Source of the DNA: Kribbella antibiotica
GTDB lineage: Bacteria > Actinomycetota > Actinomycetes > Propionibacteriales > Kribbellaceae
Direction: 5' to 3'
Assembly: GCF_004349055.1 (NCBI RefSeq)
Contig: NZ_SMKX01000020.1
Location: 1-64,000 of the forward strand
DNA length: 64,000 bases
Shown: in pieces, positions 1-64,000 of the stretch
How positions within the stretch are numbered: the first letter of the stretch is position 1
Layout: each line of letters starts with the position of its first letter
The notes under the pieces: generated by a model
Told to the model about the DNA's origin: nothing
The model's input: only the letters and a program-made list of their open reading frames with translations
Databases searched by the model: none
Program-made: the position numbers and the translations under genes

Positions 1-972
1 GACCATGGGTTTGGGTGGGCGGATCGCGGTCAGGGCGGGTTCGACGAGGTGGGCGATCTCGTCGTCGTAGGCGACGATCGCGAGCTGGTCGGGGATGGCG
101 ATGCCCTGCTCGGCGCAGTACTGGGCGATGGCCATCGCGTCGGGGTCGGAGTGCACGACGAGGGCGGTGGTGCCCGCGGCGCGGCAGCGGTCGAGGACCT
201 GGGCGATGATGTCGCGGTGGCGAGGCTGGTCCATGTTGACGGACTCACGGATGACGAGGTCGGCGGCGATGCCGAGGTCGGCGCAGACGAGGTCCCAGCC
301 GGCGGCGAGGTGGGCCGAGGTCGGGCTGCCTTTCGACAGCAGGAGCGCGAGGTTGCGGTGTCCTTGGGCGTGCAGGTGCCGTACGGCGAGCTCTACGCCG
401 AGCGCGTGATCGCTGCGCACCCACTCGACCTGGTGCGGCGTCGGGGTCCAGCGGGGTGGCTGCCGCTCGACCAGGATCACCGGCACCGGGAGTCTCGCGA
501 TCCAGTCGATCATCTCGTCGACGTCGTTGCCTTCCAGGTTCGGCGCGAGCAGTAGCCCCTGGACCTGCTGGGCTTCGATCAGCCGGGTGATCTGCCGGCG
601 GTCCTCGGCCCAGTCGTAACTCGAACCGCGGAGCTGGATCGCCACGCCCAGCGCGGCGGCGGCCGAGCGGGCGCCGCCGACGATCGGCGGCCAGTAGTAG
701 TCGAGCGACGGCACGACCATGCCGATGGTGAAGCGAGGCGAAGCCGCGGTGCGGCGACGTGCCGCCGGCGCGAGCTCGGTCGGCAAAGTGGCCCCGCCGT
801 GGACCTTGGTCAGCAGGTTCTGCGCGGCGAGGGCAGAGATGTCGCGCCGGACGGTCAACTCGCTGACGCCGAGCAGCTCCGCGAGTTCGCGCACCCGGAC
901 AGAGCCCTGCCGGCGCAGTTCGTCCATCACGCGTTCGTGGCGCTGGACCCCGAACAGCCGGTCGTCCGGCAC
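1..972 (-). CDS. DeoR-type HTH / LacI-like sugar-binding transcriptional regulator, 3' end beyond the window
   Basis: Reading leftward from a GTG at 972, 324 codons stay open to the window edge. Residues about 5-60 form a DeoR-like winged helix (ending in the typical SELTVRRDI and KVHGGAT stretches), and about 80 onward resembles a LacI/RbsB periplasmic-binding fold (IGMVVPSLDYYW, then HQVEWVRSDHALG, then a late VAYDDEIAHL near the edge). LacI-type sensors usually end some 30 residues later, so only the tail is missing. The start is chosen because AGGTGAGG lies just upstream; an in-frame GTG at 981 is possible. It is divergent from the dehydrogenase at 1064 and probably senses a sugar or sugar acid for the adjacent importer operon. 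The ligand is not deducible. Confidence 0.85.
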   Translation of the reverse strand, partial: MPDDRLFGVQRHERVMDELRRQGSVRVRELAELLGVSELTVRRDISALAAQNLLTKVHGGATLPTELAPAARRRTAASPRFTIGMVVPSLDYYWPPIVGGARSAAAALGVAIQLRGSSYDWAEDRRQITRLIEAQQVQGLLLAPNLEGNDVDEMIDWIARLPVPVILVERQPPRWTPTPHQVEWVRSDHALGVELAVRHLHAQGHRNLALLLSKGSPTSAHLAAGWDLVCADLGIAADLVIRESVNMDQPRHRDIIAQVLDRCRAAGTTALVVHSDPDAMAIAQYCAEQGIAIPDQLAIVAYDDEIAHLVEPALTAIRPPKPMV

Positions 973-1063
973 CCGCCTCACCTCACTGTTCGAATCTGAT
1001 CGTTTCGGAATGAGTATGGATGACCCGTAGATGATCTGAACGTTGTCGTCATCTCATGTTCAC

Positions 1064-2092
1064 ATGACAGCAACGGTAACCGCTTCCCGCCGCGAGGCGC
1101 TGGTCGTCATGGAGCGGGAGGTGTTCGCCGCCCACTTCGATCGCGACCGGCTCGACCGGCTGGCGGCCCTCGTGGCGCTGCCCGATCCGATCTGGACCGA
1201 CGAGCTCGACTCGCCGCGGGCCCGGGCGCGGTTGGCGACGGCCGAAGTCCTGATCACCTCGTGGGGTGCGCCCAAGCTGACCGCGGAGCGATTGGCGGCG
1301 GCACCCCGGCTGAAGGCGGTCTTCCACGCGGCCGGAAGTATCCGGGCCGTTGCCGACGACAACCTGTGGAGTCGCGACCTCGTGGTGACCAGCGCCGCCG
1401 ATGCGAACGCGGTCCCGGTGGCCGAGTACACGCTGGCCGCGATCATCTTCGCCGGCAAGAAGGCACCTTTCCTCGCCGCCGATGCCCGTACGGCGTACCA
1501 GGGCTGGACCCGTCCCCAAGGCTTCGGCGACCTGTCGAACTTCCGGCGCACGATCGGGGTTGTCGGCTTCTCCCGGATCGGCCGTCGCGTCGTGGACCTG
1601 CTCCAGACACTCGAGGACGTGACTGTCCTCGTCGCCGATCCGCAGGCCGACCCCGCAGCCGTGGCCGCCGCCGGCGCGGAGCTCGTGGAACTCGGTCAGC
1701 TGCTGCCGAGAGCCGATGTGCTCTCGCTGCACGCGCCGGAAAACCCGAGCACGCTCCACATGATCGGCGCGGCCGAACTGGCGCAACTGCCGGACCATGC
1801 GACGGTCGTCAACACGGCGCGGGGGAGCCTGATCGACTCGGCGGCGCTCGCGGCCGAGTGCCGTACCGGGCGCCTGTTCGCGATCCTCGACGTCACCGAC
1901 CCCGAGCCGCTCCCGGCAGATTCGCCGCTGCGATCGGTCCCGAACGTGATGGTCACCCCGCACATTGCCGGCTCGCTCGGCACCGAGATCCACCGCCTCA
2001 CCGATCACATGCTCGCCGAGCTCACCCGCTGGGTGGCGGGCGAACCCGTGCACGGCCGGATCACGGCCGACGCCTTCCCGCTCACAGCCTGA
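1064..2092 (+). CDS. D-isomer-specific 2-hydroxyacid dehydrogenase
   Basis: A cytosolic NAD(P)-dependent dehydrogenase of the phosphoglycerate-dehydrogenase-like family, 342 residues from the ATG at 1064. The Rossmann motif GVVGFSRIGRRV lies near the middle, and the family's catalytic triad is visible as R253 (TARGSL), E281 (DPEPLP) and H300 (TPHIAG). No good ribosome-binding site precedes the ATG; a TTG at 1043 would add seven residues, so the start is uncertain. It lies 57 bp before the sugar-binding protein gene and opposite the DeoR/LacI-like regulator, so it probably acts on a hydroxy- or keto-acid derived from the imported sugar. Enzymes of this group are sometimes found in sugar operons, but the substrate cannot be read from sequence. 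Confidence 0.85.
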   Translation: MTATVTASRREALVVMEREVFAAHFDRDRLDRLAALVALPDPIWTDELDSPRARARLATAEVLITSWGAPKLTAERLAAAPRLKAVFHAAGSIRAVADDNLWSRDLVVTSAADANAVPVAEYTLAAIIFAGKKAPFLAADARTAYQGWTRPQGFGDLSNFRRTIGVVGFSRIGRRVVDLLQTLEDVTVLVADPQADPAAVAAAGAELVELGQLLPRADVLSLHAPENPSTLHMIGAAELAQLPDHATVVNTARGSLIDSAALAAECRTGRLFAILDVTDPEPLPADSPLRSVPNVMVTPHIAGSLGTEIHRLTDHMLAELTRWVAGEPVHGRITADAFPLTA

Positions 2093-2149
2093 GCCCGCTC
2101 ACCGCCTGAAACCCCCTGCACCGCAGTACCGAAAGTCAAGGAGATCGTT

Positions 2150-3415
2150 GTGAGGCGACACCTCGTCACCACCCTGGCCGGCGCAGCAGCGCTGGCGCTG
2201 CTCACCGCCTGTGGCGGCTCGGCCCAGCCGGCCGCGGATGGACCGCAGACCATCAAGGTCTCGCTCTGGAACTACGCCACCACGCCCGAGTTCAAGGCGA
2301 TCATCGATGGGTTCCAGGCGGCCAATCCCGACATCAAGGTCGAGCCGGTCGACATCCTGGCCGACGACTATGCCGAGAAGGTCACCACGATGCTCGCGGG
2401 CGGTGACACCACCGACGTACTGACGATGAAGAACGTCATCGACTACTCGCGGTTCGGTACTCGCGGTCAGCTGCTGCCGCTCACCGACGAGGCTGCCAAG
2501 CTCGACCCGGCGAAGTACTCGGGGCTGAAGGCCTACGAGCTCGAGGGCAAGTACTTCGCACTGCCGTACCGGCAGGACTTCTGGGTGCTCTACTACAACA
2601 AGACCCTGCTGAAGCAGGCCGGCGTGCCCGAGTCCAAGCTGCAGAACCTGACCTGGGCCGGCTACGCCGACTTGGCCAAGAGCCTGACCAAGGGTGACGG
2701 AGCCTCCAAGGTGTACGGCGCCTACCAGCACACCTGGCGCTCGATCGTTCAGGCGACCTCCGCGGCGCAGACCGGCGGCAACCTGCTGGGCGGCGACTAC
2801 GGCTTCATGAAGGACCAGTACGCGATGACGCTCGGGCTGCAGCAGAGCGGCACACTGTTGCCGTGGGCAACTGCATCCAGCCAGAAGGTCTCCTACAACA
2901 CGATGTTGTCGACCGGTAAGGCAGCGCTGCTGCCGATGGGCACCTGGTACGCCGCGACCCTGCTGGCCGACACCAAGTCCGGCAAGACGAAGGTCGAGTG
3001 GGGTGTAGCGCCGCTGCCGCAACTCAAGGCCGACGGCAAGGTGACCACCTTCGGCTCGCCGACCGCGTTCGCAGTGAACAAGAACTCCAAGCACTCCGAG
3101 GCAGCGAAGAAGTTCGTCGAGTGGGCCTCAAGTGAGGCGGGCGCCACCGCGGTTGCCAAGGCCGGCGTGACGCCTTCGCTGCAGAGCCAGCAGATCCTCG
3201 ACACGTACTTCGCTCTGCCGGGCGTGCCGAACGGCGAGGTCGCCAAGAAGGCCTTCAAACCCGACAACGTCGTACTGGAGATGCCGGTCAGCGACAAGTC
3301 CTCCGACGTCGACCAGATCCTGACCGAGGAGCACGAGCTGATCATGACCGGCCAGAAGTCGCTCGACGACGGCCTGGCAGAGATGGCCAAGCGGGTCAAG
3401 AACGAGGTCGGCTGA
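2150..3415 (+). CDS. Sugar ABC transporter substrate-binding lipoprotein (importer 1)
   Basis: A 421-residue family 1 extracellular solute-binding protein. The N-terminus has a positively charged start, a hydrophobic run and the lipobox LLTAC, so it should be lipid-anchored outside the membrane. IKVSLWNYATTPEF begins the mature fold typical of MalE-like proteins. GTG at 2150 is preceded by AAGGAG at a good distance. It is the first gene of a tight operon with two permeases, a DUF624 protein and a secreted GH43 enzyme, so its ligand is probably an oligosaccharide released by that enzyme, perhaps a galactan-derived one. Specificity is inferred from context only. Confidence 0.93.
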   Translation: MRRHLVTTLAGAAALALLTACGGSAQPAADGPQTIKVSLWNYATTPEFKAIIDGFQAANPDIKVEPVDILADDYAEKVTTMLAGGDTTDVLTMKNVIDYSRFGTRGQLLPLTDEAAKLDPAKYSGLKAYELEGKYFALPYRQDFWVLYYNKTLLKQAGVPESKLQNLTWAGYADLAKSLTKGDGASKVYGAYQHTWRSIVQATSAAQTGGNLLGGDYGFMKDQYAMTLGLQQSGTLLPWATASSQKVSYNTMLSTGKAALLPMGTWYAATLLADTKSGKTKVEWGVAPLPQLKADGKVTTFGSPTAFAVNKNSKHSEAAKKFVEWASSEAGATAVAKAGVTPSLQSQQILDTYFALPGVPNGEVAKKAFKPDNVVLEMPVSDKSSDVDQILTEEHELIMTGQKSLDDGLAEMAKRVKNEVG

Positions 3416-3418
3416 GCC

Positions 3419-4333
3419 GTGACCGCCACCCTGTCCGCTCCCGCGGAGGTCCGGACGACGCCACGGCGTGGCCGGAGCCGGACCTGGATCGGCTGGAGTT
3501 TCATCCTGCCGAACTTCATCGGATTCGCGGCGCTCACGCTGATCCCGGTGATCGCCTCGCTCGCTTTGTCCTTCCTGGACTGGGATTCCTACAGCACGCC
3601 GCGCTGGGTCGGGCTGGCCAACTTCGAGCGGATGATCCACAACGACAACTTCTGGACCGCGCTGCGCAACACGGCGTACTACGCGGTCGGGCATGTGCCG
3701 TTGACGCTGGGAGCGGCGCTCGGCTTCGCCGTACTGCTGAACCAGAAGCTGAAGGGCGTGCAGTTCTTCCGGACGGCGTTGTTCTTCCCCTACATCACCT
3801 CGCTGGTCGCGGTGGCGGTGGTCTGGAACATGTTGCTCAGCCCGGATCTCGGCCCGGTGAACCAGTTCCTGCGCGCGATCGGCATCGACAACCCGCCCGG
3901 GTGGACCACGTCGACCACCTGGGCGATGCCGGCGGTGATCGTGGCCAGTGTCTGGCGCGACCTCGGCTACTACATGGTCCTGTACCTGGCCGGCTTGCAG
4001 ACGATCCCGGCTGAGCTCTACGAGGCGGCCCAGGTGGACGGTGCGAGTCCCTGGCAACGGTTCCGGCATATCACCTTGCCGGGGCTGCGGCCGACGACGT
4101 TCTTCGTATTGATCATGCTGACGATCTCGAGCTTCAAGGTCTTCGACCTCATTCAGGTGATGACCGAGGGCGGCCCCGGCCGCGCGACCCTCGTGCTGTC
4201 CCAGGTGATCTACCGCGAAGGCATCGTGCAGGGCCGCTTCGGCTACTCGTCCGCAGTCTCGATGGTGCTGTTCGTCATCGTGCTGACCATCACCGTCGTC
4301 CAGTTCCGGTTGCAGAAGAGGAGCGAAGCATGA
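3419..4333 (+). CDS. Sugar ABC transporter permease, MalF type (importer 1)
   Basis: A 304-residue inner-membrane permease with about six hydrophobic segments and the EAA loop (YEAAQVDGASPWQRFRHITLP) that contacts the ATPase. It starts at GTG 3419, four bases after the binding-protein stop, and its own stop overlaps the next ATG (ATGA), so the permeases are translationally coupled. It forms the transmembrane channel with the product of the next gene. No ATP-binding subunit is encoded in this operon, as is usual for CUT1 sugar importers of actinomycetes, where a shared MsiK-type ATPase serves many systems. Confidence 0.93.
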   Translation: MTATLSAPAEVRTTPRRGRSRTWIGWSFILPNFIGFAALTLIPVIASLALSFLDWDSYSTPRWVGLANFERMIHNDNFWTALRNTAYYAVGHVPLTLGAALGFAVLLNQKLKGVQFFRTALFFPYITSLVAVAVVWNMLLSPDLGPVNQFLRAIGIDNPPGWTTSTTWAMPAVIVASVWRDLGYYMVLYLAGLQTIPAELYEAAQVDGASPWQRFRHITLPGLRPTTFFVLIMLTISSFKVFDLIQVMTEGGPGRATLVLSQVIYREGIVQGRFGYSSAVSMVLFVIVLTITVVQFRLQKRSEA

Positions 4334-5142
4334 CAGTACGGCGCTCCCTCGCGTATGTGCTCCTGGTTGTGCTGTCGGTGGCGGTGCTGGTGCCGTTCGC
4401 CTGGATGGTGTCGTCGTCGCTGAAGCTGGACGCGGAGGTCTTCACCGTCCCCGTGCAGTGGATCCCGGCCGAGTTCCGCTGGAGCAACTTCACGACGATC
4501 TGGGAGCGGATCCCGCTGCTCACCTATCTGCGGAACTCGGTGTTCCTCAGTCTCACGATCACCGCGTTGCAGGTGCTGACCGGCAGTTTCGCGGCGTACG
4601 GGTTCGCGAAGGTGCGGTTCCCCGGCCGGGACGTGCTGTTCCTGGCCTACATCGGGACAATCGCCGTACCGTGGCAGGCGTACATGGTTCCGCAGTACGT
4701 GATCATGCAGAAGGCCGGCCTGGTGAACACGCACCTGTCGCTGATCCTGCTGCAGGCGTTCAGCGCGTTCGGCGTCTTCCTGATGCGCCAGTACTACCTG
4801 ACGATTCCGGACGAGCTCAGCGAAGCGGCCCGGCTGGACGGCCTCAGCGAGTACGGCATTTGGGCCCGCATCATCCTGCCGCTGTCGAAGCCGGCGCTGG
4901 CGAGTCTGGCGCTGCTCACCTTCGTCAACACGTGGAACGACTACATGGGCCCGTTCATCTACCTGACCGACAACAAGCTGTGGACGATCCAGCTCGGCCT
5001 GCGTTCGTTCGTCGGCCTGTACGACGCCGAGTACGCGATGATCATGACCGGGTCGGTGCTGTCGGTGCTGCCCATCCTGGTGATCTTCCTGCTCGGCCAG
5101 AAGTACTTCGTCCGGGGTATCGCGACGAGCGGACTGAAGTGA
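4330..5142 (+). CDS. Sugar ABC transporter permease, MalG type (importer 1)
   Basis: A 270-residue permease with six predicted membrane segments. The C-terminal half carries the EAA motif (SEAARLDGLSEYGIWARIILP), and the end GIATSGLK is typical of MalG-type subunits. The start ATG overlaps the stop of the MalF-type gene, and the stop overlaps the ATG of the DUF624 gene (TGATG). It is the partner of the permease at 3419. Confidence 0.93.
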   Translation: MTVRRSLAYVLLVVLSVAVLVPFAWMVSSSLKLDAEVFTVPVQWIPAEFRWSNFTTIWERIPLLTYLRNSVFLSLTITALQVLTGSFAAYGFAKVRFPGRDVLFLAYIGTIAVPWQAYMVPQYVIMQKAGLVNTHLSLILLQAFSAFGVFLMRQYYLTIPDELSEAARLDGLSEYGIWARIILPLSKPALASLALLTFVNTWNDYMGPFIYLTDNKLWTIQLGLRSFVGLYDAEYAMIMTGSVLSVLPILVIFLLGQKYFVRGIATSGLK

Positions 5143-5810
5143 TGGCGTCGCCGCTGGCCCGGGTGAACGTCCGGGCGGATCTCTGGGAGACGCTCTGGTC
5201 GTTCGCGCATCGGGTGCTCGCCATCAACCTGCTGCTGGCGCTGGCCGGCACACCTCTGATGGTGGCGCTCAGCCTGGTAGCGACGCCCTGGAACTATCCG
5301 ATCTTCTTCGGCCTGCTTGCGCTTCCGCTCGCTCCGGCCGCGGCGGCTGCCTTCGGATACCTGGCCCTGGAAGATCACCGGCCACCGCTGAGTGCGCTGT
5401 TCCGCCAGGTACCGGCCCGGCTTCGGCAGTCGCTGGTGGTGGCCGCAATCGGCGCGGGCTTGATCGGCGTACTGGCGGCTGACGTCACAGTGCTGGCCAA
5501 GTCGCTCCCAGGTGCGGTACCGCTGATGGTCGTTTTGTTGGTCATCGTCGCCATCACCGCGATCAATGCCCTTGTCCTGGTTGGGCTCCGGCCCGAGCTG
5601 GGCTTGCGCGAGCTTCTGCGGCTCGCCGTCTACACCGGCGTCCGCGGCTGGGCGCTCAGTTTGCTGTCGTTCGGCGTCCTCGGCGCCGTACTGGTCATCG
5701 TCAGTCAGGCGCCACTGGTTGGGCTCGCCACCTTGCCCGGTTGTGCGCTGTGGGTCGTGCACACGAACACCCAGGCTCAGCTCACTCGAATCACGAGGAG
5801 ATCCCGATGA
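5142..5810 (+). CDS. DUF624 (YesL-like) membrane protein
   Basis: A 222-residue membrane protein with about five hydrophobic segments; a tryptophan- and leucine-rich start (ADLWETLWSF) is followed by paired transmembrane stretches at about 25-75, 100-150 and 175-205. This pattern fits DUF624/YesL, small membrane proteins found again and again inside MalFG-type sugar importer operons of Gram-positive bacteria; their role is not known, and accessory transport or sensing has been suggested. The start codon overlaps the upstream permease stop by one base, and the stop overlaps the GH43 start (ATGA). Family assignment rests on composition and context. Confidence 0.75.
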   Translation: MASPLARVNVRADLWETLWSFAHRVLAINLLLALAGTPLMVALSLVATPWNYPIFFGLLALPLAPAAAAAFGYLALEDHRPPLSALFRQVPARLRQSLVVAAIGAGLIGVLAADVTVLAKSLPGAVPLMVVLLVIVAITAINALVLVGLRPELGLRELLRLAVYTGVRGWALSLLSFGVLGAVLVIVSQAPLVGLATLPGCALWVVHTNTQAQLTRITRRSR

Positions 5811-7741
5811 AGCTTTTCCGCCCCCTGCGCGCGCTGGCGGTGCTCGGCGCTGCGCTCGCCGTACTCAGCCCGACCGCGGTTGCCGCTCCGGCAGTTCCGG
5901 CGTACGACTCGTTCCGTCCCGGCGCCGAATGGCTCGACACCAACGGGCAGGTGATCCAGGCGCACGGGGGACAGGTCGTGCCGTCGACCGATCACCGCGG
6001 CCGCAAGATCTACTACTGGTACGGCGAGGACCGCAGCAACGGGTACTACGACAGCCCCGGTGTGCACGCCTATTCGTCGTACGACCTCTACAACTGGAAG
6101 GACGAGGGACTCGCGCTGCGGGCGATGAGTTCAGTCGACCAGTTCGAGAGCGACAAGTACTTCAGCAAGCTCTACAAGAAGTACACGCCGGCCCAGAAGG
6201 AGGTCGTCTGGCGGGATCTGTCGACCAACGCCGTCCGCACTGACGGCTGGGCGCGGCCGTCGATCCTCGAGCGCCCGAAGGTGATCTACAACCAGGCCAC
6301 CCGTAAATGGATCATGTGGGTGCACTCCGACGGACCGTCGTCACCGACCAGTAAATCGACCTACGCGCGCGCCGAGGCCGGAGTCGCGATCGCGGACTCG
6401 CCGAAGGGCCCGTTCCGCTGGATCGATTCGTACCGGTTGAACCGGGTCCCGAGCGACTCGGTGACCTGGTGCGGTACGTCGTCCGCGTTCGACCCCGCCG
6501 GTGGAATGGCCCGCGACATGAGCCTGTTCGTCGACGATGATGGCAAGGCGTACATCATCTACTCGTCCGAGGAGAACCGGACGATGTACATCTCGAAACT
6601 CAACCGGGATTACACCTACCTGTCCGCGACGCCCGAGAACGCCGTACAGGGTAAGGACTTCGTCCGCACGCTGGCTTGTAACCAGCGCGAGGCGCCCGCG
6701 ATGTTCAAGTCCGAGGGCCGCTACTACCTGCTCACCTCAGGCGCGACGGGCTGGGACCCGAACCCGGCGCGGTACGCGACCTCCAGCACAGTCCTCGGCC
6801 AGTACGCCGACCAAGGCAACCCGATCGCTGGAGCCGGCGCGGCGAACACCTACCGCTCGCAGAGCACCAACGTGATCACAGTGGATGCCAAGCGCAACAA
6901 GTTCCTCTACATGGGCGACCGGTGGACACCGAGTGATCTCAAGAACGCGCCGTACGTCTGGATGCCGATGTCGTTCGGCGAAGGCGGCAGCTTGTCGATC
7001 GGCCCGGATGCGGAATGGACGCTCGGCGACCTGACGTCGTACCGGCGGTGGACTGTCGAAACGAAACTCCCGGATCACGTCCAGCTTGGCGACACCAGTG
7101 CACTGCCGACCAAGGTGAAGGTGCGCACGGGATCGCGGACGCAGACGTTGGCCGTCACCTGGGACGCCTCGACCGTGGCGAAGCCGGGGACCGCGAGCCT
7201 GCGCGGCACGCTGGCGGACGGCCGAACCTTCACCCGCACGATCGTGGTCGCGCCCCGCAACCTCCGGTACGCCGTCAATGCCGGCGGGATCGCGACCGCG
7301 GACTGGCAGGTGCTGGCGAAGTCCGCTTCGCTCCTGAACTCGACACCCGATCAACCCCTCGGAGCGGACCCGGCCACCGGCAAGACCTGGGGCTTCACGG
7401 GCGCCAGCGCACCCGCCGGTCCGGCGAACGGCGATCTTTACACCACCCTGCGCTACGCCAAGAACCACGAGCCGCTCGTCTACACGTTCGACGGTCTCGC
7501 GCCCGGGACGTACACCGTCCACGCCGGCTACTTCGACCCCTGGCCGTGGGCCAACCGGGCCGCCGAGGTGAGCGTCAACGGCGCCGTTGTTGACCAGCAG
7601 CGACTGTTCACAGGGACGAACGAAGCCGCGGCGTACGGCGGTGTCGTGGTCGGTGCCGACGGCAAGATCACCGTCACGATCGCACCGACCCGGTCGCCGG
7701 ACATTCAGATCAGCTGGCTGATGGTCAGTCAGACAGCTTGA
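5807..7741 (+). CDS. Secreted GH43-type glycosidase, exo-beta-1,3-galactanase-like, with Ig-like and C-terminal beta-sandwich domains
   Basis: 644 residues with a Sec signal peptide (cleavage near VAAPAVPA, about 25-30). Residues about 35-400 match GH43 of the galactanase type: IQAHGGQVV then YYWYGED near the start, where other GH43 enzymes have the catalytic Asp, a probable acid E295 in REAPA, and Q352 in RSQST where characterised beta-1,3-galactanases (GH43 subfamily 24) use Gln as base. About 420-500 looks like an Ig-like linker domain and about 505-640 a malectin/CBM-like beta-sandwich. It should act outside the cell on beta-1,3-galactan, the backbone of arabinogalactan protein. It is the last gene of the importer 1 operon, starting inside the DUF624 stop. 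The family is fairly sure, the linkage less so. Confidence 0.8.
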   Translation: MKLFRPLRALAVLGAALAVLSPTAVAAPAVPAYDSFRPGAEWLDTNGQVIQAHGGQVVPSTDHRGRKIYYWYGEDRSNGYYDSPGVHAYSSYDLYNWKDEGLALRAMSSVDQFESDKYFSKLYKKYTPAQKEVVWRDLSTNAVRTDGWARPSILERPKVIYNQATRKWIMWVHSDGPSSPTSKSTYARAEAGVAIADSPKGPFRWIDSYRLNRVPSDSVTWCGTSSAFDPAGGMARDMSLFVDDDGKAYIIYSSEENRTMYISKLNRDYTYLSATPENAVQGKDFVRTLACNQREAPAMFKSEGRYYLLTSGATGWDPNPARYATSSTVLGQYADQGNPIAGAGAANTYRSQSTNVITVDAKRNKFLYMGDRWTPSDLKNAPYVWMPMSFGEGGSLSIGPDAEWTLGDLTSYRRWTVETKLPDHVQLGDTSALPTKVKVRTGSRTQTLAVTWDASTVAKPGTASLRGTLADGRTFTRTIVVAPRNLRYAVNAGGIATADWQVLAKSASLLNSTPDQPLGADPATGKTWGFTGASAPAGPANGDLYTTLRYAKNHEPLVYTFDGLAPGTYTVHAGYFDPWPWANRAAEVSVNGAVVDQQRLFTGTNEAAAYGGVVVGADGKITVTIAPTRSPDIQISWLMVSQTA

Positions 7742-7752
7742 CCGCCTGAGCC

Positions 7753-7767
7753 GGAGGGGGTCCCTCC
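7753..7767. terminator. Weak hairpin after the GH43 gene
   Basis: GGAGGG and CCCTCC form a 6-bp stem with a 3-base loop, 12 bases after the GH43 stop. There is no U-tract, so it may only slow polymerase or protect the transcript end. Confidence 0.3.
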
Positions 7768-7812
7768 CAGTACCCCTCGAACAGGGTCTCCCGCCCACAC
7801 CGGCCGCCTGCT

Positions 7813-7826
7813 TCTGTAGAGACAGA
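7813..7826. promoter_or_regulatory. Candidate operator before the aldo/keto reductase
   Basis: TCTGT-AGAG-ACAGA is an inverted repeat (5-4-5) about 40 bp before the start codon at 7864. It resembles short operators of TetR- or MerR-like regulators. No regulator gene is next to it, so the binding protein is unknown. Confidence 0.3.
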
Positions 7827-7863
7827 CAGTTCATCGGGAACTGGCATCAGGAACGGAGCACGC

Positions 7864-8841
<978 letters not shown>

Positions 8842-8844
8842 TGG

Positions 8845-9993
8845 TCAGCTGCAGATGTTGGTGGGCGTGTTGGTGAGGGTGAGGTTGCGGAAGGTGGTGT
8901 TGGTGCCGCACGGATTCTCGGTGATCCGGGAGTCGCGGACGGTCAGGTTCTGGACGGTGATGTCGCGGTTGTTGGGGAACTCGGTGCGGGCGGCCAGGCG
9001 GATCTCGCCGCCGCCCGTGACGGTTCCGCTGACGGCGGCCAGCGTGACGTTGTAGCAGTTCTCGATCAGTACGGCGTTGTTGCCGGTGTTCTCGATGGTG
9101 ACCCGGTCGATCACGGCTCCTCCGCTGCGGGAGACGCAGAAGATGCCGCGCCCGCCGCGGCGGGCGATCACTGTGCCGACGCGGATGTTGGTGGGGTAGC
9201 TGGACCCGACCTGGCCGTTGTTGTTGGCCATCCGGAAGGCTGCGTAGCCGGTGCCGGCTCCGGCGTTGTCGGCGTCGACCGTCCCGACGGTCGCGTTGAT
9301 GGTCTGGTTGAGCAGCAGGCCGGATTCGCCGACATTGCGCGCGGTGACAGTGCCGATGGTGATGCCGTCGACGCCGTAGGTCTCCATGGCGTGGCTGCCG
9401 GCGCCGGAGACGAAGACGTTGCCGACGCGCACGTTGCGGGTCCACTGGCTGGTGTCGCCGCGGTTGTCGATCCGGACGCCGAGCCCGCCGGACAGCCGCA
9501 TGTCGACCTCGCCGATGATCACATTGGTGACGTTGCGCAGGAAGATGCCGTAGACGGGGTTGCCCGTGAGGTTGAGGTGCTGGATCTCGATGTCGCGGGC
9601 GCCGCGGCTGTAGACGGGCGCCATGTCACCGGATCCCGAGCCGGTGACATTGATGGTGCCGCAGACGTCCAGCACGGTGTAGCTGGGCAGGGACACCCGG
9701 GCGCCGCGGCTGATCGCACCGGATCCGCGGACGACGACGCGTTGTTTGCTGGTGCGGCCGGCGGTGAGCGAGTTGACGCCGGCCTGCATGGCGTCGCGCA
9801 TGCTCGAGCCGGTGTAGACGGTGCTGCTGCCGCGCCGGGCCGTCCAGCTGGTGCCGCCACCGGTGACCTCGGCCTGGAAGGTCCCGGTTCCGCAGTCGGC
9901 GGCCGGTACGGCGGCCTGGGCGGATGTGGAGTGGAGTGATCCGGCCAGCAGTGCGGCGGCCGTGACGAGAACTGACAAGGGGCGGGTTCGCAT
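8845..9993 (-). CDS. Secreted right-handed parallel beta-helix protein, probably pectin-active
   Basis: 382 residues with a Sec signal peptide (cleavage after SAQA, about 27). After a compact N-terminal part the chain is a run of regular beta-helix coils about 20-25 residues long, rich in N, G, V and I (for example IEIQHLNLTGNPVYGIFLRN, then NVIIGEVDMR, NVRVGNVFVSG). Such folds belong to pectate lyases, polygalacturonases, rhamnogalacturonases and related enzymes, but I see no diagnostic catalytic motif. Upstream it carries the same TGGmwAmCGCTTTCCA box as the pectate lyase gene at 14531, which argues for a role on pectin. It is divergent from the importer 2 operon, sharing a 214-bp control region. 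CTGGAGT precedes the ATG. Confidence 0.8.
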   Translation of the reverse strand: MRTRPLSVLVTAAALLAGSLHSTSAQAAVPAADCGTGTFQAEVTGGGTSWTARRGSSTVYTGSSMRDAMQAGVNSLTAGRTSKQRVVVRGSGAISRGARVSLPSYTVLDVCGTINVTGSGSGDMAPVYSRGARDIEIQHLNLTGNPVYGIFLRNVTNVIIGEVDMRLSGGLGVRIDNRGDTSQWTRNVRVGNVFVSGAGSHAMETYGVDGITIGTVTARNVGESGLLLNQTINATVGTVDADNAGAGTGYAAFRMANNNGQVGSSYPTNIRVGTVIARRGGRGIFCVSRSGGAVIDRVTIENTGNNAVLIENCYNVTLAAVSGTVTGGGEIRLAARTEFPNNRDITVQNLTVRDSRITENPCGTNTTFRNLTLTNTPTNICS

Positions 9994-10030
9994 GGCTGAC
10001 TCCAGGGGCGGGCGAGGCTGCCACCGGTCG

Positions 10031-10048
10031 ATGGCAACCGCTTTCCAT
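10031..10048. promoter_or_regulatory. Pectin-type LacI box before the beta-helix gene
   Basis: ATGGCAACCGCTTTCCAT is an imperfect palindrome 38 bp before the beta-helix start. It matches the box at 15518-15533 before the pectate lyase (TGGmwAmCGCTTTCCA). The CGCTTTCC half also occurs twice in the neighbouring importer promoter. Confidence 0.6.
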
Positions 10049-10121
10049 CAGTGGGTACCGGATTCTGGTGGGCTCGGACGGGCGTGGTCAACCCCTGAGC
10101 AGTGTCCGGAATCAGCCAAAA

Positions 10122-10135
10122 TCGAAGCGCTTCGA
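10122..10135. promoter_or_regulatory. TCGAAGCGCTTCGA operator before the importer 2 operon
   Basis: A perfect 14-bp palindrome identical to those at 46771, 51895, 62112 and 62325. It lies just before the -35 of the 10208 operon promoter and about 130 bp before the divergent beta-helix gene. Confidence 0.75.
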
Positions 10136-10140
10136 CCCCT

Positions 10141-10194
10141 TGTTCCGGAACCGCTTTCCCGCTAACTTGGCGCTCTTCTGCAAGCGCTTTCCCA
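10141..10194 (+). promoter_or_regulatory. Promoter and internal CGCTTTCC boxes of the importer 2 operon
   Basis: TTGTTC (10141-10146), a 17-bp spacer and TAACTT (10164-10169) form a good promoter with a start expected near 10176. The spacer holds GGAACCGCTTTCC (10148-10160) and the leader holds GCAAGCGCTTTCCC (10181-10194), both resembling the pectin-type box. A protein bound at these places would block polymerase, as expected for LacI-family repression. Confidence 0.5.
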
Positions 10195-10207
10195 GAGGAG
10201 GGGGCCG

Positions 10208-11083
10208 GTGCAAAAACGCGACAACGTGACGGCGTATCTGTTCCTGTCGCCGTGGCTGGTCGGGTTGTTCGCGATCACTATCGGCCCGATGATCGCCTCG
10301 CTCTACCTGGCGTTCACCGACTACAACCTGATCGAGGCACCGGCGTGGGTCGGGCTCGAGAACTTCACCCGGATGCTGTCCGACGAGCGGCTGCACAACT
10401 CGTTGCGGGTGACCTTCACCTATGTGTTCGTCTCGGTCCCGCTGCAGCTCGCGATTGCGCTGCTGCTGGCCGTCGTACTGGACCGTGGCGTGCGTGGGAT
10501 GGCCTTCTACCGCTCGGTCTTCTATCTGCCGTCGCTGCTCGGCTCAAGCGTCGCGATCGCGATCCTGTGGCGGCAGGTCTTCGGTACCGAGGGTCTGCTC
10601 AACCAGGTCCTTGCCCTCGTCGGCGTCGAGGGCAAGGGCTGGATCTCCGACCCCAGTACGGCGCTGGGCACGCTCGTGGTGCTCAACGTCTGGACGTTCG
10701 GGTCGCCGATGGTGATCTTCCTGGCCGGCCTGCGACAGGTCCCGACGATGTACTACGAGGCCGCCGCGGTCGACGGCGCCGGACCGTTGCGACGGTTCTT
10801 CGGGATCACGCTGCCGCTGCTCACGCCGATCATCTTCTTCAACCTGGTGCTGCAGATCATCCACGCGTTCCAGTCGTTCACGCAGGCGTTCGTCGTCTCC
10901 GGTGGCAGCGGGGGCCCGTCGGACTCGACGATGTTCTTCACGCTCTACCTGTACGACCGCGGCTTCGGGAACTTCGACATGGGCTACGCGTCGGCGATGG
11001 CCTGGTTCCTGCTGGTGGTCATCGCGATCTTCACCGGCGTCAACTTCCTCGTCTCCAAGTACTGGGTGTTCTATGAGAATTGA
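10208..11083 (+). CDS. Sugar ABC transporter permease, MalF type (importer 2)
   Basis: A 291-residue permease with six membrane segments and an EAA loop (YYEAAAVDGAGPLRRFFGITLP). GTG at 10208 follows AGGAGGGGG. Its end, KYWVFYEN, overlaps the start of the second permease by 11 bases. The gene order permease-permease-binding protein is unusual, and the neighbours (Gfo/Idh oxidoreductase, pectate lyase, beta-helix protein, shared boxes) suggest a pectin-derived oligosaccharide as cargo, as in the Bacillus YesOPQ rhamnogalacturonan importer. The substrate is inferred. Confidence 0.93.
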   Translation: MQKRDNVTAYLFLSPWLVGLFAITIGPMIASLYLAFTDYNLIEAPAWVGLENFTRMLSDERLHNSLRVTFTYVFVSVPLQLAIALLLAVVLDRGVRGMAFYRSVFYLPSLLGSSVAIAILWRQVFGTEGLLNQVLALVGVEGKGWISDPSTALGTLVVLNVWTFGSPMVIFLAGLRQVPTMYYEAAAVDGAGPLRRFFGITLPLLTPIIFFNLVLQIIHAFQSFTQAFVVSGGSGGPSDSTMFFTLYLYDRGFGNFDMGYASAMAWFLLVVIAIFTGVNFLVSKYWVFYEN

Positions 11084-11909
11084 TCTGCGCCCGCGGACGC
11101 TGCTGATCCACGTGGCGTTGATCGCCACCGCGCTCGTGATGCTGTACCCGCTGATCTGGATGGTCGTGAGCTCGCTGCGCCCGGGCAACGAGATCTTCCG
11201 TGAGCCCGGCCTGCTGGTGAAGGACCTGCAGATCGAGAACTACCGGGCCGGCTGGAACGCACTGACCGAGCCGTTCACCCGATACCTGCTGAACTCGGCG
11301 GTCGTCGTACTGGGGTCGATCGTCGGCAACCTGGTCTCCTGCTCGATGGCGGCCTACGCCTTTGCCCGCCTGGAGTTCAGCGGCAAGAAGATCTGGTTCG
11401 CGATCATGCTGCTCAGCATCATGCTGCCGATCCACGTGGTGATCGTGCCGCAGTACATCCTGTTCTCGCAGGCCGGCTGGATCAACACGTTCCTGCCGTT
11501 GATCGTGCCGAAGCTGCTGGCCACCGACGCGTTCTTCGTCTTCTTGATGGTGCAGTTCATCCGCGGCATCCCGCGCGAGCTCGACGAGGCGGCCACCATC
11601 GACGGCTGCGGCCGGGCCGGGATCTTCCTGCGGGTGATCCTGCCGCTGATGGTGCCGGCCCTGGCCACCACGACGATCTTCACGTTCATCTGGACCTGGA
11701 ACGACTTCTTCGGCCAGCTGATCTACCTGACCGACCCGCACATGTACACCGTGCCGGTCGCCCTGCGGTCGTTCGTCGACGCGACCTCGAGCTCGTCCTG
11801 GGGCTCGATGTTCGCGATGTCGGTCGTCTCGCTCGTCCCCGTCTTCCTCGCGTTCCTGCTCGGCCAGCGTTTCCTGGTCAAGGGCATCGCCACCACCGGT
11901 ATCAAGTAA
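11073..11909 (+). CDS. Sugar ABC transporter permease, MalG type (importer 2)
   Basis: A 278-residue permease starting at ATG 11073 inside the end of the MalF-type gene. Six hydrophobic segments, the EAA loop (LDEAATIDGCGRAGIFLRVILP) and the ending VKGIATTGIK are typical of MalG-type subunits. The stop codon TAA forms the first bases of the long interrupted palindrome that separates it from the binding-protein gene. Confidence 0.93.
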   Translation: MRIDLRPRTLLIHVALIATALVMLYPLIWMVVSSLRPGNEIFREPGLLVKDLQIENYRAGWNALTEPFTRYLLNSAVVVLGSIVGNLVSCSMAAYAFARLEFSGKKIWFAIMLLSIMLPIHVVIVPQYILFSQAGWINTFLPLIVPKLLATDAFFVFLMVQFIRGIPRELDEAATIDGCGRAGIFLRVILPLMVPALATTTIFTFIWTWNDFFGQLIYLTDPHMYTVPVALRSFVDATSSSSWGSMFAMSVVSLVPVFLAFLLGQRFLVKGIATTGIK

Positions 11910-12073
11910 GAGGGGGTGTTGAAACTCCACGCCTACTGCGGGGCACTCGGCACGGCACCTCGCCGCACGGGTGCAAAGCGCACGATGCTCCGCATCGCAC
12001 CCTTCGCCCCCGCGCACCGATGCACCGCACCGAGCACCTCCTCGCTACGGCGTGGAGTTCCAACACCCCCTCT
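11909..12073. repeat. Long interrupted palindrome between permease and binding-protein genes
   Basis: Two 25-base arms (11909-11933 and 12049-12073), starting AGAGGGGGTGTTG and ending in its complement, match at 24 of 25 positions. The 115 bases between them continue with short complementary blocks and end in a small apical hairpin (GATGC-TCC-GCATC). Transcribed, it would be a rod-like stem of about 165 nt, starting in the permease stop codon and ending right before the AAGGAG of the binding-protein gene. It could protect the downstream message from decay, or be a dispersed palindromic element. Confidence 0.75.
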
Positions 12074-12085
12074 AAGGAGCCTGCC

Positions 12086-13378
12086 ATGACACGTCTCAAG
12101 GCACTGGCCGCCGTCGCACTCGTCTCCACCCTGCTCGTCACGAGCGCCTGTGGTGGCGACTCCGGCGGACCGGCCGCGAAGGACGGCGAGGTGACACTGC
12201 GCTTCTCCTGGTGGGGCAGTGACGCCCGCACCAAACTCACCCAGGCCACGATCGACGCGTTCCAGAAGGAACACCCGAACATCAAGATCAAGGGCGAGTA
12301 CGGCGAATGGGCCGGCTACTGGGACAAGCTCGCCACCACGGTCGCGGCGAACGACGCCCCGGACGTCATCCAGATGGACGAGAAGTACCTGCGCGAGTAC
12401 GCCGATCGCGGCGCACTGCTGGATCTGAAGAAGGCCGGTGACCTGAAGACCGACAAGTTCGCGCCGGAGACCTTGAGCGCCGGGGAGTTCGACGGCGGGC
12501 TCTACGGCCTGAACGCCGGGATCAACTCGTTCGCCGTCCTCGCGAACCCGGCCGTGTTCAAGGCGGCCGGTGTCGCGCTGCCGGACGACAAGACCTGGAC
12601 GTGGGACGACTACAACCGGATCGCCGCGGAGATCACCACGAAGCTCAACGGCAAGGGTTGGGGGACCGGGGTGATCGGGGCCAACGAGGCCGGACTGAAC
12701 CTGTGGGCCCGCCAGAACGGCGAGTCGCTGTGGACGCCGGACGGCAAGGTCGGCGTCTCGGCCGGGCAGGTCACCAAGTTCTTCGAGTACGTGCTGAAGC
12801 TGCGGGACAGCAAGGCGATCCCGCCGGCCGAGGCCGTCACCCAGGACATGACCGCTTCGCTCGACCAGACCACCTTCGCCACCGGCAAGCTCGCGATGGG
12901 CTTCAGCTGGAGCAACCAGCTGAACGCCTTCAGCAAGGCCTCGGGCCAGGAGCTGAAGCTGCTCCGGATCCCGAGCACGACCGGGCAGGCCGCGAAGAAC
13001 GGTTCCTACTACAAGGGATCGATGTTCTGGTCGGTCTCCTCGCGCTCGAAGCAGCGCGCGGCGGCGACGCAGTTCGTCGACTTCCTGGCCAACAACGCGG
13101 CGGCGGGCAACATCCTGCTGGCCGAGCGCGGCGTACCGCCGAACACCGAGATCCGTGCCGCCGTCACCCCGAAGCTGCAGCCGGCCGACGCGGCCTCGGC
13201 GAAGTTCATCGAGGAGATCAGCAAGGACCTCGGCGAGCCGTCGCCCGCGCCGCCGGTCGGTGGTGGGCAGGTGGAGAAGATCATTCAGCGCTACACCACC
13301 GAGGTGCTGTTCGGCCGGCTCGCCCCGGACAAGGCCGCCCAGCAGTTCCTGGACGAGGTGAACGGGGAGCTCAAGTAG
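12086..13378 (+). CDS. Sugar ABC transporter substrate-binding lipoprotein (importer 2)
   Basis: A 430-residue family 1 solute-binding protein with a signal peptide and lipobox-like VTSAC, followed by a Gly/Ser linker and VTLRFSWWGSDART, the usual start of the mature fold. AAGGAG lies directly after the long palindrome and nine bases before the ATG. It delivers a sugar to the permeases at 10208 and 11073; the ligand is probably a pectin-derived oligosaccharide, judged from neighbours. Its stop TAG overlaps the GTG of the Gfo/Idh gene by one base. Confidence 0.93.
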   Translation: MTRLKALAAVALVSTLLVTSACGGDSGGPAAKDGEVTLRFSWWGSDARTKLTQATIDAFQKEHPNIKIKGEYGEWAGYWDKLATTVAANDAPDVIQMDEKYLREYADRGALLDLKKAGDLKTDKFAPETLSAGEFDGGLYGLNAGINSFAVLANPAVFKAAGVALPDDKTWTWDDYNRIAAEITTKLNGKGWGTGVIGANEAGLNLWARQNGESLWTPDGKVGVSAGQVTKFFEYVLKLRDSKAIPPAEAVTQDMTASLDQTTFATGKLAMGFSWSNQLNAFSKASGQELKLLRIPSTTGQAAKNGSYYKGSMFWSVSSRSKQRAAATQFVDFLANNAAAGNILLAERGVPPNTEIRAAVTPKLQPADAASAKFIEEISKDLGEPSPAPPVGGGQVEKIIQRYTTEVLFGRLAPDKAAQQFLDEVNGELK

Positions 13379-14463
13379 TGTCAACGAGAATCGCCGTGGC
13401 CGGTGTGCACGGCCACGGCGCGACCCACGTCCGCGATGCCCGCCAGTACGGCGATCTGGTGGCGATCGCGGATCCGCGGCCGCCGGCAGATATCGACGTA
13501 CCGGTGTATCCGTCGCTCGATGAGTTGCTGGCGGCAACCGAAGTCGATGTCGTGGTCATCTGCACGCCGATCCAGACGCACGTGCCGCTGGCCGAGATGG
13601 CGCTGCGAGCCGGTGCCGACATTCTGCTGGAGAAGCCGCCGACCGCGTCGATGGCCGAGTTCGAGTACCTGTCGAAGGTCATCGAGGAGACCGGCCGCGC
13701 CTGCCAGGTGGGCTTCCAGGCCCAGGCCTCGGCCGCGACCCTGCAGTTGGCGCGGCTCGTGGCTGACGGCGGGCTCGGCGAGCTTCGCGGGATCAGTGCC
13801 ACCGGCAAGTGGTTGCGGAAGGCCGGGTACTTCGACCGTGCGCCGTGGGCGGGCCGGCGGACGCTGAACGGTGTCGCGGTGGTCGACGGCGCGGTGACCA
13901 ATCCCTTGGCGCACTCGGCTGCGGCCGCCTTGCTGCTCGACGGTTCGACCGGTGTGGACGACATCCGCTCGGTCGAGACGGACCTGTTCCGGGCCAACGA
14001 CATCGAATCCGATGACACCTCCACGGTCCGCATCACCACCACCCGCGGTACGTCGATCCTGATCGCGGTGACGCTGTGCGCGGCGGAGCAGTCCGAGCCC
14101 GCGGTGATCGTCCACGGCTCGGAGGGTCGCGCTGTCCTGAACTACACGACGGACACCCTCGAACTCCCGGGCGGGACCCAAACCCTTGGGCGGGCCAGTC
14201 TGCTGGAGAACCTGATCCAGCATCGCGCCGACTCCGCCGTACCGCTCTACTGTTCGTTCGCGGCGAGCGGTGGTTTCACCCGCGTGGTCGAAGCCATTCG
14301 TCTGGCGGACGAACCGGCGGTCATCCCGGACGCCTGCGTGCAGTGGGAAGGCGACGGCGCCGAGCGGCACGCGATCGTCCACGACGTCGAGAGCTGGATC
14401 GATCGTGCCGCCGATGAACTCGCTCTCTTCAGCGAAATCTCGGCCCCCTGGACAAAGGCCTGA
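13378..14463 (+). CDS. Gfo/Idh/MocA family oxidoreductase
   Basis: A 361-residue NAD(P)-dependent sugar oxidoreductase. Residues 4-120 form the Rossmann domain with a somewhat divergent GVHGHGATH loop at 9-17 and the family's EKPP at 85-88; the C-terminal alpha/beta domain follows. GTG at 13378 overlaps the binding-protein stop, so it is coupled to importer 2 and probably oxidises or epimerises the imported sugar. Such genes accompany importers for galacturonides, rhamnose and inositol-like sugars; the exact substrate cannot be read. A strong bidirectional terminator follows 9 bases after the stop. Confidence 0.9.
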   Translation: MSTRIAVAGVHGHGATHVRDARQYGDLVAIADPRPPADIDVPVYPSLDELLAATEVDVVVICTPIQTHVPLAEMALRAGADILLEKPPTASMAEFEYLSKVIEETGRACQVGFQAQASAATLQLARLVADGGLGELRGISATGKWLRKAGYFDRAPWAGRRTLNGVAVVDGAVTNPLAHSAAAALLLDGSTGVDDIRSVETDLFRANDIESDDTSTVRITTTRGTSILIAVTLCAAEQSEPAVIVHGSEGRAVLNYTTDTLELPGGTQTLGRASLLENLIQHRADSAVPLYCSFAASGGFTRVVEAIRLADEPAVIPDACVQWEGDGAERHAIVHDVESWIDRAADELALFSEISAPWTKA

Positions 14464-14472
14464 AATAAAACG

Positions 14473-14512
14473 CTGACGCCCGGAAACTCAGGCACGAGTT
14501 TCCGGGCGTCAG
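14473..14512. terminator. Bidirectional intrinsic terminator
   Basis: A perfect 17-bp stem (14473-14489 with 14496-14512) with a 6-base loop sits between the convergent Gfo/Idh and pectate lyase genes. ATAAAA on its left gives a U-run for leftward transcripts and TCATTTG on its right a weaker one for rightward transcripts. Confidence 0.9.
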
Positions 14513-14530
14513 TCATTTGCCTGAGTGAAA

Positions 14531-15496
14531 TCAGATCTTTCCGGTACCGGCGCCGCCGGTCACGATCGACTTGACGTTCTCAGCCGCGTCCACCGTGTAG
14601 GAATAGGGAATTGCCGCGACGCTCGCCGCATTCCGGGAGACCGGTGTCCCGGAACCCACCAGGTAGTTGTTGAGCAGTTTGACATTCCCTTCCGGGGAGT
14701 CGCCGGTCTGAGCGACGACGGGCTTCGACACGCTGTCGAAGTAGTTCCGTTCGACGTACACGCCGGCGGTGCAGGTCGAAGCGACGCCGTACCCGCTGGT
14801 GCTGCGGTAGTAGTTGTTGAAGACGTGCACCGGGTTGCCGAAGCGGACCCGCGGGTGGCGCTGGGTGGTGCCGTCGAACCAGTTCGCGTAGTAGGTGACC
14901 CGCAGTTTGCCGCGGTCCTCCCCGCCGTTGTCGTCGCTGTGACCGATCAGACCGACCTTGTCGTGGTTGGAGAACTTGTTCCAGGAGACGGTGACGTAGT
15001 CGGACGCGCGCTTGACGTCGACGGCGCCGTCGTAACCATGGCTGAAACTGTTGTGGTCAACCCAGACCCGGGTCGAGTACTGGACGTTGACCGCATCGTC
15101 GTCCCAGTCGCGGAAGTTGATGTTGCGGATGATCACGTTGCTGACGTTCGCGACGTTCAGGCCGCCGCCGGTGATGGCGGCGCCGCTGCCGACACCGATG
15201 ATCGTCTTGTTCGCGGCGACCTTGTTCATGCCGGACAGTGCGATGGTTCCGGAGACCCGGATGACGCGCGCACCGCTGGCCTGCATGTTGCTGATCAGTG
15301 CGGAAGCGGTGGTGACGGTGACGGCAGTGGCGCTGCCGCCACCGGTCGTTCCGCCTCCTTGAGTGGCCCAGCCCTGCAGGGCGTAGGTCGAGGCGGTTGC
15401 CGTCGGCAGCAATTGGGGGACCGCGACGGCGGTGAGGGTCGTGGCGGTCAGCGCAGTGGCTGCGACCAGGACGGGAAAACGGCGTAACAATGACAT
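14531..15496 (-). CDS. Secreted pectate lyase, family PL1
   Basis: 321 residues: signal peptide to about 36 (cleavage near TATAS), then a parallel beta-helix. WVDHNSF at 145-151, the acidic calcium-binding region around D156/D160 (YDGAVDVKR) and RHPRVRFG at 213-220, holding the conserved arginines, identify polysaccharide lyase family 1. It should cleave polygalacturonan outside the cell by calcium-dependent beta-elimination. The ATG at 15496 is chosen because GGAGGT precedes it by six bases; an upstream in-frame start would spoil the signal peptide. No carbohydrate-binding module is present. Both the pectin-type box and a TCGAAGCG-like palindrome lie upstream. Confidence 0.93.
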   Translation of the reverse strand: MSLLRRFPVLVAATALTATTLTAVAVPQLLPTATASTYALQGWATQGGGTTGGGSATAVTVTTASALISNMQASGARVIRVSGTIALSGMNKVAANKTIIGVGSGAAITGGGLNVANVSNVIIRNINFRDWDDDAVNVQYSTRVWVDHNSFSHGYDGAVDVKRASDYVTVSWNKFSNHDKVGLIGHSDDNGGEDRGKLRVTYYANWFDGTTQRHPRVRFGNPVHVFNNYYRSTSGYGVASTCTAGVYVERNYFDSVSKPVVAQTGDSPEGNVKLLNNYLVGSGTPVSRNAASVAAIPYSYTVDAAENVKSIVTGGAGTGKI

Positions 15497-15517
15497 CGGA
15501 AAACCTCCAGTGGGCGA

Positions 15518-15533
15518 TGGATAACGCTTTCCA
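15518..15533. promoter_or_regulatory. Pectin-type LacI box before the pectate lyase
   Basis: TGGATAACGCTTTCCA is an imperfect palindrome 22 bp upstream of the pectate lyase start, matching the box before the beta-helix gene at 10031-10048. Confidence 0.6.
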
Positions 15534-15587
15534 CTGAAGAAAGTACAAACTGAACAGAGTGCGGTCAAGGGCTCACTCACAGGCAAT

Positions 15588-15601
15588 TCGAAGCGGTTCG
15601 A
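15588..15601. promoter_or_regulatory. Degenerate TCGAAGCGGTTCGA palindrome
   Basis: One base differs from the TCGAAGCGCTTCGA operator; TT and AA flanks extend the symmetry to 16 bp. It lies 92 bp upstream of the pectate lyase start and just past the ROK gene's stop. As before the beta-helix and importer 2 genes, a pectin-type box and this box occur together. Confidence 0.5.
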
Positions 15602-15628
15602 AACCCGGCGGAAACAGCCGGAATTTCT

Positions 15629-16849
15629 TCAGCGATTCAAGGATCGCGGCAGATCGACGCCGAGCTGCCCGAGATACTGCTCGAGCGTGAAAGCGGCCAT
15701 CCCGAGGGCGACCGGATTCCCCGGTACGGCGGAGGCCTCGACGACGAGGCCGGCCAGCGAACCGGGCAACACATGGCTGGGCAGTTCTTCGCGCACCGCA
15801 GGGATCAGCCATTGGCCGATCGCGGTCGAGGTCCAGCCAGTCAGGGTCAGGTACGGGATGTTGAGCAGGTTGACCAGGTCGGCGAGTGCGGCCGCCAGGT
15901 AGTGCGCGGTACGGCGGGCCAGCTCGATCAGCACGGGGTCGTCGGCGGTCAGCCCTGCTGCGACCGCGTCGACGAAGCCGCGTTGCAGCGGTTGCCGCAG
16001 GGCCGGGTGATCGGGGTCGATCTCGGCGAGCGTCATCTCCAGCCCGTGCACGCCGAGGTACGCCTCGACGCAGCCACGCCGTCCGCATCGGCATTGCCTG
16101 CCGTCCAACTGCAGCAGGGTGTGACCCCACTCGCCCGCGTTGTTGGTGGCACCGCGGATGAGCGTGCCCTCGATCGCGATCCCAGCACCGACGCCGGTCC
16201 CGAGGTTGACCACCGCCATGGTGCCGGTGACCTGGCCGACGCCGAACCACATTTCGGCCAGCGTGATTGCCTTGAGCGGGTTGTCGACGTACACGGAGCT
16301 GCCGAGCCGGCTCTCCAGCATTTCTTCGATCCGTACGTCGTGCCATTGCCAGTTCGGCGCGAACACCGACACCCCGGCATCGGGCTGGACCTGGCCCGGC
16401 ATGCTGACGCCGACCCCGATGAGCTCGGCCGGGTCGGCGGTCACGGCCGCCAGTGCGTTCTGGGTCGCCGTGACGATGCCGTCGACGACGTACGCCGGAT
16501 CGTTCTTGTGCTCGTCGAGAGCGATCGCGCTGTGCCCGATCGGTCCGAGACCCAGATCGAACACGGTCGCGTCGACGTAGGTCTCGGCGACGTCGACCCC
16601 GACGATCCGGCCCCGGTCCGGGGCGATGCTGAGCCGCTCATAGGGCCGTCCGACCGTACGGCGTTCCACCGTGGCGATCTGCAAGACGCCGGCCGCGAGG
16701 AACTCGTTGACCAGCGTCGCCACCGTGGCAGTGCTCAGCCCGGTGTGCCGAGTGAGCTCCTGCCGCGTCGAGGGGCCGAGCGTGAACAGGGCATGCAGCA
16801 CCTCGAACCGGCTCTTGTTGCGCAGGTCGTGGGAGGTCTGTCGTGGCAT
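15629..16849 (-). CDS. ROK family transcriptional regulator
   Basis: 406 residues: an N-terminal winged helix (about 8-60, TRQELTRHTGLSTATVATLVNEF), then a ROK sugar-kinase-like sensor domain. The zinc signature CRCGRRGCVE is present in the middle, and the glycine-rich GTGVGAGI segment precedes it. It is the last gene of the leftward operon binding protein-permeases-GH35, 11 bases after the GH35 stop with GGGAGA before its ATG, so it probably controls that operon in response to its sugar. A 6-3-6 inverted repeat at 22485-22499 before the first gene of the operon is a candidate operator. Confidence 0.93.
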   Translation of the reverse strand: MPRQTSHDLRNKSRFEVLHALFTLGPSTRQELTRHTGLSTATVATLVNEFLAAGVLQIATVERRTVGRPYERLSIAPDRGRIVGVDVAETYVDATVFDLGLGPIGHSAIALDEHKNDPAYVVDGIVTATQNALAAVTADPAELIGVGVSMPGQVQPDAGVSVFAPNWQWHDVRIEEMLESRLGSSVYVDNPLKAITLAEMWFGVGQVTGTMAVVNLGTGVGAGIAIEGTLIRGATNNAGEWGHTLLQLDGRQCRCGRRGCVEAYLGVHGLEMTLAEIDPDHPALRQPLQRGFVDAVAAGLTADDPVLIELARRTAHYLAAALADLVNLLNIPYLTLTGWTSTAIGQWLIPAVREELPSHVLPGSLAGLVVEASAVPGNPVALGMAAFTLEQYLGQLGVDLPRSLNR

Positions 16850-16860
16850 CAGATCTCCCT

Positions 16861-19398
16861 TCAGATGGTCGGTGGTTCCAGCCGTAGCGTACGCAATTCT
16901 GGACTGGTCGGGCCGCCAACACCGCGCAGGAGCAGCGTTAAACCAGCCCAGCCGGCCGGTATCCAGAGCACGTCCGGATCACCACCCGAGAACGCGGGCC
17001 GATCGCCCAGCCACACCCGTCCGATGCACTCGCCACCGGACCACGCGGTCACTCGCACCTGGGTGCCCTCGAACCTGAGCACGTAGCCGATCTCCGAGGC
17101 AGCGAGCTCCACGTCGAGCCACGCCTCCTCGCCGGGCTCGAGCTTGAGCGGTAGCTCAACCGTCAGGCCCGGGCTGGCGGACACCGCGAAGGCGGTCAGC
17201 AGCTCGTCGTCCTGGACGGTGCAGGTCCACCCGGTTACTGGGGCAAGCGTCAGTAGCTCAGTGCCCAGACCAGCACGGCTCGGATCATGCGGCAGCGTGA
17301 CAGCGACCTGGCTGCTGCCGGCCGGCAGCAGGACCCAGGGATTCTCCGCCGAGACGCTCACCGGGTCCGCGCCGTTGATCCGGACGAAGACGGGTTCGTG
17401 CAGGTCGCGCAGCAGCAGCGCCGCGATGGTGGGGGAGTGGACCAGCCGGGTGTAGGTGACGCGCTCACCACCTCGAGTACTGCTCCAGCCACCGAGTTGG
17501 CGAACGGGCGCGGGTTGTCCGGCCCAGTGACCGCTGACCGTCCACAATGCCGACACGTCGTGCACGGCGCGAATCTTCCACACCGTACCGAGGCCGCGCA
17601 GCGCGCCCAGTTGCAGTGCAGGGAGCCGAGTGTCGTCGAAGTTCGCGTGTCCCCAGATCTCGACGGTCGCTTGGATCGGCACCGGTCCGGTCAGATCCCG
17701 TACGTCGATTCGCCGGTTCGCGCCGTACGTCACCAACGGCGGCCGAACCGCACCTCCGATTGCGAGGTCGACGATGTCGGCGGCCCCGGCAACGAGCAAC
17801 TCGTCCACACCGGTGAGATCCACCGTGGTGCTGTAGTCGCCGCGGCCACGAAACACCCCGAGCGACTCCAGCGTCGGCGGCAATTCGTACGTACCGGCAG
17901 CTGCGGACGGCGCGATCGCTGGGCGGCGCCGTACGGAGGTCACTGTGGTCATGGCGCCCACCTCGTGTGCCGGCTCCGGAGCGAAGTCGAGCACGCCGTC
18001 AGGCTGAACTCCCGCGAGCCGGGCCGCTTCGGCGGGCGGGAGCGCAACCAGCTCAAGGTCTGCGGCACGTACTCGCTCGCCGATCGCCACCACGACGGTG
18101 GTGTCATCGACGACGACAGTCACCGGTACGGCGGACGAGAACACCAGCACGCCCTTCGTCGCACCGACGAGATCGGCGGAGGCAAACGCGAGCGTGTGTG
18201 CGGACCAGCTGTCCAGCGGCAGCCCAACCGGCATCAGTGGGCAGGCACCGGCCGCGACCTGCACCGGCACACCAGCGACGACCGCGGTCCCGTCAACCGT
18301 GCCGAGATTCGGTACGGCGATGAGTTGACCACCGCCTTGCAGTTCCAGGGCGCCGATCGACGAGCTGGTGGGGAAGTCGGTGGACACCTCGACCGCAGGG
18401 GCGGTCCGCGTGGCCACGGCCAACCGCGGACCCAGTACGTCGATCAACCGCGCGAAGACCTGGCCTTCGGCGTACTCGATTCGCTCCTGCCCGGTCGACG
18501 ACACGTACCCGCCGAAGTCGTAGCTGTGGCTCATGAAGTTGCCCGGATCGCCCCAGTTCCCGGTCGATGGCGTGTAGCCAAAGTTCCAGCCGGAGGACTG
18601 CAGATACGGCGCGATCAGAGTGGCGCCGGAGATGAGCAGCCGGCGCAGGGTGCGATGCCGCCGGTTCGTCTCGGTCACCAGCAGCGGTTGCCCACGCTCG
18701 GCGAGCAGCTCGCGATAGCGCCGGACCTCGGCCTCGATGTGCGGTGATTGGTCATCGGGATAGAAGTTGCACGCCGGTACGACGCCGGTCACATCACCGG
18801 TAGCGCCGTACAGATCGCCCTGTCCGGCGCAGGCGATCAACGGAACTGTGATGCCGTGCCCGAGCGCGAGGTCCCGCAAGGCGGTCAGGTAACCCGGCCG
18901 GTCCGTGCAGTCGAAGAAGTCCAGCTCGTTCTCCAGCTGGACCATGATCACCGGACCACCGGCGGAATGCTGCCGGGCCGCCACGATCGGAAGCACCTGG
19001 TCGAACCAGGCCGCGACCTGTGTCAGGAATCGCGGCTCGTTCTGCCGGACCTGCAGCTCGGGATCAAGCCCGAGCCAAGCCGGCAATGCACCGCCGTCCC
19101 ACTCCGAACAGATGTAGGGACCGGGCCGGGCGATGACCGACAGCCCGACCTCGTGCGCCAGATCGAGGAACGCCGCGACATCGCGACGCCCCTCGAAGTC
19201 CCAGCGACCGGGAGCGAGCTCGTGGAAGTTCCACGGCAGGTAGACGTCCACACAGGTATAGCCGGACGCCCGGACCTGGTCGAGCCGAGCGCGCCACTGC
19301 TCCCGCGGCAAGCGGAAGTAGAACAGCGACGCGCACAGCACGACCTGCGACCGGCCGTCGATCTCGATGCCTCGGGCATCCATCCGGACGCTGGTCAC
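16861..19398 (-). CDS. GH35 beta-galactosidase
   Basis: 845 residues without a signal peptide, so probably cytosolic. Residues about 5-310 are the GH35 TIM barrel: the conserved start with FYFRLPREQWRARL, the PGPYICSEWDGGALPAWL segment, catalytic acid E158 (QLENEL) and nucleophile E243 (LVTETNR). Further beta-sandwich domains follow. GTG at 19398 overlaps the permease stop (GTGA); an ATG at 19383 is an alternative. It should release terminal beta-galactose from oligosaccharides brought in by importer 3, for instance from galactan, arabinogalactan or galactosylated xyloglucan. The ROK regulator gene follows. Confidence 0.9.
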   Translation of the reverse strand: MTSVRMDARGIEIDGRSQVVLCASLFYFRLPREQWRARLDQVRASGYTCVDVYLPWNFHELAPGRWDFEGRRDVAAFLDLAHEVGLSVIARPGPYICSEWDGGALPAWLGLDPELQVRQNEPRFLTQVAAWFDQVLPIVAARQHSAGGPVIMVQLENELDFFDCTDRPGYLTALRDLALGHGITVPLIACAGQGDLYGATGDVTGVVPACNFYPDDQSPHIEAEVRRYRELLAERGQPLLVTETNRRHRTLRRLLISGATLIAPYLQSSGWNFGYTPSTGNWGDPGNFMSHSYDFGGYVSSTGQERIEYAEGQVFARLIDVLGPRLAVATRTAPAVEVSTDFPTSSSIGALELQGGGQLIAVPNLGTVDGTAVVAGVPVQVAAGACPLMPVGLPLDSWSAHTLAFASADLVGATKGVLVFSSAVPVTVVVDDTTVVVAIGERVRAADLELVALPPAEAARLAGVQPDGVLDFAPEPAHEVGAMTTVTSVRRRPAIAPSAAAGTYELPPTLESLGVFRGRGDYSTTVDLTGVDELLVAGAADIVDLAIGGAVRPPLVTYGANRRIDVRDLTGPVPIQATVEIWGHANFDDTRLPALQLGALRGLGTVWKIRAVHDVSALWTVSGHWAGQPAPVRQLGGWSSTRGGERVTYTRLVHSPTIAALLLRDLHEPVFVRINGADPVSVSAENPWVLLPAGSSQVAVTLPHDPSRAGLGTELLTLAPVTGWTCTVQDDELLTAFAVSASPGLTVELPLKLEPGEEAWLDVELAASEIGYVLRFEGTQVRVTAWSGGECIGRVWLGDRPAFSGGDPDVLWIPAGWAGLTLLLRGVGGPTSPELRTLRLEPPTI

Positions 19399-20246
19399 TT
19401 GACCCCCGCGCTGCCGCCGCTGATGTCCATCTCGTACAGGTACTTCTGGCCGAGGTAGTAGACCAGGATCATCGGCAGCGTGAGCAGGATCGACCCGACC
19501 ATCACCAGGTTCCACGGCGGCGCCTGCAGGGCTTGCGACGTACTGGTGATGTACTGCACGCCCAGCGCGAGCGGCATCTTGGACTCGTCGTTGAGGTAGA
19601 TCAACGGGCCCATGAAGTCGCCCCAGGTGGCGGTCAGCGTGAAGATGCCGATCGCGATCAGGACCGGGGCCAGCATCGGCAGCATGATCCGGCGGTAGAT
19701 GCCGAAGAAGCCGAGGCCGTCCACCATCGCCGCCTCGTCGATCTCGCTCGGCAGCCGGGAGACGAACTGCCGGACCAGGAAGACGTTGAAGGCGTTCGAG
19801 AAGAAGTTCGGCACGATCAGCGGCAGGAACGTGTTCACCCAGCCGAGCTCCTTGAACAAGATGAACTGCGGGATCATCGTGATCTGGGCGGGGATCATCA
19901 TCGTCGCGATGACGATCAGGAACAGGGCGTTCTTGCCCGGTGCCCGCAGCCGCGCGAACGCGTAGCCGACCAGGCCGCTGGACAGCACCTGACCGACCAC
20001 GGCGCCGAGCGAGATGATCACCGAGTTCAGCAGGAACCGCTGCATCGGCAGCTCGGTGGAGAAGACCCGGGTGAAGTTCTCCCAGTGGAACTCGCGCGGG
20101 AGGATCGTGAAGGTGTTGGCGTTGACCGTCTGGTCACTCGACAGCGCGATCGACACCACGAAGACGAGCGGCACCGACAGTACGGCGGAGACCACGATCA
20201 GCGTGGCGTAACTGAAAGGCGTGGCACGGAAAGCGCGCACGGACAT
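19395..20246 (-). CDS. Sugar ABC transporter permease, MalG type (importer 3)
   Basis: A 283-residue permease with six membrane segments and the EAA motif (DEAAMVDGLGFFGIYRRIMLP). It starts right next to the stop of the MalF-type gene, and its stop overlaps the GH35 start. The C-terminal tail, after KYLYEMDISGGSAGVK, is typical of MalG-type subunits. Confidence 0.93.
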   Translation of the reverse strand: MSVRAFRATPFSYATLIVVSAVLSVPLVFVVSIALSSDQTVNANTFTILPREFHWENFTRVFSTELPMQRFLLNSVIISLGAVVGQVLSSGLVGYAFARLRAPGKNALFLIVIATMMIPAQITMIPQFILFKELGWVNTFLPLIVPNFFSNAFNVFLVRQFVSRLPSEIDEAAMVDGLGFFGIYRRIMLPMLAPVLIAIGIFTLTATWGDFMGPLIYLNDESKMPLALGVQYITSTSQALQAPPWNLVMVGSILLTLPMILVYYLGQKYLYEMDISGGSAGVK

Positions 20247-21143
20247 CTAGCGAACCTCCGTCTCGTAGAACACCCAGCGCCGTGCGCTGCGGAACGCGAT
20301 CAGGGTGAAGACCATGATCACGGCGAACAGCAACCAGGACAGCGCGGAGGCGTACCCCAGGTGGTAGAACGAGAAGGCTTCGTTGAACAGCAACGGAACC
20401 ATTGTCTGGCTGGCGTTGTTCGGCCCGCCCTTGGTCAGGATGTAGACCTGGGAGAACACCTGGAACGCCCCGATCAGCCCCATGATCAGGTTGAAGAAGA
20501 TGATCGGGGTGAGCTGCGGGACGGTGATGCTCCAGAACTGCCGGAGCGAGCTGGCACCGTCCACCTCCGCCGCCTCGTACAGCTCGCGGGGGATGCCCTT
20601 CATTGCCGCCAGCAACAGCACGGTTGCGCCGCCGGCGCCCCAGACCGACAACAAGATCAGTGCGGGCTTCACCCACATCGAATCCAGCAGCCAGGACGGG
20701 CCGGGGATGCCGACCACGCCGAGCAGGTCGTTCAGCGGACCGGATGGTGCGAGCACCATCTTGAAGATCATCGCGGTGGCGACCAGCGGGACCAGCGTCG
20801 GCAGGTAGATCAACGTCCGGAACAGCTTGCGCATCCGAACCTGCTTGTTCAGCAGGTTCGCCAGCCACAATCCGAGCACCAGACCGAGCGGGACCGAGAT
20901 CGCCGCGTAGTAGAACGTGTTCCACAACGCCTTCCAGAACACCGGATCGTCGGTGAGCAGGCGCCGGTAGTTGTCCAGGCCCACCCACTTCGGCGGCGTG
21001 AAGGAATCCCAGTCGGTCAGCGAGAAGTAGACCGAGGCAATCATCGGGCCGAGCAGGAACACCACGAACCCGATGATCCACGGCGAGGCGAACAGGTAGA
21101 ACCAGAGCGCCTCGCGGCGGCGGAGCTTCGACAGCTTGGACAT
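20247..21143 (-). CDS. Sugar ABC transporter permease, MalF type (importer 3)
   Basis: A 298-residue permease: a basic N-terminus (SKLSKLRRREALWFYLF), six hydrophobic segments and the EAA loop (YEAAEVDGASSLRQFWSITVP). The ATG at 21143 lies just after the binding-protein stop (TAG at 21151-21149), with a purine-poor gap, so translation probably re-initiates. Its stop is followed directly by the MalG-type gene. Confidence 0.93.
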   Translation of the reverse strand: MSKLSKLRRREALWFYLFASPWIIGFVVFLLGPMIASVYFSLTDWDSFTPPKWVGLDNYRRLLTDDPVFWKALWNTFYYAAISVPLGLVLGLWLANLLNKQVRMRKLFRTLIYLPTLVPLVATAMIFKMVLAPSGPLNDLLGVVGIPGPSWLLDSMWVKPALILLSVWGAGGATVLLLAAMKGIPRELYEAAEVDGASSLRQFWSITVPQLTPIIFFNLIMGLIGAFQVFSQVYILTKGGPNNASQTMVPLLFNEAFSFYHLGYASALSWLLFAVIMVFTLIAFRSARRWVFYETEVR

Positions 21144-21148
21144 CGGGC

Positions 21149-22450
21149 CTACCCCGCCGGCTTGACGACCGACTCGAGCTTCGCCTGGACGGCGGTCAGC
21201 GCACTCCGGGCGTCGGTCTTGCCGAGCCAGAAGTCGGCCAGCCCGTCGTCGAACGCCTTCTGCATCTCGTTCCAGGCCGGGATGAACGGCGCCCGGTAGA
21301 TGAACTCGCTCGACTCGCCGAAGACCTTCATGTTGACCGGTTTGGTCATCCAGGACGGCTTCAGGAACGCGTCGCTCTTCTGCACCTCCATGGCGGCCGG
21401 CACGTCCTCGCCGGTGGCGATGATCTGCTGCTGGGCCGGCGGCGAGGTGAGGAACTCGATCGCCTTGAAGGCGACGTCGGGGTTCTTGGTGGTCCGGGAG
21501 ATGGCCAGGCCGCTGCCGAACGCGGTGACCGCCTGCTGCTTGCCCCGCCACAGCGGCGCGATGTCCCAGTCGATGGTGGCCTTGGACAGACCGTTGATCG
21601 CCCAGAAACCGGTCGTGTTGACCGCGACCTTGCCACTGGCGAACGCCGCATCCCCGCCGATGTCGGCGCCCATGTCGGCGTACTGCTTCTGAGTCGGTAC
21701 GACGCCGTGCTTGGTGACCAGATCGCCGGCCCACTGCAGGGCCTCGATGACCTCGTCGGTCGCGACGGCGGGCTTGCCCGCGTCGTCGATGATCTTGCCG
21801 CCGTTCTGGTAGACGAAGCTCCACCACTGCGCCCACCAGCCAGCGCCGGAGTAACCCCACTGCTTACCAGGCACAGTGAGTTCCTTGAAGGCGCCGAGGG
21901 CGTCGTCCCAGGTCCAGTCCGCGGTCGGTGCCTTGATGCCCTTGGCCTCGAACAGCGTCTTGTTGTAGTACACGATCATCGCGCCGGAGCGGTCCGGGAC
22001 GGCGTACACCTTGTCCTGGTAGCTGTAGATCTTGCCGATCGAGCCGAACCGCTGCGTGAGGTCGAGGTTCGCCTTGGCGGCCAGGTCGTCCAGCGGCAGC
22101 AACTGGTTCTTGCTGGAGTAGACGTTGACGTTCTCGGCCACCTGCATGATGTCGGGGCCCTTGCCGCCCGCAATCATCGTCTGGACCTTCTGCGCGTAAC
22201 CGTCGCTGGGGATCAGCTGCAGCTTGACCTTCAGCTCGGGGTACTTGGCGACCAGTAGATCGATCCGCTTCTGGTACGTCGCCTTGTCGTTCTCGCCGCC
22301 CCACGCGGTCATCACGAGCTCGGCGGACGCGTCACCACCGGACGGCTTGTCGCTGTCGGAGCCACAGGCGGTCAGCGTGATCATGCCCGCGGACAGGCCC
22401 AGCCCGAGGAAGCCTCGGCGCGAGAGACCCCCGTTCGACGTTGATGTCAT
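21149..22450 (-). CDS. Sugar ABC transporter substrate-binding lipoprotein, Tat-exported (importer 3)
   Basis: A 433-residue family 1 solute-binding protein. The leader contains the Tat motif SRRGFLGLG and then the lipobox LTAC, so it is folded before export and then lipidated. AAGGAGGA precedes the ATG. It is the first gene of the GH35/ROK operon and probably binds a galactose-containing oligosaccharide; this is context only. Upstream lie an inverted repeat (22485-22499) and an arabinose-type operator (22558-22571). Confidence 0.93.
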   Translation of the reverse strand: MTSTSNGGLSRRGFLGLGLSAGMITLTACGSDSDKPSGGDASAELVMTAWGGENDKATYQKRIDLLVAKYPELKVKLQLIPSDGYAQKVQTMIAGGKGPDIMQVAENVNVYSSKNQLLPLDDLAAKANLDLTQRFGSIGKIYSYQDKVYAVPDRSGAMIVYYNKTLFEAKGIKAPTADWTWDDALGAFKELTVPGKQWGYSGAGWWAQWWSFVYQNGGKIIDDAGKPAVATDEVIEALQWAGDLVTKHGVVPTQKQYADMGADIGGDAAFASGKVAVNTTGFWAINGLSKATIDWDIAPLWRGKQQAVTAFGSGLAISRTTKNPDVAFKAIEFLTSPPAQQQIIATGEDVPAAMEVQKSDAFLKPSWMTKPVNMKVFGESSEFIYRAPFIPAWNEMQKAFDDGLADFWLGKTDARSALTAVQAKLESVVKPAG

Positions 22451-22484
22451 CGCCGTTCCTCCTTCGGATCAGGGGTTGAAGTGG

Positions 22485-22499
22485 GGGTTAAGCTAACCC
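22485..22499. promoter_or_regulatory. Candidate ROK operator before the GH35 operon
   Basis: GGGTTA and TAACCC are a perfect 6-3-6 inverted repeat 35 bp before the binding-protein start. The operon's last gene encodes a ROK regulator, which is the likely binder. Confidence 0.45.
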
Positions 22500-22557
22500 T
22501 CAGAAAAACCCCTGCCAACCCCTCGTCAAGGATTCACCCGAATCGTGACCCGATTGC

Positions 22558-22571
22558 TGTTAGCGTGAACA
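22558..22571. promoter_or_regulatory. Arabinose-type operator (GH35 operon side)
   Basis: TGTTAGCGTGAACA matches the 14-bp consensus shared with 22758, 22772, 29425, 35957, 36034 and 40817. It lies 108 bp upstream of the importer 3 binding-protein gene. Confidence 0.7.
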
Positions 22572-22636
22572 ACTCATCTCTCCAAGGATGAGTCTGAATG
22601 CCTTGACCACCTCTCGTTGCCGCGACGGATCCCGGA

Positions 22637-22693
22637 CTTTGAGCACCGATCAGTCACTTTCCCGGCCGGAAAATGGTTGATGGGTGCTCAAAG
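22637..22693. repeat. Long hairpin in the divergent region
   Basis: CTTTGAGCACC (22637-22647) pairs with GGTGCTCAAAG (22683-22693); after one mismatch ATCA pairs with TGAT, and a central GC palindrome flanked by TTT and AAA fills the tip. Both flanking genes point away from it, so it is not their terminator. Confidence 0.65.
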
Positions 22694-22743
22694 CAGGCCG
22701 GCCGCGCGACTCATCCGCTTGCAGCGCTGACGCCGCCCAGCAC

Positions 22744-22785
22744 TTGACCTATACCACTGTGAGCGCCAACATGTGAGCGCTAACA
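22744..22785 (+). promoter_or_regulatory. Promoter with two abutting arabinose-type operators before chvE
   Basis: TTGACC (22744-22749), a 17-bp spacer and CAACAT (22767-22772) form a possible promoter. TGTGAGCGCCAACA (22758-22771) and TGTGAGCGCTAACA (22772-22785) touch each other and cover the -10 and start region, so a bound LacI-type protein would block transcription. Confidence 0.6.
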
Positions 22786-22814
22786 GTCCGCCGTGTCCCC
22801 GGAAGGGAAAAGTT

Positions 22815-23954
22815 GTGAACAAGAGGTTTGTGGCCACCGTGAGTGGCGCCCTGCTGGTGCTCGGTCTTGCGGCGTGCGGTGGCCAGGGAGCGGGCGGTGG
22901 TACCGATACGGCGAGTGAGCAGCCCAAGGACCTGACCATCGGGGTGGCGATGCCGACGCAGACGTCGGAGCGCTGGATCGCCGACGGCAAGGCGGTCAAG
23001 GAGAAGCTCGAGGCCAAGGGCTACAAGGTCGACCTGCAGTACGCGAACGACGACATCCCGACGCAGTCGCAGCAGGTGGACCAGATGATCACCCAGGGCG
23101 CCGATGTCCTGATCATCGCGGCGGTCGACGGCACCGCGCTCAGCGGTCAGCTGCAGGCGGCGGCCGACAAGAAGATCCCGGTGATCTCCTACGACCGGTT
23201 GATCCGCGGCAGCAAGAACGTCGACTTCTACGTGAGCTTCGACAACTACAAGGTCGGCGTCGCCCAGGGCAAGGCGCTGCTGCGCGGCCTCGGGCTGGAG
23301 AACGCCGACGGGTCGAAGGGCGCCAAGACCGGCCCGTTCAACGTCGAGCTCTTCGCCGGATCGCTGGACGACAACAACACCAGCTACTTCTTCCGGGGCG
23401 CCATGGAGGCCCTGAAGCCGTACCTCGACAGCGGCGCGCTGGTCGTGAAGTCCAAGCAGACCAAGATCGAGCAGGTCGCCACCCTGCGCTGGGACGCGGA
23501 GACCGCGCAGAAGCGGATGGAGAACCTGCTCACCTCGGCGTACAACGACGGTAGCAAGGTCGCCGGCATCCTCTCGCCGTACGACGGTATCTCCCGCGGC
23601 ATCATCACCGCGCTGCAGAACGCCGGCTACGGTACGGCGGCGAGCGCGCTGCCGGTGGTCACCGGTCAGGACGCGGAGATCGCGTCGGTCAAGCTGATCA
23701 ACGACGGCGTCCAGAGCTCGACGATCTTCAAGGACCTCCGGCTGCTCGCCGTCCAGGCGGTCACCGCGGCGGAGGCGTTCCTGCAGAAGAAGACGCCCGA
23801 GGCCAACGACACCAAGTCCTACGACAACGGCGTCAAGGTGGTTCCGGCGTACCTACTGCCGATCCACACCGTCTTCAAGGCGGACGTGACGAAGGAGCTG
23901 GTCGACACCGGCTTCTACACGGCCGCGCAGGTGGCGGCCGGTAAGACCAAGTGA
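22815..23954 (+). CDS. chvE: Multiple-sugar substrate-binding lipoprotein, ChvE-like
   Basis: A 379-residue RbsB-type periplasmic-binding protein with a signal peptide and lipobox GLAAC. The mature part begins [15 protein letters not shown], and [16 protein letters not shown] plus SYDRLIRGS are typical of ChvE/XylF proteins, which bind monosaccharides such as xylose, arabinose and galactose. GTG at 22815 follows GGAAGGGA. It is followed with a four-base overlap by the ATPase and then the permease, the same order as chvE-gguA-gguB. With GH127 in the operon and arabinose-type operators in the promoter, L-arabinose is the likely main ligand. Confidence 0.88.
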
Positions 23955-25489
23955 CCGACGTACTGCTGGAGATGCGGGGGATCACCAAGCGATTCCCCGG
24001 GGTGATCGCGCTGCAGGATGTCTCATTGGAGGTCCGCCACGGCGAGATCCATGCGATCTGCGGCGAGAACGGCGCCGGCAAGTCGACCCTGATGAAGGTG
24101 CTGTCCGGTGTCTACCCGAGCGGTAGCTACGACGGCGAGATCAGGTTCGACGGCCGGCCGGTGCACTTCGCCGGTATCCGGGACAGCGAATCGGCCGGGA
24201 TCGGCATCATCCATCAGGAACTGGCGCTGGTGCCCTACCTGTCGGTTGCCGAGAACATCTTTCTCGGCAACGAACGCCGGGGCCGCAACGGCCTGATCGA
24301 CTGGAACCGGACCAACGCCGACGCCGCGCAACTCCTGGCCGAGGTCGGCCTGGACGAGAACGTCGTCACGCCGGTGATCCAGCTCGGCGTCGGCAAACAG
24401 CAGCTGGTCGAGATCGCGAAGGCGCTGTCGAAAGACGTGCGGCTACTGATCCTCGACGAGCCGACCGCCGCGCTGAACGACGTCGACTCGGCGCACCTGC
24501 TCGATCTGCTCCGCCGGCTTCGCGACCGTGGCATCACCTGCATCATGATTTCGCACAAGCTGAGCGAGATCACCGCGATCGCCGACTCGACCACGGTGAT
24601 CCGGGACGGCCGCACGGTGGAGACCTTGGACATGGGGTCTGCGGAGTCGACTCAGGAGCGGATCATCTGGGGCATGGTCGGCCGCGACCTGGAGAGCTTC
24701 TACCCGGAGCGCGACTCTGCGCCCGGGCCGGAGGTGCTGCGGATCGAGGACTGGACGGTGTGGCATCCCGTGCAGCCGCGCAAGGTGGTCGACGGCGCCG
24801 GCCTGACTGTGCGGGCTGGTGAGGTGGTCGGGATCGCGGGCCTGATGGGCGCGGGCCGGACCGAGCTGGCCATGAGCCTCTTCGGGCGTTCGTACGGACG
24901 CAATATCAGCGGCCGTTTGTTCATGCACGGCAAGCAGATCCGGGCGCGCACGGTGGCCGAGGCGATCGGCAACGGCATCGCCTACGCCACCGAGGACCGC
25001 AAGCACTACGGCCTGAACCTGATCGCCGACGTCCGCACCAACGTGTCGGCGGCGGCGCTCGGCAAGCTCGCCCGCGCCGGCTGGGTGAACGGCCACGAGG
25101 AGATCAAGGTCGCCGAGGCCAGCCGCCGGGACATGAACATCAAGACCCGCACCGTCCTGGACACCGTCGGCACCTTGTCCGGCGGCAACCAGCAGAAGGT
25201 TGTGCTGTCGAAATGGCTCTTCACGGATCCCGACGTACTGATCCTCGACGAGCCGACGCGCGGGATCGACGTCGGCGCCAAGTACGAGATCTACACGATC
25301 ATCAACCGCTTGGTGGCCCAGGGGAAGGCGGTCGTCGTCATCTCGTCCGAACTCCCCGAACTGCTCGGCACGTGCGATCGGATCTACACGCTGTCGGCCG
25401 GCCGGATCACCGGTGAGCTACCGGTCGGCGAAGCGACCCAGGAAGACCTGATGGCACTCATGACGACCGACAAGGAAGACAATGCGTAA
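23951..25489 (+). CDS. gguA: Sugar ABC transporter ATP-binding protein, GguA/MmsA type
   Basis: A 512-residue protein with two fused ABC domains, as in CUT2 sugar importers. The first has an intact Walker A (GENGAGKST) and Walker B ([11 protein letters not shown]) but a changed signature (LGVGKQQ). The second has a degenerate P-loop (GLMGAGRTE), the signature LSGGNQQK and [11 protein letters not shown]. This asymmetry is normal for the family. GTG at 23951 overlaps the ChvE stop (GTGA). It powers uptake through the permease encoded next and is the only ABC importer ATPase in the window. Confidence 0.93.
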
Positions 25490-26630
25490 TCTGCGGCAGA
25501 GTGGCATCTACATCGCCTTCGTCGCCATCGTGGCGCTGTTCGCCGTCCTGACCGACGGCGTGCTGCTCAGCCCGGGCAACCTCACCAACATCGTGCTCCA
25601 GTACTCCTACATCCTGGTGCTCGCGATCGGCATGGTGATCCTGATCATCGCCGGTCATATCGACCTGTCGGTCGGTTCGATCGTGGCGCTGACCGGCGCG
25701 GTGTCCGCCGTACTCGTCATCCAGAACGGTCAACCCTGGGCGGTCGGTGCGCTAGCTGCCGTAGCCGTAGGCGTCGCCGTCGGTGCCTGGCATGGCTTCT
25801 GGGTCGCGTACGTCGGGATGCCCGCGTTCATCGTCACTTTGGCGGGCATGCTGCTGTTCCGGGGGCTGACGCTGCAGGTGCTCGACAACGTGTCGCTCTC
25901 GCCGTTCCCGCCCGAGTACCAGAAGGTCGCGAGCGGCTTTCTGAACGGCCTGATCGGCGGCCAGGGGTACGACGCCTTCACGTTGCTGATCGCTGCGCTC
26001 GCGGTCGGCGGTTATGCGGTTGGCGTGTTCCGGACCCGGCTGGCCCGCATCCGGTACGAACAGCCGGTGGAGTCGTTCCCGTTGTTCGTCGCGCGAGTCC
26101 TTCTGGTTGCAGCGGTCGTCATGTACTTCGCCTGGCAGCTCGCCCACGCCCGCGGACTGCCGATCGTACTGATCATCCTTGCTGTGCTCGTGATTGCTTA
26201 CGGCCTGGTGACGAAGGACACCGTCTTCGGTCGTCAGGTCTATGCGATCGGCGGCAACCTGTCCGCCGCGATGCTGTCCGGCGTAAAGGTCCGCAAGGTC
26301 AACTTCTGGATCTTCGTCAACATGGGCTTCCTGGCGGGCGTTGCCGGTGTCATCTACTCGTCCCGCTCGAACGGCGCGCAACCGGGCGCCGGCAACATGT
26401 TCGAGCTGGACGCCATCGCGGCGGCCTTCATCGGCGGCGCCGCCGTCGCGGGTGGCGTCGGCACGGTAGTCGGCGCGATGGTCGGCGGCCTGATCATGGC
26501 CGTCATGAGCAACGGAATGCAGTTGCTGGGTGTCGAGCAGTCGACCCAGTCGGTTATCAAGGGCCTCGTGCTCCTGCTGGCCGTTGCCTTCGACATCTAC
26601 AACAAGCGCCGCGCCGGAGCGACTCGATGA
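25482..26630 (+). CDS. gguB: Sugar ABC transporter permease, GguB/MmsB type
   Basis: A 382-residue permease with eight to ten hydrophobic segments, including the family segment [22 protein letters not shown] near the N-terminus and [19 protein letters not shown] near the C-terminus, typical of the RbsC/XylH/GguB group. The ATG lies 8 bases inside the ATPase gene end. Its stop overlaps the GH127 start (ATGA), so the glycosidase is translationally coupled to uptake. Confidence 0.93.
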
Positions 26631-28489
26631 CCGTGCTGGGACCCGCAGCACCACGACAACTCCCGTACGTCGCTCCGCTGCCACTGAGCGCCGTACGGTT
26701 CGATCCGGCGTCGCTGCTGGGCAGCTGGCAGGAGCTCAACGCGGCGGCGACCATTCCGCACTGCCTGGACAACATTCGGCGTACTGGCGTTCTCGAGAAC
26801 TTCAGCCGGCTCACCGAAGCTGATCCGCCGGGCAAGTTCGAAGGATTCTGGTTCGCGGATTCCGATCTCTACAAGACGATCGAGGCGATCGGCTGGGAGA
26901 TGGGCCGCAGCGGCACCGGTCAGTGGGCAGAGGTGCTCGCCGAGGTGGCGGATCTGCTCGAGCGCGTCCAGGAACCCGACGGTTACCTCAACAGCAATAT
27001 CCAGGGAACCGAGGGGAAGGAACGCTTCGGCCATCTCGAGCAGAGCCACGAGCTGTACTGCGCGGGGCATCTGCTGCAAGCTGCCGTCGCTCTCCACCGT
27101 GGTGGCGGCGACACCCGCATCCTCGCGATCGCGCGGAGAGTGGCCGACCTGATCGTCAACGCACTTGGCGACGAGTTGCCGCTCATCGACGGGCACCCGG
27201 AGGTCGAGACTGCGCTCGTGGAGCTCTACCGCGAAACGGGCGACGAGTCCTACCTGCGCGCGGCCGAGCTCCAGGTCGAGCGGCGTGGGCATCAGACCTT
27301 CACCGGCGGCTTCGGGCCGCCGTACTACCAGGACCACCTGCCGGTGCGCGAGGCGGTCGAGGCCACCGGGCACTCCGTACGGCAGCTCTATCTGGCCGCG
27401 GGCGTCACCGACCTATACCTCGAGAACGGCGACGAGTCGTTGCTCAAGGCAATGGAACAATTGTGGGACAGCGCCTTCGGTAGCAAGATGTACCTCACCG
27501 GGGGACACGGATCCCGTCACCGCGACGAGGCGTACGGCGATGCCTACGAGCTGCCGCCGGACCGTGCGTATGCCGAGACCTGCGCGTCGATCGCTGCCCT
27601 GCAATGGTGCTGGCGGATGCTGCTGGCGACCGGTCAGGCCCGGTACGCCGAGGAGATGGAGCGCTCTCTCTTCAATGCCATCGCTGCCTCGATGGCGTCG
27701 AGCGGCACCGCCTTCTTCTACTCCAACCCGCTGCAGCTCCGCACCGGTCACGACGGTTCGAGCGAGGACGCGCCCAGTGAACGGCTGCCGTGGTACGACT
27801 GCGCTTGCTGTCCGCCGAATCTGGCCCGCCTGCTCGCTTCGCTGCACGGCTACGCCGCGACCTCGGATGCCTCCGGCCTTCAGCTACACCTGCTCAGCGC
27901 CGGCACGTTCACCGCAGACGCACTGACCGCCGTCGTCGAGTCCGGCTATCCCTGGGACGGCGACGTCCTGGTAACGGTCAGCGGACAAGGGGAGTTGGCG
28001 ATCCGCGTACCTGCATGGGCGACTGGAGCCACTCTCACGGTGACTGGCGCGACGGTCCTTGTCGAGCCGGAGCCAGGTGCCTATCTCCGCGTCTCGTGCG
28101 AAGACGGCGCGACCGTGCGGCTCAGCTTGCCGCTGACTCCTCGGCTGATCCGCGCCGACGAGCGAGTCGATGCTGTCCGCGGCTGCGTGGCGATCGCCCG
28201 CGGCCCGCTCGTGTACTGCATCGAGCAGGCCGATCTCCCCGACGGCGTCCTCGTCGAGCAATTGCGCCTCGCCGCCTCGGTGCCCATCACCGAAGAACGC
28301 GTGCCTGACGACCTGACCCCTGTCAGGCTTCGGCTCTCCGCCATCGCCAGGCCGTTGGAGACCGACCTGTACGCGGCGTACCAGCCGGACCTTCCAGCCG
28401 GTACGCCGATCACTGTCACCGCAATCCCGTATCACGCCTGGGCGAATCGCGGGCCTGGCGCCATGCGGGTCTGGCTCCCGCTGAGCTGA
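26627..28489 (+). CDS. GH127 beta-L-arabinofuranosidase
   Basis: 620 residues without a signal peptide, so cytosolic. The (alpha/alpha)6-barrel family GH127 is recognised from GGHGSRHRDEAYGDAYELPP, the zinc-site segment with E317 and C319 (YAETCAS) and the cysteine cluster DCACCPPN with C394/C395. In the bifidobacterial enzyme HypBA1 the equivalents are E338, C340, C417 and C418, with a cysteine as nucleophile. HypBA1 removes L-arabinose from beta-1,2-L-arabinooligosaccharides of hydroxyproline-rich glycoproteins such as extensin. It is the last gene of the ChvE-GguAB operon, so freed arabinose and its transport are linked. A 6-bp inverted repeat (28486-28491/28501-28506) spans the stop codon. 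Confidence 0.9.
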   Translation: MTVLGPAAPRQLPYVAPLPLSAVRFDPASLLGSWQELNAAATIPHCLDNIRRTGVLENFSRLTEADPPGKFEGFWFADSDLYKTIEAIGWEMGRSGTGQWAEVLAEVADLLERVQEPDGYLNSNIQGTEGKERFGHLEQSHELYCAGHLLQAAVALHRGGGDTRILAIARRVADLIVNALGDELPLIDGHPEVETALVELYRETGDESYLRAAELQVERRGHQTFTGGFGPPYYQDHLPVREAVEATGHSVRQLYLAAGVTDLYLENGDESLLKAMEQLWDSAFGSKMYLTGGHGSRHRDEAYGDAYELPPDRAYAETCASIAALQWCWRMLLATGQARYAEEMERSLFNAIAASMASSGTAFFYSNPLQLRTGHDGSSEDAPSERLPWYDCACCPPNLARLLASLHGYAATSDASGLQLHLLSAGTFTADALTAVVESGYPWDGDVLVTVSGQGELAIRVPAWATGATLTVTGATVLVEPEPGAYLRVSCEDGATVRLSLPLTPRLIRADERVDAVRGCVAIARGPLVYCIEQADLPDGVLVEQLRLAASVPITEERVPDDLTPVRLRLSAIARPLETDLYAAYQPDLPAGTPITVTAIPYHAWANRGPGAMRVWLPLS

Positions 28490-28520
28490 CGAGGTTCGGA
28501 CGTCAGGGGGTGCCGCTGCG

Positions 28521-29390
28521 TCAGTAGCCGTAGCGGTTCTTGAGGTGCCGCCACCAGTCCCGGAACATCCAGGCGTCGAACTCAGTGATGTTCGTCGCGC
28601 TGCCGGCCTTCATCAGGAAGCAGCACTGGCCGGTGGGGGTCCAGTCGTAGAAGTCGTCGAGCCCGAAACTGTGTCCCATCTCGTGCAGGAGGATGTGGAC
28701 ATTGTCGGAGTTGAGATTGTTGACGTAGTACTCGCTGCCGATGCGTTGGCCCCAGTCGCCGCCGGCGCCGCCGTTCATTCCTGCGGTGAGCCACAGCGAC
28801 ATGTCGTAGTGGCGGGCCACGCCGCCGGGGCAGCGCGGATACTGCCCGTTCTGGTTGAAGAACCGGGCACAGTCGGGTGCGCACTGTGGCGCATCCTCGC
28901 GGATGTTGTTCACGGTGATGTCGACGGAGTTGTCGTTCCACTTCAGCGTGGAACGGTCGCGGACGGCCCAGCCGACGACCTTGAGGGGCACTTGCTGGTA
29001 CGGCCACTTGTTGTGCCCGACCATCAGGTCCGTCCACTTCTTGAACTGCCGTGCCAGGGTTGCATGAACCTGGTCGCGCAGTGCCGCGGTGACCGGCGCA
29101 TTGGAGTCCCACCGGACGCAGTAGTTGATGTACCCGCGGTTGGCGATGACCTGGTCCCAGCCATAGTTGCGAAAGCCGTACAGATCGCCGTAGGTGGATT
29201 CTTGATGCCTCCAGACCTCGTCAAGCGGCTGCACCAGGTTGGCGGGCGGACTCCAAGTGGCTGGGACTGCCGCAGCCGAACGGTCAGGTCCAGCGGCAGC
29301 CTGGACCGGTACGAGCGTGGAGCCCAGTACGGCGAGCAGGGCGACGAACCGGATGACGATCCAGCGACGACCGGGAATTTTCCTTCGCAT
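28521..29390 (-). CDS. Secreted metzincin-like zinc metalloprotease
   Basis: 289 residues: a basic N-terminus and signal peptide (cleavage near VQAAA, about 33), then a single catalytic domain with six cysteines. The zinc motif is HEMGHSFGLDD (H236, E237, H240, D246), i.e. HExxHxxGxxD, with Asp as third ligand as in snapalysin of Streptomyces, and M260 could be the Met-turn. It resembles an uncharacterised group of actinobacterial and fungal secreted proteins, so the substrate is unknown. ATG at 29390 is chosen because AAGGAG lies five bases upstream. An arabinose-type operator 35 bp upstream places this protease under the same control as araBDA and GH127, suggesting a plant cell-wall glycoprotein as target. 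Confidence 0.8.
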   Translation of the reverse strand: MRRKIPGRRWIVIRFVALLAVLGSTLVPVQAAAGPDRSAAAVPATWSPPANLVQPLDEVWRHQESTYGDLYGFRNYGWDQVIANRGYINYCVRWDSNAPVTAALRDQVHATLARQFKKWTDLMVGHNKWPYQQVPLKVVGWAVRDRSTLKWNDNSVDITVNNIREDAPQCAPDCARFFNQNGQYPRCPGGVARHYDMSLWLTAGMNGGAGGDWGQRIGSEYYVNNLNSDNVHILLHEMGHSFGLDDFYDWTPTGQCCFLMKAGSATNITEFDAWMFRDWWRHLKNRYGY

Positions 29391-29424
29391 GGTCACTCCT
29401 TCGGTGGGGGCGCAGAGGAGGAGA

Positions 29425-29438
29425 TGTTCGCGTTAACA
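29425..29438. promoter_or_regulatory. Arabinose-type operator before the metalloprotease
   Basis: TGTTCGCGTTAACA, extended to an 18-bp near-palindrome by GA and TC flanks, lies 35 bp upstream of the metalloprotease start. It fits the consensus of the other arabinose-type boxes. Confidence 0.7.
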
Positions 29439-29478
29439 TCAGGAAAGGCGAGTGCCTGCGGACTGTCAAGACTCCGGG

Positions 29479-30288
29479 TTAGCTGTTGCTGGCGCGGCCG
29501 ACGTAGACGTTGCGGGCGCGGTAGTAGGTGTCACCGGAAGGGCCCGATGAACCTGACGCACCTTCCATCTGCAGGTTGATGATGATGTTCATCGGTTTGC
29601 CGACAAAGTTGGTGCCCCGGTGCTGGCCGACCCAGGTGCCGTCGAGGTAGTAGTGGATGTCGACGTCGGTCGCGTTCACCTTGGTGATCCAGGCCCGGTA
29701 GCCGTGCCAGCCACCCGGATTCGACACCGGTACGACGGTGTTGTCCCAGCCGCCGTCGTAGGTGTTGAACCAGTTGCGGGCGTCACCCTTGAACTCGAGG
29801 ATGTCGCTCTCCGGCGGCCAACTGTTGACCCCGGTCAGCCAGAACGCGGGCCAGGTCCCGCGGCCGGAGGGAGCCTGGAATTCGCCCTTGACCTCCCATT
29901 GCGGGTACTGGTCGTTGACCAGCACGCGGAGCTTCGAGTGGATCGCGCCCGCGTGGTAGTGGATCGGCAAGTACGGGTCTTTGCTGCTCTTGCCTTCGTC
30001 CCAGTTGATCCGAGAGCCCTTGAGCACCAGCACCCCGCCAGACTCAAGGTAGACGTGGTTGTGGTCGGTCTTGCTCGCATACATCCGCGCGGTGCCGTTG
30101 TGGTCGGAACCCCACGGATAAAGGTAGTTCCAGCTGGTCTCCAGGGCGGAGTAGCTGGCGAAGCTGTTGGCCGGAAGTGCTGTCTCCCAGGCCAGTTCGC
30201 GGGCCTGCGCAGGCGCGGCATTGGCGACTGCTGCGCCCGCGATCGTCGTACCGGCGGCAAGCAGGAAAGATCGTCGCTTGAGGGGCAT
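29479..30288 (-). CDS. Secreted GH16 family glycosidase, Tat-exported
   Basis: 269 residues with a Tat leader (LKRRSFLLAAG, cleavage near AQARE). The rest is a GH16 jelly roll: WPAFWLTG followed by the catalytic E160-S-D162-I-L-E165 (family motif ExDxxE), and WHGYRAWIT plus the DIHYYLDGTWV strand. GH16 enzymes cut internal beta-1,3- or beta-1,4-linkages in glucans, galactans or xyloglucan; the substrate here is not clear, but a beta-galactan or beta-glucan of plant wall would fit the surroundings. GAGGAG precedes the ATG at 30288. It is a single gene ahead of the metalloprotease; I see none of the window's operator boxes before it. Confidence 0.88.
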   Translation of the reverse strand: MPLKRRSFLLAAGTTIAGAAVANAAPAQARELAWETALPANSFASYSALETSWNYLYPWGSDHNGTARMYASKTDHNHVYLESGGVLVLKGSRINWDEGKSSKDPYLPIHYHAGAIHSKLRVLVNDQYPQWEVKGEFQAPSGRGTWPAFWLTGVNSWPPESDILEFKGDARNWFNTYDGGWDNTVVPVSNPGGWHGYRAWITKVNATDVDIHYYLDGTWVGQHRGTNFVGKPMNIIINLQMEGASGSSGPSGDTYYRARNVYVGRASNS

Positions 30289-30416
30289 GTGGGCGGTCTC
30301 CTCAGGAAGGGGTTCGATCAGCGTCCTGCTGTTCCTCGGCGTGCAGCAACCCCGCGTACACACTCGACCACACTTCATCCGAAACGCTCATCCGCCACAG
30401 TGCGGGTCTCGCCAGA

Positions 30417-30746
30417 TCAGTGGGCGGCGTCGGCGCCGAGCTCGACGACCAGGACACCGACCGCGATCAGGCCTATTCCGAAGGACATGAGTACGGTCAA
30501 GGGTTCCTTGAAGATGACGCGGGCGAGGACGGCGGTGAGGGCAACGCCTGTCGCGGCCCAGATGCCGTAGGCGACACCGAGCGGCATGCCGTCGTCGAGT
30601 GACAGGCTCAGCAGCACGAAGGCGAGGATATAGCCGGTCGCGATGGCGGCGATCCAGTTCTTCTTGCGCATCCCGTCCGAGGCGCGCAGTGACATCGTCG
30701 CGCCGACCTCGGCCGCGATGGCTCCGAGCAGGAACAGCCACCTCAT
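30417..30746 (-). CDS. Small multidrug resistance (SMR) efflux protein, second subunit
   Basis: 109 residues with four hydrophobic helices and the conserved membrane glutamate E13 (AIAAEVGAT) that couples proton and substrate transport. Its ATG overlaps the stop of the upstream SMR gene (ATGA). Two adjacent, different SMR genes commonly encode a heterodimeric pump (as EbrAB or YkkCD). Substrates are likely quaternary cations or guanidinium-like compounds; this pair has no obvious link to the sugar genes. Confidence 0.92.
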   Translation of the reverse strand: MRWLFLLGAIAAEVGATMSLRASDGMRKKNWIAAIATGYILAFVLLSLSLDDGMPLGVAYGIWAATGVALTAVLARVIFKEPLTVLMSFGIGLIAVGVLVVELGADAAH

Positions 30747-31090
30747 ACCTTCAGCTCCTCAGTTCGCTGGGCCTTCTGGGAGCCGAGTTCGACCGTGAGG
30801 ACCCCGGCGATGATGAGCATGATGCCCAGCCCCATCAGGGCTGTCAGCGGTTCGCCGTAGATCGCGGCCGAGAGCAGCGCGGTGACGGTGACGCCGCCGG
30901 CACCCCAAATGCCGTAGGCGACGCCGATCTTCATGCCGCCCTGGAGGCAGGCGGCGATCAGGATGAACGATGCGACATAGCCGGCGATGACCAGGACGTA
31001 CCAGACCGGATGATTCAGTGCGGCCTTGAGGGACAGGGTTGCCGCTACCTCGGAACCGATCGCGGCGGCCAACGTGAGCCACTTCTTCAT
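30743..31090 (-). CDS. Small multidrug resistance (SMR) efflux protein, first subunit
   Basis: 115 residues, four transmembrane helices, conserved E14 (IGSEVAATLSLKAA) and the YGIWGAGGV motif of helix 3. The ATG at 31090 overlaps the TetR stop (ATGA), so regulator and pump are translated together. The paired-SMR arrangement suggests a heterodimer with the 30417 product. Confidence 0.92.
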   Translation of the reverse strand: MKKWLTLAAAIGSEVAATLSLKAALNHPVWYVLVIAGYVASFILIAACLQGGMKIGVAYGIWGAGGVTVTALLSAAIYGEPLTALMGLGIMLIIAGVLTVELGSQKAQRTEELKV

Positions 31091-31653
31091 GAAAGTTCTT
31101 CCTTCTCGGTGGACTGTGCGGTGTGGGTCAGGTCGATCAGTTGATCGATCACGGCCTGCCGGTCGTCGGCCGGCGCGAAGATGCCGGTGGCGTCGGCGAT
31201 CCACAGGCCATCCGCGGCCAGATGGGCCGTGCGGAGCCGGGCCCGGACCACCCGATCGGCGACCTCGTCGACGGCCAGCCATCGGCTCAAGACTGCTTCC
31301 CAGGGGGCGGCCAGCGCCGGATTGGCCAACGACTCGGCGAAGATCGCCAGGTCGGCGCGCGTCAGCCGGCCCGCGGCGACGACATCGACGTACGCCCGGA
31401 TCCGCTCCGCGGCCGTGGCCTGCTCGAACGGCGTACTCAGTCGATCCAGCATTGCCTCGTCGACCCGCTGGGCAACGTAGCCGACCACACCCAGCACCAG
31501 GTCGTCCCGGGTGGGGAAGTGGTAGAGCACGCCGCCCTTGGTTACTCCCGCCTCCTTGGCCGTCGCCTCGAAAGTGATCTCGATCGACCCGCCGTCATGC
31601 CCCGCCAATCTGAAGGCAGCATCCAGAATCGCCGTCCGCGAACTCGGTCTCAT
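31087..31653 (-). CDS. TetR family regulator of the SMR pair
   Basis: 188 residues. The N-terminal helix-turn-helix (about 22-46, ATAKEAGVTKGGVLYHFPTRDDL) is typical of TetR, followed by an all-helical ligand domain. The start is set at ATG 31653 because a near-perfect -10 (TATAAT on the minus strand, 31666-31661) places transcription start exactly at this ATG, giving a leaderless message; a possible ATG at 31659 would lie before the predicted start. A 20-bp palindrome overlaps the -10 box, so the protein very likely represses itself and the two efflux genes. Confidence 0.92.
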   Translation of the reverse strand: MRPSSRTAILDAAFRLAGHDGGSIEITFEATAKEAGVTKGGVLYHFPTRDDLVLGVVGYVAQRVDEAMLDRLSTPFEQATAAERIRAYVDVVAAGRLTRADLAIFAESLANPALAAPWEAVLSRWLAVDEVADRVVRARLRTAHLAADGLWIADATGIFAPADDRQAVIDQLIDLTHTAQSTEKEELS

Positions 31654-31660
31654 GAACATA

Positions 31661-31682
31661 ATTATACCAGACGGTTGGTATA
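31661..31682 (-). promoter_or_regulatory. Leaderless TetR promoter with overlapping operator
   Basis: The minus strand has TATAAT at 31666-31661, seven bases before the ATG at 31653. TATACCAGAC-GGTTGGTATA (31663-31682), symmetric at 8 of 10 positions per half, overlaps the -10 and spacer, a classical TetR autorepression layout. Confidence 0.75.
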
Positions 31683-31889
31683 GTTACCGGCGAGCCGCCT
31701 TGCCGGCCGTCGGCGGTGGGGCCCGAGGCGCAGAGTCGGGCGCGCGATCGACTGCAGGTGGTCGCCTTCGGCGGGGATGCCAGCGATTCGCGGAGCGCCG
31801 CGACCTCCTGGCACAGGAAACACCTACAGTCCTTCGTGCCGTGAACGCGTCGGCGTCGCCCGCCCCGACACGTCTATCTGATGGCTCCA

Positions 31890-32062
31890 CCCAGTGAACC
31901 CACTCGGTGCGGTACTGGCCTCGCCCAGTGAACCCACTCGGCGCGGAACCCATCGACTGTGCGGACTGTGCCGCCCGCAAAGGTTTGCCTACGACAGACT
32001 CCTGCCACTCGACACACTGGGTTCACTCGACGACGGTGCTGCACCGTCGAGTGAACCCAGTG
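31890..32062. repeat. TGGGTTCACT-type repeats, direct and inverted
   Basis: CCCAGTGAACCCACTCGG occurs at 31890-31907 and 31924-31941, 34 bp apart. Then CACTGGGTTCACTCG (32015-32029) pairs with CGAGTGAACCCAGTG (32048-32062), and ACGGTGC with GCACCGT inside, leaving a 3-base bulge. It gives a 22-bp hairpin with almost no loop. Confidence 0.7.
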
Positions 32063-32082
32063 GGCGAGGCCCGCCAAAACCG

Positions 32083-32129
32083 CAACGTCCGAAAAACGGG
32101 AGGTGGGCTCTCCGGTGTTTCGGACGTTG
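32083..32129 (-). terminator. Terminator of the ara operon
   Basis: CAACGTCCGAAAAAC (32083-32097) pairs at 14 of 15 positions with 32115-32129. It begins 21 bases beyond the araA stop; leftward transcripts then read CGGTTTTGG. Confidence 0.65.
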
Positions 32130-32149
32130 GGGGAGCTAGCGGCCGCGGG

Positions 32150-33655
32150 TCAGAATCCTTGGGCGAGGCGGTAGTAGGCCTGGGACCAGCGCAACTCCTG
32201 GGTGAAGCGGCGGGTGGTGGTGTCGGCGTCGATGACGGCCAACTCGGTCCGGGTCATCTCGGCTAGGTCGGCGAGCTCTTCGACACCGATCGCCGTACTG
32301 AGCACTGTGTGGTGTGGGCCGCCGGCGGTCAGCCAGGCTTCGGCCGAGGTGCGGAGGTTGGGGCGGGGTTCCCAGACGGCCCGGGCGACGGGGAGCTGGG
32401 GGAGCGGGTGGTCCGGAGCGACGACGTCGATCTCGTTGGCGACTAGGCGGAAGCGGTCGCCGAGGTCCGCCATGCCGACCACGACACCCGGGCCGGGCGC
32501 GGCGTCGAAGACGAGGCGGACCGGGTCTTCGCGGCCGCCGATACCGAGCGGGTGGATCTCGGCGGTCGGGGTGCCGGCGGCGATGGACGGGCAGACCTCG
32601 AGCATGTGGGCGCCGAGGATGCGCTCCGCGCCCGGTGTCAGGTTGTACGTGTAGTCCTCCATGAACGACGTACCGCCGGGGAGGTTGCCAGCGGCAACCT
32701 TCAGCGTGCGCAGCAGTACGGCGGTTTTCCAGTCGCCCTCGCCGCCGAAGCCGTAGCCGTCGGCCATCAACCGCTGGACGGCGAGACCGGGGAGTTGGCG
32801 CAGCCCGCCGAGGTCCTCGAAGTTCGTCGTGAACGCGGTGAAACCCCCGTCGAGGAGGAAGGCGCGCAGTCCGGCCTCGAGTCGCGCGGCGTACCGCAGC
32901 GACTCGTGCTGCTCGCCACCAGGACGCAACTCCGGTACGACGTCGAAGTCGTACTCCTTGAGGAGAGTGTCGACGGCGCTGTCGGAGATCTGGTCGACGA
33001 CGGCGACCAGGTCGTTGACGCCGTAGGTGTTGACCGAGACCCCGAAGTGCAGCTGGGCCTCGACCTTGTCGCCTTCGGTCACGGCGACGTCGCGCATGTT
33101 GTCACCGAACCGGGCGACCCGCATGGTCCGCATGGCCGCGTATCCCGCCGCCGCCCGGGCCCAGACCGCGATCCGGGACCGGACCGCCGGGTCGGCGACA
33201 TGTCCGGCGACCGTGGTCCGGGCGACGCCGAGCCGGGTCTGGATGTAGCCGAACTCGCGGTCGCCGTGCGCGGCCTGGTTCAGGTTCATGAAGTCCATGT
33301 CGATCGTTGCCCAGGGCAAATCGACGTTCGCCTGGGTGTGCAGGTGCAGCAGCGGCGTGCGGAGGGCGTCGAGACCGGCGATCCACATCTTCGCGGGGGA
33401 GAAGGTGTGCATCCACGCGATCACGCCGGCACAGGCGTCGTCCGCGTTCGCGTCCAGGCAGATTCGGCGGATCGAGTCCGCGTCGGTGAGGACGTCCTTC
33501 CACACCACGCGCGGGGCCAGGTCGCCGGATGCCTCCAGCTGCTCGGCCAGGCCGCGGGACTGCTCAGCCACCTGGCGCAGGGTCTCTTCGCCGTACAGGC
33601 CCTGGCTGCCGGTGAGGAACCAGATTTCGGTCGAGGTCACAGATGTCTCCGTCAT
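32150..33655 (-). CDS. araA: L-arabinose isomerase
   Basis: 501 residues, the usual AraA length. The N-terminal [16 protein letters not shown], the segment [15 protein letters not shown] and the C-terminal [22 protein letters not shown] with [18 protein letters not shown] are hallmark stretches, including the metal-site Glu and His residues. It converts L-arabinose to L-ribulose in the cytosol. The ATG overlaps the araD stop (ATGA). It is the last gene of the leftward araBDA operon and is followed by a terminator hairpin. Confidence 0.98.
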
Positions 33656-34305
33656 CGTTGGCCGTACACGTTCTGATAGCGGTCGTAGAGCCGGTCGACG
33701 TCGTCCTGGGCGATCGTGACCAGGTCACCGGCGGACCGGGCCAGGTGCACGGTGCGCGCGACGTCCTCGCACATCACTGCCGCTTTGACGGCGGCTTTCG
33801 CGTCCTTGCCGATCGTGAAGACGCCGTGGTTGCGCATCAGGACCGCTGGGGAGCGGTGCCCGGCCAGCGTCGCCACGATGCCGCGGCCGATGTCGTCGTT
33901 CCCGATCAGGGCGAACGGCCCGACCGGGATCTCGCCACCGAACTCGTCGGCCATCGCGGTCAGGACGCACGGGATCGGTTCGCCGCGTGCCGCCCAGGCG
34001 GTCGCGTACGTCGAGTGGGTGTGGACGACGCCGCCGACCTCCGGCATTTCGCGGTACACGTAGGCGTGCGCCGCGGTGTCGCTCGACGGATCGAGGTCGC
34101 CCTCCACCACCTTCCCGTCCAGATCGCACACGACAATCGCGTCGGGGTGCAGATCGTCGTACGAGATCCCACTGGGTTTGATGACGAACAGGTCCTCGCC
34201 GGGCACCCGGCCGGAGACGTTGCCGGCGGTCCAGGCGACCAGGCCGTAGCGCACCAGTTCGGCATGCAGAGCGCAGACTTCTTCGCGGATGCTGCTGAGC
34301 GTCAT
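33652..34305 (-). CDS. araD: L-ribulose-5-phosphate 4-epimerase
   Basis: 217 residues of the class II aldolase/adducin fold. [10 protein letters not shown] binds phosphate, SSDTAAH (72-80) and the zinc ligands H95 and H97 ([13 protein letters not shown]) and H160 (MRNHGVF) are intact. It turns L-ribulose 5-phosphate into D-xylulose 5-phosphate, the entry to the pentose phosphate pathway. It lies between araB and araA with four-base overlaps on both sides. Confidence 0.97.
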
Positions 34306-35981
34306 TTGGCGACCTCGTTCCGAAGTGCGCGCAACCGGTGGAGTACGCCGCTGCCGCCGTGCCGGTCGCCCGCGAAATAGTCGTGCAGGGCGCGATACTC
34401 GGCGTACAGGCGGTCGTACACGTCGGCGCGGTCGTGGTCGGGGACGAAGGCGGCCTCGGTACGCGCGCCCATGGCGGCGGCCGCGGCCTTGACGTCCGGA
34501 TAGGTGCCGGCGGCAACGGCCGCATGGATCGCCGAGCCGAGGGCTGGGCCCTGCGTGGAACGGATCACCGACAACGGTCGCCGCAGGACGTCGGCGTAGA
34601 TCTGCATCACCAGCCGGTTCTTCAGCAGACCACCGGCGACGATGAACTCGGTGACCGGTACGCCGGACTTGTCGAAGGCGTCCAGGATCGTGCGGGTCCC
34701 GAACGCGGTGGACTCGATGAGGGCGCGATACGTGTCCTCCGGCCGGGTCTCGAGCGTCTGACCGATCACCACCGCGGACAGGTCGTGGTCGACCAGGACG
34801 GACCGGTTCCCGTTGTGCCAGTCGAGGGCGATCAGGCCGTGCCGGCCGACCGGCTGCTGCTCGGCGAGCGAGGCAAGGTGGTCATGCACGGTTTCGCCGC
34901 GAAGCTGCGCCTCGGCGTGATACTCGGGCGGTACGCAGGTGTCCACGAACCAGCCGAAGATGTCGCCGACCGCCGATTGGCCGGCCTCGTAGCCCCACAG
35001 GCCGTCGACGATGCCGTCGCGGACGACGCCACACATGCCTGGCACTTCGGCCAGTTGGTCGGACGACATCACGTGGCAGGTCGACGTACCCATGATCGCT
35101 ACCAGTTGCCCGGGGCGGACGGCATCGGCCGCAGCCGCGGTGACATGGGCGTCGACGTTGCCGACGGCTACCGCGATGCCTGCGGGGAGGCCGGTCAGAG
35201 CGGCTGCCTCGGTGGTGAGGCGACCGGCCAGCCCGCCGAGCGGGGACAACCGATGCCCCAGCTTGTCGGTGAAGTCACCGAAGGCGGGATTGAGCGCCTC
35301 CAGGTACTCCCGGGACGGGTAGCCGTCCTCGGTGTGGATGCCCTTGTATCCGGCGGTGCAAACGTTGCGGGACTCGACGCCGGTCAGTTGCCAGACGATC
35401 CAGTCGGCCGCCTCGATCCAGCGCTCGGCCCGGCGGTAGGTCTCCGGGTCCTCCTCCAGCACCTGCAGACCCTTGGCGAACTCCCACTCCGAGGAGATCC
35501 GGCCGCCGTACCGCGACAACCAGCGCTCGCCGCGCTCTTCCGCGACAGCGTTGATCCGGTCGGCCTGCGGCTGCGCCGCGTGGTGCTTCCAGAGCTTGGG
35601 CCACGCGTGCGGGCGAAACCACAGACCGTGCACCTCGCACAACGGCGTACCGTCGGCGAGGGTCGGCAGCACGGTGCAGGCGGTGAAGTCGGTGCCGATC
35701 CCGACCACGTCGGTCGCGGAGATACCGGCTGCGGCGATGGCTTCCGGAATCGCATGCCGCAGGACGTCGCGCCAGTTGCTCGGCGCTTGCAGAGCCCACG
35801 CCGGTCCGAGCGTGATGTCGGATCCGGGGAGCCGGTGCTCGATCACGCCGTGCCGGTACTCGGACACCGCGGTGCCCAGCTCGGCACCGTCCGAGACCCG
35901 GACCACGACCGCCCGGCCCGACAAGGTCCCGAAGTCGACCCCGACGACGTACTGACTGTGAGCGTTAACATTCTCGGTCAT
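34302..35981 (-). CDS. araB: Ribulokinase
   Basis: 559 residues of the FGGY kinase family. VVGVDFGTLSGRAVVV at the N-terminus is the AraB phosphate-1 motif, and ALDWHNGNRSVLVDHDLSAV plus the C-terminal EFIVAGGLLKNRLVMQIYADVL are typical of ribulokinase. It phosphorylates L-ribulose. The ATG at 35981 is preceded by a weak GAGAG; the only upstream alternative would add residues over the operator. An arabinose-type operator lies inside codons 4-9 and another 50-65 bp upstream, so roadblock repression is likely. Confidence 0.97.
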   Translation of the reverse strand: MTENVNAHSQYVVGVDFGTLSGRAVVVRVSDGAELGTAVSEYRHGVIEHRLPGSDITLGPAWALQAPSNWRDVLRHAIPEAIAAAGISATDVVGIGTDFTACTVLPTLADGTPLCEVHGLWFRPHAWPKLWKHHAAQPQADRINAVAEERGERWLSRYGGRISSEWEFAKGLQVLEEDPETYRRAERWIEAADWIVWQLTGVESRNVCTAGYKGIHTEDGYPSREYLEALNPAFGDFTDKLGHRLSPLGGLAGRLTTEAAALTGLPAGIAVAVGNVDAHVTAAAADAVRPGQLVAIMGTSTCHVMSSDQLAEVPGMCGVVRDGIVDGLWGYEAGQSAVGDIFGWFVDTCVPPEYHAEAQLRGETVHDHLASLAEQQPVGRHGLIALDWHNGNRSVLVDHDLSAVVIGQTLETRPEDTYRALIESTAFGTRTILDAFDKSGVPVTEFIVAGGLLKNRLVMQIYADVLRRPLSVIRSTQGPALGSAIHAAVAAGTYPDVKAAAAAMGARTEAAFVPDHDRADVYDRLYAEYRALHDYFAGDRHGGSGVLHRLRALRNEVAK

Positions 35982-36047
35982 GGATTGCTCTCTGTGACGG
36001 TGACAAGCGGAGGAGGGGTGGAGATTCAGCAACAGTTAACGCTAACA
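35957..36047. promoter_or_regulatory. Two arabinose-type operators at the araB start
   Basis: TGTGAGCGTTAACA (35957-35970) lies within the first codons of araB, and AGTTAACGCTAACA (36034-36047) lies upstream and overlaps the stop codon of the GH39-like gene. Their spacing of 77 bp, about seven helical turns, would allow DNA looping by a LacI-type tetramer. Confidence 0.7.
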
Positions 36048-38684
36048 GCCTGACCGCTTCTGCGTAATAGGCGTCCCGAGAACGATCGGGGCGATCGTGA
36101 TCTTGTCGACGTCGGGTGCGTAGGCGCCGGCGTTGCCGAAGACCAGTGATCCGCTCGCCGTCTTCAACTCCACACCGATGGTCCGTTCGAGGAAGCTGTC
36201 CCAGGCATAGGTGTAGCGGAAGTACGCGTGCCCGGCGCTCGCGGCGCCGCCGGTCTCGGTGACGTCCAGTCGTCGATCGACGACCTGCGGGTTGTAGGCG
36301 TGAGGCCCGCCGAGCTCCGCGTTCGCGTAGCTGACGGCGATGTCGTAGGCGCCGGGCTTGTCGAAGCCAGGTCCGCGCGGGATCTCGAACGTGTTGGCCG
36401 CGCCGTTGCCGATGTAGCCGAGTGCCTTCAGTCCGGATGCGTTGCTGCCTGAGGCAGTCGGGTAGGTGTTCACCGCCGTCGTGCCATGCCGTACGGCGTT
36501 CTCGGCCTCGATAGTGACCGCTGCAGTGTCGGCCGCCGCGGCTCGGGTCGTGGTGACCTGCTTGAGCAGGATCCCGGCGGCCGAACTCAGCTCGAGTTCG
36601 TTGATGCCCTGAGCCAATCGCACCCGGGCGGTGGATCGCCAACTGCCGTCGCGCGCCGCGGTGAGCTTCGTGACCGAGCGGCCGTTCACCCGGAGGTCAG
36701 CGGTCGCTGCCGCCGAAGTCCGGTAGTCCAGGGTGACGTCGTAGTACCCGGTCTCCCACGCGTTGGCGTAGACCTCGGCGCGCTGGCCAGCCCCGCGCAC
36801 AGAGCCGTAGCCCCGGGCTCCAGTCGTGCCGTAAGTGACCTGCGCGCCGCCTGCGTACCGGAGCGTGGAGGCGGGGTAGACGGTCGGCTCGCCGTCAGTG
36901 ACATCGGTCAGCAGGAACTTGTCGAGCGTGATGTCCGAGTTCGGCAGTACGGCGACGCCGTCCTCGCTCGCGCGCAGCGACAAGGTGTGCTGTCCGGCGG
37001 TCAGCGGGATCGTCACCTCCGAGCTGCCGCGGTACTGCCACTTCTGGTAGTCCGTGAGCGCGAGATCGGCGGCGTACTGGACGATCGTCGACCTGGTCCC
37101 GTCGACGAACAGAGCATGCCGGCCAGGCTTGCCCGGGGTGGCGCCGATGACCTGGAACCGGTACTTGCCGCTCCGCGGAACGGTGACAGTCCAGTCCGCC
37201 TTCGAAGTCGGCTGGTTGAACGAGCCGACGTCGCGGCCGCCGGAGGCGAGGAACTTCCAGCCGCCACCGGCCTGCGGGTCCTGGGTGTAGACGGTGGCGG
37301 CGGTGAGCGCCGTGTTCTCCGCTTCGGTCTGGGCCGTCCAGACGCTTCCGGCCACCGGAGTGCGTTCCTGCTCAGGCGTGATGACGACCTGGTAGGCGGC
37401 GTACCGGTCATAGGTCGGTACGTCGAAGCTGACGGTGCCGTTCACCAGGGCGACACCGTCGAGGACCTTGATCACCGGTGGGGTTCCGGCCACTCCCTCG
37501 GCGCCGGAGAGCGTGTTCTCGCGAACCTCGACATCGACCTTGCTGCCGAACGTCGCCGCGTCGAGACCGGCCAGCTTGAGCGAGACGGTCTTGCTGCCGC
37601 CGCCGTACAGGACGGTTGCGCGCTTGTTTGCGGTGTCGACTGCACCGATCGCCTGCAGGGTGTCGACCGCGTTGAGGGCGGGCGGGGTGACCTTCACGGT
37701 CCGGCTGCCGGCAAGGTCGCCGTACCACTTGTAGAGCCACCAGCCGGCGTTGGCGGAGTTCGTGCGAGCGCTGTTGTCGTTGAAGTTGCCGGCGTAGTTC
37801 CAGTACGCCGTCTGTCCGTCGACCTTCAGGTCTTCCATGATGGACAGCCACTGGATGAGCTGCCCGGGCGTGCCCATGTCGCGGAGCATCCGGTACTCGG
37901 TGATGTTGATCGGGATCGGCCCGACGCCGACGCTGGTCTCCAGTCGGCGGTAGTCGGCGAAATGCGATCGGAAGGTCCGCAGGTTGTCGATACCGAGTTC
38001 GTGCCAGATGAAGATGTCGGGCAGGACAGCGTTGGCCTTGGCATAGTTCAGGAAGTCCGCGGAGCGGGCCGGCTGCCAGCCGGTGTCGCCGGGGCCGCCG
38101 ATGCGGGCGTGCCCGAGGCCGTGCCGCGCGTACACCTCCTGGATCTTGCTGTACGTCGCCTTCCAGTCCGCCAGGAAGGTGTTCTTCATCGTCGCCCAGT
38201 TCGCGTACCAGTTGCCGCCGTCCGGCTCGTTGAACGGGATGAAGACGTAGTCCTTGGGGCGTGCGGACTTGGTCGCGACGGCCTCCGCCACGGTCTCGAC
38301 GATCTCGAGGTAGTTGCTCGGCCGGACGCCGCCGTTGTACGGCCAGTCGGGGTAGAAGTCCTGGACATAGATGTACATGTCCTTGCCGTGCTTGGCGAAG
38401 AAGCCGTCCTCGACCTTGAGCGCGTCACCGCTCGGATGCTGAGTCCCGTACGGCGCCTTCTGCGAAGTGTTGGTGATCGCGGCCCCGTTGATGAGCGCCG
38501 ACGTCGGCGCACCCTCGTCACCGAACCCGTACAACGTGCCGGTCGCTCCGCCACGGAAGGATCCGGTGGACTGCGCGAAGTCGACACTCAGTACGTCGGC
38601 GTTCGGATCTGCGGCGGCGGCCGGGACTGACAATCCCGCGGTGGTAATGGCGACAACCGTCATGATCTTAAGGAAACTCCTCAT
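36042..38684 (-). CDS. Secreted GH39-like glycoside hydrolase with C-terminal carbohydrate-binding domains
   Basis: 880 residues with a Sec signal peptide (cleavage near AAAADP, about 25). Residues about 30-330 are a clan GH-A barrel: acid/base E153 in FIPFNEPDGG and nucleophile E263 in INITEYRML, with an overall pattern closest to GH39. A short Ig-like beta domain follows (about 340-450), then two CBM35/CBM6-like modules (about 455-610 and 740-870) around a further beta domain. Known GH39 activities include beta-xylosidase, alpha-L-iduronidase and, in bifidobacteria, an enzyme releasing alpha-galactosyl-1,3-L-arabinose from gum arabic. Coupling to the GH36 alpha-galactosidase (ATGA) and to araBDA favours the last. 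Family assignment is likely but not certain. Confidence 0.7.
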   Translation of the reverse strand: MRSFLKIMTVVAITTAGLSVPAAAADPNADVLSVDFAQSTGSFRGGATGTLYGFGDEGAPTSALINGAAITNTSQKAPYGTQHPSGDALKVEDGFFAKHGKDMYIYVQDFYPDWPYNGGVRPSNYLEIVETVAEAVATKSARPKDYVFIPFNEPDGGNWYANWATMKNTFLADWKATYSKIQEVYARHGLGHARIGGPGDTGWQPARSADFLNYAKANAVLPDIFIWHELGIDNLRTFRSHFADYRRLETSVGVGPIPINITEYRMLRDMGTPGQLIQWLSIMEDLKVDGQTAYWNYAGNFNDNSARTNSANAGWWLYKWYGDLAGSRTVKVTPPALNAVDTLQAIGAVDTANKRATVLYGGGSKTVSLKLAGLDAATFGSKVDVEVRENTLSGAEGVAGTPPVIKVLDGVALVNGTVSFDVPTYDRYAAYQVVITPEQERTPVAGSVWTAQTEAENTALTAATVYTQDPQAGGGWKFLASGGRDVGSFNQPTSKADWTVTVPRSGKYRFQVIGATPGKPGRHALFVDGTRSTIVQYAADLALTDYQKWQYRGSSEVTIPLTAGQHTLSLRASEDGVAVLPNSDITLDKFLLTDVTDGEPTVYPASTLRYAGGAQVTYGTTGARGYGSVRGAGQRAEVYANAWETGYYDVTLDYRTSAAATADLRVNGRSVTKLTAARDGSWRSTARVRLAQGINELELSSAAGILLKQVTTTRAAAADTAAVTIEAENAVRHGTTAVNTYPTASGSNASGLKALGYIGNGAANTFEIPRGPGFDKPGAYDIAVSYANAELGGPHAYNPQVVDRRLDVTETGGAASAGHAYFRYTYAWDSFLERTIGVELKTASGSLVFGNAGAYAPDVDKITIAPIVLGTPITQKRSGC

Positions 38685-40765
38685 TGCGCGCTCCTGTCTC
38701 CGACAGCCAGGACGACTGCTTGATGGGTGTGGGGGAAGGTGATTCGCACAGCGGGTACGCCGTCGGCCTCGACACGTTCGATCGTCGCGTCGGTCGCCTT
38801 CGGGTACAGCACCTCGACGTCGGCTGCGGGCAGGGGGACGATGCAACTGTCCGAGTCGCCACCGCGTCTCCAGATCGCCAGCAAGGTCTGCTGATCGTCA
38901 CGCAAGCCGTGCGCGATCCATTGGTCTTCCCAGCCGGGGAGACCCAGCGGCCAGAACGGCACAGCGGTGGCAACGAATGGCCGGTAGCCCCGGTAGGTAG
39001 TGATCGCCTCGGCCACCAGCGCTCGCTGGGCATCGGTCATCTGATCCAGATGGCCGGACAGGTGCAAGCGGCCGAGGAGCCCGGCGGTCATTGTGAAGGC
39101 GATGAGCTCATCGGTGAACGTGGGCTGGGGATAAACCCAGTGGGCAGCCTGCTCCGGTGCGATTGCTGCAGCCGCCGCAGCCGCGATGGGCGGGAAGTAC
39201 AGCGGATCCTGCTGATCGGTGGTCGACTGCACCTGCAGGTGCGACAGCATGGCGTAGTCCACGCGCATGCCACCGGACGAGCAGTTCTCCAGAGTGAGGT
39301 CCGGGTGGCGGTCGAGGACGCCGTCGATCCACTGCAGCAACGCCCGGTTGTGGCCCAACAGGCCCGCGCCGGCGGAGATCGCATCGTGGTCGGTGCCGAC
39401 ACCGAAGTTGATGTTGTGGTCGAGCTTCAGATAGCCGACACCCAGCCCGCCGACGAGTCGGTCGATGACCTCGTCGAGGTGCTTGCGGGCCAACGGGTGC
39501 CGCAGGTCGAGGTGGTAGCGACCGTGCTCGACAACCCGGCGGCCGTGCCGCAGGAAGAACGCCTCGTCCGGCAGACTCTCGGCGATCGGGCTCCGGACTC
39601 CGACCATCTCCGGCTCCAGCCACAGCCCGGGAACCATGCCGCGGTCGCGGATGTGATCCAGTACTTCGGAAAGTCCGCCGGGGAACCGGTTCGGCGCCGG
39701 CTCCCACGCTCCGACGCTGTCCCACCAGCCTTGCGCATCATCGTCGTACCAGCCGGCATCGATGCAGAACGTCTCGGCACCGACCTCGGCCGCGGCGTCG
39801 ATCAGTGGGAGCAGCTTGGCCGTGGTGGGATCGCCCATCAGCGTGTTCATGTAGTCGTTGAAGATGACCGGGAGCCTGGTGTGATCCGGGTGCAGCCGAC
39901 GGCCGTAGCGTCGGGCGGCGGTCAACGCGGCGACGACTCCCTCGAATCCGTTGGTAGCAAAGGCGATGGTCACCGGCACGGTGCTGAACTCCTGACCGGG
40001 CGCCAACCGGCAGTACCAATCGTGTTCAGTCTCGGTCGGGCCGAGCAGGCTGACGTACAGGCCGTCGGCGCGTTCACCGGCCTGCCAGTGCCAGCCTCCG
40101 TTGTGCTCGAGTTGCCACCCGACGGCCAGGCCGGTCGACTCGTCGGTGACTACGCCGAGTGGGAGGGTGCCATCCGTCGACCAGGCCCCGAGCGCCGTAC
40201 GGGCGAAGGTGCCGCGCGGGTCGATCTTGTGAGCTTCCCAGTTGAGGTCCGGCAGGACCTCGCGGGTGGTGGCCGAGGTCCAGCGGTTTTCGGCGAGCCA
40301 GTCGTTGTCGGCCCACCACAGGCGCAGGGATTCGAACGGCGCATCGGCCAGGGTCCCGCCCCAGATCGCGGACGTGATCCAGGTCAGGTCGACGTCGAGC
40401 GAGCCAGTGTTCACGAGGCGGGAGCTGATCCGCAGCGCGCCGGCGCCGGGCACCGCGGAGAGCGTGGTGGTGACAGTGAGGCCGTTGCTTTCATCAACGC
40501 TGGTGACGACAAGCTCAGTGTCATCGGCTTGCAGGGCGTGCCGTTGGTAGGACAGGCGGTTGCCGGCGAGAGAGTCGACGTACCGGCGGGCTGACCATGA
40601 TCGGCCGGAGCCGACGACGCCGAGCTCAACCAGCGGCAGGGGAGTGGCGGGACGAACGACGTCCTGCCCGTTGAGGTGGACGCGGCTGAGCCGCGGGGTG
40701 CCGTCCGCCAGGGACAGCACCAGGGTGAAGGGGCCGGGGGACCAGACGATCTCGTCGTGGGACAT
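38681..40765 (-). CDS. GH36 alpha-galactosidase
   Basis: 694 residues, cytosolic by lack of a leader. An N-terminal beta-sandwich (1-300) precedes the barrel with FCIDAGWYDDD, nucleophile D449 in LKLDHN (the more common form is KWDxN) and acid/base D503 in CSSGGMRVDYA. It removes terminal alpha-galactose. The ATG at 40765 is preceded by GGAG; earlier in-frame codons run into the operator. It is divergent from the LacI gene across a 73-bp control region, and its stop overlaps the start of the secreted GH39-like gene, so it may process the disaccharide that enzyme releases. Confidence 0.92.
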   Translation of the reverse strand: MSHDEIVWSPGPFTLVLSLADGTPRLSRVHLNGQDVVRPATPLPLVELGVVGSGRSWSARRYVDSLAGNRLSYQRHALQADDTELVVTSVDESNGLTVTTTLSAVPGAGALRISSRLVNTGSLDVDLTWITSAIWGGTLADAPFESLRLWWADNDWLAENRWTSATTREVLPDLNWEAHKIDPRGTFARTALGAWSTDGTLPLGVVTDESTGLAVGWQLEHNGGWHWQAGERADGLYVSLLGPTETEHDWYCRLAPGQEFSTVPVTIAFATNGFEGVVAALTAARRYGRRLHPDHTRLPVIFNDYMNTLMGDPTTAKLLPLIDAAAEVGAETFCIDAGWYDDDAQGWWDSVGAWEPAPNRFPGGLSEVLDHIRDRGMVPGLWLEPEMVGVRSPIAESLPDEAFFLRHGRRVVEHGRYHLDLRHPLARKHLDEVIDRLVGGLGVGYLKLDHNINFGVGTDHDAISAGAGLLGHNRALLQWIDGVLDRHPDLTLENCSSGGMRVDYAMLSHLQVQSTTDQQDPLYFPPIAAAAAAAIAPEQAAHWVYPQPTFTDELIAFTMTAGLLGRLHLSGHLDQMTDAQRALVAEAITTYRGYRPFVATAVPFWPLGLPGWEDQWIAHGLRDDQQTLLAIWRRGGDSDSCIVPLPAADVEVLYPKATDATIERVEADGVPAVRITFPHTHQAVVLAVGDRSAQ

Positions 40766-40816
40766 AGGACTCCAGATGGCGGGAGCGGATCCGTAACAGG
40801 GGCTTGCGCTCGATCC

Positions 40817-40830
40817 TGTTATCGCTAACA
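40817..40830. promoter_or_regulatory. Arabinose-type operator between GH36 and LacI genes
   Basis: TGTTATCGCTAACA lies 8 bp before the LacI start and 51 bp before the GH36 start, in the only control region of both. It points to autoregulation by the LacI protein at 40839. Confidence 0.75.
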
Positions 40831-40838
40831 CTCTAGCC

Positions 40839-41900
40839 ATGATTGTGAACGGTCACAACGGCGCAGGCCAACAAGAACCCGAAGCCGCCGCGGCGTCGAT
40901 CCGGGATGTCGGTGCGGCTGCCGGCGTGTCCTACCAGACCGTTTCGCGCGTCATCAACGGCCGTCCGAACGTCAGTCAGGAGACCAAGGACAGGGTCAAT
41001 GCAGCCATCGCCGAGCTCGGTTACCGACCGAGCCGGGCCGCGCGGGCGCTGGCCCATGGCAGCGATCGCGTTGTCACCGTGCTGACGTCGAACACCCGCT
41101 TGTACGGGTATGCGGAGACGCTCGGTGGTATCGAGGAGGCGGCCCGAGCAGCCGGCGTACAGGTCGCGATCCGGGTGCTGGAATCGGATCGACCGGACGA
41201 CATTGCGACCGCGGTCGAAGGGGTTAGCGACCCCCGTGCGGGTGCGGTGATCGTGCTGGCCTTCGATCGGGCAGGTGCCCGGGCTCTGCAGGCTTTGCCG
41301 GCCAACGTGCGGTCCTCGGCTGCGGCCGAGTCATACCTGGGCCGGCGGACGTCGTCCGCGGACAGCGCGCGGTGGACCTGGTTCGACGACATCCTGGCTG
41401 CGGAGCACGCAACCCAGCACCTGCTGGATCTTGGGCATCGCACGGTGCACCACATCGCGATCCCGTCGACCACCAGCGTTGGTGATCGGCAGCGCGGTTG
41501 GAAGCGCGCATTGGAGGCGGCGGGTGCCTCGGTGCCGGAGGTGGTCCGCCCGCGCAACTGGAGTATGGCCGGCGCGCACGAAGCCGCCCTCGAACTACTG
41601 CTCGACCCCACCGTGACAGCGGTGCTCTGTGGAAACGACGACCAGGCACTCGGAATCATGCGTGCCGCCCATGATCGCGGCCTCCGGATCCCTGATGACC
41701 TCAGTGTCGTCGGCTTCGACGACGTACCGGCTGCAGCCTTCCTCACTCCTGCCCTGACCACGGTCAGGTTCGACTTCGCAGCACTCGGCCGCCGTGCGTT
41801 CGAGCTGCTGGGGGACGGCCTGGATCCCGCACAGGTCGCGGCGCCGGCTCTCGTCGTACGGGAGAGCACCGGCCCAGCACGTCAAGACAAGGATGACTGA
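40839..41900 (+). CDS. LacI family regulator, probable arabinose repressor
   Basis: 353 residues: LacI-type helix-turn-helix at about 20-45 (SIRDVGAAAGVSYQTVSRVINGR), hinge GYRPSRAARALA, then a periplasmic-binding-like sensor ending in PDDLSVVGFDDVPAAAFLTP. No ribosome-binding site precedes the ATG, so it may be leaderless or start at the GTG two codons later. It is divergent from GH36 and co-transcribed with importer 4 (TGATG overlap). The operator in its own promoter recurs beside araB, the metalloprotease, the ChvE and the GH35 operons, making it the best candidate for regulator of these, functionally like AraR. Confidence 0.92.
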   Translation: MIVNGHNGAGQQEPEAAAASIRDVGAAAGVSYQTVSRVINGRPNVSQETKDRVNAAIAELGYRPSRAARALAHGSDRVVTVLTSNTRLYGYAETLGGIEEAARAAGVQVAIRVLESDRPDDIATAVEGVSDPRAGAVIVLAFDRAGARALQALPANVRSSAAAESYLGRRTSSADSARWTWFDDILAAEHATQHLLDLGHRTVHHIAIPSTTSVGDRQRGWKRALEAAGASVPEVVRPRNWSMAGAHEAALELLLDPTVTAVLCGNDDQALGIMRAAHDRGLRIPDDLSVVGFDDVPAAAFLTPALTTVRFDFAALGRRAFELLGDGLDPAQVAAPALVVRESTGPARQDKDD

Positions 41901-43210
41901 TGAAAAGACTTCTGATGGTGGCGACGGCCGTTGTGTTACTGGCCGCGGGCTGCAGCGATCCCGGTGCCGGAACGACCAACGCCGGCGCCGGTACGACGGT
42001 CTCGTGGCCCGCCGAGACGTCGAAGCTCGACGGGGTGAACCTCACCATCTGGGCGGCGCAGAACAGCAACGCCGTGGCCAAGAAGGTCAGCGCCGACTTC
42101 GAGGCCGCCACCGGCGCCAAGGTCAAGATCCTGACCGTGCCGGATCCGTACGAGCAGAGCGTCCAGACGAAGGTTGCCTCCGGCGACAAACCGGATCTCG
42201 CGTTCTGGCAGCCGACGGCGTCGCAGCTGACCGCGATCAACGCCAAGCAGAACCTGCAGCCGCTCGACGGAGCGCCCTTCATCGGCAAGTACACGCCGGC
42301 ACTGAAGGACTCCACCGGCATCCTCGACAACACCCGGTATGCGGCCCTGGTGACCGTCCCCGCGGTGGAAGGCGTTTGGTACAACAAAGAGGTCTTCGCG
42401 AAGTACGGCATCGCCGCGACGCCGAAGAACTTCGACGGGATGCTCGCCGACGCCCGCAAGATCAAGGCGCAGGGCGGCGTGTCGTTCTACGAGATGGGCG
42501 GTGAGAAGTGGGCCACTCAGTGGTGGGTCCAGGTCCAGCTCGCCGACGCGGCCAAACAAGGCTTGTGGGACAAGGTGAACAAGGGGCAGGAGAAGTTCAC
42601 CGATCCGGCGATCCTCGGCGCGATCACGAAGTACAAGGCGCTGGTGGACGAAGGGCTGTTCAACAAGAACATCACGTCCGCGACCTTCGTCGATCAGGGG
42701 AAGGCGTTACTGTCCGGTGAGGCCGCGATGGCGATCCAGGTCAACACCTTCTTCTGCCAGCTGCAGGCGCAGTCGACGACAGCCGAGCTGAACAAGAAGA
42801 TCGGCTTCTTCCCGATCTCGCCTGCGGGCAACGTCGGCACCGTCATCCCTGACCAGTCCAACGCGTTGATCGCCTTCAAGACCGGTGACTCCCAGCGCGA
42901 AGCGGCCGCCCGGCAATTCCTTTCGTATTGGCTTGGTACGGCGTACCCGGGGTTCGTGAAAGAACTGAACACGGTCTCGATCCAGACCGGCGTGGAGACG
43001 CCGGCCGCCGTACCGGACGCGCTGAAGGCCAATGCGGCCTCGATCGGTGACTCGGTCGGATCGATGCAGGTGCAGGCGATCGTGAACCCGGACCTGTACC
43101 TCAACCTGGCCAACATGCTGGCCGGTCAGGCGACCCCCGAGAAGGTGGCGTCCGCGACGCAAGCGCAGTTCGACCAACTCGCCCAGGCCATCGGCGCGCC
43201 CGGCTTCTGA
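41900..43210 (+). CDS. Sugar ABC transporter substrate-binding lipoprotein (importer 4)
   Basis: A 436-residue family 1 solute-binding protein: a short signal peptide and lipobox LAAGC, then VNLTIWAAQNSNAVAKKVSADFE, the usual start of the mature lobe. Its ATG overlaps the LacI stop (TGATG) and its stop overlaps the next permease start in the same way. As part of the LacI operon with an arabinose-type operator, it probably binds an arabino- or galacto-oligosaccharide, perhaps the product of the divergent GH36/GH39 pair. Confidence 0.92.
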   Translation: MKRLLMVATAVVLLAAGCSDPGAGTTNAGAGTTVSWPAETSKLDGVNLTIWAAQNSNAVAKKVSADFEAATGAKVKILTVPDPYEQSVQTKVASGDKPDLAFWQPTASQLTAINAKQNLQPLDGAPFIGKYTPALKDSTGILDNTRYAALVTVPAVEGVWYNKEVFAKYGIAATPKNFDGMLADARKIKAQGGVSFYEMGGEKWATQWWVQVQLADAAKQGLWDKVNKGQEKFTDPAILGAITKYKALVDEGLFNKNITSATFVDQGKALLSGEAAMAIQVNTFFCQLQAQSTTAELNKKIGFFPISPAGNVGTVIPDQSNALIAFKTGDSQREAAARQFLSYWLGTAYPGFVKELNTVSIQTGVETPAAVPDALKANAASIGDSVGSMQVQAIVNPDLYLNLANMLAGQATPEKVASATQAQFDQLAQAIGAPGF

Positions 43211-44091
43211 TGTCCGTGGAAAAGACCCAGCGACCGGCACAGCCCCTGACCTTCCTGGTGCCGGCGCTCGCGATTATGCTCGTCTTCTTCTTGGTGCCGA
43301 GCATCTACAACCTGGTCTACGCGTTTACCGACTGGTCGAGTTTCAAGAGCTCCATCAACTTCGTCGGCACCCGCAACTTCGCCAACGTGCTGCAGAATGG
43401 CGTACTGCTCGGTGACTTGAAGGTCAACGTCATCTACGCCGTGCTGGTGGCGATCTTCCAGAACCTCTTCGGTCTGGGGCTGGCGCTGTTGCTGGAGCGT
43501 GACACCAGGATCAACCGGTTCGCCCGCACGATGATCTTCGTCCCGGTGCTGATGTCGGCCCTTGCCGTCGGCTACATTTTCCAAGCCCTGCTTAAGCCGG
43601 TAGGGCCGGTGAACGCACTGCTGTCGTTCGTCACCGGGCAGGACATCGGCTATGCCTGGCTGAACGATCCGGACCGCACCCTGCTGTGGCTGACCCTCAT
43701 CCACTCCTGGAAGTGGATGGGGCTGGCGATGCTGATCTACCTGGCCGGGTTGAAGACCATCAGCGCCGACGTCCTCGAGGCGGCGCGGATCGACGGGGTT
43801 AACCGGTGGCAGGCATTCCTGCACGTGAAGGTGCCGTACCTCGCCCCCGCGGTCACGTTCAACGTCGCCACCGCGCTGCTCGGATCGATGAACAGCTTCG
43901 ACATCGCCCAGGCCACCACCGGCGGCGGTCCCGGGCAGACCACCGAGATCCTGAACATCTTCATCTACCGAACCTTCGGCCAGGGCCTGTTCGCCCAGGC
44001 CACCACGATGAGTCTGGTCCTCGTGCTCGTCATCTCGCTGATGGCCTTCCCGACAATCATCCTGCTACGACGCCGGGAGCGTGTTCTGTGA
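43210..44091 (+). CDS. Sugar ABC transporter permease, MalF type (importer 4)
   Basis: A 293-residue permease with six membrane segments and an EAA loop (LEAARIDGVNRWQAFLHVKVP). Its start overlaps the binding-protein stop, and its stop overlaps the GTG start of the MalG-type gene. Confidence 0.93.
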   Translation: MSVEKTQRPAQPLTFLVPALAIMLVFFLVPSIYNLVYAFTDWSSFKSSINFVGTRNFANVLQNGVLLGDLKVNVIYAVLVAIFQNLFGLGLALLLERDTRINRFARTMIFVPVLMSALAVGYIFQALLKPVGPVNALLSFVTGQDIGYAWLNDPDRTLLWLTLIHSWKWMGLAMLIYLAGLKTISADVLEAARIDGVNRWQAFLHVKVPYLAPAVTFNVATALLGSMNSFDIAQATTGGGPGQTTEILNIFIYRTFGQGLFAQATTMSLVLVLVISLMAFPTIILLRRRERVL

Positions 44092-44912
44092 GGACCGGCC
44101 GGAGCTTGATCCAGCCTGTGGCAGTCCTGCTGCTGGTCGCGGTGGTGATCGGGATTCCGTTGTGGCTGGTCGTTGTGACCTCGGCCAAGTCCCAGGGTGA
44201 CGCACTCGACCCGTCGCTGGCACTCCCTACCGACGGCTGGCACTTCGCTCAGAACTACGCACGTGCCTTCACCGAGGGCCGGGTGATCCGGGCCTTCCTC
44301 GGCAGCGTGTCGATCGTCGTACCGGCTGCTGTGCTGGTGCTGCTGTTCGGGTCGATGGCCTCGTGGGTGCTGGCCCGTCGTACCGGTGCGTGGCTCGCAG
44401 CCGTGTACGCCGTCGCAATCAGCGGCATCGTCATTCCGCCTGCTGTCATCACCTTGGTGTTGTTGCTACGGCAACTCCGGCTGGCCGGCACCTTGTCCGG
44501 CATGGTGCTGGTGTACGTCGGCATCTACCTGTCGACGGCGATCTTCTTCATCACCGGGTTCATCCGGACGATTCCGCACGAGGTCGAGGAAGCCGCCCGG
44601 GTCGACGGTGCAGGCCCGGTCCGCACGTTCTTCACGATCATCCTGCCGCTGCTCCGGCCCGTGCTGGCCACAGCGACGATTCTGATCTGCCTGTACATCT
44701 GGAACGACGTCTTCTTCGCGTTCTTCGTCATCGGCGGCCGCATGGACACCTTGCCGCTCAACCTGTTCCAGGTCGCCAGCGCCGGCGTCTACCTGAACAA
44801 CTGGAACCTCATCTTCGCCTACGTGGTCCAGATGAGCCTCCCGCTCTTAGTGCTCTTCGCCGTAGCCCAACGCCGCATCATCTCCGGCATCACCGGCGGC
44901 GCCGTCAAGTGA
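44088..44912 (+). CDS. Sugar ABC transporter permease, MalG type (importer 4)
   Basis: A 274-residue permease from GTG 44088 (GTGA overlap). Six hydrophobic segments, an EAA loop (EEAARVDGAGPVRTFFTIILP) and the ending GITGGAVK. It is the last gene of the rightward LacI operon and converges on the GH51 gene. No ATPase is encoded in the operon. Confidence 0.93.
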   Translation: MRTGRSLIQPVAVLLLVAVVIGIPLWLVVVTSAKSQGDALDPSLALPTDGWHFAQNYARAFTEGRVIRAFLGSVSIVVPAAVLVLLFGSMASWVLARRTGAWLAAVYAVAISGIVIPPAVITLVLLLRQLRLAGTLSGMVLVYVGIYLSTAIFFITGFIRTIPHEVEEAARVDGAGPVRTFFTIILPLLRPVLATATILICLYIWNDVFFAFFVIGGRMDTLPLNLFQVASAGVYLNNWNLIFAYVVQMSLPLLVLFAVAQRRIISGITGGAVK

Positions 44913-44935
44913 ACCCGGGGCAGTCCGCCGCGCAG

Positions 44936-45011
44936 CTTTGAGAACCCACCAACCACGCAACGCGCGCCAAAACGGTCGATGGGTTCCCAAAGTGCGTCCG
45001 TTCGGCGCGCG
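44936..45011. repeat. Overlapping inverted repeats between convergent operons
   Basis: CTTTGAGAACCCACC (44936-44950) pairs with 44978-44992 at 13 of 15 positions, and CGCGCGCC...AACGG (44961-44975) pairs with CCGTTCGGCGCGCG (44998-45011). The two stems interlock, so only one can form at a time, or they form a pseudoknot. They may end transcription of the importer 4 operon. The remaining bases to the GH51 stop at 45161 show no gene I recognise. Confidence 0.55.
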
Positions 45012-45160
45012 GGCTTGCCTTTGTGGAGCGACAAGGGCAGCTGGTGGCCTTGGCGATCCACAAAGCGAGCTGGGCTGGGGCGTGGAAGATTTGCTGGCCG
45101 ACGGCAGCCGCCACGAGCGGACCGTCGTGATCGTCGAAATGCAGGTACGGCAACTGTGTA

Positions 45161-46654
45161 CTAGCTCAACGACAGGGAGACCGTTACGTACGAGTGCGGG
45201 GGCAGTACTAGCTTGAGGCCCGCCGGATGTGCTTCGAGGTCCGTGAAGGCTTCTGGGGCTACGGCCTGGGGTGCTTCCGGGGTGTTGTGGGCCTGCGGTG
45301 TCTTGGCGGACAGGATCCGGGCGGTGTGCCCCGATACCTCCCGGCCGCGGAGGTTGAGGATCACGGTCTGGGGCTCTTCGGCGTCCAGGTTCGACAGTGA
45401 AATGAGGGCGGTGTCGTCCTTTGTGGAGGCTGAGGCGGAGATGAGGCCGAGACCGTCGCGGCTGGGTGCGTCGAGGAGGTGCACGGCCAGGCTGTCGGCG
45501 TCGTGGTGGCCGGTGTTCATCTCGAAGACGTGGTACGTCGGGGTGCGCACCAGCGCGTTGGTGTCGGGGTCGGTGAGGATCATCGCCTGCAGGACGTTGA
45601 CGGTCTGGGCGATGTTGGCCATCGTCAGCCGCGCCGCGTGCCGGTGGAAGGTGTCGAAGTGCAGGCTGGCGACCAGCGCGTCGCGGATGGTGTTCTGCTG
45701 GTAGAGGAAGCCGGGATTGGTGCCCTCGGCAACGTTCCACCAGGTGCCCCACTCGTCGAGGACGAGACCGACCTTGCCGTAGGGGTCGTGGACGTCCATC
45801 AAGGTCGAGTGCCGGCGGAGCAGCTCGTCGATCTTGCCGGCCTTCGTCAGCGTCGAGTAGTACTCGTCGAGATCGAAGTCGGTGGCGTGGCCCTTGTCCT
45901 CCCAGGTGCCCGCGATCGTGTAGTAGTGCAAGGAAAGTCCCTGCAGTGGGCCGCTGCCGCAGCCGCCGATCGTGCGCATCAGCGTGTCGGTCCACGCGTA
46001 GTCGTCGGAGTTCGCGCCGGTCGCGATCCGGTAGAGCTTGTTGTCGCCGTGGTCGCGGCAGTAGGTCGCGTACTGCCGCGCCAGGTCGGCGTACGCCTCG
46101 GCGCGCATGTTGCCGCCGCAACCCCACGACTCGTTGCCGATGCCCCAGAACGGGACGCGCCACGGCTCTTCCCGGCCGTTCGCGCGCCGCAGGTTCACCA
46201 TCGGCGACTCGCCGACGCCGGTCAGGTAGTCGACCCACTCGCGCATCTCGCGGACCGAGCCGGAGCCGACGTTGCCGCTGATGTAGGGATCGGCACCGAG
46301 CAGTTCGCAGAGGTCGAGGAACTCGTGGGTGCCGAAGCTGTTGTCCTCGACGACATTGCCCCAGTGGGTGTTGACCATCGTCGGGCGCTCTTCGCGCGGG
46401 CCGACTCCGTCGCGCCAGTGGTACTCGTCGGCGAAGCAGCCGCCCGGCCAGCGCAGGTTCGGGATCTTCAATGCGCGCAGCGCCTCGACCACGTCGGTGC
46501 GGATGCCGCGGATGTTCGGGATGGGGGAGTCCTCGCCGACCCAGAACCCGCCGTAGATACAGCGCCCGAGGTGTTCGGCGAAGTGGCCGTAGAGATGGCG
46601 GCTGATCCGGGCTCCGGGCAGATCGAGGTCGACAACCGCACGCGTGGTGGTCAC
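45161..46654 (-). CDS. GH51 alpha-L-arabinofuranosidase
   Basis: 497 residues, cytosolic, the usual length of intracellular GH51 enzymes. [21 protein letters not shown] opens the barrel, the acid/base is E175 ([11 protein letters not shown]) and the nucleophile E301 ([10 protein letters not shown]); a C-terminal beta domain follows. It frees alpha-L-arabinofuranose from imported arabino-oligosaccharides, feeding AraA. GTG at 46654 is chosen because AGAGGAC lies six bases before it. It is a single gene, divergent from GH31, with its own promoter carrying a TATCGATA palindrome rather than the arabinose-type box. Confidence 0.95.
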
Positions 46655-46689
46655 AAGACAGTCCTCTGGGTTGGTGGGCGGGCCCAGGA

Positions 46690-46720
46690 AGTATATCGAT
46701 AAACCCAGCATCACGGTCAG
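46690..46720 (-). promoter_or_regulatory. GH51 promoter with TATCGATA palindrome
   Basis: On the minus strand CTGACC (46720-46715) and TATACT (46695-46690), 19 bp apart, form a possible promoter. The near-palindrome TATATCGATAAA (46692-46703) overlaps the -10. It differs from both main operator types of the window. Confidence 0.45.
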
Positions 46721-46738
46721 GCGCCCTCCGGCCCGCTC

Positions 46739-46784
46739 TTGACCCTCGAACAAGCCCGCACCTACATTCGTCGAAGCGCTTCGA
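46739..46784 (+). promoter_or_regulatory. GH31 promoter with TCGAAGCGCTTCGA operator at the start point
   Basis: TTGACC (46739-46744), an 18-bp spacer and TACATT (46763-46768) form a promoter; the perfect 14-bp palindrome at 46771-46784 covers the expected transcription start. Confidence 0.7.
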
Positions 46785-46807
46785 CAATCCAACCGAAAGG
46801 CCGCTTG

Positions 46808-49030
46808 ATGAAGTTCACCGATGGTTACTGGCAGTTGCGGCCTGGGGTGAGTCGGCTGTCTCCCGCCGGCGTCGAGAGTGTCGAGGCGGGTGAGCGGTCA
46901 CTCACCGCTTTCGCGCCCGCGAAGCGCATCGACGGACGCGGTGACACGCTCAACCAGCCGCTGTTCACGGTGACCCTGGATGCCCCCGCGGAAGGCGTGA
47001 TCGGCGTCCGGATCGTTCACCACGCCGGCGGCGTGCCGGCCCGGCCGAGCTTCGAGCTGCAGACCGATGACCTGCACCCGGTGAAGGTCGAGGTGGACGA
47101 CACGACCGCGCGACTCACCAGCGGCGACCTGACCGCCGTACTGGCGCTCGACGGGCCGTGGGACCTGCGCTTCGAGGACAGCCGGGGTGAGCTGACCGGT
47201 TCCGGCGCCAGGAGCGTCGGGCTGATCACGGACGGGGAAGGCCGCCAATACCTGCATGAGCAGTTGGCGCTCGGCGTCGGCGAGAGCATCTACGGACTCG
47301 GTGAGCGATTCGGTCCCTTGGTCAAGAACGGCCAGGTCGTCGACATCTGGAACGCCGATGGCGGTACGTCGAGCGAGCAGGCGTACAAGAATGTGCCGTT
47401 CTACTCGAGCAGCCGAGGGTACGGCGTTCTGGTCGACACCCCCGCGCATGTTTCGTTCGAGGTCGGCTCGGAGGTCGTGTCCCGCAACCAGTTCAGCGTC
47501 GAGGGTCAGGAGCTGCGCTACCTGGTCTTCGCCGGACCGACGCCCAAGGACGTCCTGCGCCGCTACACAGGGGTCAGCGGCCGGCCGGCGAGGGTGCCGG
47601 CTTGGTCGATGGGGTTGTGGCTGTCGACGTCGTTCACGACCGACTACAACGAGCCGACGGTGGCGTCGTTCGTCGACGGGATGGCCGAGCGGGACCTACC
47701 GTTGAGCGTCTTCCACTTCGACTGTTTCTGGATGCGGCAGTTCCATTGGTGCGACTTCGTCTGGGACCCGATCGCGTTCCCGGACCCGGCCGGCATGGTG
47801 CAGCGGCTCAAAGAACGCGGTCTCCGCGTGAGCCTCTGGATCAACCCGTACATCGCGCAGCGGTCGGTGCTGTTCGAGGAAGGGCGCGAGCACGGCTACT
47901 TGCTCGAGCGTCCCGACGGCTCGGTCTGGCAGTGGGACAAGTGGCAGGCCGGTATGGCGATCGTCGACTTCACCAACCCGGCCGCGACAGCCTGGTACCG
48001 GTCCAAGCTGCAGGCACTCATCGATCTCGGGGTGGACTGTTTCAAGACCGACTTCGGTGAGCGGATCCCGACCGACGTCAGCTGGTACGACGGTTCCGAT
48101 CCGGAGCGCATGCACAACTACTATCCGCACCTGTACAACGAGGCGGTCTTCGATCTGCTCCGGGAGAACCGCGGTGACGGCGACGCCGTCCTGTTCGCCC
48201 GCTCGGCCACTGCAGGCGGTCAGCAGTTCCCGGTCCACTGGGGCGGCGACTGCGAGTCGACGTTCGAGGCGATGGCGGAATCACTGCGCGGTGGCCTGTC
48301 GCTGGCGTCGTCCGGCTTCGGCTACTGGAGCCACGACATTGGCGGCTTCGAGGGCACGCCGGACGCCGCAGTGTTCAAGCGGTGGGTGCCCTTCGGTCTG
48401 CTGTCGTCGCACTCCCGGCTGCACGGCTCCGGTTCCTACCGGGTCCCGTGGGCCTTCGACGACGAAGCAGTGGACGTCCTGCGCCGGTTCACCAAACTCA
48501 AGCTGTCACTGATGCCGTACCTCGCCGAGGTCGCGGAGCAAGCACATCAGACCGGTACGCCGATGATGCGGCCGATGGCACTGGAGTTCCCCGACGACCC
48601 TGCGGTCAACCACCTAGAGCGGCAGTACATGCTCGGACCGGACATCCTCGTCGCGCCGGTGTTGAGTGCTGACGGCACAGTGACGTTCTATCTGCCTGAG
48701 GGGCAGTGGACCAGCCTGCTGGACGGTGAGCAGCTCGGAGGCGCGCGTTGGCACACGCAACAGCACGGCTTCGACAGCTTGCCGGTCTACGTGCGTGAAG
48801 GGGCGATCCTGCCCGTTGGCGCGGTTGACGACCGTCCGGAGTACGACTGGGCCGATGGCGTCGAGCTGCGCTGGTTCCAGCCCGCTGAAGGGGACGTCCG
48901 CCGGATCCGTTTGCCGCGGCCCGGTGGCGGTACGGCGGCTGTCGTCGAGCTGAGGCTGAACGACGGTCGTCCGGTGGCCGCAGTTGTCGAAGGCAACTGC
49001 GACCACTTCACGGTCACTGTCGTTAACTGA
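46808..49030 (+). CDS. GH31 alpha-xylosidase, YicI type
   Basis: 740 residues, cytosolic. An N-terminal beta-sandwich leads to the barrel with [19 protein letters not shown], the YicI-type nucleophile segment [13 protein letters not shown] (D415) and acid D481 (HWGGDCEST); E. coli YicI has D416 and D482. The combination is characteristic of alpha-xylosidases that remove xylose from isoprimeverose and xyloglucan oligosaccharides. GAAAGG precedes the ATG. The operator at its promoter is shared with GH12, GH3 and the LacI at 61054. Its end overlaps the convergent GH3 gene by 8 bases. Confidence 0.95.
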
Positions 49031-51830
49031 AGGACAAGTCCCGCAGGAACAACCCGGCTTCGGCGAACACCACGTACAGCGTGTGGACGCCGGAGCCGGA
49101 TTCAAGCTTGGTGGTGAGCTGAGTCCAGCTGTGACGATGCCCGGTCGGCTGGATCTCGGCCGTGGCCAGCACCGGGCCGTGGAACGGATCGTCGAGCCGG
49201 ACCTCAACCGTTGACGGCTTAGAGAGCTCGCTGGCCACAGTGAGTCGGCACTCCGCGAGACCGGAACCGAAATCGCTGTCTGCAAAGGCGAGCCAGGCCC
49301 CTGGGTGCTCCGACCGTACGGCGTCGCCGTGGTCGGGCTGGGCATCGGACAGCGTGGCACCGCTGTACTCGTCGAACGCGGCCGCCGGCAGGGGAGCGGC
49401 GGCCAGGTTCCGGTCGGGGATCGGATCACCCAGTACGTCGACCTGCGCGCTCAGCCGGATGTCGGTGCACGAACGCCCGATCAGGATGCTGTGCCGGGCC
49501 GGCTCGATCCAGTACTGATCAGTGGTCACGTCCCAGATCGCAAGGTCGGCGACCGGCACCGTCAGCTCGACCTGAGCCGACGCACCGGGGTCGAGCTCGA
49601 GATGCTGGACGGCGCGGAGCCGGCGCAACGGTTGCTTGACCCGTGAGTTCTGCTGATGGGTGTAGAGCTGGACGACCTCGTGCCCCGGCCGCAGACCGGT
49701 GTTGGTGACCGTGCAGGTCACGCGCACCTCGCCGTCCTTGGCAACTGCGGGCGAGCCGATCTCCAGATCGCCGTACGCGAAGGTCGTGTAACTGAGGCCG
49801 TGGCCGAAGGGGTAGAGCGGGCTGCCACGGAAGTACTGGTAGGTGGCGTCGCTGGTGATGATGTCGTAGTCGAGCAGATCGGGGAGGTCGGCCTCGGACC
49901 GGTACCAGGTCTGCGGCAGCCGGCCGGCAGCGTCGGCGACACCGAACAGGAGGTCGGCGAGCGCGTGGCCGTACTCCTGGCCACCGTGCGCCGACCAGAC
50001 GACAGCAGGCAGGTCTCGATCGGCCCAACCGATCGAGAACGGGTAGCTGCTCGCCATCACCAGGATGGTCGCGGCATTACCGGCGTGAACGGCCCGGACG
50101 AGTCGCTCCTGCCCGGCTGGTAGGTCGAGGGCGATGCGGTCCTCGGTCTCGCGCCCGTTCACCAGCGGATGGTTGCCAACGACAACCACCGCGATGTCGG
50201 CGCGGGCGGCCGCGGCAGCAGCCAGTACGGCGCCATCGACGACTCTGGTGAACTCGAAGACGGTGGCTGCCGACTGCTGCTCCGTGGTGACGTCGATCCG
50301 GCCGTCATCCTGGCGGGCGACGTACCGCCCGGTCGTGTGGTGCCGCAGCAGGCACTTGCCGTCCTCGATCCGAACCAGTTCGAAGGTCTCATTGACGACC
50401 CAGCTGTTGGGACCTGGGTGATCGGCACGCAGCGTGCCATCGTCTGTGACGGTCAGATAGCGGCCGGTCCGGACCGAGCGCAGGGTGCAGACACCGCCGC
50501 CCCAGTCGAAGAGATCGAATCCGGCGCTCGATCTGGTCAGACCGACCACGCCGTCCGCAGCGGCTTCCAGAGCCATCCCGGCTGCACCGAACTGAACCCG
50601 ATCCGCGCCTTCGCAGTACTCGACCGCATCGGCGCCGAGCCGCTCGGTCAGCGCCTTCACCGCAGTCACCTGGTACGGCAGCGTGCCCGAATACCAGTCC
50701 TCCTGCAGGGTGTCGGCCAACGGCCCGAGCACCGCAACTCGCCGTACGTCGGCCGGCAGCGGCAGGAGGTCGTCGTTCTTGAGCAGCACGAACGACTGCC
50801 GGGCCGCGTCCCGGGACAGCTCCCGGTGCGCCTGGCACCCGACAATGTCGGGGGCGGAAGGTTCGCCGGCGGGGTCGAATTCGCCGAGCCGAAAGCGCAG
50901 CGTCAAGGCGCGGGCAGCGGCGCGGTCGATGTCCTGTTGAGTGATCAGGCCTCGCGCCAATGCCTCCTCGAGGAATCGCGTGCTCGGGCCCGCATCGTTG
51001 TCGTCCTGGGTGAAGCTGTCCACTCCCGCGCGCAGCGCAGCCGCGTAAGCGATCGCTCCGTCAGCGCAGTAGTCCTGCAGACCGAAGAGGTTCGCCGGTG
51101 CTCCCGCGTCGCTGACGACCAGTACTTCCTGATCCGACCAACCCCGCAGTACGTCGTTGATCAGCGGAGTCAGGTGCGCCGGCCGGCCGTTGACGAGGTT
51201 GTACGACGGCATCACGGCCACCGCCGCCCCGGCGCGCAACGGCGCTTCGAAGGCCGGCAGTTCGTACTCGTGCAGCACCCGGGCCGGCATGCTGCTCGAC
51301 GTCGCGCAGCGATCGGTCTCGTTGTTGTAGGCAAGGAAATGCTTGAGGGTCGGTGCCGTCTGCAACGGTCCGGAGCCGTCGCCGGCCAGTCCGGATCCGA
51401 ACGCGATCGCGAGCTCCCCGGTCAGCCAGGGATCCTCGCTGTAGCCCTCCTCATTGCGGCCCCACCGGGGATCCCGCAGGGGGTTCACGACCGGCGCCCA
51501 GACGTTCAGCCCGACAGCGGCCGGGTCCTTGTCGTGAAAGGCTCGCACCTCGGAGCCGATGGCGATACCGACGGCGTGCAGCAGGTCGGTGTTCCAGCTG
51601 GTCGCGAGGCCGACGGCCTGCGGGAAGACCGTGGCGGGACCGAGCCACGCGACCCCGTGCAGGGCCTCGGTACCGGTCCGGAAGGGGCCGATCCCGAGCC
51701 GGGGGACTGGGGCCTGATGCTGATGCAGGAGCCCGAGCTTCTCGGCCGGCTCGAGCCGGTCCATCAGGTCGGCGACCCGGTCGGCTACAGGGCGCTGCGG
51801 ATCACGGAACACGTCGTCTGGCAGGGTCAT
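49023..51830 (-). CDS. GH3 beta-glycosidase with inserted beta-trefoil-like domain and C-terminal CBM6-like domain
   Basis: 935 residues, no signal peptide. The N-terminal GH3 barrel (about 15-330) has GTEALHGVAWLG and WAPVVNPLRDPRWGRNEEGYSEDP, with nucleophile D241 (VVSDAGA); GTEALHG is common in beta-xylosidase-like GH3. The alpha/beta sandwich (from about 370, SFVLLKNDDLLPL) is interrupted at about 445-530 by a fascin/ricin-like beta-trefoil piece (TLRSVRTGRYLTV, then LLRHHTTGRYVAR). A fibronectin-III-like domain follows and about 815-935 looks like CBM6. It probably removes beta-xylose or beta-glucose from oligosaccharides. ATG 51830 is preceded by GGAGA. A TCGAAGCGCTTCGA operator lies 65 bp upstream. 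Confidence 0.88.
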   Translation of the reverse strand: MTLPDDVFRDPQRPVADRVADLMDRLEPAEKLGLLHQHQAPVPRLGIGPFRTGTEALHGVAWLGPATVFPQAVGLATSWNTDLLHAVGIAIGSEVRAFHDKDPAAVGLNVWAPVVNPLRDPRWGRNEEGYSEDPWLTGELAIAFGSGLAGDGSGPLQTAPTLKHFLAYNNETDRCATSSSMPARVLHEYELPAFEAPLRAGAAVAVMPSYNLVNGRPAHLTPLINDVLRGWSDQEVLVVSDAGAPANLFGLQDYCADGAIAYAAALRAGVDSFTQDDNDAGPSTRFLEEALARGLITQQDIDRAAARALTLRFRLGEFDPAGEPSAPDIVGCQAHRELSRDAARQSFVLLKNDDLLPLPADVRRVAVLGPLADTLQEDWYSGTLPYQVTAVKALTERLGADAVEYCEGADRVQFGAAGMALEAAADGVVGLTRSSAGFDLFDWGGGVCTLRSVRTGRYLTVTDDGTLRADHPGPNSWVVNETFELVRIEDGKCLLRHHTTGRYVARQDDGRIDVTTEQQSAATVFEFTRVVDGAVLAAAAAARADIAVVVVGNHPLVNGRETEDRIALDLPAGQERLVRAVHAGNAATILVMASSYPFSIGWADRDLPAVVWSAHGGQEYGHALADLLFGVADAAGRLPQTWYRSEADLPDLLDYDIITSDATYQYFRGSPLYPFGHGLSYTTFAYGDLEIGSPAVAKDGEVRVTCTVTNTGLRPGHEVVQLYTHQQNSRVKQPLRRLRAVQHLELDPGASAQVELTVPVADLAIWDVTTDQYWIEPARHSILIGRSCTDIRLSAQVDVLGDPIPDRNLAAAPLPAAAFDEYSGATLSDAQPDHGDAVRSEHPGAWLAFADSDFGSGLAECRLTVASELSKPSTVEVRLDDPFHGPVLATAEIQPTGHRHSWTQLTTKLESGSGVHTLYVVFAEAGLFLRDLSFS

Positions 51831-51894
51831 CGGTTGTCGTCTCCGGGCGTTCGGTGGCTGCCGACGGCAATCGGAACTTACGTTGCGAAGGTCG

Positions 51895-51908
51895 TCGAAG
51901 CGCTTCGA
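51895..51908. promoter_or_regulatory. TCGAAGCGCTTCGA operator before GH3
   Basis: A perfect 14-bp palindrome 65 bp upstream of the GH3 start, identical to those at 10122, 46771, 62112 and 62325. Confidence 0.75.
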
Positions 51909-51931
51909 CAGTTCTGGAAGGGTCGCACTCC

Positions 51932-51962
51932 ACAGCGGCCCGGTCAAGATCCGGGCCGCTGT
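51932..51962 (-). terminator. Terminator hairpin after the ROK gene
   Basis: A perfect 12-bp stem (51932-51943 with 51951-51962) and 7-base loop, 37 bases past the ROK stop in its direction of transcription. There is no U-run, as is common in high-GC genomes. Confidence 0.6.
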
Positions 51963-51998
51963 CGAGGCGAAAGTTTTCGGCGGATGCCGCCAGGGGGA

Positions 51999-53189
51999 TC
52001 AGCCGGGGATGCGCCCGGCGTCGAGCTGGTCCAGCGAGCGGGCCACAGCGCCGATGGCGGTGATGTCGTGGCCGAGGGTCGACAGGGCAACGATGCAACC
52101 GCCGGCGCGAGGCGCCAGCGCGTGCTCGTTCAGCTCCTTCTGGACCGCGGGCAGCATCCATTCGCCGAGCGTCGCGTAGTAACCGCCGAGCACGATCAGC
52201 GCGGGGTTCAACACGTTGGTCAGCATCGCCACGCCCTGGCCAAGCCAGCTGCCGGCCTCGAGGAGGGCCTTCAGGGTCTCGCCGTCACCGGCGCCGGCCC
52301 GGGTCACGATCTGTTCGACGGCAAGCTGAAGGTCGTCGACCTCGGAGTCGTCGTGCAACCGGCGAACCAGCGCGGGGATACCGGCCACGGCCTCCAGGCA
52401 GCCACGGCGACCGCAGCCACAGAGTGGGCCTCCCGGCGCGACCCGCAGGTGGCCGACCTCACCGACGTACCCGAGGTTGCCTTGCAGTGAGCGGCCGTCG
52501 GCGATGACTCCGGCGCCGAGACCGGTGTCCCCGGAGATCTGGATCAGGTTGCTCGTGCTCGCGAACGGGCCGTAGCGATACTCGGCCAGTGCGCTGAGGT
52601 TGGCGTCGTTGTCGACGGTTACTGGGAACGTGGGGTTGCTCAGTGCGTCCAGCAGGCGCGGCTTCAGGGCGAAGTCGCGCCAGCCAAGACCGGCCGCCAG
52701 TACGACGGTGCCGTCGCGGTCGACCAGCCCGGGAACCCCGACCGTCAGCCCGAGGATCTGCCGGCCGGTGGCTTCGACAGCGGCTATCGCCCGGCGGGCC
52801 AGCGCACTTGCCGCGGTCAGGCTCTTGTCGGGACCGGCGCTGCGACCGGGGCCGGCGCGATGCCAGCGCAGGATCTGCCCACCGGCGGCGTCGTACGCGA
52901 TCGCGGTCAGACCGCGGGCGCTGATCTCCATCCCGATCGCCGCGTACGCCGACCCGTCGAGCTCGAGCATGGTGGCCGGCCGGCCGACGCGGTGCTGCGT
53001 CTGCTCGGTCTCGCGGATCAGCCGCCGCTCGATCAGGTCACCGACGATATTGGTGATGGTCGCCTTGTTCAGGCCGGTGCCGCCGGCGATAGCGGCCCGC
53101 GAGCACGGGGCATTGGCGCGCAGGAATCCCAGCACAGCGGACAGATTGGTCGCGCGGACATCGCTGTAGTCGGCGGTGAGTGTGCTCAA
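51999..53189 (-). CDS. ROK family transcriptional regulator
   Basis: 396 residues: N-terminal winged helix (about 12-65, SRAAIAGGTGLNKATITNIVGDLIERR), then the ROK domain with the zinc motif CGCGRRGCLE and the GDTGLGAGVI glycine loop. The start is a TTG at 53189 without a clear ribosome-binding site, so it is uncertain. It is divergent from the GH74/GH42 importer operon across 160 bp that contain a strong inverted repeat, and is therefore the probable regulator of that operon. Confidence 0.9.
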   Translation of the reverse strand: MSTLTADYSDVRATNLSAVLGFLRANAPCSRAAIAGGTGLNKATITNIVGDLIERRLIRETEQTQHRVGRPATMLELDGSAYAAIGMEISARGLTAIAYDAAGGQILRWHRAGPGRSAGPDKSLTAASALARRAIAAVEATGRQILGLTVGVPGLVDRDGTVVLAAGLGWRDFALKPRLLDALSNPTFPVTVDNDANLSALAEYRYGPFASTSNLIQISGDTGLGAGVIADGRSLQGNLGYVGEVGHLRVAPGGPLCGCGRRGCLEAVAGIPALVRRLHDDSEVDDLQLAVEQIVTRAGAGDGETLKALLEAGSWLGQGVAMLTNVLNPALIVLGGYYATLGEWMLPAVQKELNEHALAPRAGGCIVALSTLGHDITAIGAVARSLDQLDAGRIPG

Positions 53190-53284
53190 CGTGTGTCCGT
53201 TCGGAGTCGATGGGATCAGCGTGGCTTCAGTTCGGGAGGTCTTCAGTCTGGCATCTTGTCGCGGCCCGGCGCATCAACTACTTT

Positions 53285-53303
53285 GTTTGGCGTCAAGCCA
53301 AAC
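53285..53303. promoter_or_regulatory. Candidate ROK operator before the GH74 operon
   Basis: GTTTGGC-GTCAA-GCCAAAC is a perfect 7-5-7 inverted repeat, 47 bp before the importer 5 start and 96 bp from the divergent ROK start. Confidence 0.65.
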
Positions 53304-53349
53304 TAACTCTAGCTCGGAACGTCCGTCGTTCCCAGTGGAAGGACCTACT

Positions 53350-55020
53350 GTGACCGGAACTGGAAGTAGCGGACCGAACCGCCGGAGTTTTCTCGCCCTC
53401 GTCGGAGCCGGTACGGCGGCCGTCGCCGGGGCTGCGTCGCTGACGGCCTGTTCGGACGGCGGTGGTGGCGGTTCGACCACGGCCGGCAACGCCCAGGCCA
53501 CCGACAAGCTGACCGGCCTGCTGCCGAAGTACACCGCCTACGACGGCGTCAAGCCCGACCTGATCGGCGAGAACGGTGCGGCCCCGGGGTTCACCAAGTA
53601 CCCGACCCAGCTGACCCGCGCCGTCGCGGAGCCGCCGGTGAAGAGCGGCAAAGAGGTCACGGCGATGACCCCGCTGTGGGCCCCGGCCCCGCCCGGTCTG
53701 GGCAGCAACTCCTACTACGCCGCCAACAACGAGCGGATCGGCGCCGGGGTCCGGTTCAACATCGTCAACGGGATCGACTACGGCGACAAGCTCGGCCCGC
53801 TGCTTGCGGCCGGCAACATTCCGGAGCTGCTCTGCATCCCGGGCTGGAACATCGGCGGGCTGACCCGGTTCGGCCAGGCCGTGGACAAGCTGTTCGAGGA
53901 CCTGACGCCGCACCTTGCCGGTGACAAGGTGTCGCCGTACCCGATGCTTGCGAACCTGCCGACCGCGGCGTGGGCGTACGCGGTGTGGAACAACCAGCTC
54001 AAGGCGGTTCCGTTCCCGTCCGACGGGATCCCGTGGCTGCTGTACTACCGCAAGGATCTGATGGACAAGGCCGGCGCCCAGCCGCCGAAGACGATCGCCG
54101 ATCTCGAGGCCCTCGGCAAGCAGATGACCGATGCCAAGCGCAAGCAGTGGGCGTTCGGTTCGATCGCCGACGAGGTCCAGCGCGCGTACGGCGTGCCCGG
54201 TGGCTGGCGCAAGGATTCCAGCGGCAAGCTGATCAACAAGATCGAGACCCCGGAGTTCGAGGAGGCCGTGGCCTTCGTCCGCAAGACGTTCCAGAACGGC
54301 TGGGTGCACCCCGAGGTGGTCGCGAACGCGAGTGCCGACCAGAAGCCGCTGTTCGAAGGCGGCCAGGTCGTCATCCGCCAGGACGGCACCGGTACCTGGG
54401 GCGAGACCCTGCAGCGCCAGCAGGCCGTCAACCCGTCGTTCAAGATGGATGCGGTGCTGCCGTTCGCCCACGACGGTGGTACGCCGATCGTGTGGTCCGG
54501 TGACCCGGCCGGCATCTTCACCTTCGTCAAGAAGGGCCTGCCCGCCGACCGGATCGCGGAGCTGCTGGGCGTGCTCAACTACACCGCGGCGCCGTTCGGT
54601 ACCGAGGAGAACCAGCTGTACAACTACGGTGTCGAGGGCAAGCACTACACCCGCCAGCCGTCCGGTGCGCCGAAGCTGACCCCGCTGGGCCAGAAGGAGA
54701 TCGCGCCCACCTACATCTTCCTCGGTGGCCGCCCGCTGGCGATCACGACGAGCGAGTACCCCGGCTATGTCGAGTCGATGAGCGCCATGCAGAACGCGAT
54801 CGCGAAGGTCCGCGAGAAGAACCTCTTCGAGGGGATCCGGGTCGAGCAGCCGGCGAAGTTCGCCGCGCTGGCCCAGCCGTTCGACGACAAGATCCAGGAC
54901 ATCTACCGGGGCCGCCGGCCGATGAGCGACCTGAAGGTCGCGGTGAAGGAGTGGCAGACCAAGGGCGGCGACGCCGGCCGCGAGTTCTTCGCGAAGGTGC
55001 TCAGTGACAACGGTCGCTGA
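53350..55020 (+). CDS. Sugar ABC transporter substrate-binding lipoprotein, LplA-like, Tat-exported (importer 5)
   Basis: A 556-residue solute-binding protein, longer than usual MalE-like proteins and of the LplA type, which bind large oligosaccharides. The leader has the Tat motif NRRSFLALVG and lipobox SLTAC. GTG 53350 follows GGAAGGA. It heads an operon with two LplB/LplC-type permeases, GH74 and GH42, so xyloglucan oligosaccharides are the likely cargo. The 3' end overlaps the first permease gene by 17 bases. Confidence 0.93.
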   Translation: MTGTGSSGPNRRSFLALVGAGTAAVAGAASLTACSDGGGGGSTTAGNAQATDKLTGLLPKYTAYDGVKPDLIGENGAAPGFTKYPTQLTRAVAEPPVKSGKEVTAMTPLWAPAPPGLGSNSYYAANNERIGAGVRFNIVNGIDYGDKLGPLLAAGNIPELLCIPGWNIGGLTRFGQAVDKLFEDLTPHLAGDKVSPYPMLANLPTAAWAYAVWNNQLKAVPFPSDGIPWLLYYRKDLMDKAGAQPPKTIADLEALGKQMTDAKRKQWAFGSIADEVQRAYGVPGGWRKDSSGKLINKIETPEFEEAVAFVRKTFQNGWVHPEVVANASADQKPLFEGGQVVIRQDGTGTWGETLQRQQAVNPSFKMDAVLPFAHDGGTPIVWSGDPAGIFTFVKKGLPADRIAELLGVLNYTAAPFGTEENQLYNYGVEGKHYTRQPSGAPKLTPLGQKEIAPTYIFLGGRPLAITTSEYPGYVESMSAMQNAIAKVREKNLFEGIRVEQPAKFAALAQPFDDKIQDIYRGRRPMSDLKVAVKEWQTKGGDAGREFFAKVLSDNGR

Positions 55021-55963
55021 GTCCCGCCGCCTCCGCCGCAGCAGCAGAGGCGGCGCCAACTGGCGGCAGCGGTTCCGCAAGGACTGGCCGCTGCTGCTGA
55101 TGGTGTCGCCGGTGATCGTGCTGCTCGGGGTGTTCCACTACTTCCCGACCCTGGGCAACGTGATCGCCTTCCAGGACTACTCGCCGTACGCCGGGATCCG
55201 CGGCAGCGAGTGGATCGGGTTCGGCAACTTCGCCCGGTTGTTCGCCGAGCCGGAGTTCTGGTCGGCGCTGCTGAACACGTTGACGATCACCGGGTTCCAG
55301 CTGGTGTTCTTCTTCCCGATCCCGATCTTCCTGGCTCTGTTGCTGAACAGCGTGCTGTCGGTGCGGGTGCGGACGATGATCCAGGGCGTTGCGTACCTGC
55401 CGCACTTCTTCTCCTGGGTGCTGGTCGTCTCGCTGTTCCAGCAGATGCTGGGCGGCTCGGGCCTGCTCGCCCAAAGCCTGCGCACGCACGGGCACGGCGC
55501 GTTCGACCTGATGACGAACCCGGACACCTTCCTGCTGCTGGTCACTTCGCAAGCGGTCTGGAAGGACGCGGGGTGGGGAATGATCGTGTTCCTCGCGGCG
55601 CTCAGCACCATCAACCCGGCGCTGTACGAAGCAGCGGCCGCCGACGGCGCCAACCGGTGGCGGCGGATGTGGCACATCACGCTGCCCGGCCTCCGCCCGG
55701 TGATCGTGCTGTTGCTGATCCTCCGGCTGGGCGACGCGCTGTCGGTCGGTTTCGAGCAGTTCATCCTGCAGCGGGCCGCCGTCGGCTCCGAGGTGTCCGA
55801 GGTGCTCGACACCTACGTGTACTACCAGGGCCTGCTGGTCGGCGACTTCGGATACGGCGCCGCCGCCGGTCTGTTCAAGGGCGTCGTCGGGCTCGTCCTG
55901 ATCCTGGTCGCGAATCGATTCGCCCACATGATGGGCGAGCAGGGGGTGTATTCGAAGTCATGA
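55004..55963 (+). CDS. Sugar ABC transporter permease, LplB type (importer 5)
   Basis: A 319-residue permease with a long basic N-terminus, then LLLMVSPVIVLLGVFHYFPTLGNVIAF-type first helices, six membrane segments in all and an EAA loop (YEAAAADGANRWRRMWHITLP). LFQQMLGGSG and the ending HMMGEQGVY are typical of LplB. GTG 55004 lies within the end of the binding-protein gene; the stop overlaps the LplC-type start (ATGA). Confidence 0.92.
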   Translation: MTTVAESRRLRRSSRGGANWRQRFRKDWPLLLMVSPVIVLLGVFHYFPTLGNVIAFQDYSPYAGIRGSEWIGFGNFARLFAEPEFWSALLNTLTITGFQLVFFFPIPIFLALLLNSVLSVRVRTMIQGVAYLPHFFSWVLVVSLFQQMLGGSGLLAQSLRTHGHGAFDLMTNPDTFLLLVTSQAVWKDAGWGMIVFLAALSTINPALYEAAAADGANRWRRMWHITLPGLRPVIVLLLILRLGDALSVGFEQFILQRAAVGSEVSEVLDTYVYYQGLLVGDFGYGAAAGLFKGVVGLVLILVANRFAHMMGEQGVYSKS

Positions 55964-56925
55964 CCTCTCCGAATCTGACGATCCCCAGCCGGCTGGCCCG
56001 GCGCCGGGCCGCCACGGCGGAGAACCAGCGCCCGGCCTGGGAGGAGCCGCCGTCGGTTCCCGGCCGGCTCAGCAAGGGCGTGATTCTCGGGCTGGTCGTG
56101 CTGGCCGTGACCTTCCCGCTGTACGTCGTGGTGGTCACCAGCCTGTCGAGCACCGAAGCGGTCACCCGGGCCGGCGGTCTGGTGGTCGTCCCGCGCGAGC
56201 TGACACTGTCGGCGTACGTCCAGTTGCTGTCCGGGGGAGTGGTCACCAAAGCTCTGATGGTCAGCATGGGTGTCACGGTGATCGGGACGCTGTTCAGCCT
56301 GGTCATCACTGTGCTGGCGGCGTACGGGCTGTCGCGCCCAGGGTCGCTGCTGCATCGCCCGCTGTTGTTCGTGGTGCTGCTGACGTTCCTGTTCGGTCCG
56401 GGCATCATCCCCAGCTACCTGCTGGTGAGCTCGTTCGGGCTGATCGACAGCTACGCCTCGCTGATCCTTCCGACAGCTATCTCGGCGTTCAACCTGATCG
56501 TGATGCGGTCGTTCTTCATGGGCATCCCGGGGGAGCTGATCGACAGTGCCCGGGTGGACGGCGCCAGTGAGTTCGGGATCCTGACCCGGATCGTGATGCC
56601 GCTGTCCAAGGCAGTGGTGGCGGTGGTCGGGCTGTTCTACGCGGTCAGCTACTGGAACGCGTTCTTCAACGCCTTGCTCTACCTCAACGACAACAACAAG
56701 TGGCCACTGCAGCTCGTGCTGCGGACCTACATCGTGCAGGCCCAGCAGTTGCCGGCAGGCGCCGGCGGAATCGTGACGTCGCCGGGGATGAACCTCGCCC
56801 CGGCACCGACGCTGGCGATCAAGATGGCGATCGTCGTGATCGCCGTCCTACCGGTCCTGCTGGCCTATCCGTTCATCCAGCGGCACTTCACCAAGGGCGT
56901 CATCATCGGCGCGGTCAAGGGGTAA
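55960..56925 (+). CDS. Sugar ABC transporter permease, LplC type (importer 5)
   Basis: A 321-residue permease: about 38 cytoplasmic residues, six membrane segments, the EAA-type loop (IDSARVDGASEFGILTRIVMP) and the C-terminal RHFTKGVIIGAVKG characteristic of LplC. The ATG overlaps the stop of the LplB-type gene. It pairs with the 55004 product. Confidence 0.92.
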   Translation: MTSPNLTIPSRLARRRAATAENQRPAWEEPPSVPGRLSKGVILGLVVLAVTFPLYVVVVTSLSSTEAVTRAGGLVVVPRELTLSAYVQLLSGGVVTKALMVSMGVTVIGTLFSLVITVLAAYGLSRPGSLLHRPLLFVVLLTFLFGPGIIPSYLLVSSFGLIDSYASLILPTAISAFNLIVMRSFFMGIPGELIDSARVDGASEFGILTRIVMPLSKAVVAVVGLFYAVSYWNAFFNALLYLNDNNKWPLQLVLRTYIVQAQQLPAGAGGIVTSPGMNLAPAPTLAIKMAIVVIAVLPVLLAYPFIQRHFTKGVIIGAVKG

Positions 56926-56933
56926 TCAGAACC

Positions 56934-59129
56934 ATGGATCTGAAGCGAAGGAACTTCTTGGCGCTGAGCGCCGGAGCCGCCACCGTCGCCGTCACCTCCA
57001 CCCAGCCCGCCGCTGCCGCGGCGGCGGGTCATCGGGAGCGTTACCGCTGGCGCAACGTCGAGATCGTCGGTGGCGGCTTCGTCACCGGCATCATCCACCA
57101 CCCCGCCCAGCGCGGCCTGGTCTACCTCCGGACCGATATCGGCGGTGCGGCGCGGCTGGACCAGCGCACGCAGCGCTGGGTCCAGTTGCTGAACTGGGTC
57201 GGGCTCGAGGAGTGGAACCTGACCGGCGTCGAGAGCCTGGCTCTCGACCCCGCAGATCCGCGGCGGCTCTATCTCGCGGTCGGGACCTATACGAACGACT
57301 GGTCCCCGATCAACGGGGCGATCCTGCGTTCGAGCGATCAGGGCCGGACGTTCGAACGTACGGATCTGCCCTTCAAACTGGGCGGCAACGAACCGGGCCG
57401 CTCGATGGGCGAACGGCTTGCCGTCGACCCGAAGGACGGCCGGGTGCTCTACTTCGGGACCCGCAACCAGGGGTTGTGGCGCAGCACCGATCGCGGTGTC
57501 ACCTGGGCACGCGTGGACAGCTTCCCGACCACCGGTACGGCGGGGATCGGGCTCGGTTTCGTGTTCTTCGATCCGCGCGGTGCTCGCCGTGGTCGCCCGA
57601 CGCCGACGATCTACGTCGGCGCGACCGATCCCTCATCGCCGTTGTACCGCAGCGATGACGCCGGTCTTACCTGGCATCCGGTCGCCGCTCAGCCGACCGG
57701 CCTGATGCCGCATCACGGCGAGCTCGGTCCCGACGGCTTCCTCTACGTCACCTACGGCGACCGCCCCGGGCCGTACGAGATGTACAACGGAGGCGTCCAC
57801 AAACTCGATACCAAGACCGGGGTGTGGACCGACATCACGCCGTTGCGGCCGAACACCGGCGGCGAAGCGGGATTCGGCTACGCCGGTCTCGCGATCGATC
57901 CGCGCCGCCCGGGTGTGGTGATGGTGTCGACGATGAGCCGCTGGGGGCCGGTCGACGACATCTTCCGCTCGATCGACGGCGGCACGACGTGGCACTCGAT
58001 TGCCGAGCGCATCGAGCTGGACGTGTCCGGGTCGCCGTACCTGACCTTCCATGGGGACAAGGCGAAAATCGGCTGGATGATCGGCGACATCTCGATCGAT
58101 CCGTTCGACTCCGACAAGGTCATGTACGTGACCGGCGCGACGGTCTTCGGGACCGACGACGTGCGAAACGCCGAGCGTGGCCGGAGTACGCACTGGTCGG
58201 TGCGGGCGCAAGGGCTTGAAGAGACCGCGGTGCTGGACCTCATCAGTCCGCCGTGGGGCCCGCCGTTGATCAGCGCGCTCGGCGACATCGGCGTCTACCG
58301 CCACGACCGGCTGGACGTCGTACCGGCCGATGGTCAGGCTGCCAACCCGGTCAGCGGTACGTCGCCGAGCCTTGACTACGCCGCCCGGACGCCGGGCTTC
58401 GTCGTCCGGCTGGCCAATGACTCGGCGGGGAAGCGCGGCGCGATCTCGGTCGACGCCGGCAAGACGTGGGCGCCGTTCCCTGGCGAGCCGGCCGGGCTGA
58501 CCCAGACCGGAAAGGTTGCCGTCAGCACCGATGCGCGAACCTTGATCTGGGTCTCGGGCAACATCGCGCCGCACTTCTCGCGGGACCGCGGGGCTACCTG
58601 GTCGCCGGTCGAGGGTCTGCCGAACGACGTAGCCGTGGTCGGCGACCGCGTCGACCCGACGTTGTTCATCGCAGTAGCGGCCGCGACAGGGACGGCGTAC
58701 CGGAGTGTTGACGGTGGGCGGAGTTTCGTGCCGACGGCAACGGGTCTGGTGCTGTCGCAGGCCAAGCTGGAGACCGTGCTGGACCAGGCCGGTCATTGCT
58801 GGCTCGCGGGTGGTAGCGGTGGTCTGTACCGCTCGACCGATGGTGGACTGACCTTCGCCCGGTTGAGTGCCGTCGACGACGCGAAGACGATCGGGTTCGG
58901 CAAGGCACGGCCCGGTCGTCCGCAGATGGCGGCGTACACGTCGGCGAAGGTGGCCGGCCACTGGGGCATCTATCGGTCCGACGACATCGGTGTGTCCTGG
59001 ATCCGGGTCAACGACGACAAACACCAGTACGCCTCGACCAACGACGCGATCACGGGTGATCCGCGCGTCTACGGCCGGGTATTCGTGTCCACCAACGGAC
59101 TTGGGATTCCTTACGGGGAGCTGTGTTGA
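56934..59129 (+). CDS. GH74 xyloglucanase, Tat-exported
   Basis: 731 residues with a Tat-like leader (LKRRNFLALSAG, cleavage near AAAAAG). Two seven-bladed propellers follow: the first blade motif with YLRTDIGG holds catalytic D68, and D481 (SLDYAARTPGFV) is the second; in characterised GH74 enzymes the pair is at about 70 and 480. GAILRSSDQGRTFERTDLP and GRSMGERLAVDP are hallmark repeats. It should cleave the xyloglucan backbone outside the cell. No carbohydrate-binding module is attached. It lies 8 bases after the permease stop, and its own end overlaps the GH42 start. Confidence 0.95.
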   Translation: MDLKRRNFLALSAGAATVAVTSTQPAAAAAAGHRERYRWRNVEIVGGGFVTGIIHHPAQRGLVYLRTDIGGAARLDQRTQRWVQLLNWVGLEEWNLTGVESLALDPADPRRLYLAVGTYTNDWSPINGAILRSSDQGRTFERTDLPFKLGGNEPGRSMGERLAVDPKDGRVLYFGTRNQGLWRSTDRGVTWARVDSFPTTGTAGIGLGFVFFDPRGARRGRPTPTIYVGATDPSSPLYRSDDAGLTWHPVAAQPTGLMPHHGELGPDGFLYVTYGDRPGPYEMYNGGVHKLDTKTGVWTDITPLRPNTGGEAGFGYAGLAIDPRRPGVVMVSTMSRWGPVDDIFRSIDGGTTWHSIAERIELDVSGSPYLTFHGDKAKIGWMIGDISIDPFDSDKVMYVTGATVFGTDDVRNAERGRSTHWSVRAQGLEETAVLDLISPPWGPPLISALGDIGVYRHDRLDVVPADGQAANPVSGTSPSLDYAARTPGFVVRLANDSAGKRGAISVDAGKTWAPFPGEPAGLTQTGKVAVSTDARTLIWVSGNIAPHFSRDRGATWSPVEGLPNDVAVVGDRVDPTLFIAVAAATGTAYRSVDGGRSFVPTATGLVLSQAKLETVLDQAGHCWLAGGSGGLYRSTDGGLTFARLSAVDDAKTIGFGKARPGRPQMAAYTSAKVAGHWGIYRSDDIGVSWIRVNDDKHQYASTNDAITGDPRVYGRVFVSTNGLGIPYGELC

Positions 59130-61081
59130 GCAGACCGTTGTATTTCGGAGGCGACTACAACCCTGAGCAGTGGTCGCCGGAGACCTGGAAGGAGGACGCC
59201 GAGCTGATGCAGTGGGCCGGGGTGAACCTGGCTACGGTCGGCGTCTTCTCCTGGTCGAACCTCGAGCCCCGGCCCGGCCAGTACGAGTTCGGCTGGCTGG
59301 ACACGGTGCTCGACCAGCTCGCGGACCACGGCGTCGGCGTGGACCTGGCGACGCCCACTGCGTCGCCACCGCCGTGGTTCAGCCTGCAGCATCCGGAGGC
59401 ACTCACCGTCACAGCGGCGGGAACACGGCTGACTCATGGCAGCCGGGACACGTACTGCGTCTGTTCGCCGGCGTACCGCGAGGCGGCCGCGCGGATCTGT
59501 GGGGTGCTGGCCGATCGGTACGCCGACCATCCGGCACTGACGATGTGGCATGTCCACAACGAGTACGGCACGATGTGCTACTGCGATCAGGCCGCCGCCG
59601 CCTTTCGGACCTGGCTTCTGCATCGGTACGGCGGACTGGATGCGCTCAACGCTGCGTGGACGACCTCGTTCTGGAGCCAGCGGTACTCGAACTGGGCCGA
59701 GGTGATGCCGCCACGGGCAACGCAGTACCTGGTCAATCCCGCCCAGTTCGTCGACTATCGACGGTTCTGGTCGGACGAGCTGCTGGCGGCCTTCAAGGAA
59801 CAGCAGACGATTCTCCGGGCGGCGACGCCGGACATCCCCGTGACGACCAACTTCGTCTTCGGCAATTGGGTGCCGGTCGATCACCACCAGTGGGCCGGCG
59901 CAGTGGATCTTGTTGCCATCGACAACTACCCGTCCGGGACCGGCCTGGAACCGGAGGAGCAGACTGCCTTCGCCGCAGACCAGGCCAGGGGATGGGCGGG
60001 GCGTGGTGAGTGGCTGCTGATGGAGCAGGCCCCCGGCGCCATTAATGACGGCAAGCGCCTACGCACCAAAGAGCAGGGCCGGATGACCCGGATGAGTCTG
60101 TCCCACGTCGCCCGCGGATCACGCGGTGCGCTGTTCTTCCAATGGCGGGCGTCGGCCGGTGGGTCCGAGCAGTTCCACCCCGGGATGGTGCCGCACGCCG
60201 GCCAGGAGTCCCGGCGCTTCCTGGAAACCTGCGAGCTCGGCAGTCTCCTGGGCCGACTGGGCGAGGTGAGCGGGAGCACGGTCGAGGCAGAGGTCGCAGT
60301 GCTCTGGGACAGTGCGGCCTGGTGGGCGATGCAGGGGACCCATCTTCCGTCGAACGAACTCGACTACCTGGAGGCGGTTCGCTCCGCGCACCGGCAGTTC
60401 TGGCGGGCCGGGGTCGGGGTGGACGTGATCCATCCTTCGGCGGACCTGACGCCGTACCGGCTTGTCGTCGTTCCGTCGCTCTATTTGGTCGAGCCGGCCC
60501 ATGCGGCGGCGCTGCGGGAATATGTCGCTGCGGGCGGGCACGTTCTCGTGACCTATTTCAGTGGAATTGTCGATCCGAACTGCAGGGTGTTTCTCGGCGG
60601 CTATCCGGGAGCATTCCGCGAACTGCTCGGCATCCGGGTCGAAGAGTTCCATCCGGTCGCCGAAACCGAACTGGTGGAGGCCGGAGACGGTCGCTGGTGG
60701 AGTGAGCAGGTGAATCCCGAAGGCGCGGAGGTGATTGATGTCTACGCCTCCGGCCCGCTGGCTGGGGCACCGGCCATCACCCGGAACTCCTTCGGGGGCG
60801 GCGACGCCTGGTACGTCTCGACCCAGCTCGCCGACGCCGGCTACCGGTGGCTGGTCGAGCGGGTCTGCCGACGCGCTGGGGTACTGATGCCGAAGTTGCC
60901 AGATGGCGTCGAGGTGGTCCGCCGACAGCAGGACGGGACGAGCTGGACCTTCCTGCTGAACCACGGGGCTGCCGAGGCCACCATCGAGATCGACGGGCAC
61001 GACCTGGTCAGCGGACAGCCCGTCGCGGGCGCGTTGACGTTGAAGCCTGGAGCTCAGGCAGTGGTGGAACGGTCCAGCTGA
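59126..61081 (+). CDS. GH42 beta-galactosidase
   Basis: 651 residues, cytosolic. YFGGDYNPEQWSPETWKED at the N-terminus, acid/base E146 (WHVHNEYG) and nucleophile E300 (LLMEQAPG) identify GH42; trimerisation and beta domains follow. TTG at 59126 is favoured because GGGGAG lies five bases upstream and it overlaps the GH74 stop (TTGA); GTG at 59123 is the alternative. It should remove galactose from xyloglucan or galactan oligosaccharides imported by the operon. Its 3' end overlaps the convergent LacI gene by 28 bases. Confidence 0.94.
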   Translation: MSRPLYFGGDYNPEQWSPETWKEDAELMQWAGVNLATVGVFSWSNLEPRPGQYEFGWLDTVLDQLADHGVGVDLATPTASPPPWFSLQHPEALTVTAAGTRLTHGSRDTYCVCSPAYREAAARICGVLADRYADHPALTMWHVHNEYGTMCYCDQAAAAFRTWLLHRYGGLDALNAAWTTSFWSQRYSNWAEVMPPRATQYLVNPAQFVDYRRFWSDELLAAFKEQQTILRAATPDIPVTTNFVFGNWVPVDHHQWAGAVDLVAIDNYPSGTGLEPEEQTAFAADQARGWAGRGEWLLMEQAPGAINDGKRLRTKEQGRMTRMSLSHVARGSRGALFFQWRASAGGSEQFHPGMVPHAGQESRRFLETCELGSLLGRLGEVSGSTVEAEVAVLWDSAAWWAMQGTHLPSNELDYLEAVRSAHRQFWRAGVGVDVIHPSADLTPYRLVVVPSLYLVEPAHAAALREYVAAGGHVLVTYFSGIVDPNCRVFLGGYPGAFRELLGIRVEEFHPVAETELVEAGDGRWWSEQVNPEGAEVIDVYASGPLAGAPAITRNSFGGGDAWYVSTQLADAGYRWLVERVCRRAGVLMPKLPDGVEVVRRQQDGTSWTFLLNHGAAEATIEIDGHDLVSGQPVAGALTLKPGAQAVVERSS

Positions 61082-62082
61082 GGCGCGGGGCCGCTGCTGG
61101 CCCGCGCGGTCAGCACCGCGGGGACAAGTGTCCCCGCGGGCGGGGCAAGCCCGTCCAGCTTGCTGATCAGGAGCTCCACGGCCTGCTGCCCGATCTCCTC
61201 GGCGGGGATTGCCACCGATGACAGTCGGGGGCGCTGGCCCTCCGCAACGTCATCGGCGCAGATCGCCAGCACGGACATGTCCTCGGGGACACGGCGGCCG
61301 AGACTGCGCAGGACGTCGAGCAGCGGGCCGATGATCGGCTCGTTCTGCACCACCAGGCCGGTCAGCTCCGGCTCCTCACGCAGCAGTTGCTCGACCGTCG
61401 CCATGACAGCCTCATGCGCGGGCTCGCACGGAGTCTCCAGGCCGTGGATGCCGTGCCGCGCCACGGCTGCCCGGAATCCTTCCCTGGTCCGGTGCGCGAA
61501 TCCGGTCTGCCGTTCGTACACGGCCGACGGCGTGCCCAGCAGGCCGATGCGTTGGTGGCCGAGGCCGGCGAGATGGTCGACACAGAGCTCGGCGGCCCGG
61601 ACGAAATCCAGGTCGATACAGGTCAATCCCTCGGCGTCCAAGGGGAATCCGATCAGGATCGACGGCAGGTCCAGGGCGCGCAGCAGTGGCACCCGCTCGT
61701 CGTGCAGCTCGATGTCCATCACTACGACAGCGTCGACCAGGGCGCTCTGCTGGACGCGCTCCAGGCCGGTGGCGCCTTCGTCGGCGGTCAGTAGCAGTAC
61801 GTCGTGGTCGTACCGGCGGGCTGACGTCACCACGGCGGTCGCGAACTGCATCATGACCGGCACGTGCATCCCCGCGCGAAGCGGGATGACCAAGGCCAGC
61901 ACATTGGACCGGTGCGAGGCCAGGGCCCGGGCACTGGCATTCGGCCGGTAGCCGAGCGCGTCGACACTCGCCTGCACCCGTTGGCGTGTCTCGGGTGAGA
62001 TGGAACGCTTGCCACTGAGAACATAGGACACGGTGCTGGCCGCGACGCCCGCATGCCGAGCAACGTCGCCGATCGTCGCCAT
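61054..62082 (-). CDS. LacI family regulator, probable xyloglucan repressor
   Basis: 342 residues: helix-turn-helix ATIGDVARHAGVAASTVSYVL at 2-22, hinge GYRPNASARALASH, then a periplasmic-binding-like sensor domain. The ATG at 62082 has GAGGTG upstream. The TCGAAGCGCTTCGA operator at 62112 lies 30 bp before it, and the same palindrome stands before GH12, GH31, GH3 and the importer 2 operon, so this protein is the best candidate for their regulator. The DNA-contacting residues near the end of the recognition helix suit a CG-centred palindrome, as usual in the family. It is divergent from GH12. Confidence 0.93.
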   Translation of the reverse strand: MATIGDVARHAGVAASTVSYVLSGKRSISPETRQRVQASVDALGYRPNASARALASHRSNVLALVIPLRAGMHVPVMMQFATAVVTSARRYDHDVLLLTADEGATGLERVQQSALVDAVVVMDIELHDERVPLLRALDLPSILIGFPLDAEGLTCIDLDFVRAAELCVDHLAGLGHQRIGLLGTPSAVYERQTGFAHRTREGFRAAVARHGIHGLETPCEPAHEAVMATVEQLLREEPELTGLVVQNEPIIGPLLDVLRSLGRRVPEDMSVLAICADDVAEGQRPRLSSVAIPAEEIGQQAVELLISKLDGLAPPAGTLVPAVLTARASSGPAPQLDRSTTA

Positions 62083-62104
62083 GGGGCCCACCTCAGAGTC
62101 GGAG

Positions 62105-62134
62105 TTGACAGTCGAAGCGCTTCGACAATACCAC
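62105..62134 (+). promoter_or_regulatory. Rightward promoter with TCGAAGCGCTTCGA in its spacer
   Basis: TTGACA (62105-62110) is followed at 17-18 bp by ATACCA/TACCAC, with the perfect 14-bp palindrome at 62112-62125 filling the spacer. It would start a message for GH12 with a leader of about 240 nt. The same operator can also control the divergent LacI gene. Confidence 0.5.
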
Positions 62135-62244
62135 TCTGGTGAATCCTCGGACCGGCGTCAAGATCTCGGCCCGCCAGACATTGACCGCGCTTGTTTCGCA
62201 TTGCATAGTGATGGCGTTCCGCAAGGAATGACACAAGCGGTGCC

Positions 62245-62269
62245 TGTCGAATTCGAATCGAATTCGACA
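62245..62269. repeat. Perfect 25-bp palindrome upstream of GH12
   Basis: TGTCGAATTCGA, a central A, and the exact inverted copy TCGAATTCGACA. It is unlike the other operators of the window and lies 111 bp before the GH12 start. It may be an operator for a further regulator or a structured part of the leader. Confidence 0.7.
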
Positions 62270-62290
62270 TTCTTGATCCCTGGAGTCGGT

Positions 62291-62313
62291 GGCGGGCCCC
62301 TCCCGCCTTTTTT
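62291..62313 (+). terminator. Intrinsic terminator in the GH12 leader
   Basis: GGCGGG-CCCCT-CCCGCC directly followed by six T residues is a compact rho-independent terminator for rightward transcripts. No gene ends before it; it can only stop transcripts starting upstream in the divergent region. Confidence 0.65.
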
Positions 62314-62324
62314 CGGAGCGTATA

Positions 62325-62338
62325 TCGAAGCGCTTCGA
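62325..62338. promoter_or_regulatory. TCGAAGCGCTTCGA operator before GH12
   Basis: A perfect 14-bp palindrome 42 bp before the GH12 start and 12 bp past the T-run of the leader terminator. Confidence 0.75.
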
Positions 62339-62379
62339 TACCCCGCCGCTGACGCCCCTCCGAGAAGGGAACACACATC

Positions 62380-63093
62380 ATGAAGAACTGGCTAAGATCA
62401 TTTTCGACTTCGTCGAGGGCGCTAGCTGCGCTGGTGACGCTGCTGGCCGCTCTGTTCGCCACGGCCCTGCCGGCCCACGCGGCCACCTGGGAGTCGAGCG
62501 ACAAGTGGGGCACGTGGTCGAACGGTGGCTACACCGTCCGCAACAACGTCTGGGGCAGTGGCGCCGGCGCCCAGTCCATCTGGGCGAACTCCTACAGCAA
62601 CTTCGGAGTGTGGGCCAACCACCCGAACACCGGTGGCGTGAAGTCCTACCCGCACTCCGACCGCAACGTCGGCAAGCGGATCAGCTCGCTCGGCAGCCTG
62701 ACCAGCAACTTCAACGTGTCCAGGCCGGGCAGCGGGGCCTACTGCACCTGTTATGACATCTGGGCCGACGGCACCAACTACGAGATCATGCTCTGGATGA
62801 ACAAGCAGGGTGCGGTCGGTGCGATCGGTACCCGGCAGACGACCGTCTCGGTCGGCGGTCACAGCTGGGACGTCTACCGCGGGTCGAACGGCTCCAATGC
62901 CGTCTTCTCGTTCCTCCGCACCAGCAACACCAACTCGGGTTCGGTCGACATCAAGGCCGTCCTGAACTGGCTCCGCGGGCAGAACTGGATGGGTGACGTG
63001 AACGTCACCGATGTCCAGTTCGGCTTCGAGATCACCTCATCCAGCGGTGGCCTCAACTTCACCACCAACAGCTTCGGGGTCAGCTACTCCTGA
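62380..63093 (+). CDS. Secreted GH12 endoglucanase/xyloglucanase
   Basis: 237 residues with a Sec signal peptide (cleavage after AHA, about 31). The mature jelly-roll domain has nucleophile E135 (NYEIMLWMN) and acid/base E217 (VQFGFEITSS), the GH12 signatures, plus the conserved start TWESSDKWGTWSNGGYTVRNN. GH12 enzymes cut beta-1,4-glucans; several are specific xyloglucanases, which fits the co-regulated GH31 and GH74 context. It has no binding module. GAAGGGA precedes the ATG. A perfect 14-bp stem terminator follows the gene. Confidence 0.94.
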   Translation: MKNWLRSFSTSSRALAALVTLLAALFATALPAHAATWESSDKWGTWSNGGYTVRNNVWGSGAGAQSIWANSYSNFGVWANHPNTGGVKSYPHSDRNVGKRISSLGSLTSNFNVSRPGSGAYCTCYDIWADGTNYEIMLWMNKQGAVGAIGTRQTTVSVGGHSWDVYRGSNGSNAVFSFLRTSNTNSGSVDIKAVLNWLRGQNWMGDVNVTDVQFGFEITSSSGGLNFTTNSFGVSYS

Positions 63094-63595
63094 CAGTTGC
63101 GCTGCCTGCAGGCGGCAAACGACTCGACGCCGGCCAGTTCGTCCCTCCGGACTGGCCGGCGTCGGCCGTCCTGGACCCGTTGCTGGTTTGACCTGACTTC
63201 GGTGATTTGGGTTAGTGCCTGGGGCGGGTAGCCGATGGCAGCGAGTGGTCCAGGCGGCTTGGTCGTTGGCTGAGGGATCCCGGCTGACCGCCATCACCCA
63301 CTAACTGGGCCGCCCACTCCCGAGTCACGCTCAGCGCTCCCTGCCCGGACGGCTCCGGAACGACTTCGACGGTGATGCAGGTCCGCACCAGCCATCAGCC
63401 ACGAGAAGCTGATGCAGCAGTTCTGGGAGCCATTATCGCTGAACGTAACAATCGGCCCTGCTGCGGACCCGGCCCTGGACGGCATCACTACTGAGTGTCA
63501 CTCTCCCCGTAGGGGTTGGGATTATTCACGGATCACGTGCCGACGGCGCGTAATCCAGTTGGCGTTGATGCGCGGCGGAGCCAAGGGGGGCTTGA
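63094..63595. other. Non-coding stretch after GH12
   Basis: 502 bp that contain the GH12 terminator at the left end. The rest shows no gene I can support; a 101-codon frame at 63412-63717 lacks a ribosome-binding site and overlaps the better start at 63596. Confidence 0.5.
63125..63164 (+). terminator. GH12 terminator hairpin
   Basis: CGACGCCGGCCAGT (63125-63138) pairs perfectly with 63151-63164 over a 12-base loop. No U-run follows. Confidence 0.65.
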
Positions 63596-64000
63596 ATGAG
63601 CAAGGATCTGCACATCTTCACGGGCGGTATAGATCCGTTCGTTTTCCAGGTGAACAACGTCGTAGTACACGTGCACACAGGCATGCCACCGGCCGTCGGA
63701 CTGAAATCATCCGGTGATCCAGCGGTCCACACCGGGCTAGATCCAGCGGTGTACGCCCCGTTGGAGCCGGCGGATTACGCGGCCCTTCCGCCAGTTCTCG
63801 GTGTTCAGGTGATGGATCCTGACAGCGGGAAGCTGCTGAAGAAGATCGATGGGTCATGGTCTGCCGAGAAGGTCACGAAGGTCATCGCCCGGACTCATTC
63901 GCATGATCATCCGTCGCTCTCGCAGTTGGACAGTGTGCTGGACGGCCTGTCGACTGCTGAGAACGACGATGCCACCGTCTACGTGTTTCAGCTTGACGAG
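63596..64000 (+). CDS. Unrecognised protein, 3' end beyond the window
   Basis: 135 codons from ATG 63596, preceded by AAGGGGGG at a good distance, stay open to the edge. The N-terminal part (MSKDLHIFTGGIDPFVFQVNN) has no signal peptide or membrane segment. Residues about 38-60 repeat an aspartate-proline pattern (GDPAVHTG, LDPAVYAP, LEPADYAA), then VMDPDSGKLLKKIDGSWSAEKV and a His/Asp-rich THSHDHPS. GC content is lower than in the sugar genes, so it may belong to another region. I do not recognise the family and suggest no function. Confidence 0.6.
   Translation, partial: MSKDLHIFTGGIDPFVFQVNNVVVHVHTGMPPAVGLKSSGDPAVHTGLDPAVYAPLEPADYAALPPVLGVQVMDPDSGKLLKKIDGSWSAEKVTKVIARTHSHDHPSLSQLDSVLDGLSTAENDDATVYVFQLDE

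Follow-up and report, generated by a model that had tools for sequence, protein, structure and literature searches.

We propose, with moderate confidence, that a gene in a 64,000-nucleotide stretch of Kribbella antibiotica DNA (the window) encodes a secreted zinc-dependent metzincin endopeptidase, and that this enzyme acts as protein-cutting partner to those that remove hydroxyproline (Hyp) arabinosides from plant hydroxyproline-rich glycoproteins. Extensins and other glycoproteins of this kind form cross-links in plant walls, and Hyp-arabinosides shield them. In many related soil bacteria, relatives of the protease adjoin arabinose-stripping enzymes for Hyp-rich wall proteins, and its probable task is therefore to digest the polypeptide of these glycoproteins.

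The protease gene and its predicted fold

The protease gene lies on the minus strand (28521..29390) and encodes 289 amino acids from an ATG, while an alternative GTG start at 29396 would give 291 (minus-strand ORF 28521-29396). By inspection, the protein comprises a signal peptide of about 31 residues (residues 1-31, 29298..29390, minus strand, with a probable cut after VQA), a short spacer and a catalytic domain of 244 residues, which alignments A2 and A4 and the AlphaFold2 model place at residues 46-289 (28524..29255, minus strand). The alignment locates the zinc motif HEMGHSFGLDD, of the form HExxHxxGxxD, at residues 236-246 (28653..28685, minus strand), and a putative Met-turn at Met260 (28611..28613, minus strand), 14 residues past the Asp ligand. 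Judged by the motif, Asp246 would be the third zinc ligand. The protease has a single match in its own 9.28-Mb genome, and its nearest named relative, from Kribbella albertanoniae, is 89% identical.

An AlphaFold2 model built from 74 sequences reached a pLDDT of 90.8 and a pTM of 0.90. Foldseek gave two matches at E <= 0.001, both of them chains of the ADAMTS-1 entry 2v4b (best E 5.6e-4, TM 0.45). In VIA-align, the best match was ADAMTS4 (Z 9.3, 166 residues, 3.6 A, 13% identity), and all 50 matches listed were ADAM/ADAMTS, venom metalloproteinase or MMP entries at 8-17% identity, with a Z of about 9 representing a modest excess over the background stated for the tool. The structure prediction and fold comparison proposed in the initial annotation therefore returned a metzincin fold, closest to ADAMTS in the predicted model. 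Three features of the metzincin superfamily MA(M) are present, namely the zinc motif HExxHxxGxx(H/D), a Met downstream of the third ligand and the predicted fold; together with the signal peptide recognized by inspection, they agree with the earlier description of a secreted metzincin-like protein.

No Pfam or NCBIfam model matched the window protease above its cut-off. The sole Pfam match, Reprolysin_5 (M12B), scored 24.3 bits against a cut-off of 27, and the same model matched 51 of 79 family members at E <= 0.01 (best E 4.1e-5). TIGR03296 (NCBIfam, M6) scored 21.2 bits with the window domain against a cut-off of 110.8 (E 2.2e-4, 55 residues aligned) and matched 67 of 75 members at E <= 0.01 (best E 3.5e-5). 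A PDB sequence search with the window protease reached only E 0.61 at best, and the family profile A4 retrieved no PDB chain up to E 5. These searches thus yielded sub-threshold motif matches only, as expected of a group without a curated family, which is what had been supposed from the sequence; in the literature searched, outside subscription journals and in the accessible part of each source, we recognized nothing that describes this protease family.

The window protease resembles M12B (adamalysin/ADAMTS) and M10 (MMP) peptidases in the fold assigned to its model by Foldseek and VIA-align, in the HExxHxxGxx core and in the Met that follows. In M12B and M10, the third zinc ligand is His, whereas the window protease has Asp at this position and no obvious pro-domain. 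As for the M6 immune-inhibitor-type peptidases, TIGR03296 aligns the motif region only, far below its cut-off. Snapalysin (M7) is a secreted actinomycete enzyme, and the window protease could be its relative, a small neutral protease of generic function whose link to arabinose genes is accidental. Indeed, snapalysin carries the motif HExxHxxGxxD and a conserved Met about 10 residues on, compared with 14 in the window protease (PMC3890501, accessible text). In contrast to snapalysin, however, the window family has four conserved cysteines, glycan-binding-type modules and sugar operators, it finds no match among PDB sequences even with the family profile, and its gene linkage is far beyond chance in Streptosporangiaceae and Micromonosporaceae (below). 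Snapalysin was also absent among the 50 VIA-align matches listed, an absence that excludes nothing. We regard this reading as very improbable. Of the label 'snapalysin-like' in the initial annotation, the Asp ligand stands, and nothing beyond it found support, with no PDB chain to E 5 and with ADAMTS, adamalysin and MMP entries as the best folds.

Members and distribution of the family

The family set was obtained by scanning GTDB contigs with a three-sequence profile, which gave 77 named loci with 64-89% identity over the best segment. They carry 23 genus labels plus one unplaced MAG and belong to Actinomycetota (Nonomuraea 20, Microbispora 11, Catellatospora 9, and others), with three Herpetosiphon (Chloroflexota). 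We aligned these 77 sequences with the window protease and L004, giving 79 rows. H236, E237, H240, G243, D246 and M260 are identical in 77 rows, and the remaining two, L042 and L081, are gapped, their reading frames stopping before the zinc motif. Such conservation indicates that the motif is not due to chance, and the reading frame, the HExxHxxGxxD motif and the downstream Met, first picked out from the window alone, are real. Cys91, Cys170 and Cys174 are present in 78 of the 79 rows and Cys187 in 77, while Cys256 (47 rows) and Cys257 (48 rows) form a variable pair that is often replaced by Gly. At L081 (Herbidospora solisilvae, 9707-10510), the protease match stops after query residue 136, and the permease/GH127 region nearby appears fused or decayed.

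In the tree, the window protease clusters with K. albertanoniae, four Kibdelosporangium-type rows, Streptomyces hoynatensis and Marinitenerispora in a clade of 8 rows (support 99/87), and by inspection the seven of these that are uncut by a contig end, the window included, look like bare catalytic domains. On its 3134 bp contig (L005), the K. albertanoniae protease is followed by a GH43 gene apparently without its N-terminal part, which could reflect decay or an assembly fault. The protease of L010, labelled Rhodococcus rhodnii NRRL B-16535 with a 12.4-Mb genome, pairs with that of Kibdelosporangium aridum (support 100/96), and this record may be misnamed. Within the genus Kribbella, a full catalytic domain was found in only 2 of 38 genomes; one genome (G026, L003:1501-1557) retains roughly the last 19 protease residues at 84% identity, an apparent deletion remnant.

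At E <= 1e-30, the protease was found in 28 of 200 Streptosporangiaceae genomes with profile A2 and in 112 of 300 Micromonosporaceae genomes with profile A4, the two families being named here after their centre genomes, Nonomuraea jabiensis and Catellatospora vulcania. A single-sequence search of 396 phylum genomes found it in its own genome only, and since the profile detected it in 112 of 300 Micromonosporaceae, that search understates the range of the family. The family presumably has fungal relatives as well. A viral origin was rejected: no relative appeared in viral contigs or phage records, and BFVD gave no match to the protease at E <= 0.001.

Linkage to GH121 and GH127 genes

In the window, a GH127 beta-L-arabinofuranosidase gene (26627..28489, plus strand, Pfam E 6.4e-85) converges on the protease gene and stands in line with the genes of a ChvE-GguA-GguB multiple-sugar importer (22773..26630, plus strand, NCBIfam matches above cut-offs); a GH127 gene and a sugar importer beside the protease are features of a Hyp-arabinoside locus. 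Upstream of the protease lies the gene of a GH16-like protein (29479..30378, minus strand), for which Pfam, NCBIfam and the PDB (an endo-1,3-glucanase, E 6.5e-4) gave weak matches. The window further contains araA, an araD-like aldolase gene and araB (32150..36032, minus strand), and genes for a family 5/39-like glycosidase with CBM35 (36042..38684, minus strand), an alpha-galactosidase of the Melibiase family (38681..40840, minus strand), a LacI-family repressor (40839..41900, plus strand), an alpha-L-arabinofuranosidase matched over its C-terminal domain (45161..46792, minus strand) and a GH35 family protein (16861..19515, minus strand). GH121 was found neither in the window nor in its genome. 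Given this absence and the many galactose- and arabinose-acting enzymes of the window, an arabinogalactan-protein target is as plausible here as extensin. The glycosidase and alpha-galactosidase genes at 36042-40840 resemble those for gum-arabic arabinogalactan-protein degradation, a resemblance only; in Bifidobacterium longum, GH39 and GH36 enzymes degrade this substrate, according to the text available from PMC8939339.

Among the relatives, a second neighbour besides GH127 is a GH121 gene of the HypBA2 type, whose products match the beta-L-arabinobiosidase PDB 6m5a (E 4.3e-197 and 2e-194), an enzyme type with specificity for arabinosides on hydroxyproline. GH127 is found no more than about 10 kb from the protease in 17 of the 77 named loci and GH121 beside it in 13, one of these an 89-residue fragment (L035); one or the other is near in 21 loci, and neither was seen in the flanking DNA examined in 56, all counts including the decayed L081 and the L035 fragment. 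The flank is under 5 kb on a side in only 12 of the 77 loci, so short contigs explain few of the 56 empty ones. Homologues do therefore occur near arabinan or arabinogalactan genes, as had been anticipated for the window protease, and the strongest partner is GH121. This partner points to the Hyp-arabinosides of extensin-type glycoproteins rather than to arabinan.

We compared this linkage with chance. GH127 occurs in 2-8 copies per genome in 15 genomes, corresponding to a chance of adjacency of about 0.9% per locus, a figure from a picked set, as the 15 genomes were partly chosen for nearby GH127 or GH121. The 19 genomes checked for GH121 were also partly chosen in this way, while the family-wide searches were unpicked. 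In the phylum set, GH121 (E <= 1e-50) was present in 2 of 396 genomes. Among 200 Streptosporangiaceae genomes, it occurred in 18 of 28 with the protease versus 16 of 172 without it (Fisher p 6e-10), and among 300 Micromonosporaceae genomes in 91 of 112 versus 28 of 188 (p 4e-31), both p-values being inflated because the genomes are related and the counts not independent. Where both genes were present, GH121 and the protease were no more than 3 kb apart in 5 of 18 Streptosporangiaceae genomes (0.07 expected for a distance of up to 10 kb), and at least 31 of 91 Micromonosporaceae genomes had the pair within 10 kb (0.33 expected, from a rounded mean of 1.4 copies and a 9 Mb genome); the other 60 of the 91 had no pair within 10 kb among the matches listed.

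Several arrangements of the two genes were observed. GH121 stands directly upstream of the protease on the same strand in L027, L043, L057 and L093; GH121 follows downstream of the protease, with GH127-family genes separating or preceding the two, in L065, L085, L087 and L089, and with another gene separating them in L086; and the two are divergent in L084, L088 and L092. The ten regions of the arrangement survey were chosen for having both genes and illustrate orders rather than give a count, and gene calls in the relatives came from a GC3 heuristic that misplaced some starts and missed the L091 protease. GH127, GH43, LacI and ABC importer genes fill out the GH121-protease loci, as in L087, which reads GH43, LacI (opposite strand), solute-binding protein, permease, GH127, protease, GH121. 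Pfam confirmed GH43 for three neighbours (L084, L087 and L092). Weak GH43 matches at L060 and L073 were dropped, as they overlap the protease itself, the query having contained out-of-frame protease sequence.

Other neighbours were also noted. Directly upstream of the protease, Nonomuraea L017, L018 and L042 have a PL3 pectate lyase gene, and Nonomuraea L026 and L041 a fragment match. DUF6055 proteins are encoded beside the protease in 4 of 77 loci (L031:8594-9913, L072:12319-14715, L032, and a 65-residue fragment in L024), with a visible HExxH in two of the sequences. One DUF6055 protein has been placed in MEROPS M106 (PMC11241649, as far as its accessible text goes), and these loci possibly hold two unrelated metallopeptidases each. 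Proteins of about 500-690 amino acids with He_PIG and F5/8-type domains (L018:12290-14248 and relatives) are a repeated neighbour of the protease, seen in seven Nonomuraea loci and one Streptosporangium.

In most relatives, a CBM2 or F5/8-type module precedes the catalytic domain, and the window protease is bare. Pfam assigned CBM2 to 26 of 79 members, F5/8-type models to up to 29 (DUF7402) and a ricin-type module to one; by BLAST, 37 of 78 have F5/8, 26 CBM2 and 15 neither, a group that includes contigs breaking off at the gene. With the F5/8 module of the L018 protease as the query, modules at the GH121 end were 68-73% identical in 9 of 13 loci (L010, L014, L020, L027, L029, L031, L043, L052 and L075), while three GH121 loci reached 33-37% at best (L019 36%, L057 33%, L065 37%), L019 having an additional 48% match just before GH121. 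Only L027 and L029 of the nine have the module on the protease too, the Herbidospora proteases bearing CBM2 and those of Kibdelosporangium type being bare; L085, L089, L092 and L093 also have an F5/8 module on both proteins. In seven Nonomuraea, an exoprotein encoded next to the protease also has a module that is 78-84% identical to that of L018.

Since the protease adjoins large modular glycosidases in some loci, it might be a processing enzyme that trims or releases the bacterium's own neighbouring multi-domain glycosidases at their linkers. However, many relatives have CBM2 or F5/8 modules of their own, some have wall-sugar operators, and copies without such neighbours are common, and we consider this role distinctly improbable.

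Operators and the proposed role

A LacI-type operator, GATGTTCGCGTTAACATC, an exact palindrome, lies 32 bp upstream of the protease ATG (29423..29440; operator sites are given without strand). The pattern ATGTTNNCGNNAACAT occurs once in the 9.28-Mb genome, at this site, and TGTTNNCGNNAACA with at most one mismatch occurs 9 times in the window versus 0.82 expected, a number reached in 0 of 100 shuffles; these two results rule out a chance operator. Two of the nine sites are intragenic (24244 and 37514), and the other seven comprise one before the protease, three in the importer-GH127 divergent region, two near the araB start and one between the LacI and alpha-galactosidase genes. Thus, TGTTAGCGTGAACA (22558..22571) lies where the ChvE-GguAB-GH127 operon and the solute-binding-protein gene 21149-22450 diverge, a region in which 22758 and 22772 mark further sites with one mismatch each; TGTGAGCGTTAACA (35957..35970, one mismatch) lies near the araB start, with another site at 36034; and TGTTATCGCTAACA (40817..40830) lies where the LacI and alpha-galactosidase genes start. 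The protease site is of the same TGTTNNCGNNAACA class as those before the importer-GH127 genes, araB and LacI, and, as far as sequence can tell, the operator at 29425 is shared by the protease and the arabinose genes, as the initial annotation had claimed. The LacI-family protein (40839..41900) is a candidate reader of these operators.

We then scanned upstream of the protease in the 71 loci with at least 200 bp of upstream DNA. TGTTNNCGNNAACA with at most one mismatch was found in 16 loci versus 0.45 expected and TGGGANCGNTCCCA in 9 versus 0.10 expected, while 46 of the 71 had neither site; neither pattern was found in L084-L089. All nine TGGGANCGNTCCCA sites precede CBM2 forms of the protease, and 14 of the 16 TGTTNNCGNNAACA sites (TGTT..AACA) precede F5/8 forms, the other two preceding one CBM2 form and one form with neither module. 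The operator type thus appears to follow the N-terminal module in part of the family, a coupling that rests on few lineages, as most of the 16 TGTTNNCGNNAACA loci are from Nonomuraea. TGGGAGCGCTCCCA is present exactly in three Herbidospora loci and equals the consensus site for CebR in cellulose regulons (PMC5332605, in the part accessible). A symmetric-palindrome scan was positive in 25 of 72 loci versus 3.5 expected; it did not call the window site because only 4 of the 6 inner arm pairs match, and the half-site pattern does call it.

The CBM2 forms of Catellatospora and Herpetosiphon have a cellulose-type operator and lie distant from GH121 and GH127 in the flanking DNA examined, so the substrate may be wall protein generally. 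The protease would then be a general scavenger that digests any exposed wall protein for nitrogen or wall opening, its grouping with glycosidases reflecting common wall-degrading regulons. CebR-like operators before CBM2 forms in Catellatospora, Herpetosiphon and Herbidospora are consistent with this reading, as are the pectate lyase genes or fragments adjoining the protease in five Nonomuraea loci and the 56 of 77 loci with neither GH127 nor GH121 in the flanking DNA examined. On the other hand, the repeated tandem adjacency to GH121 in several arrangements, including the three Herbidospora with CebR-like sites, and the F5/8 module common to protease and GH121 argue against it, and we find such a general role rather unlikely.

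The reading we prefer, a role on hydroxyproline-rich glycoproteins, would run as follows. LacI-type repressors would turn the set on upon sensing wall sugar; GH43, GH121 and GH127 would strip arabinofuranose chains from the glycoproteins, which may be of the extensin type and possibly arabinogalactan proteins; the protease would cut the polypeptide or glycopeptide; and the released L-arabinose would be imported by the transport set of the partner enzymes, an ABC importer. In many relatives, the N-terminal CBM2 or F5/8-type module would moor the enzyme through presumed glycan binding. What the analysis shows is the sequence with its invariant active site, the predicted fold, the operator sequences, the gene linkage and the modules in common; catalysis, the substrate, the succession of steps, the binding of glycans through the modules and which repressor acts are what we infer here, the substrate from gene linkage and the published functions of the neighbours. 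In a narrower form, which we hold tentatively and at slightly less than an even chance, the protease would be a dedicated peptidase, the protein-cutting arm of a HypAA-HypBA2-HypBA1-type system, that recognizes Hyp-arabinosides or the newly bared Hyp-rich backbone and was separately placed under arabinose- or cellulose-type repressors with the matching module.

The accessible parts of PMC6085000 and PMC7263609 describe GH43, GH121 and GH127 enzymes that, one after another, attack the Hyp-linked arabino-oligosaccharides carried by extensin and solanaceous lectins and that, in B. longum, share a cluster with an ABC importer. The actinomycete loci repeat the GH43/GH121/GH127 logic of the HypAA-HypBA2-HypBA1 systems of B. 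longum and Xanthomonas, and the B. longum importer, and add a metzincin. The authors of PMC6085000 expected de-arabinosylated glycoproteins to be degradable by proteases and, for a putative prolyl oligopeptidase gene beside xehypAA in X. euvesicatoria, suggested glycoprotein degradation, in the text available; that peptidase class is unrelated to the window metzincin. In the accessible main text of the Bifidobacterium papers PMC7263609 and PMC10850190, the words 'protease' and 'peptidase' do not occur. The Svx/AvrXca gluzincins of soft-rot bacteria are likewise secreted metallopeptidases, for which extensin cleavage has been proposed (PMC10815107 and PMC9266454, accessible portions), but they have the gluzincin motif HExxHx22E and another fold class. 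OgpA of Akkermansia is a metzincin-type metallopeptidase nearest M12 that acts on O-glycosylated protein (PMC7518263, in its available text); unlike the window protease, it belongs to a HExxHxxxxxH motif family and has animal mucin as its substrate.

Taken together, the enzymes that strip Hyp-arabinosides are already known, while for the protein part the accessible literature offers only the suggestions of Svx gluzincins and a prolyl oligopeptidase. If the proposed substrate holds, the protease would help to explain how soil actinomycetes use hydroxyproline-rich glycoproteins, and it would provide a tool for wall-protein analysis and a plant-wall counterpart of the mucin O-glycopeptidases.
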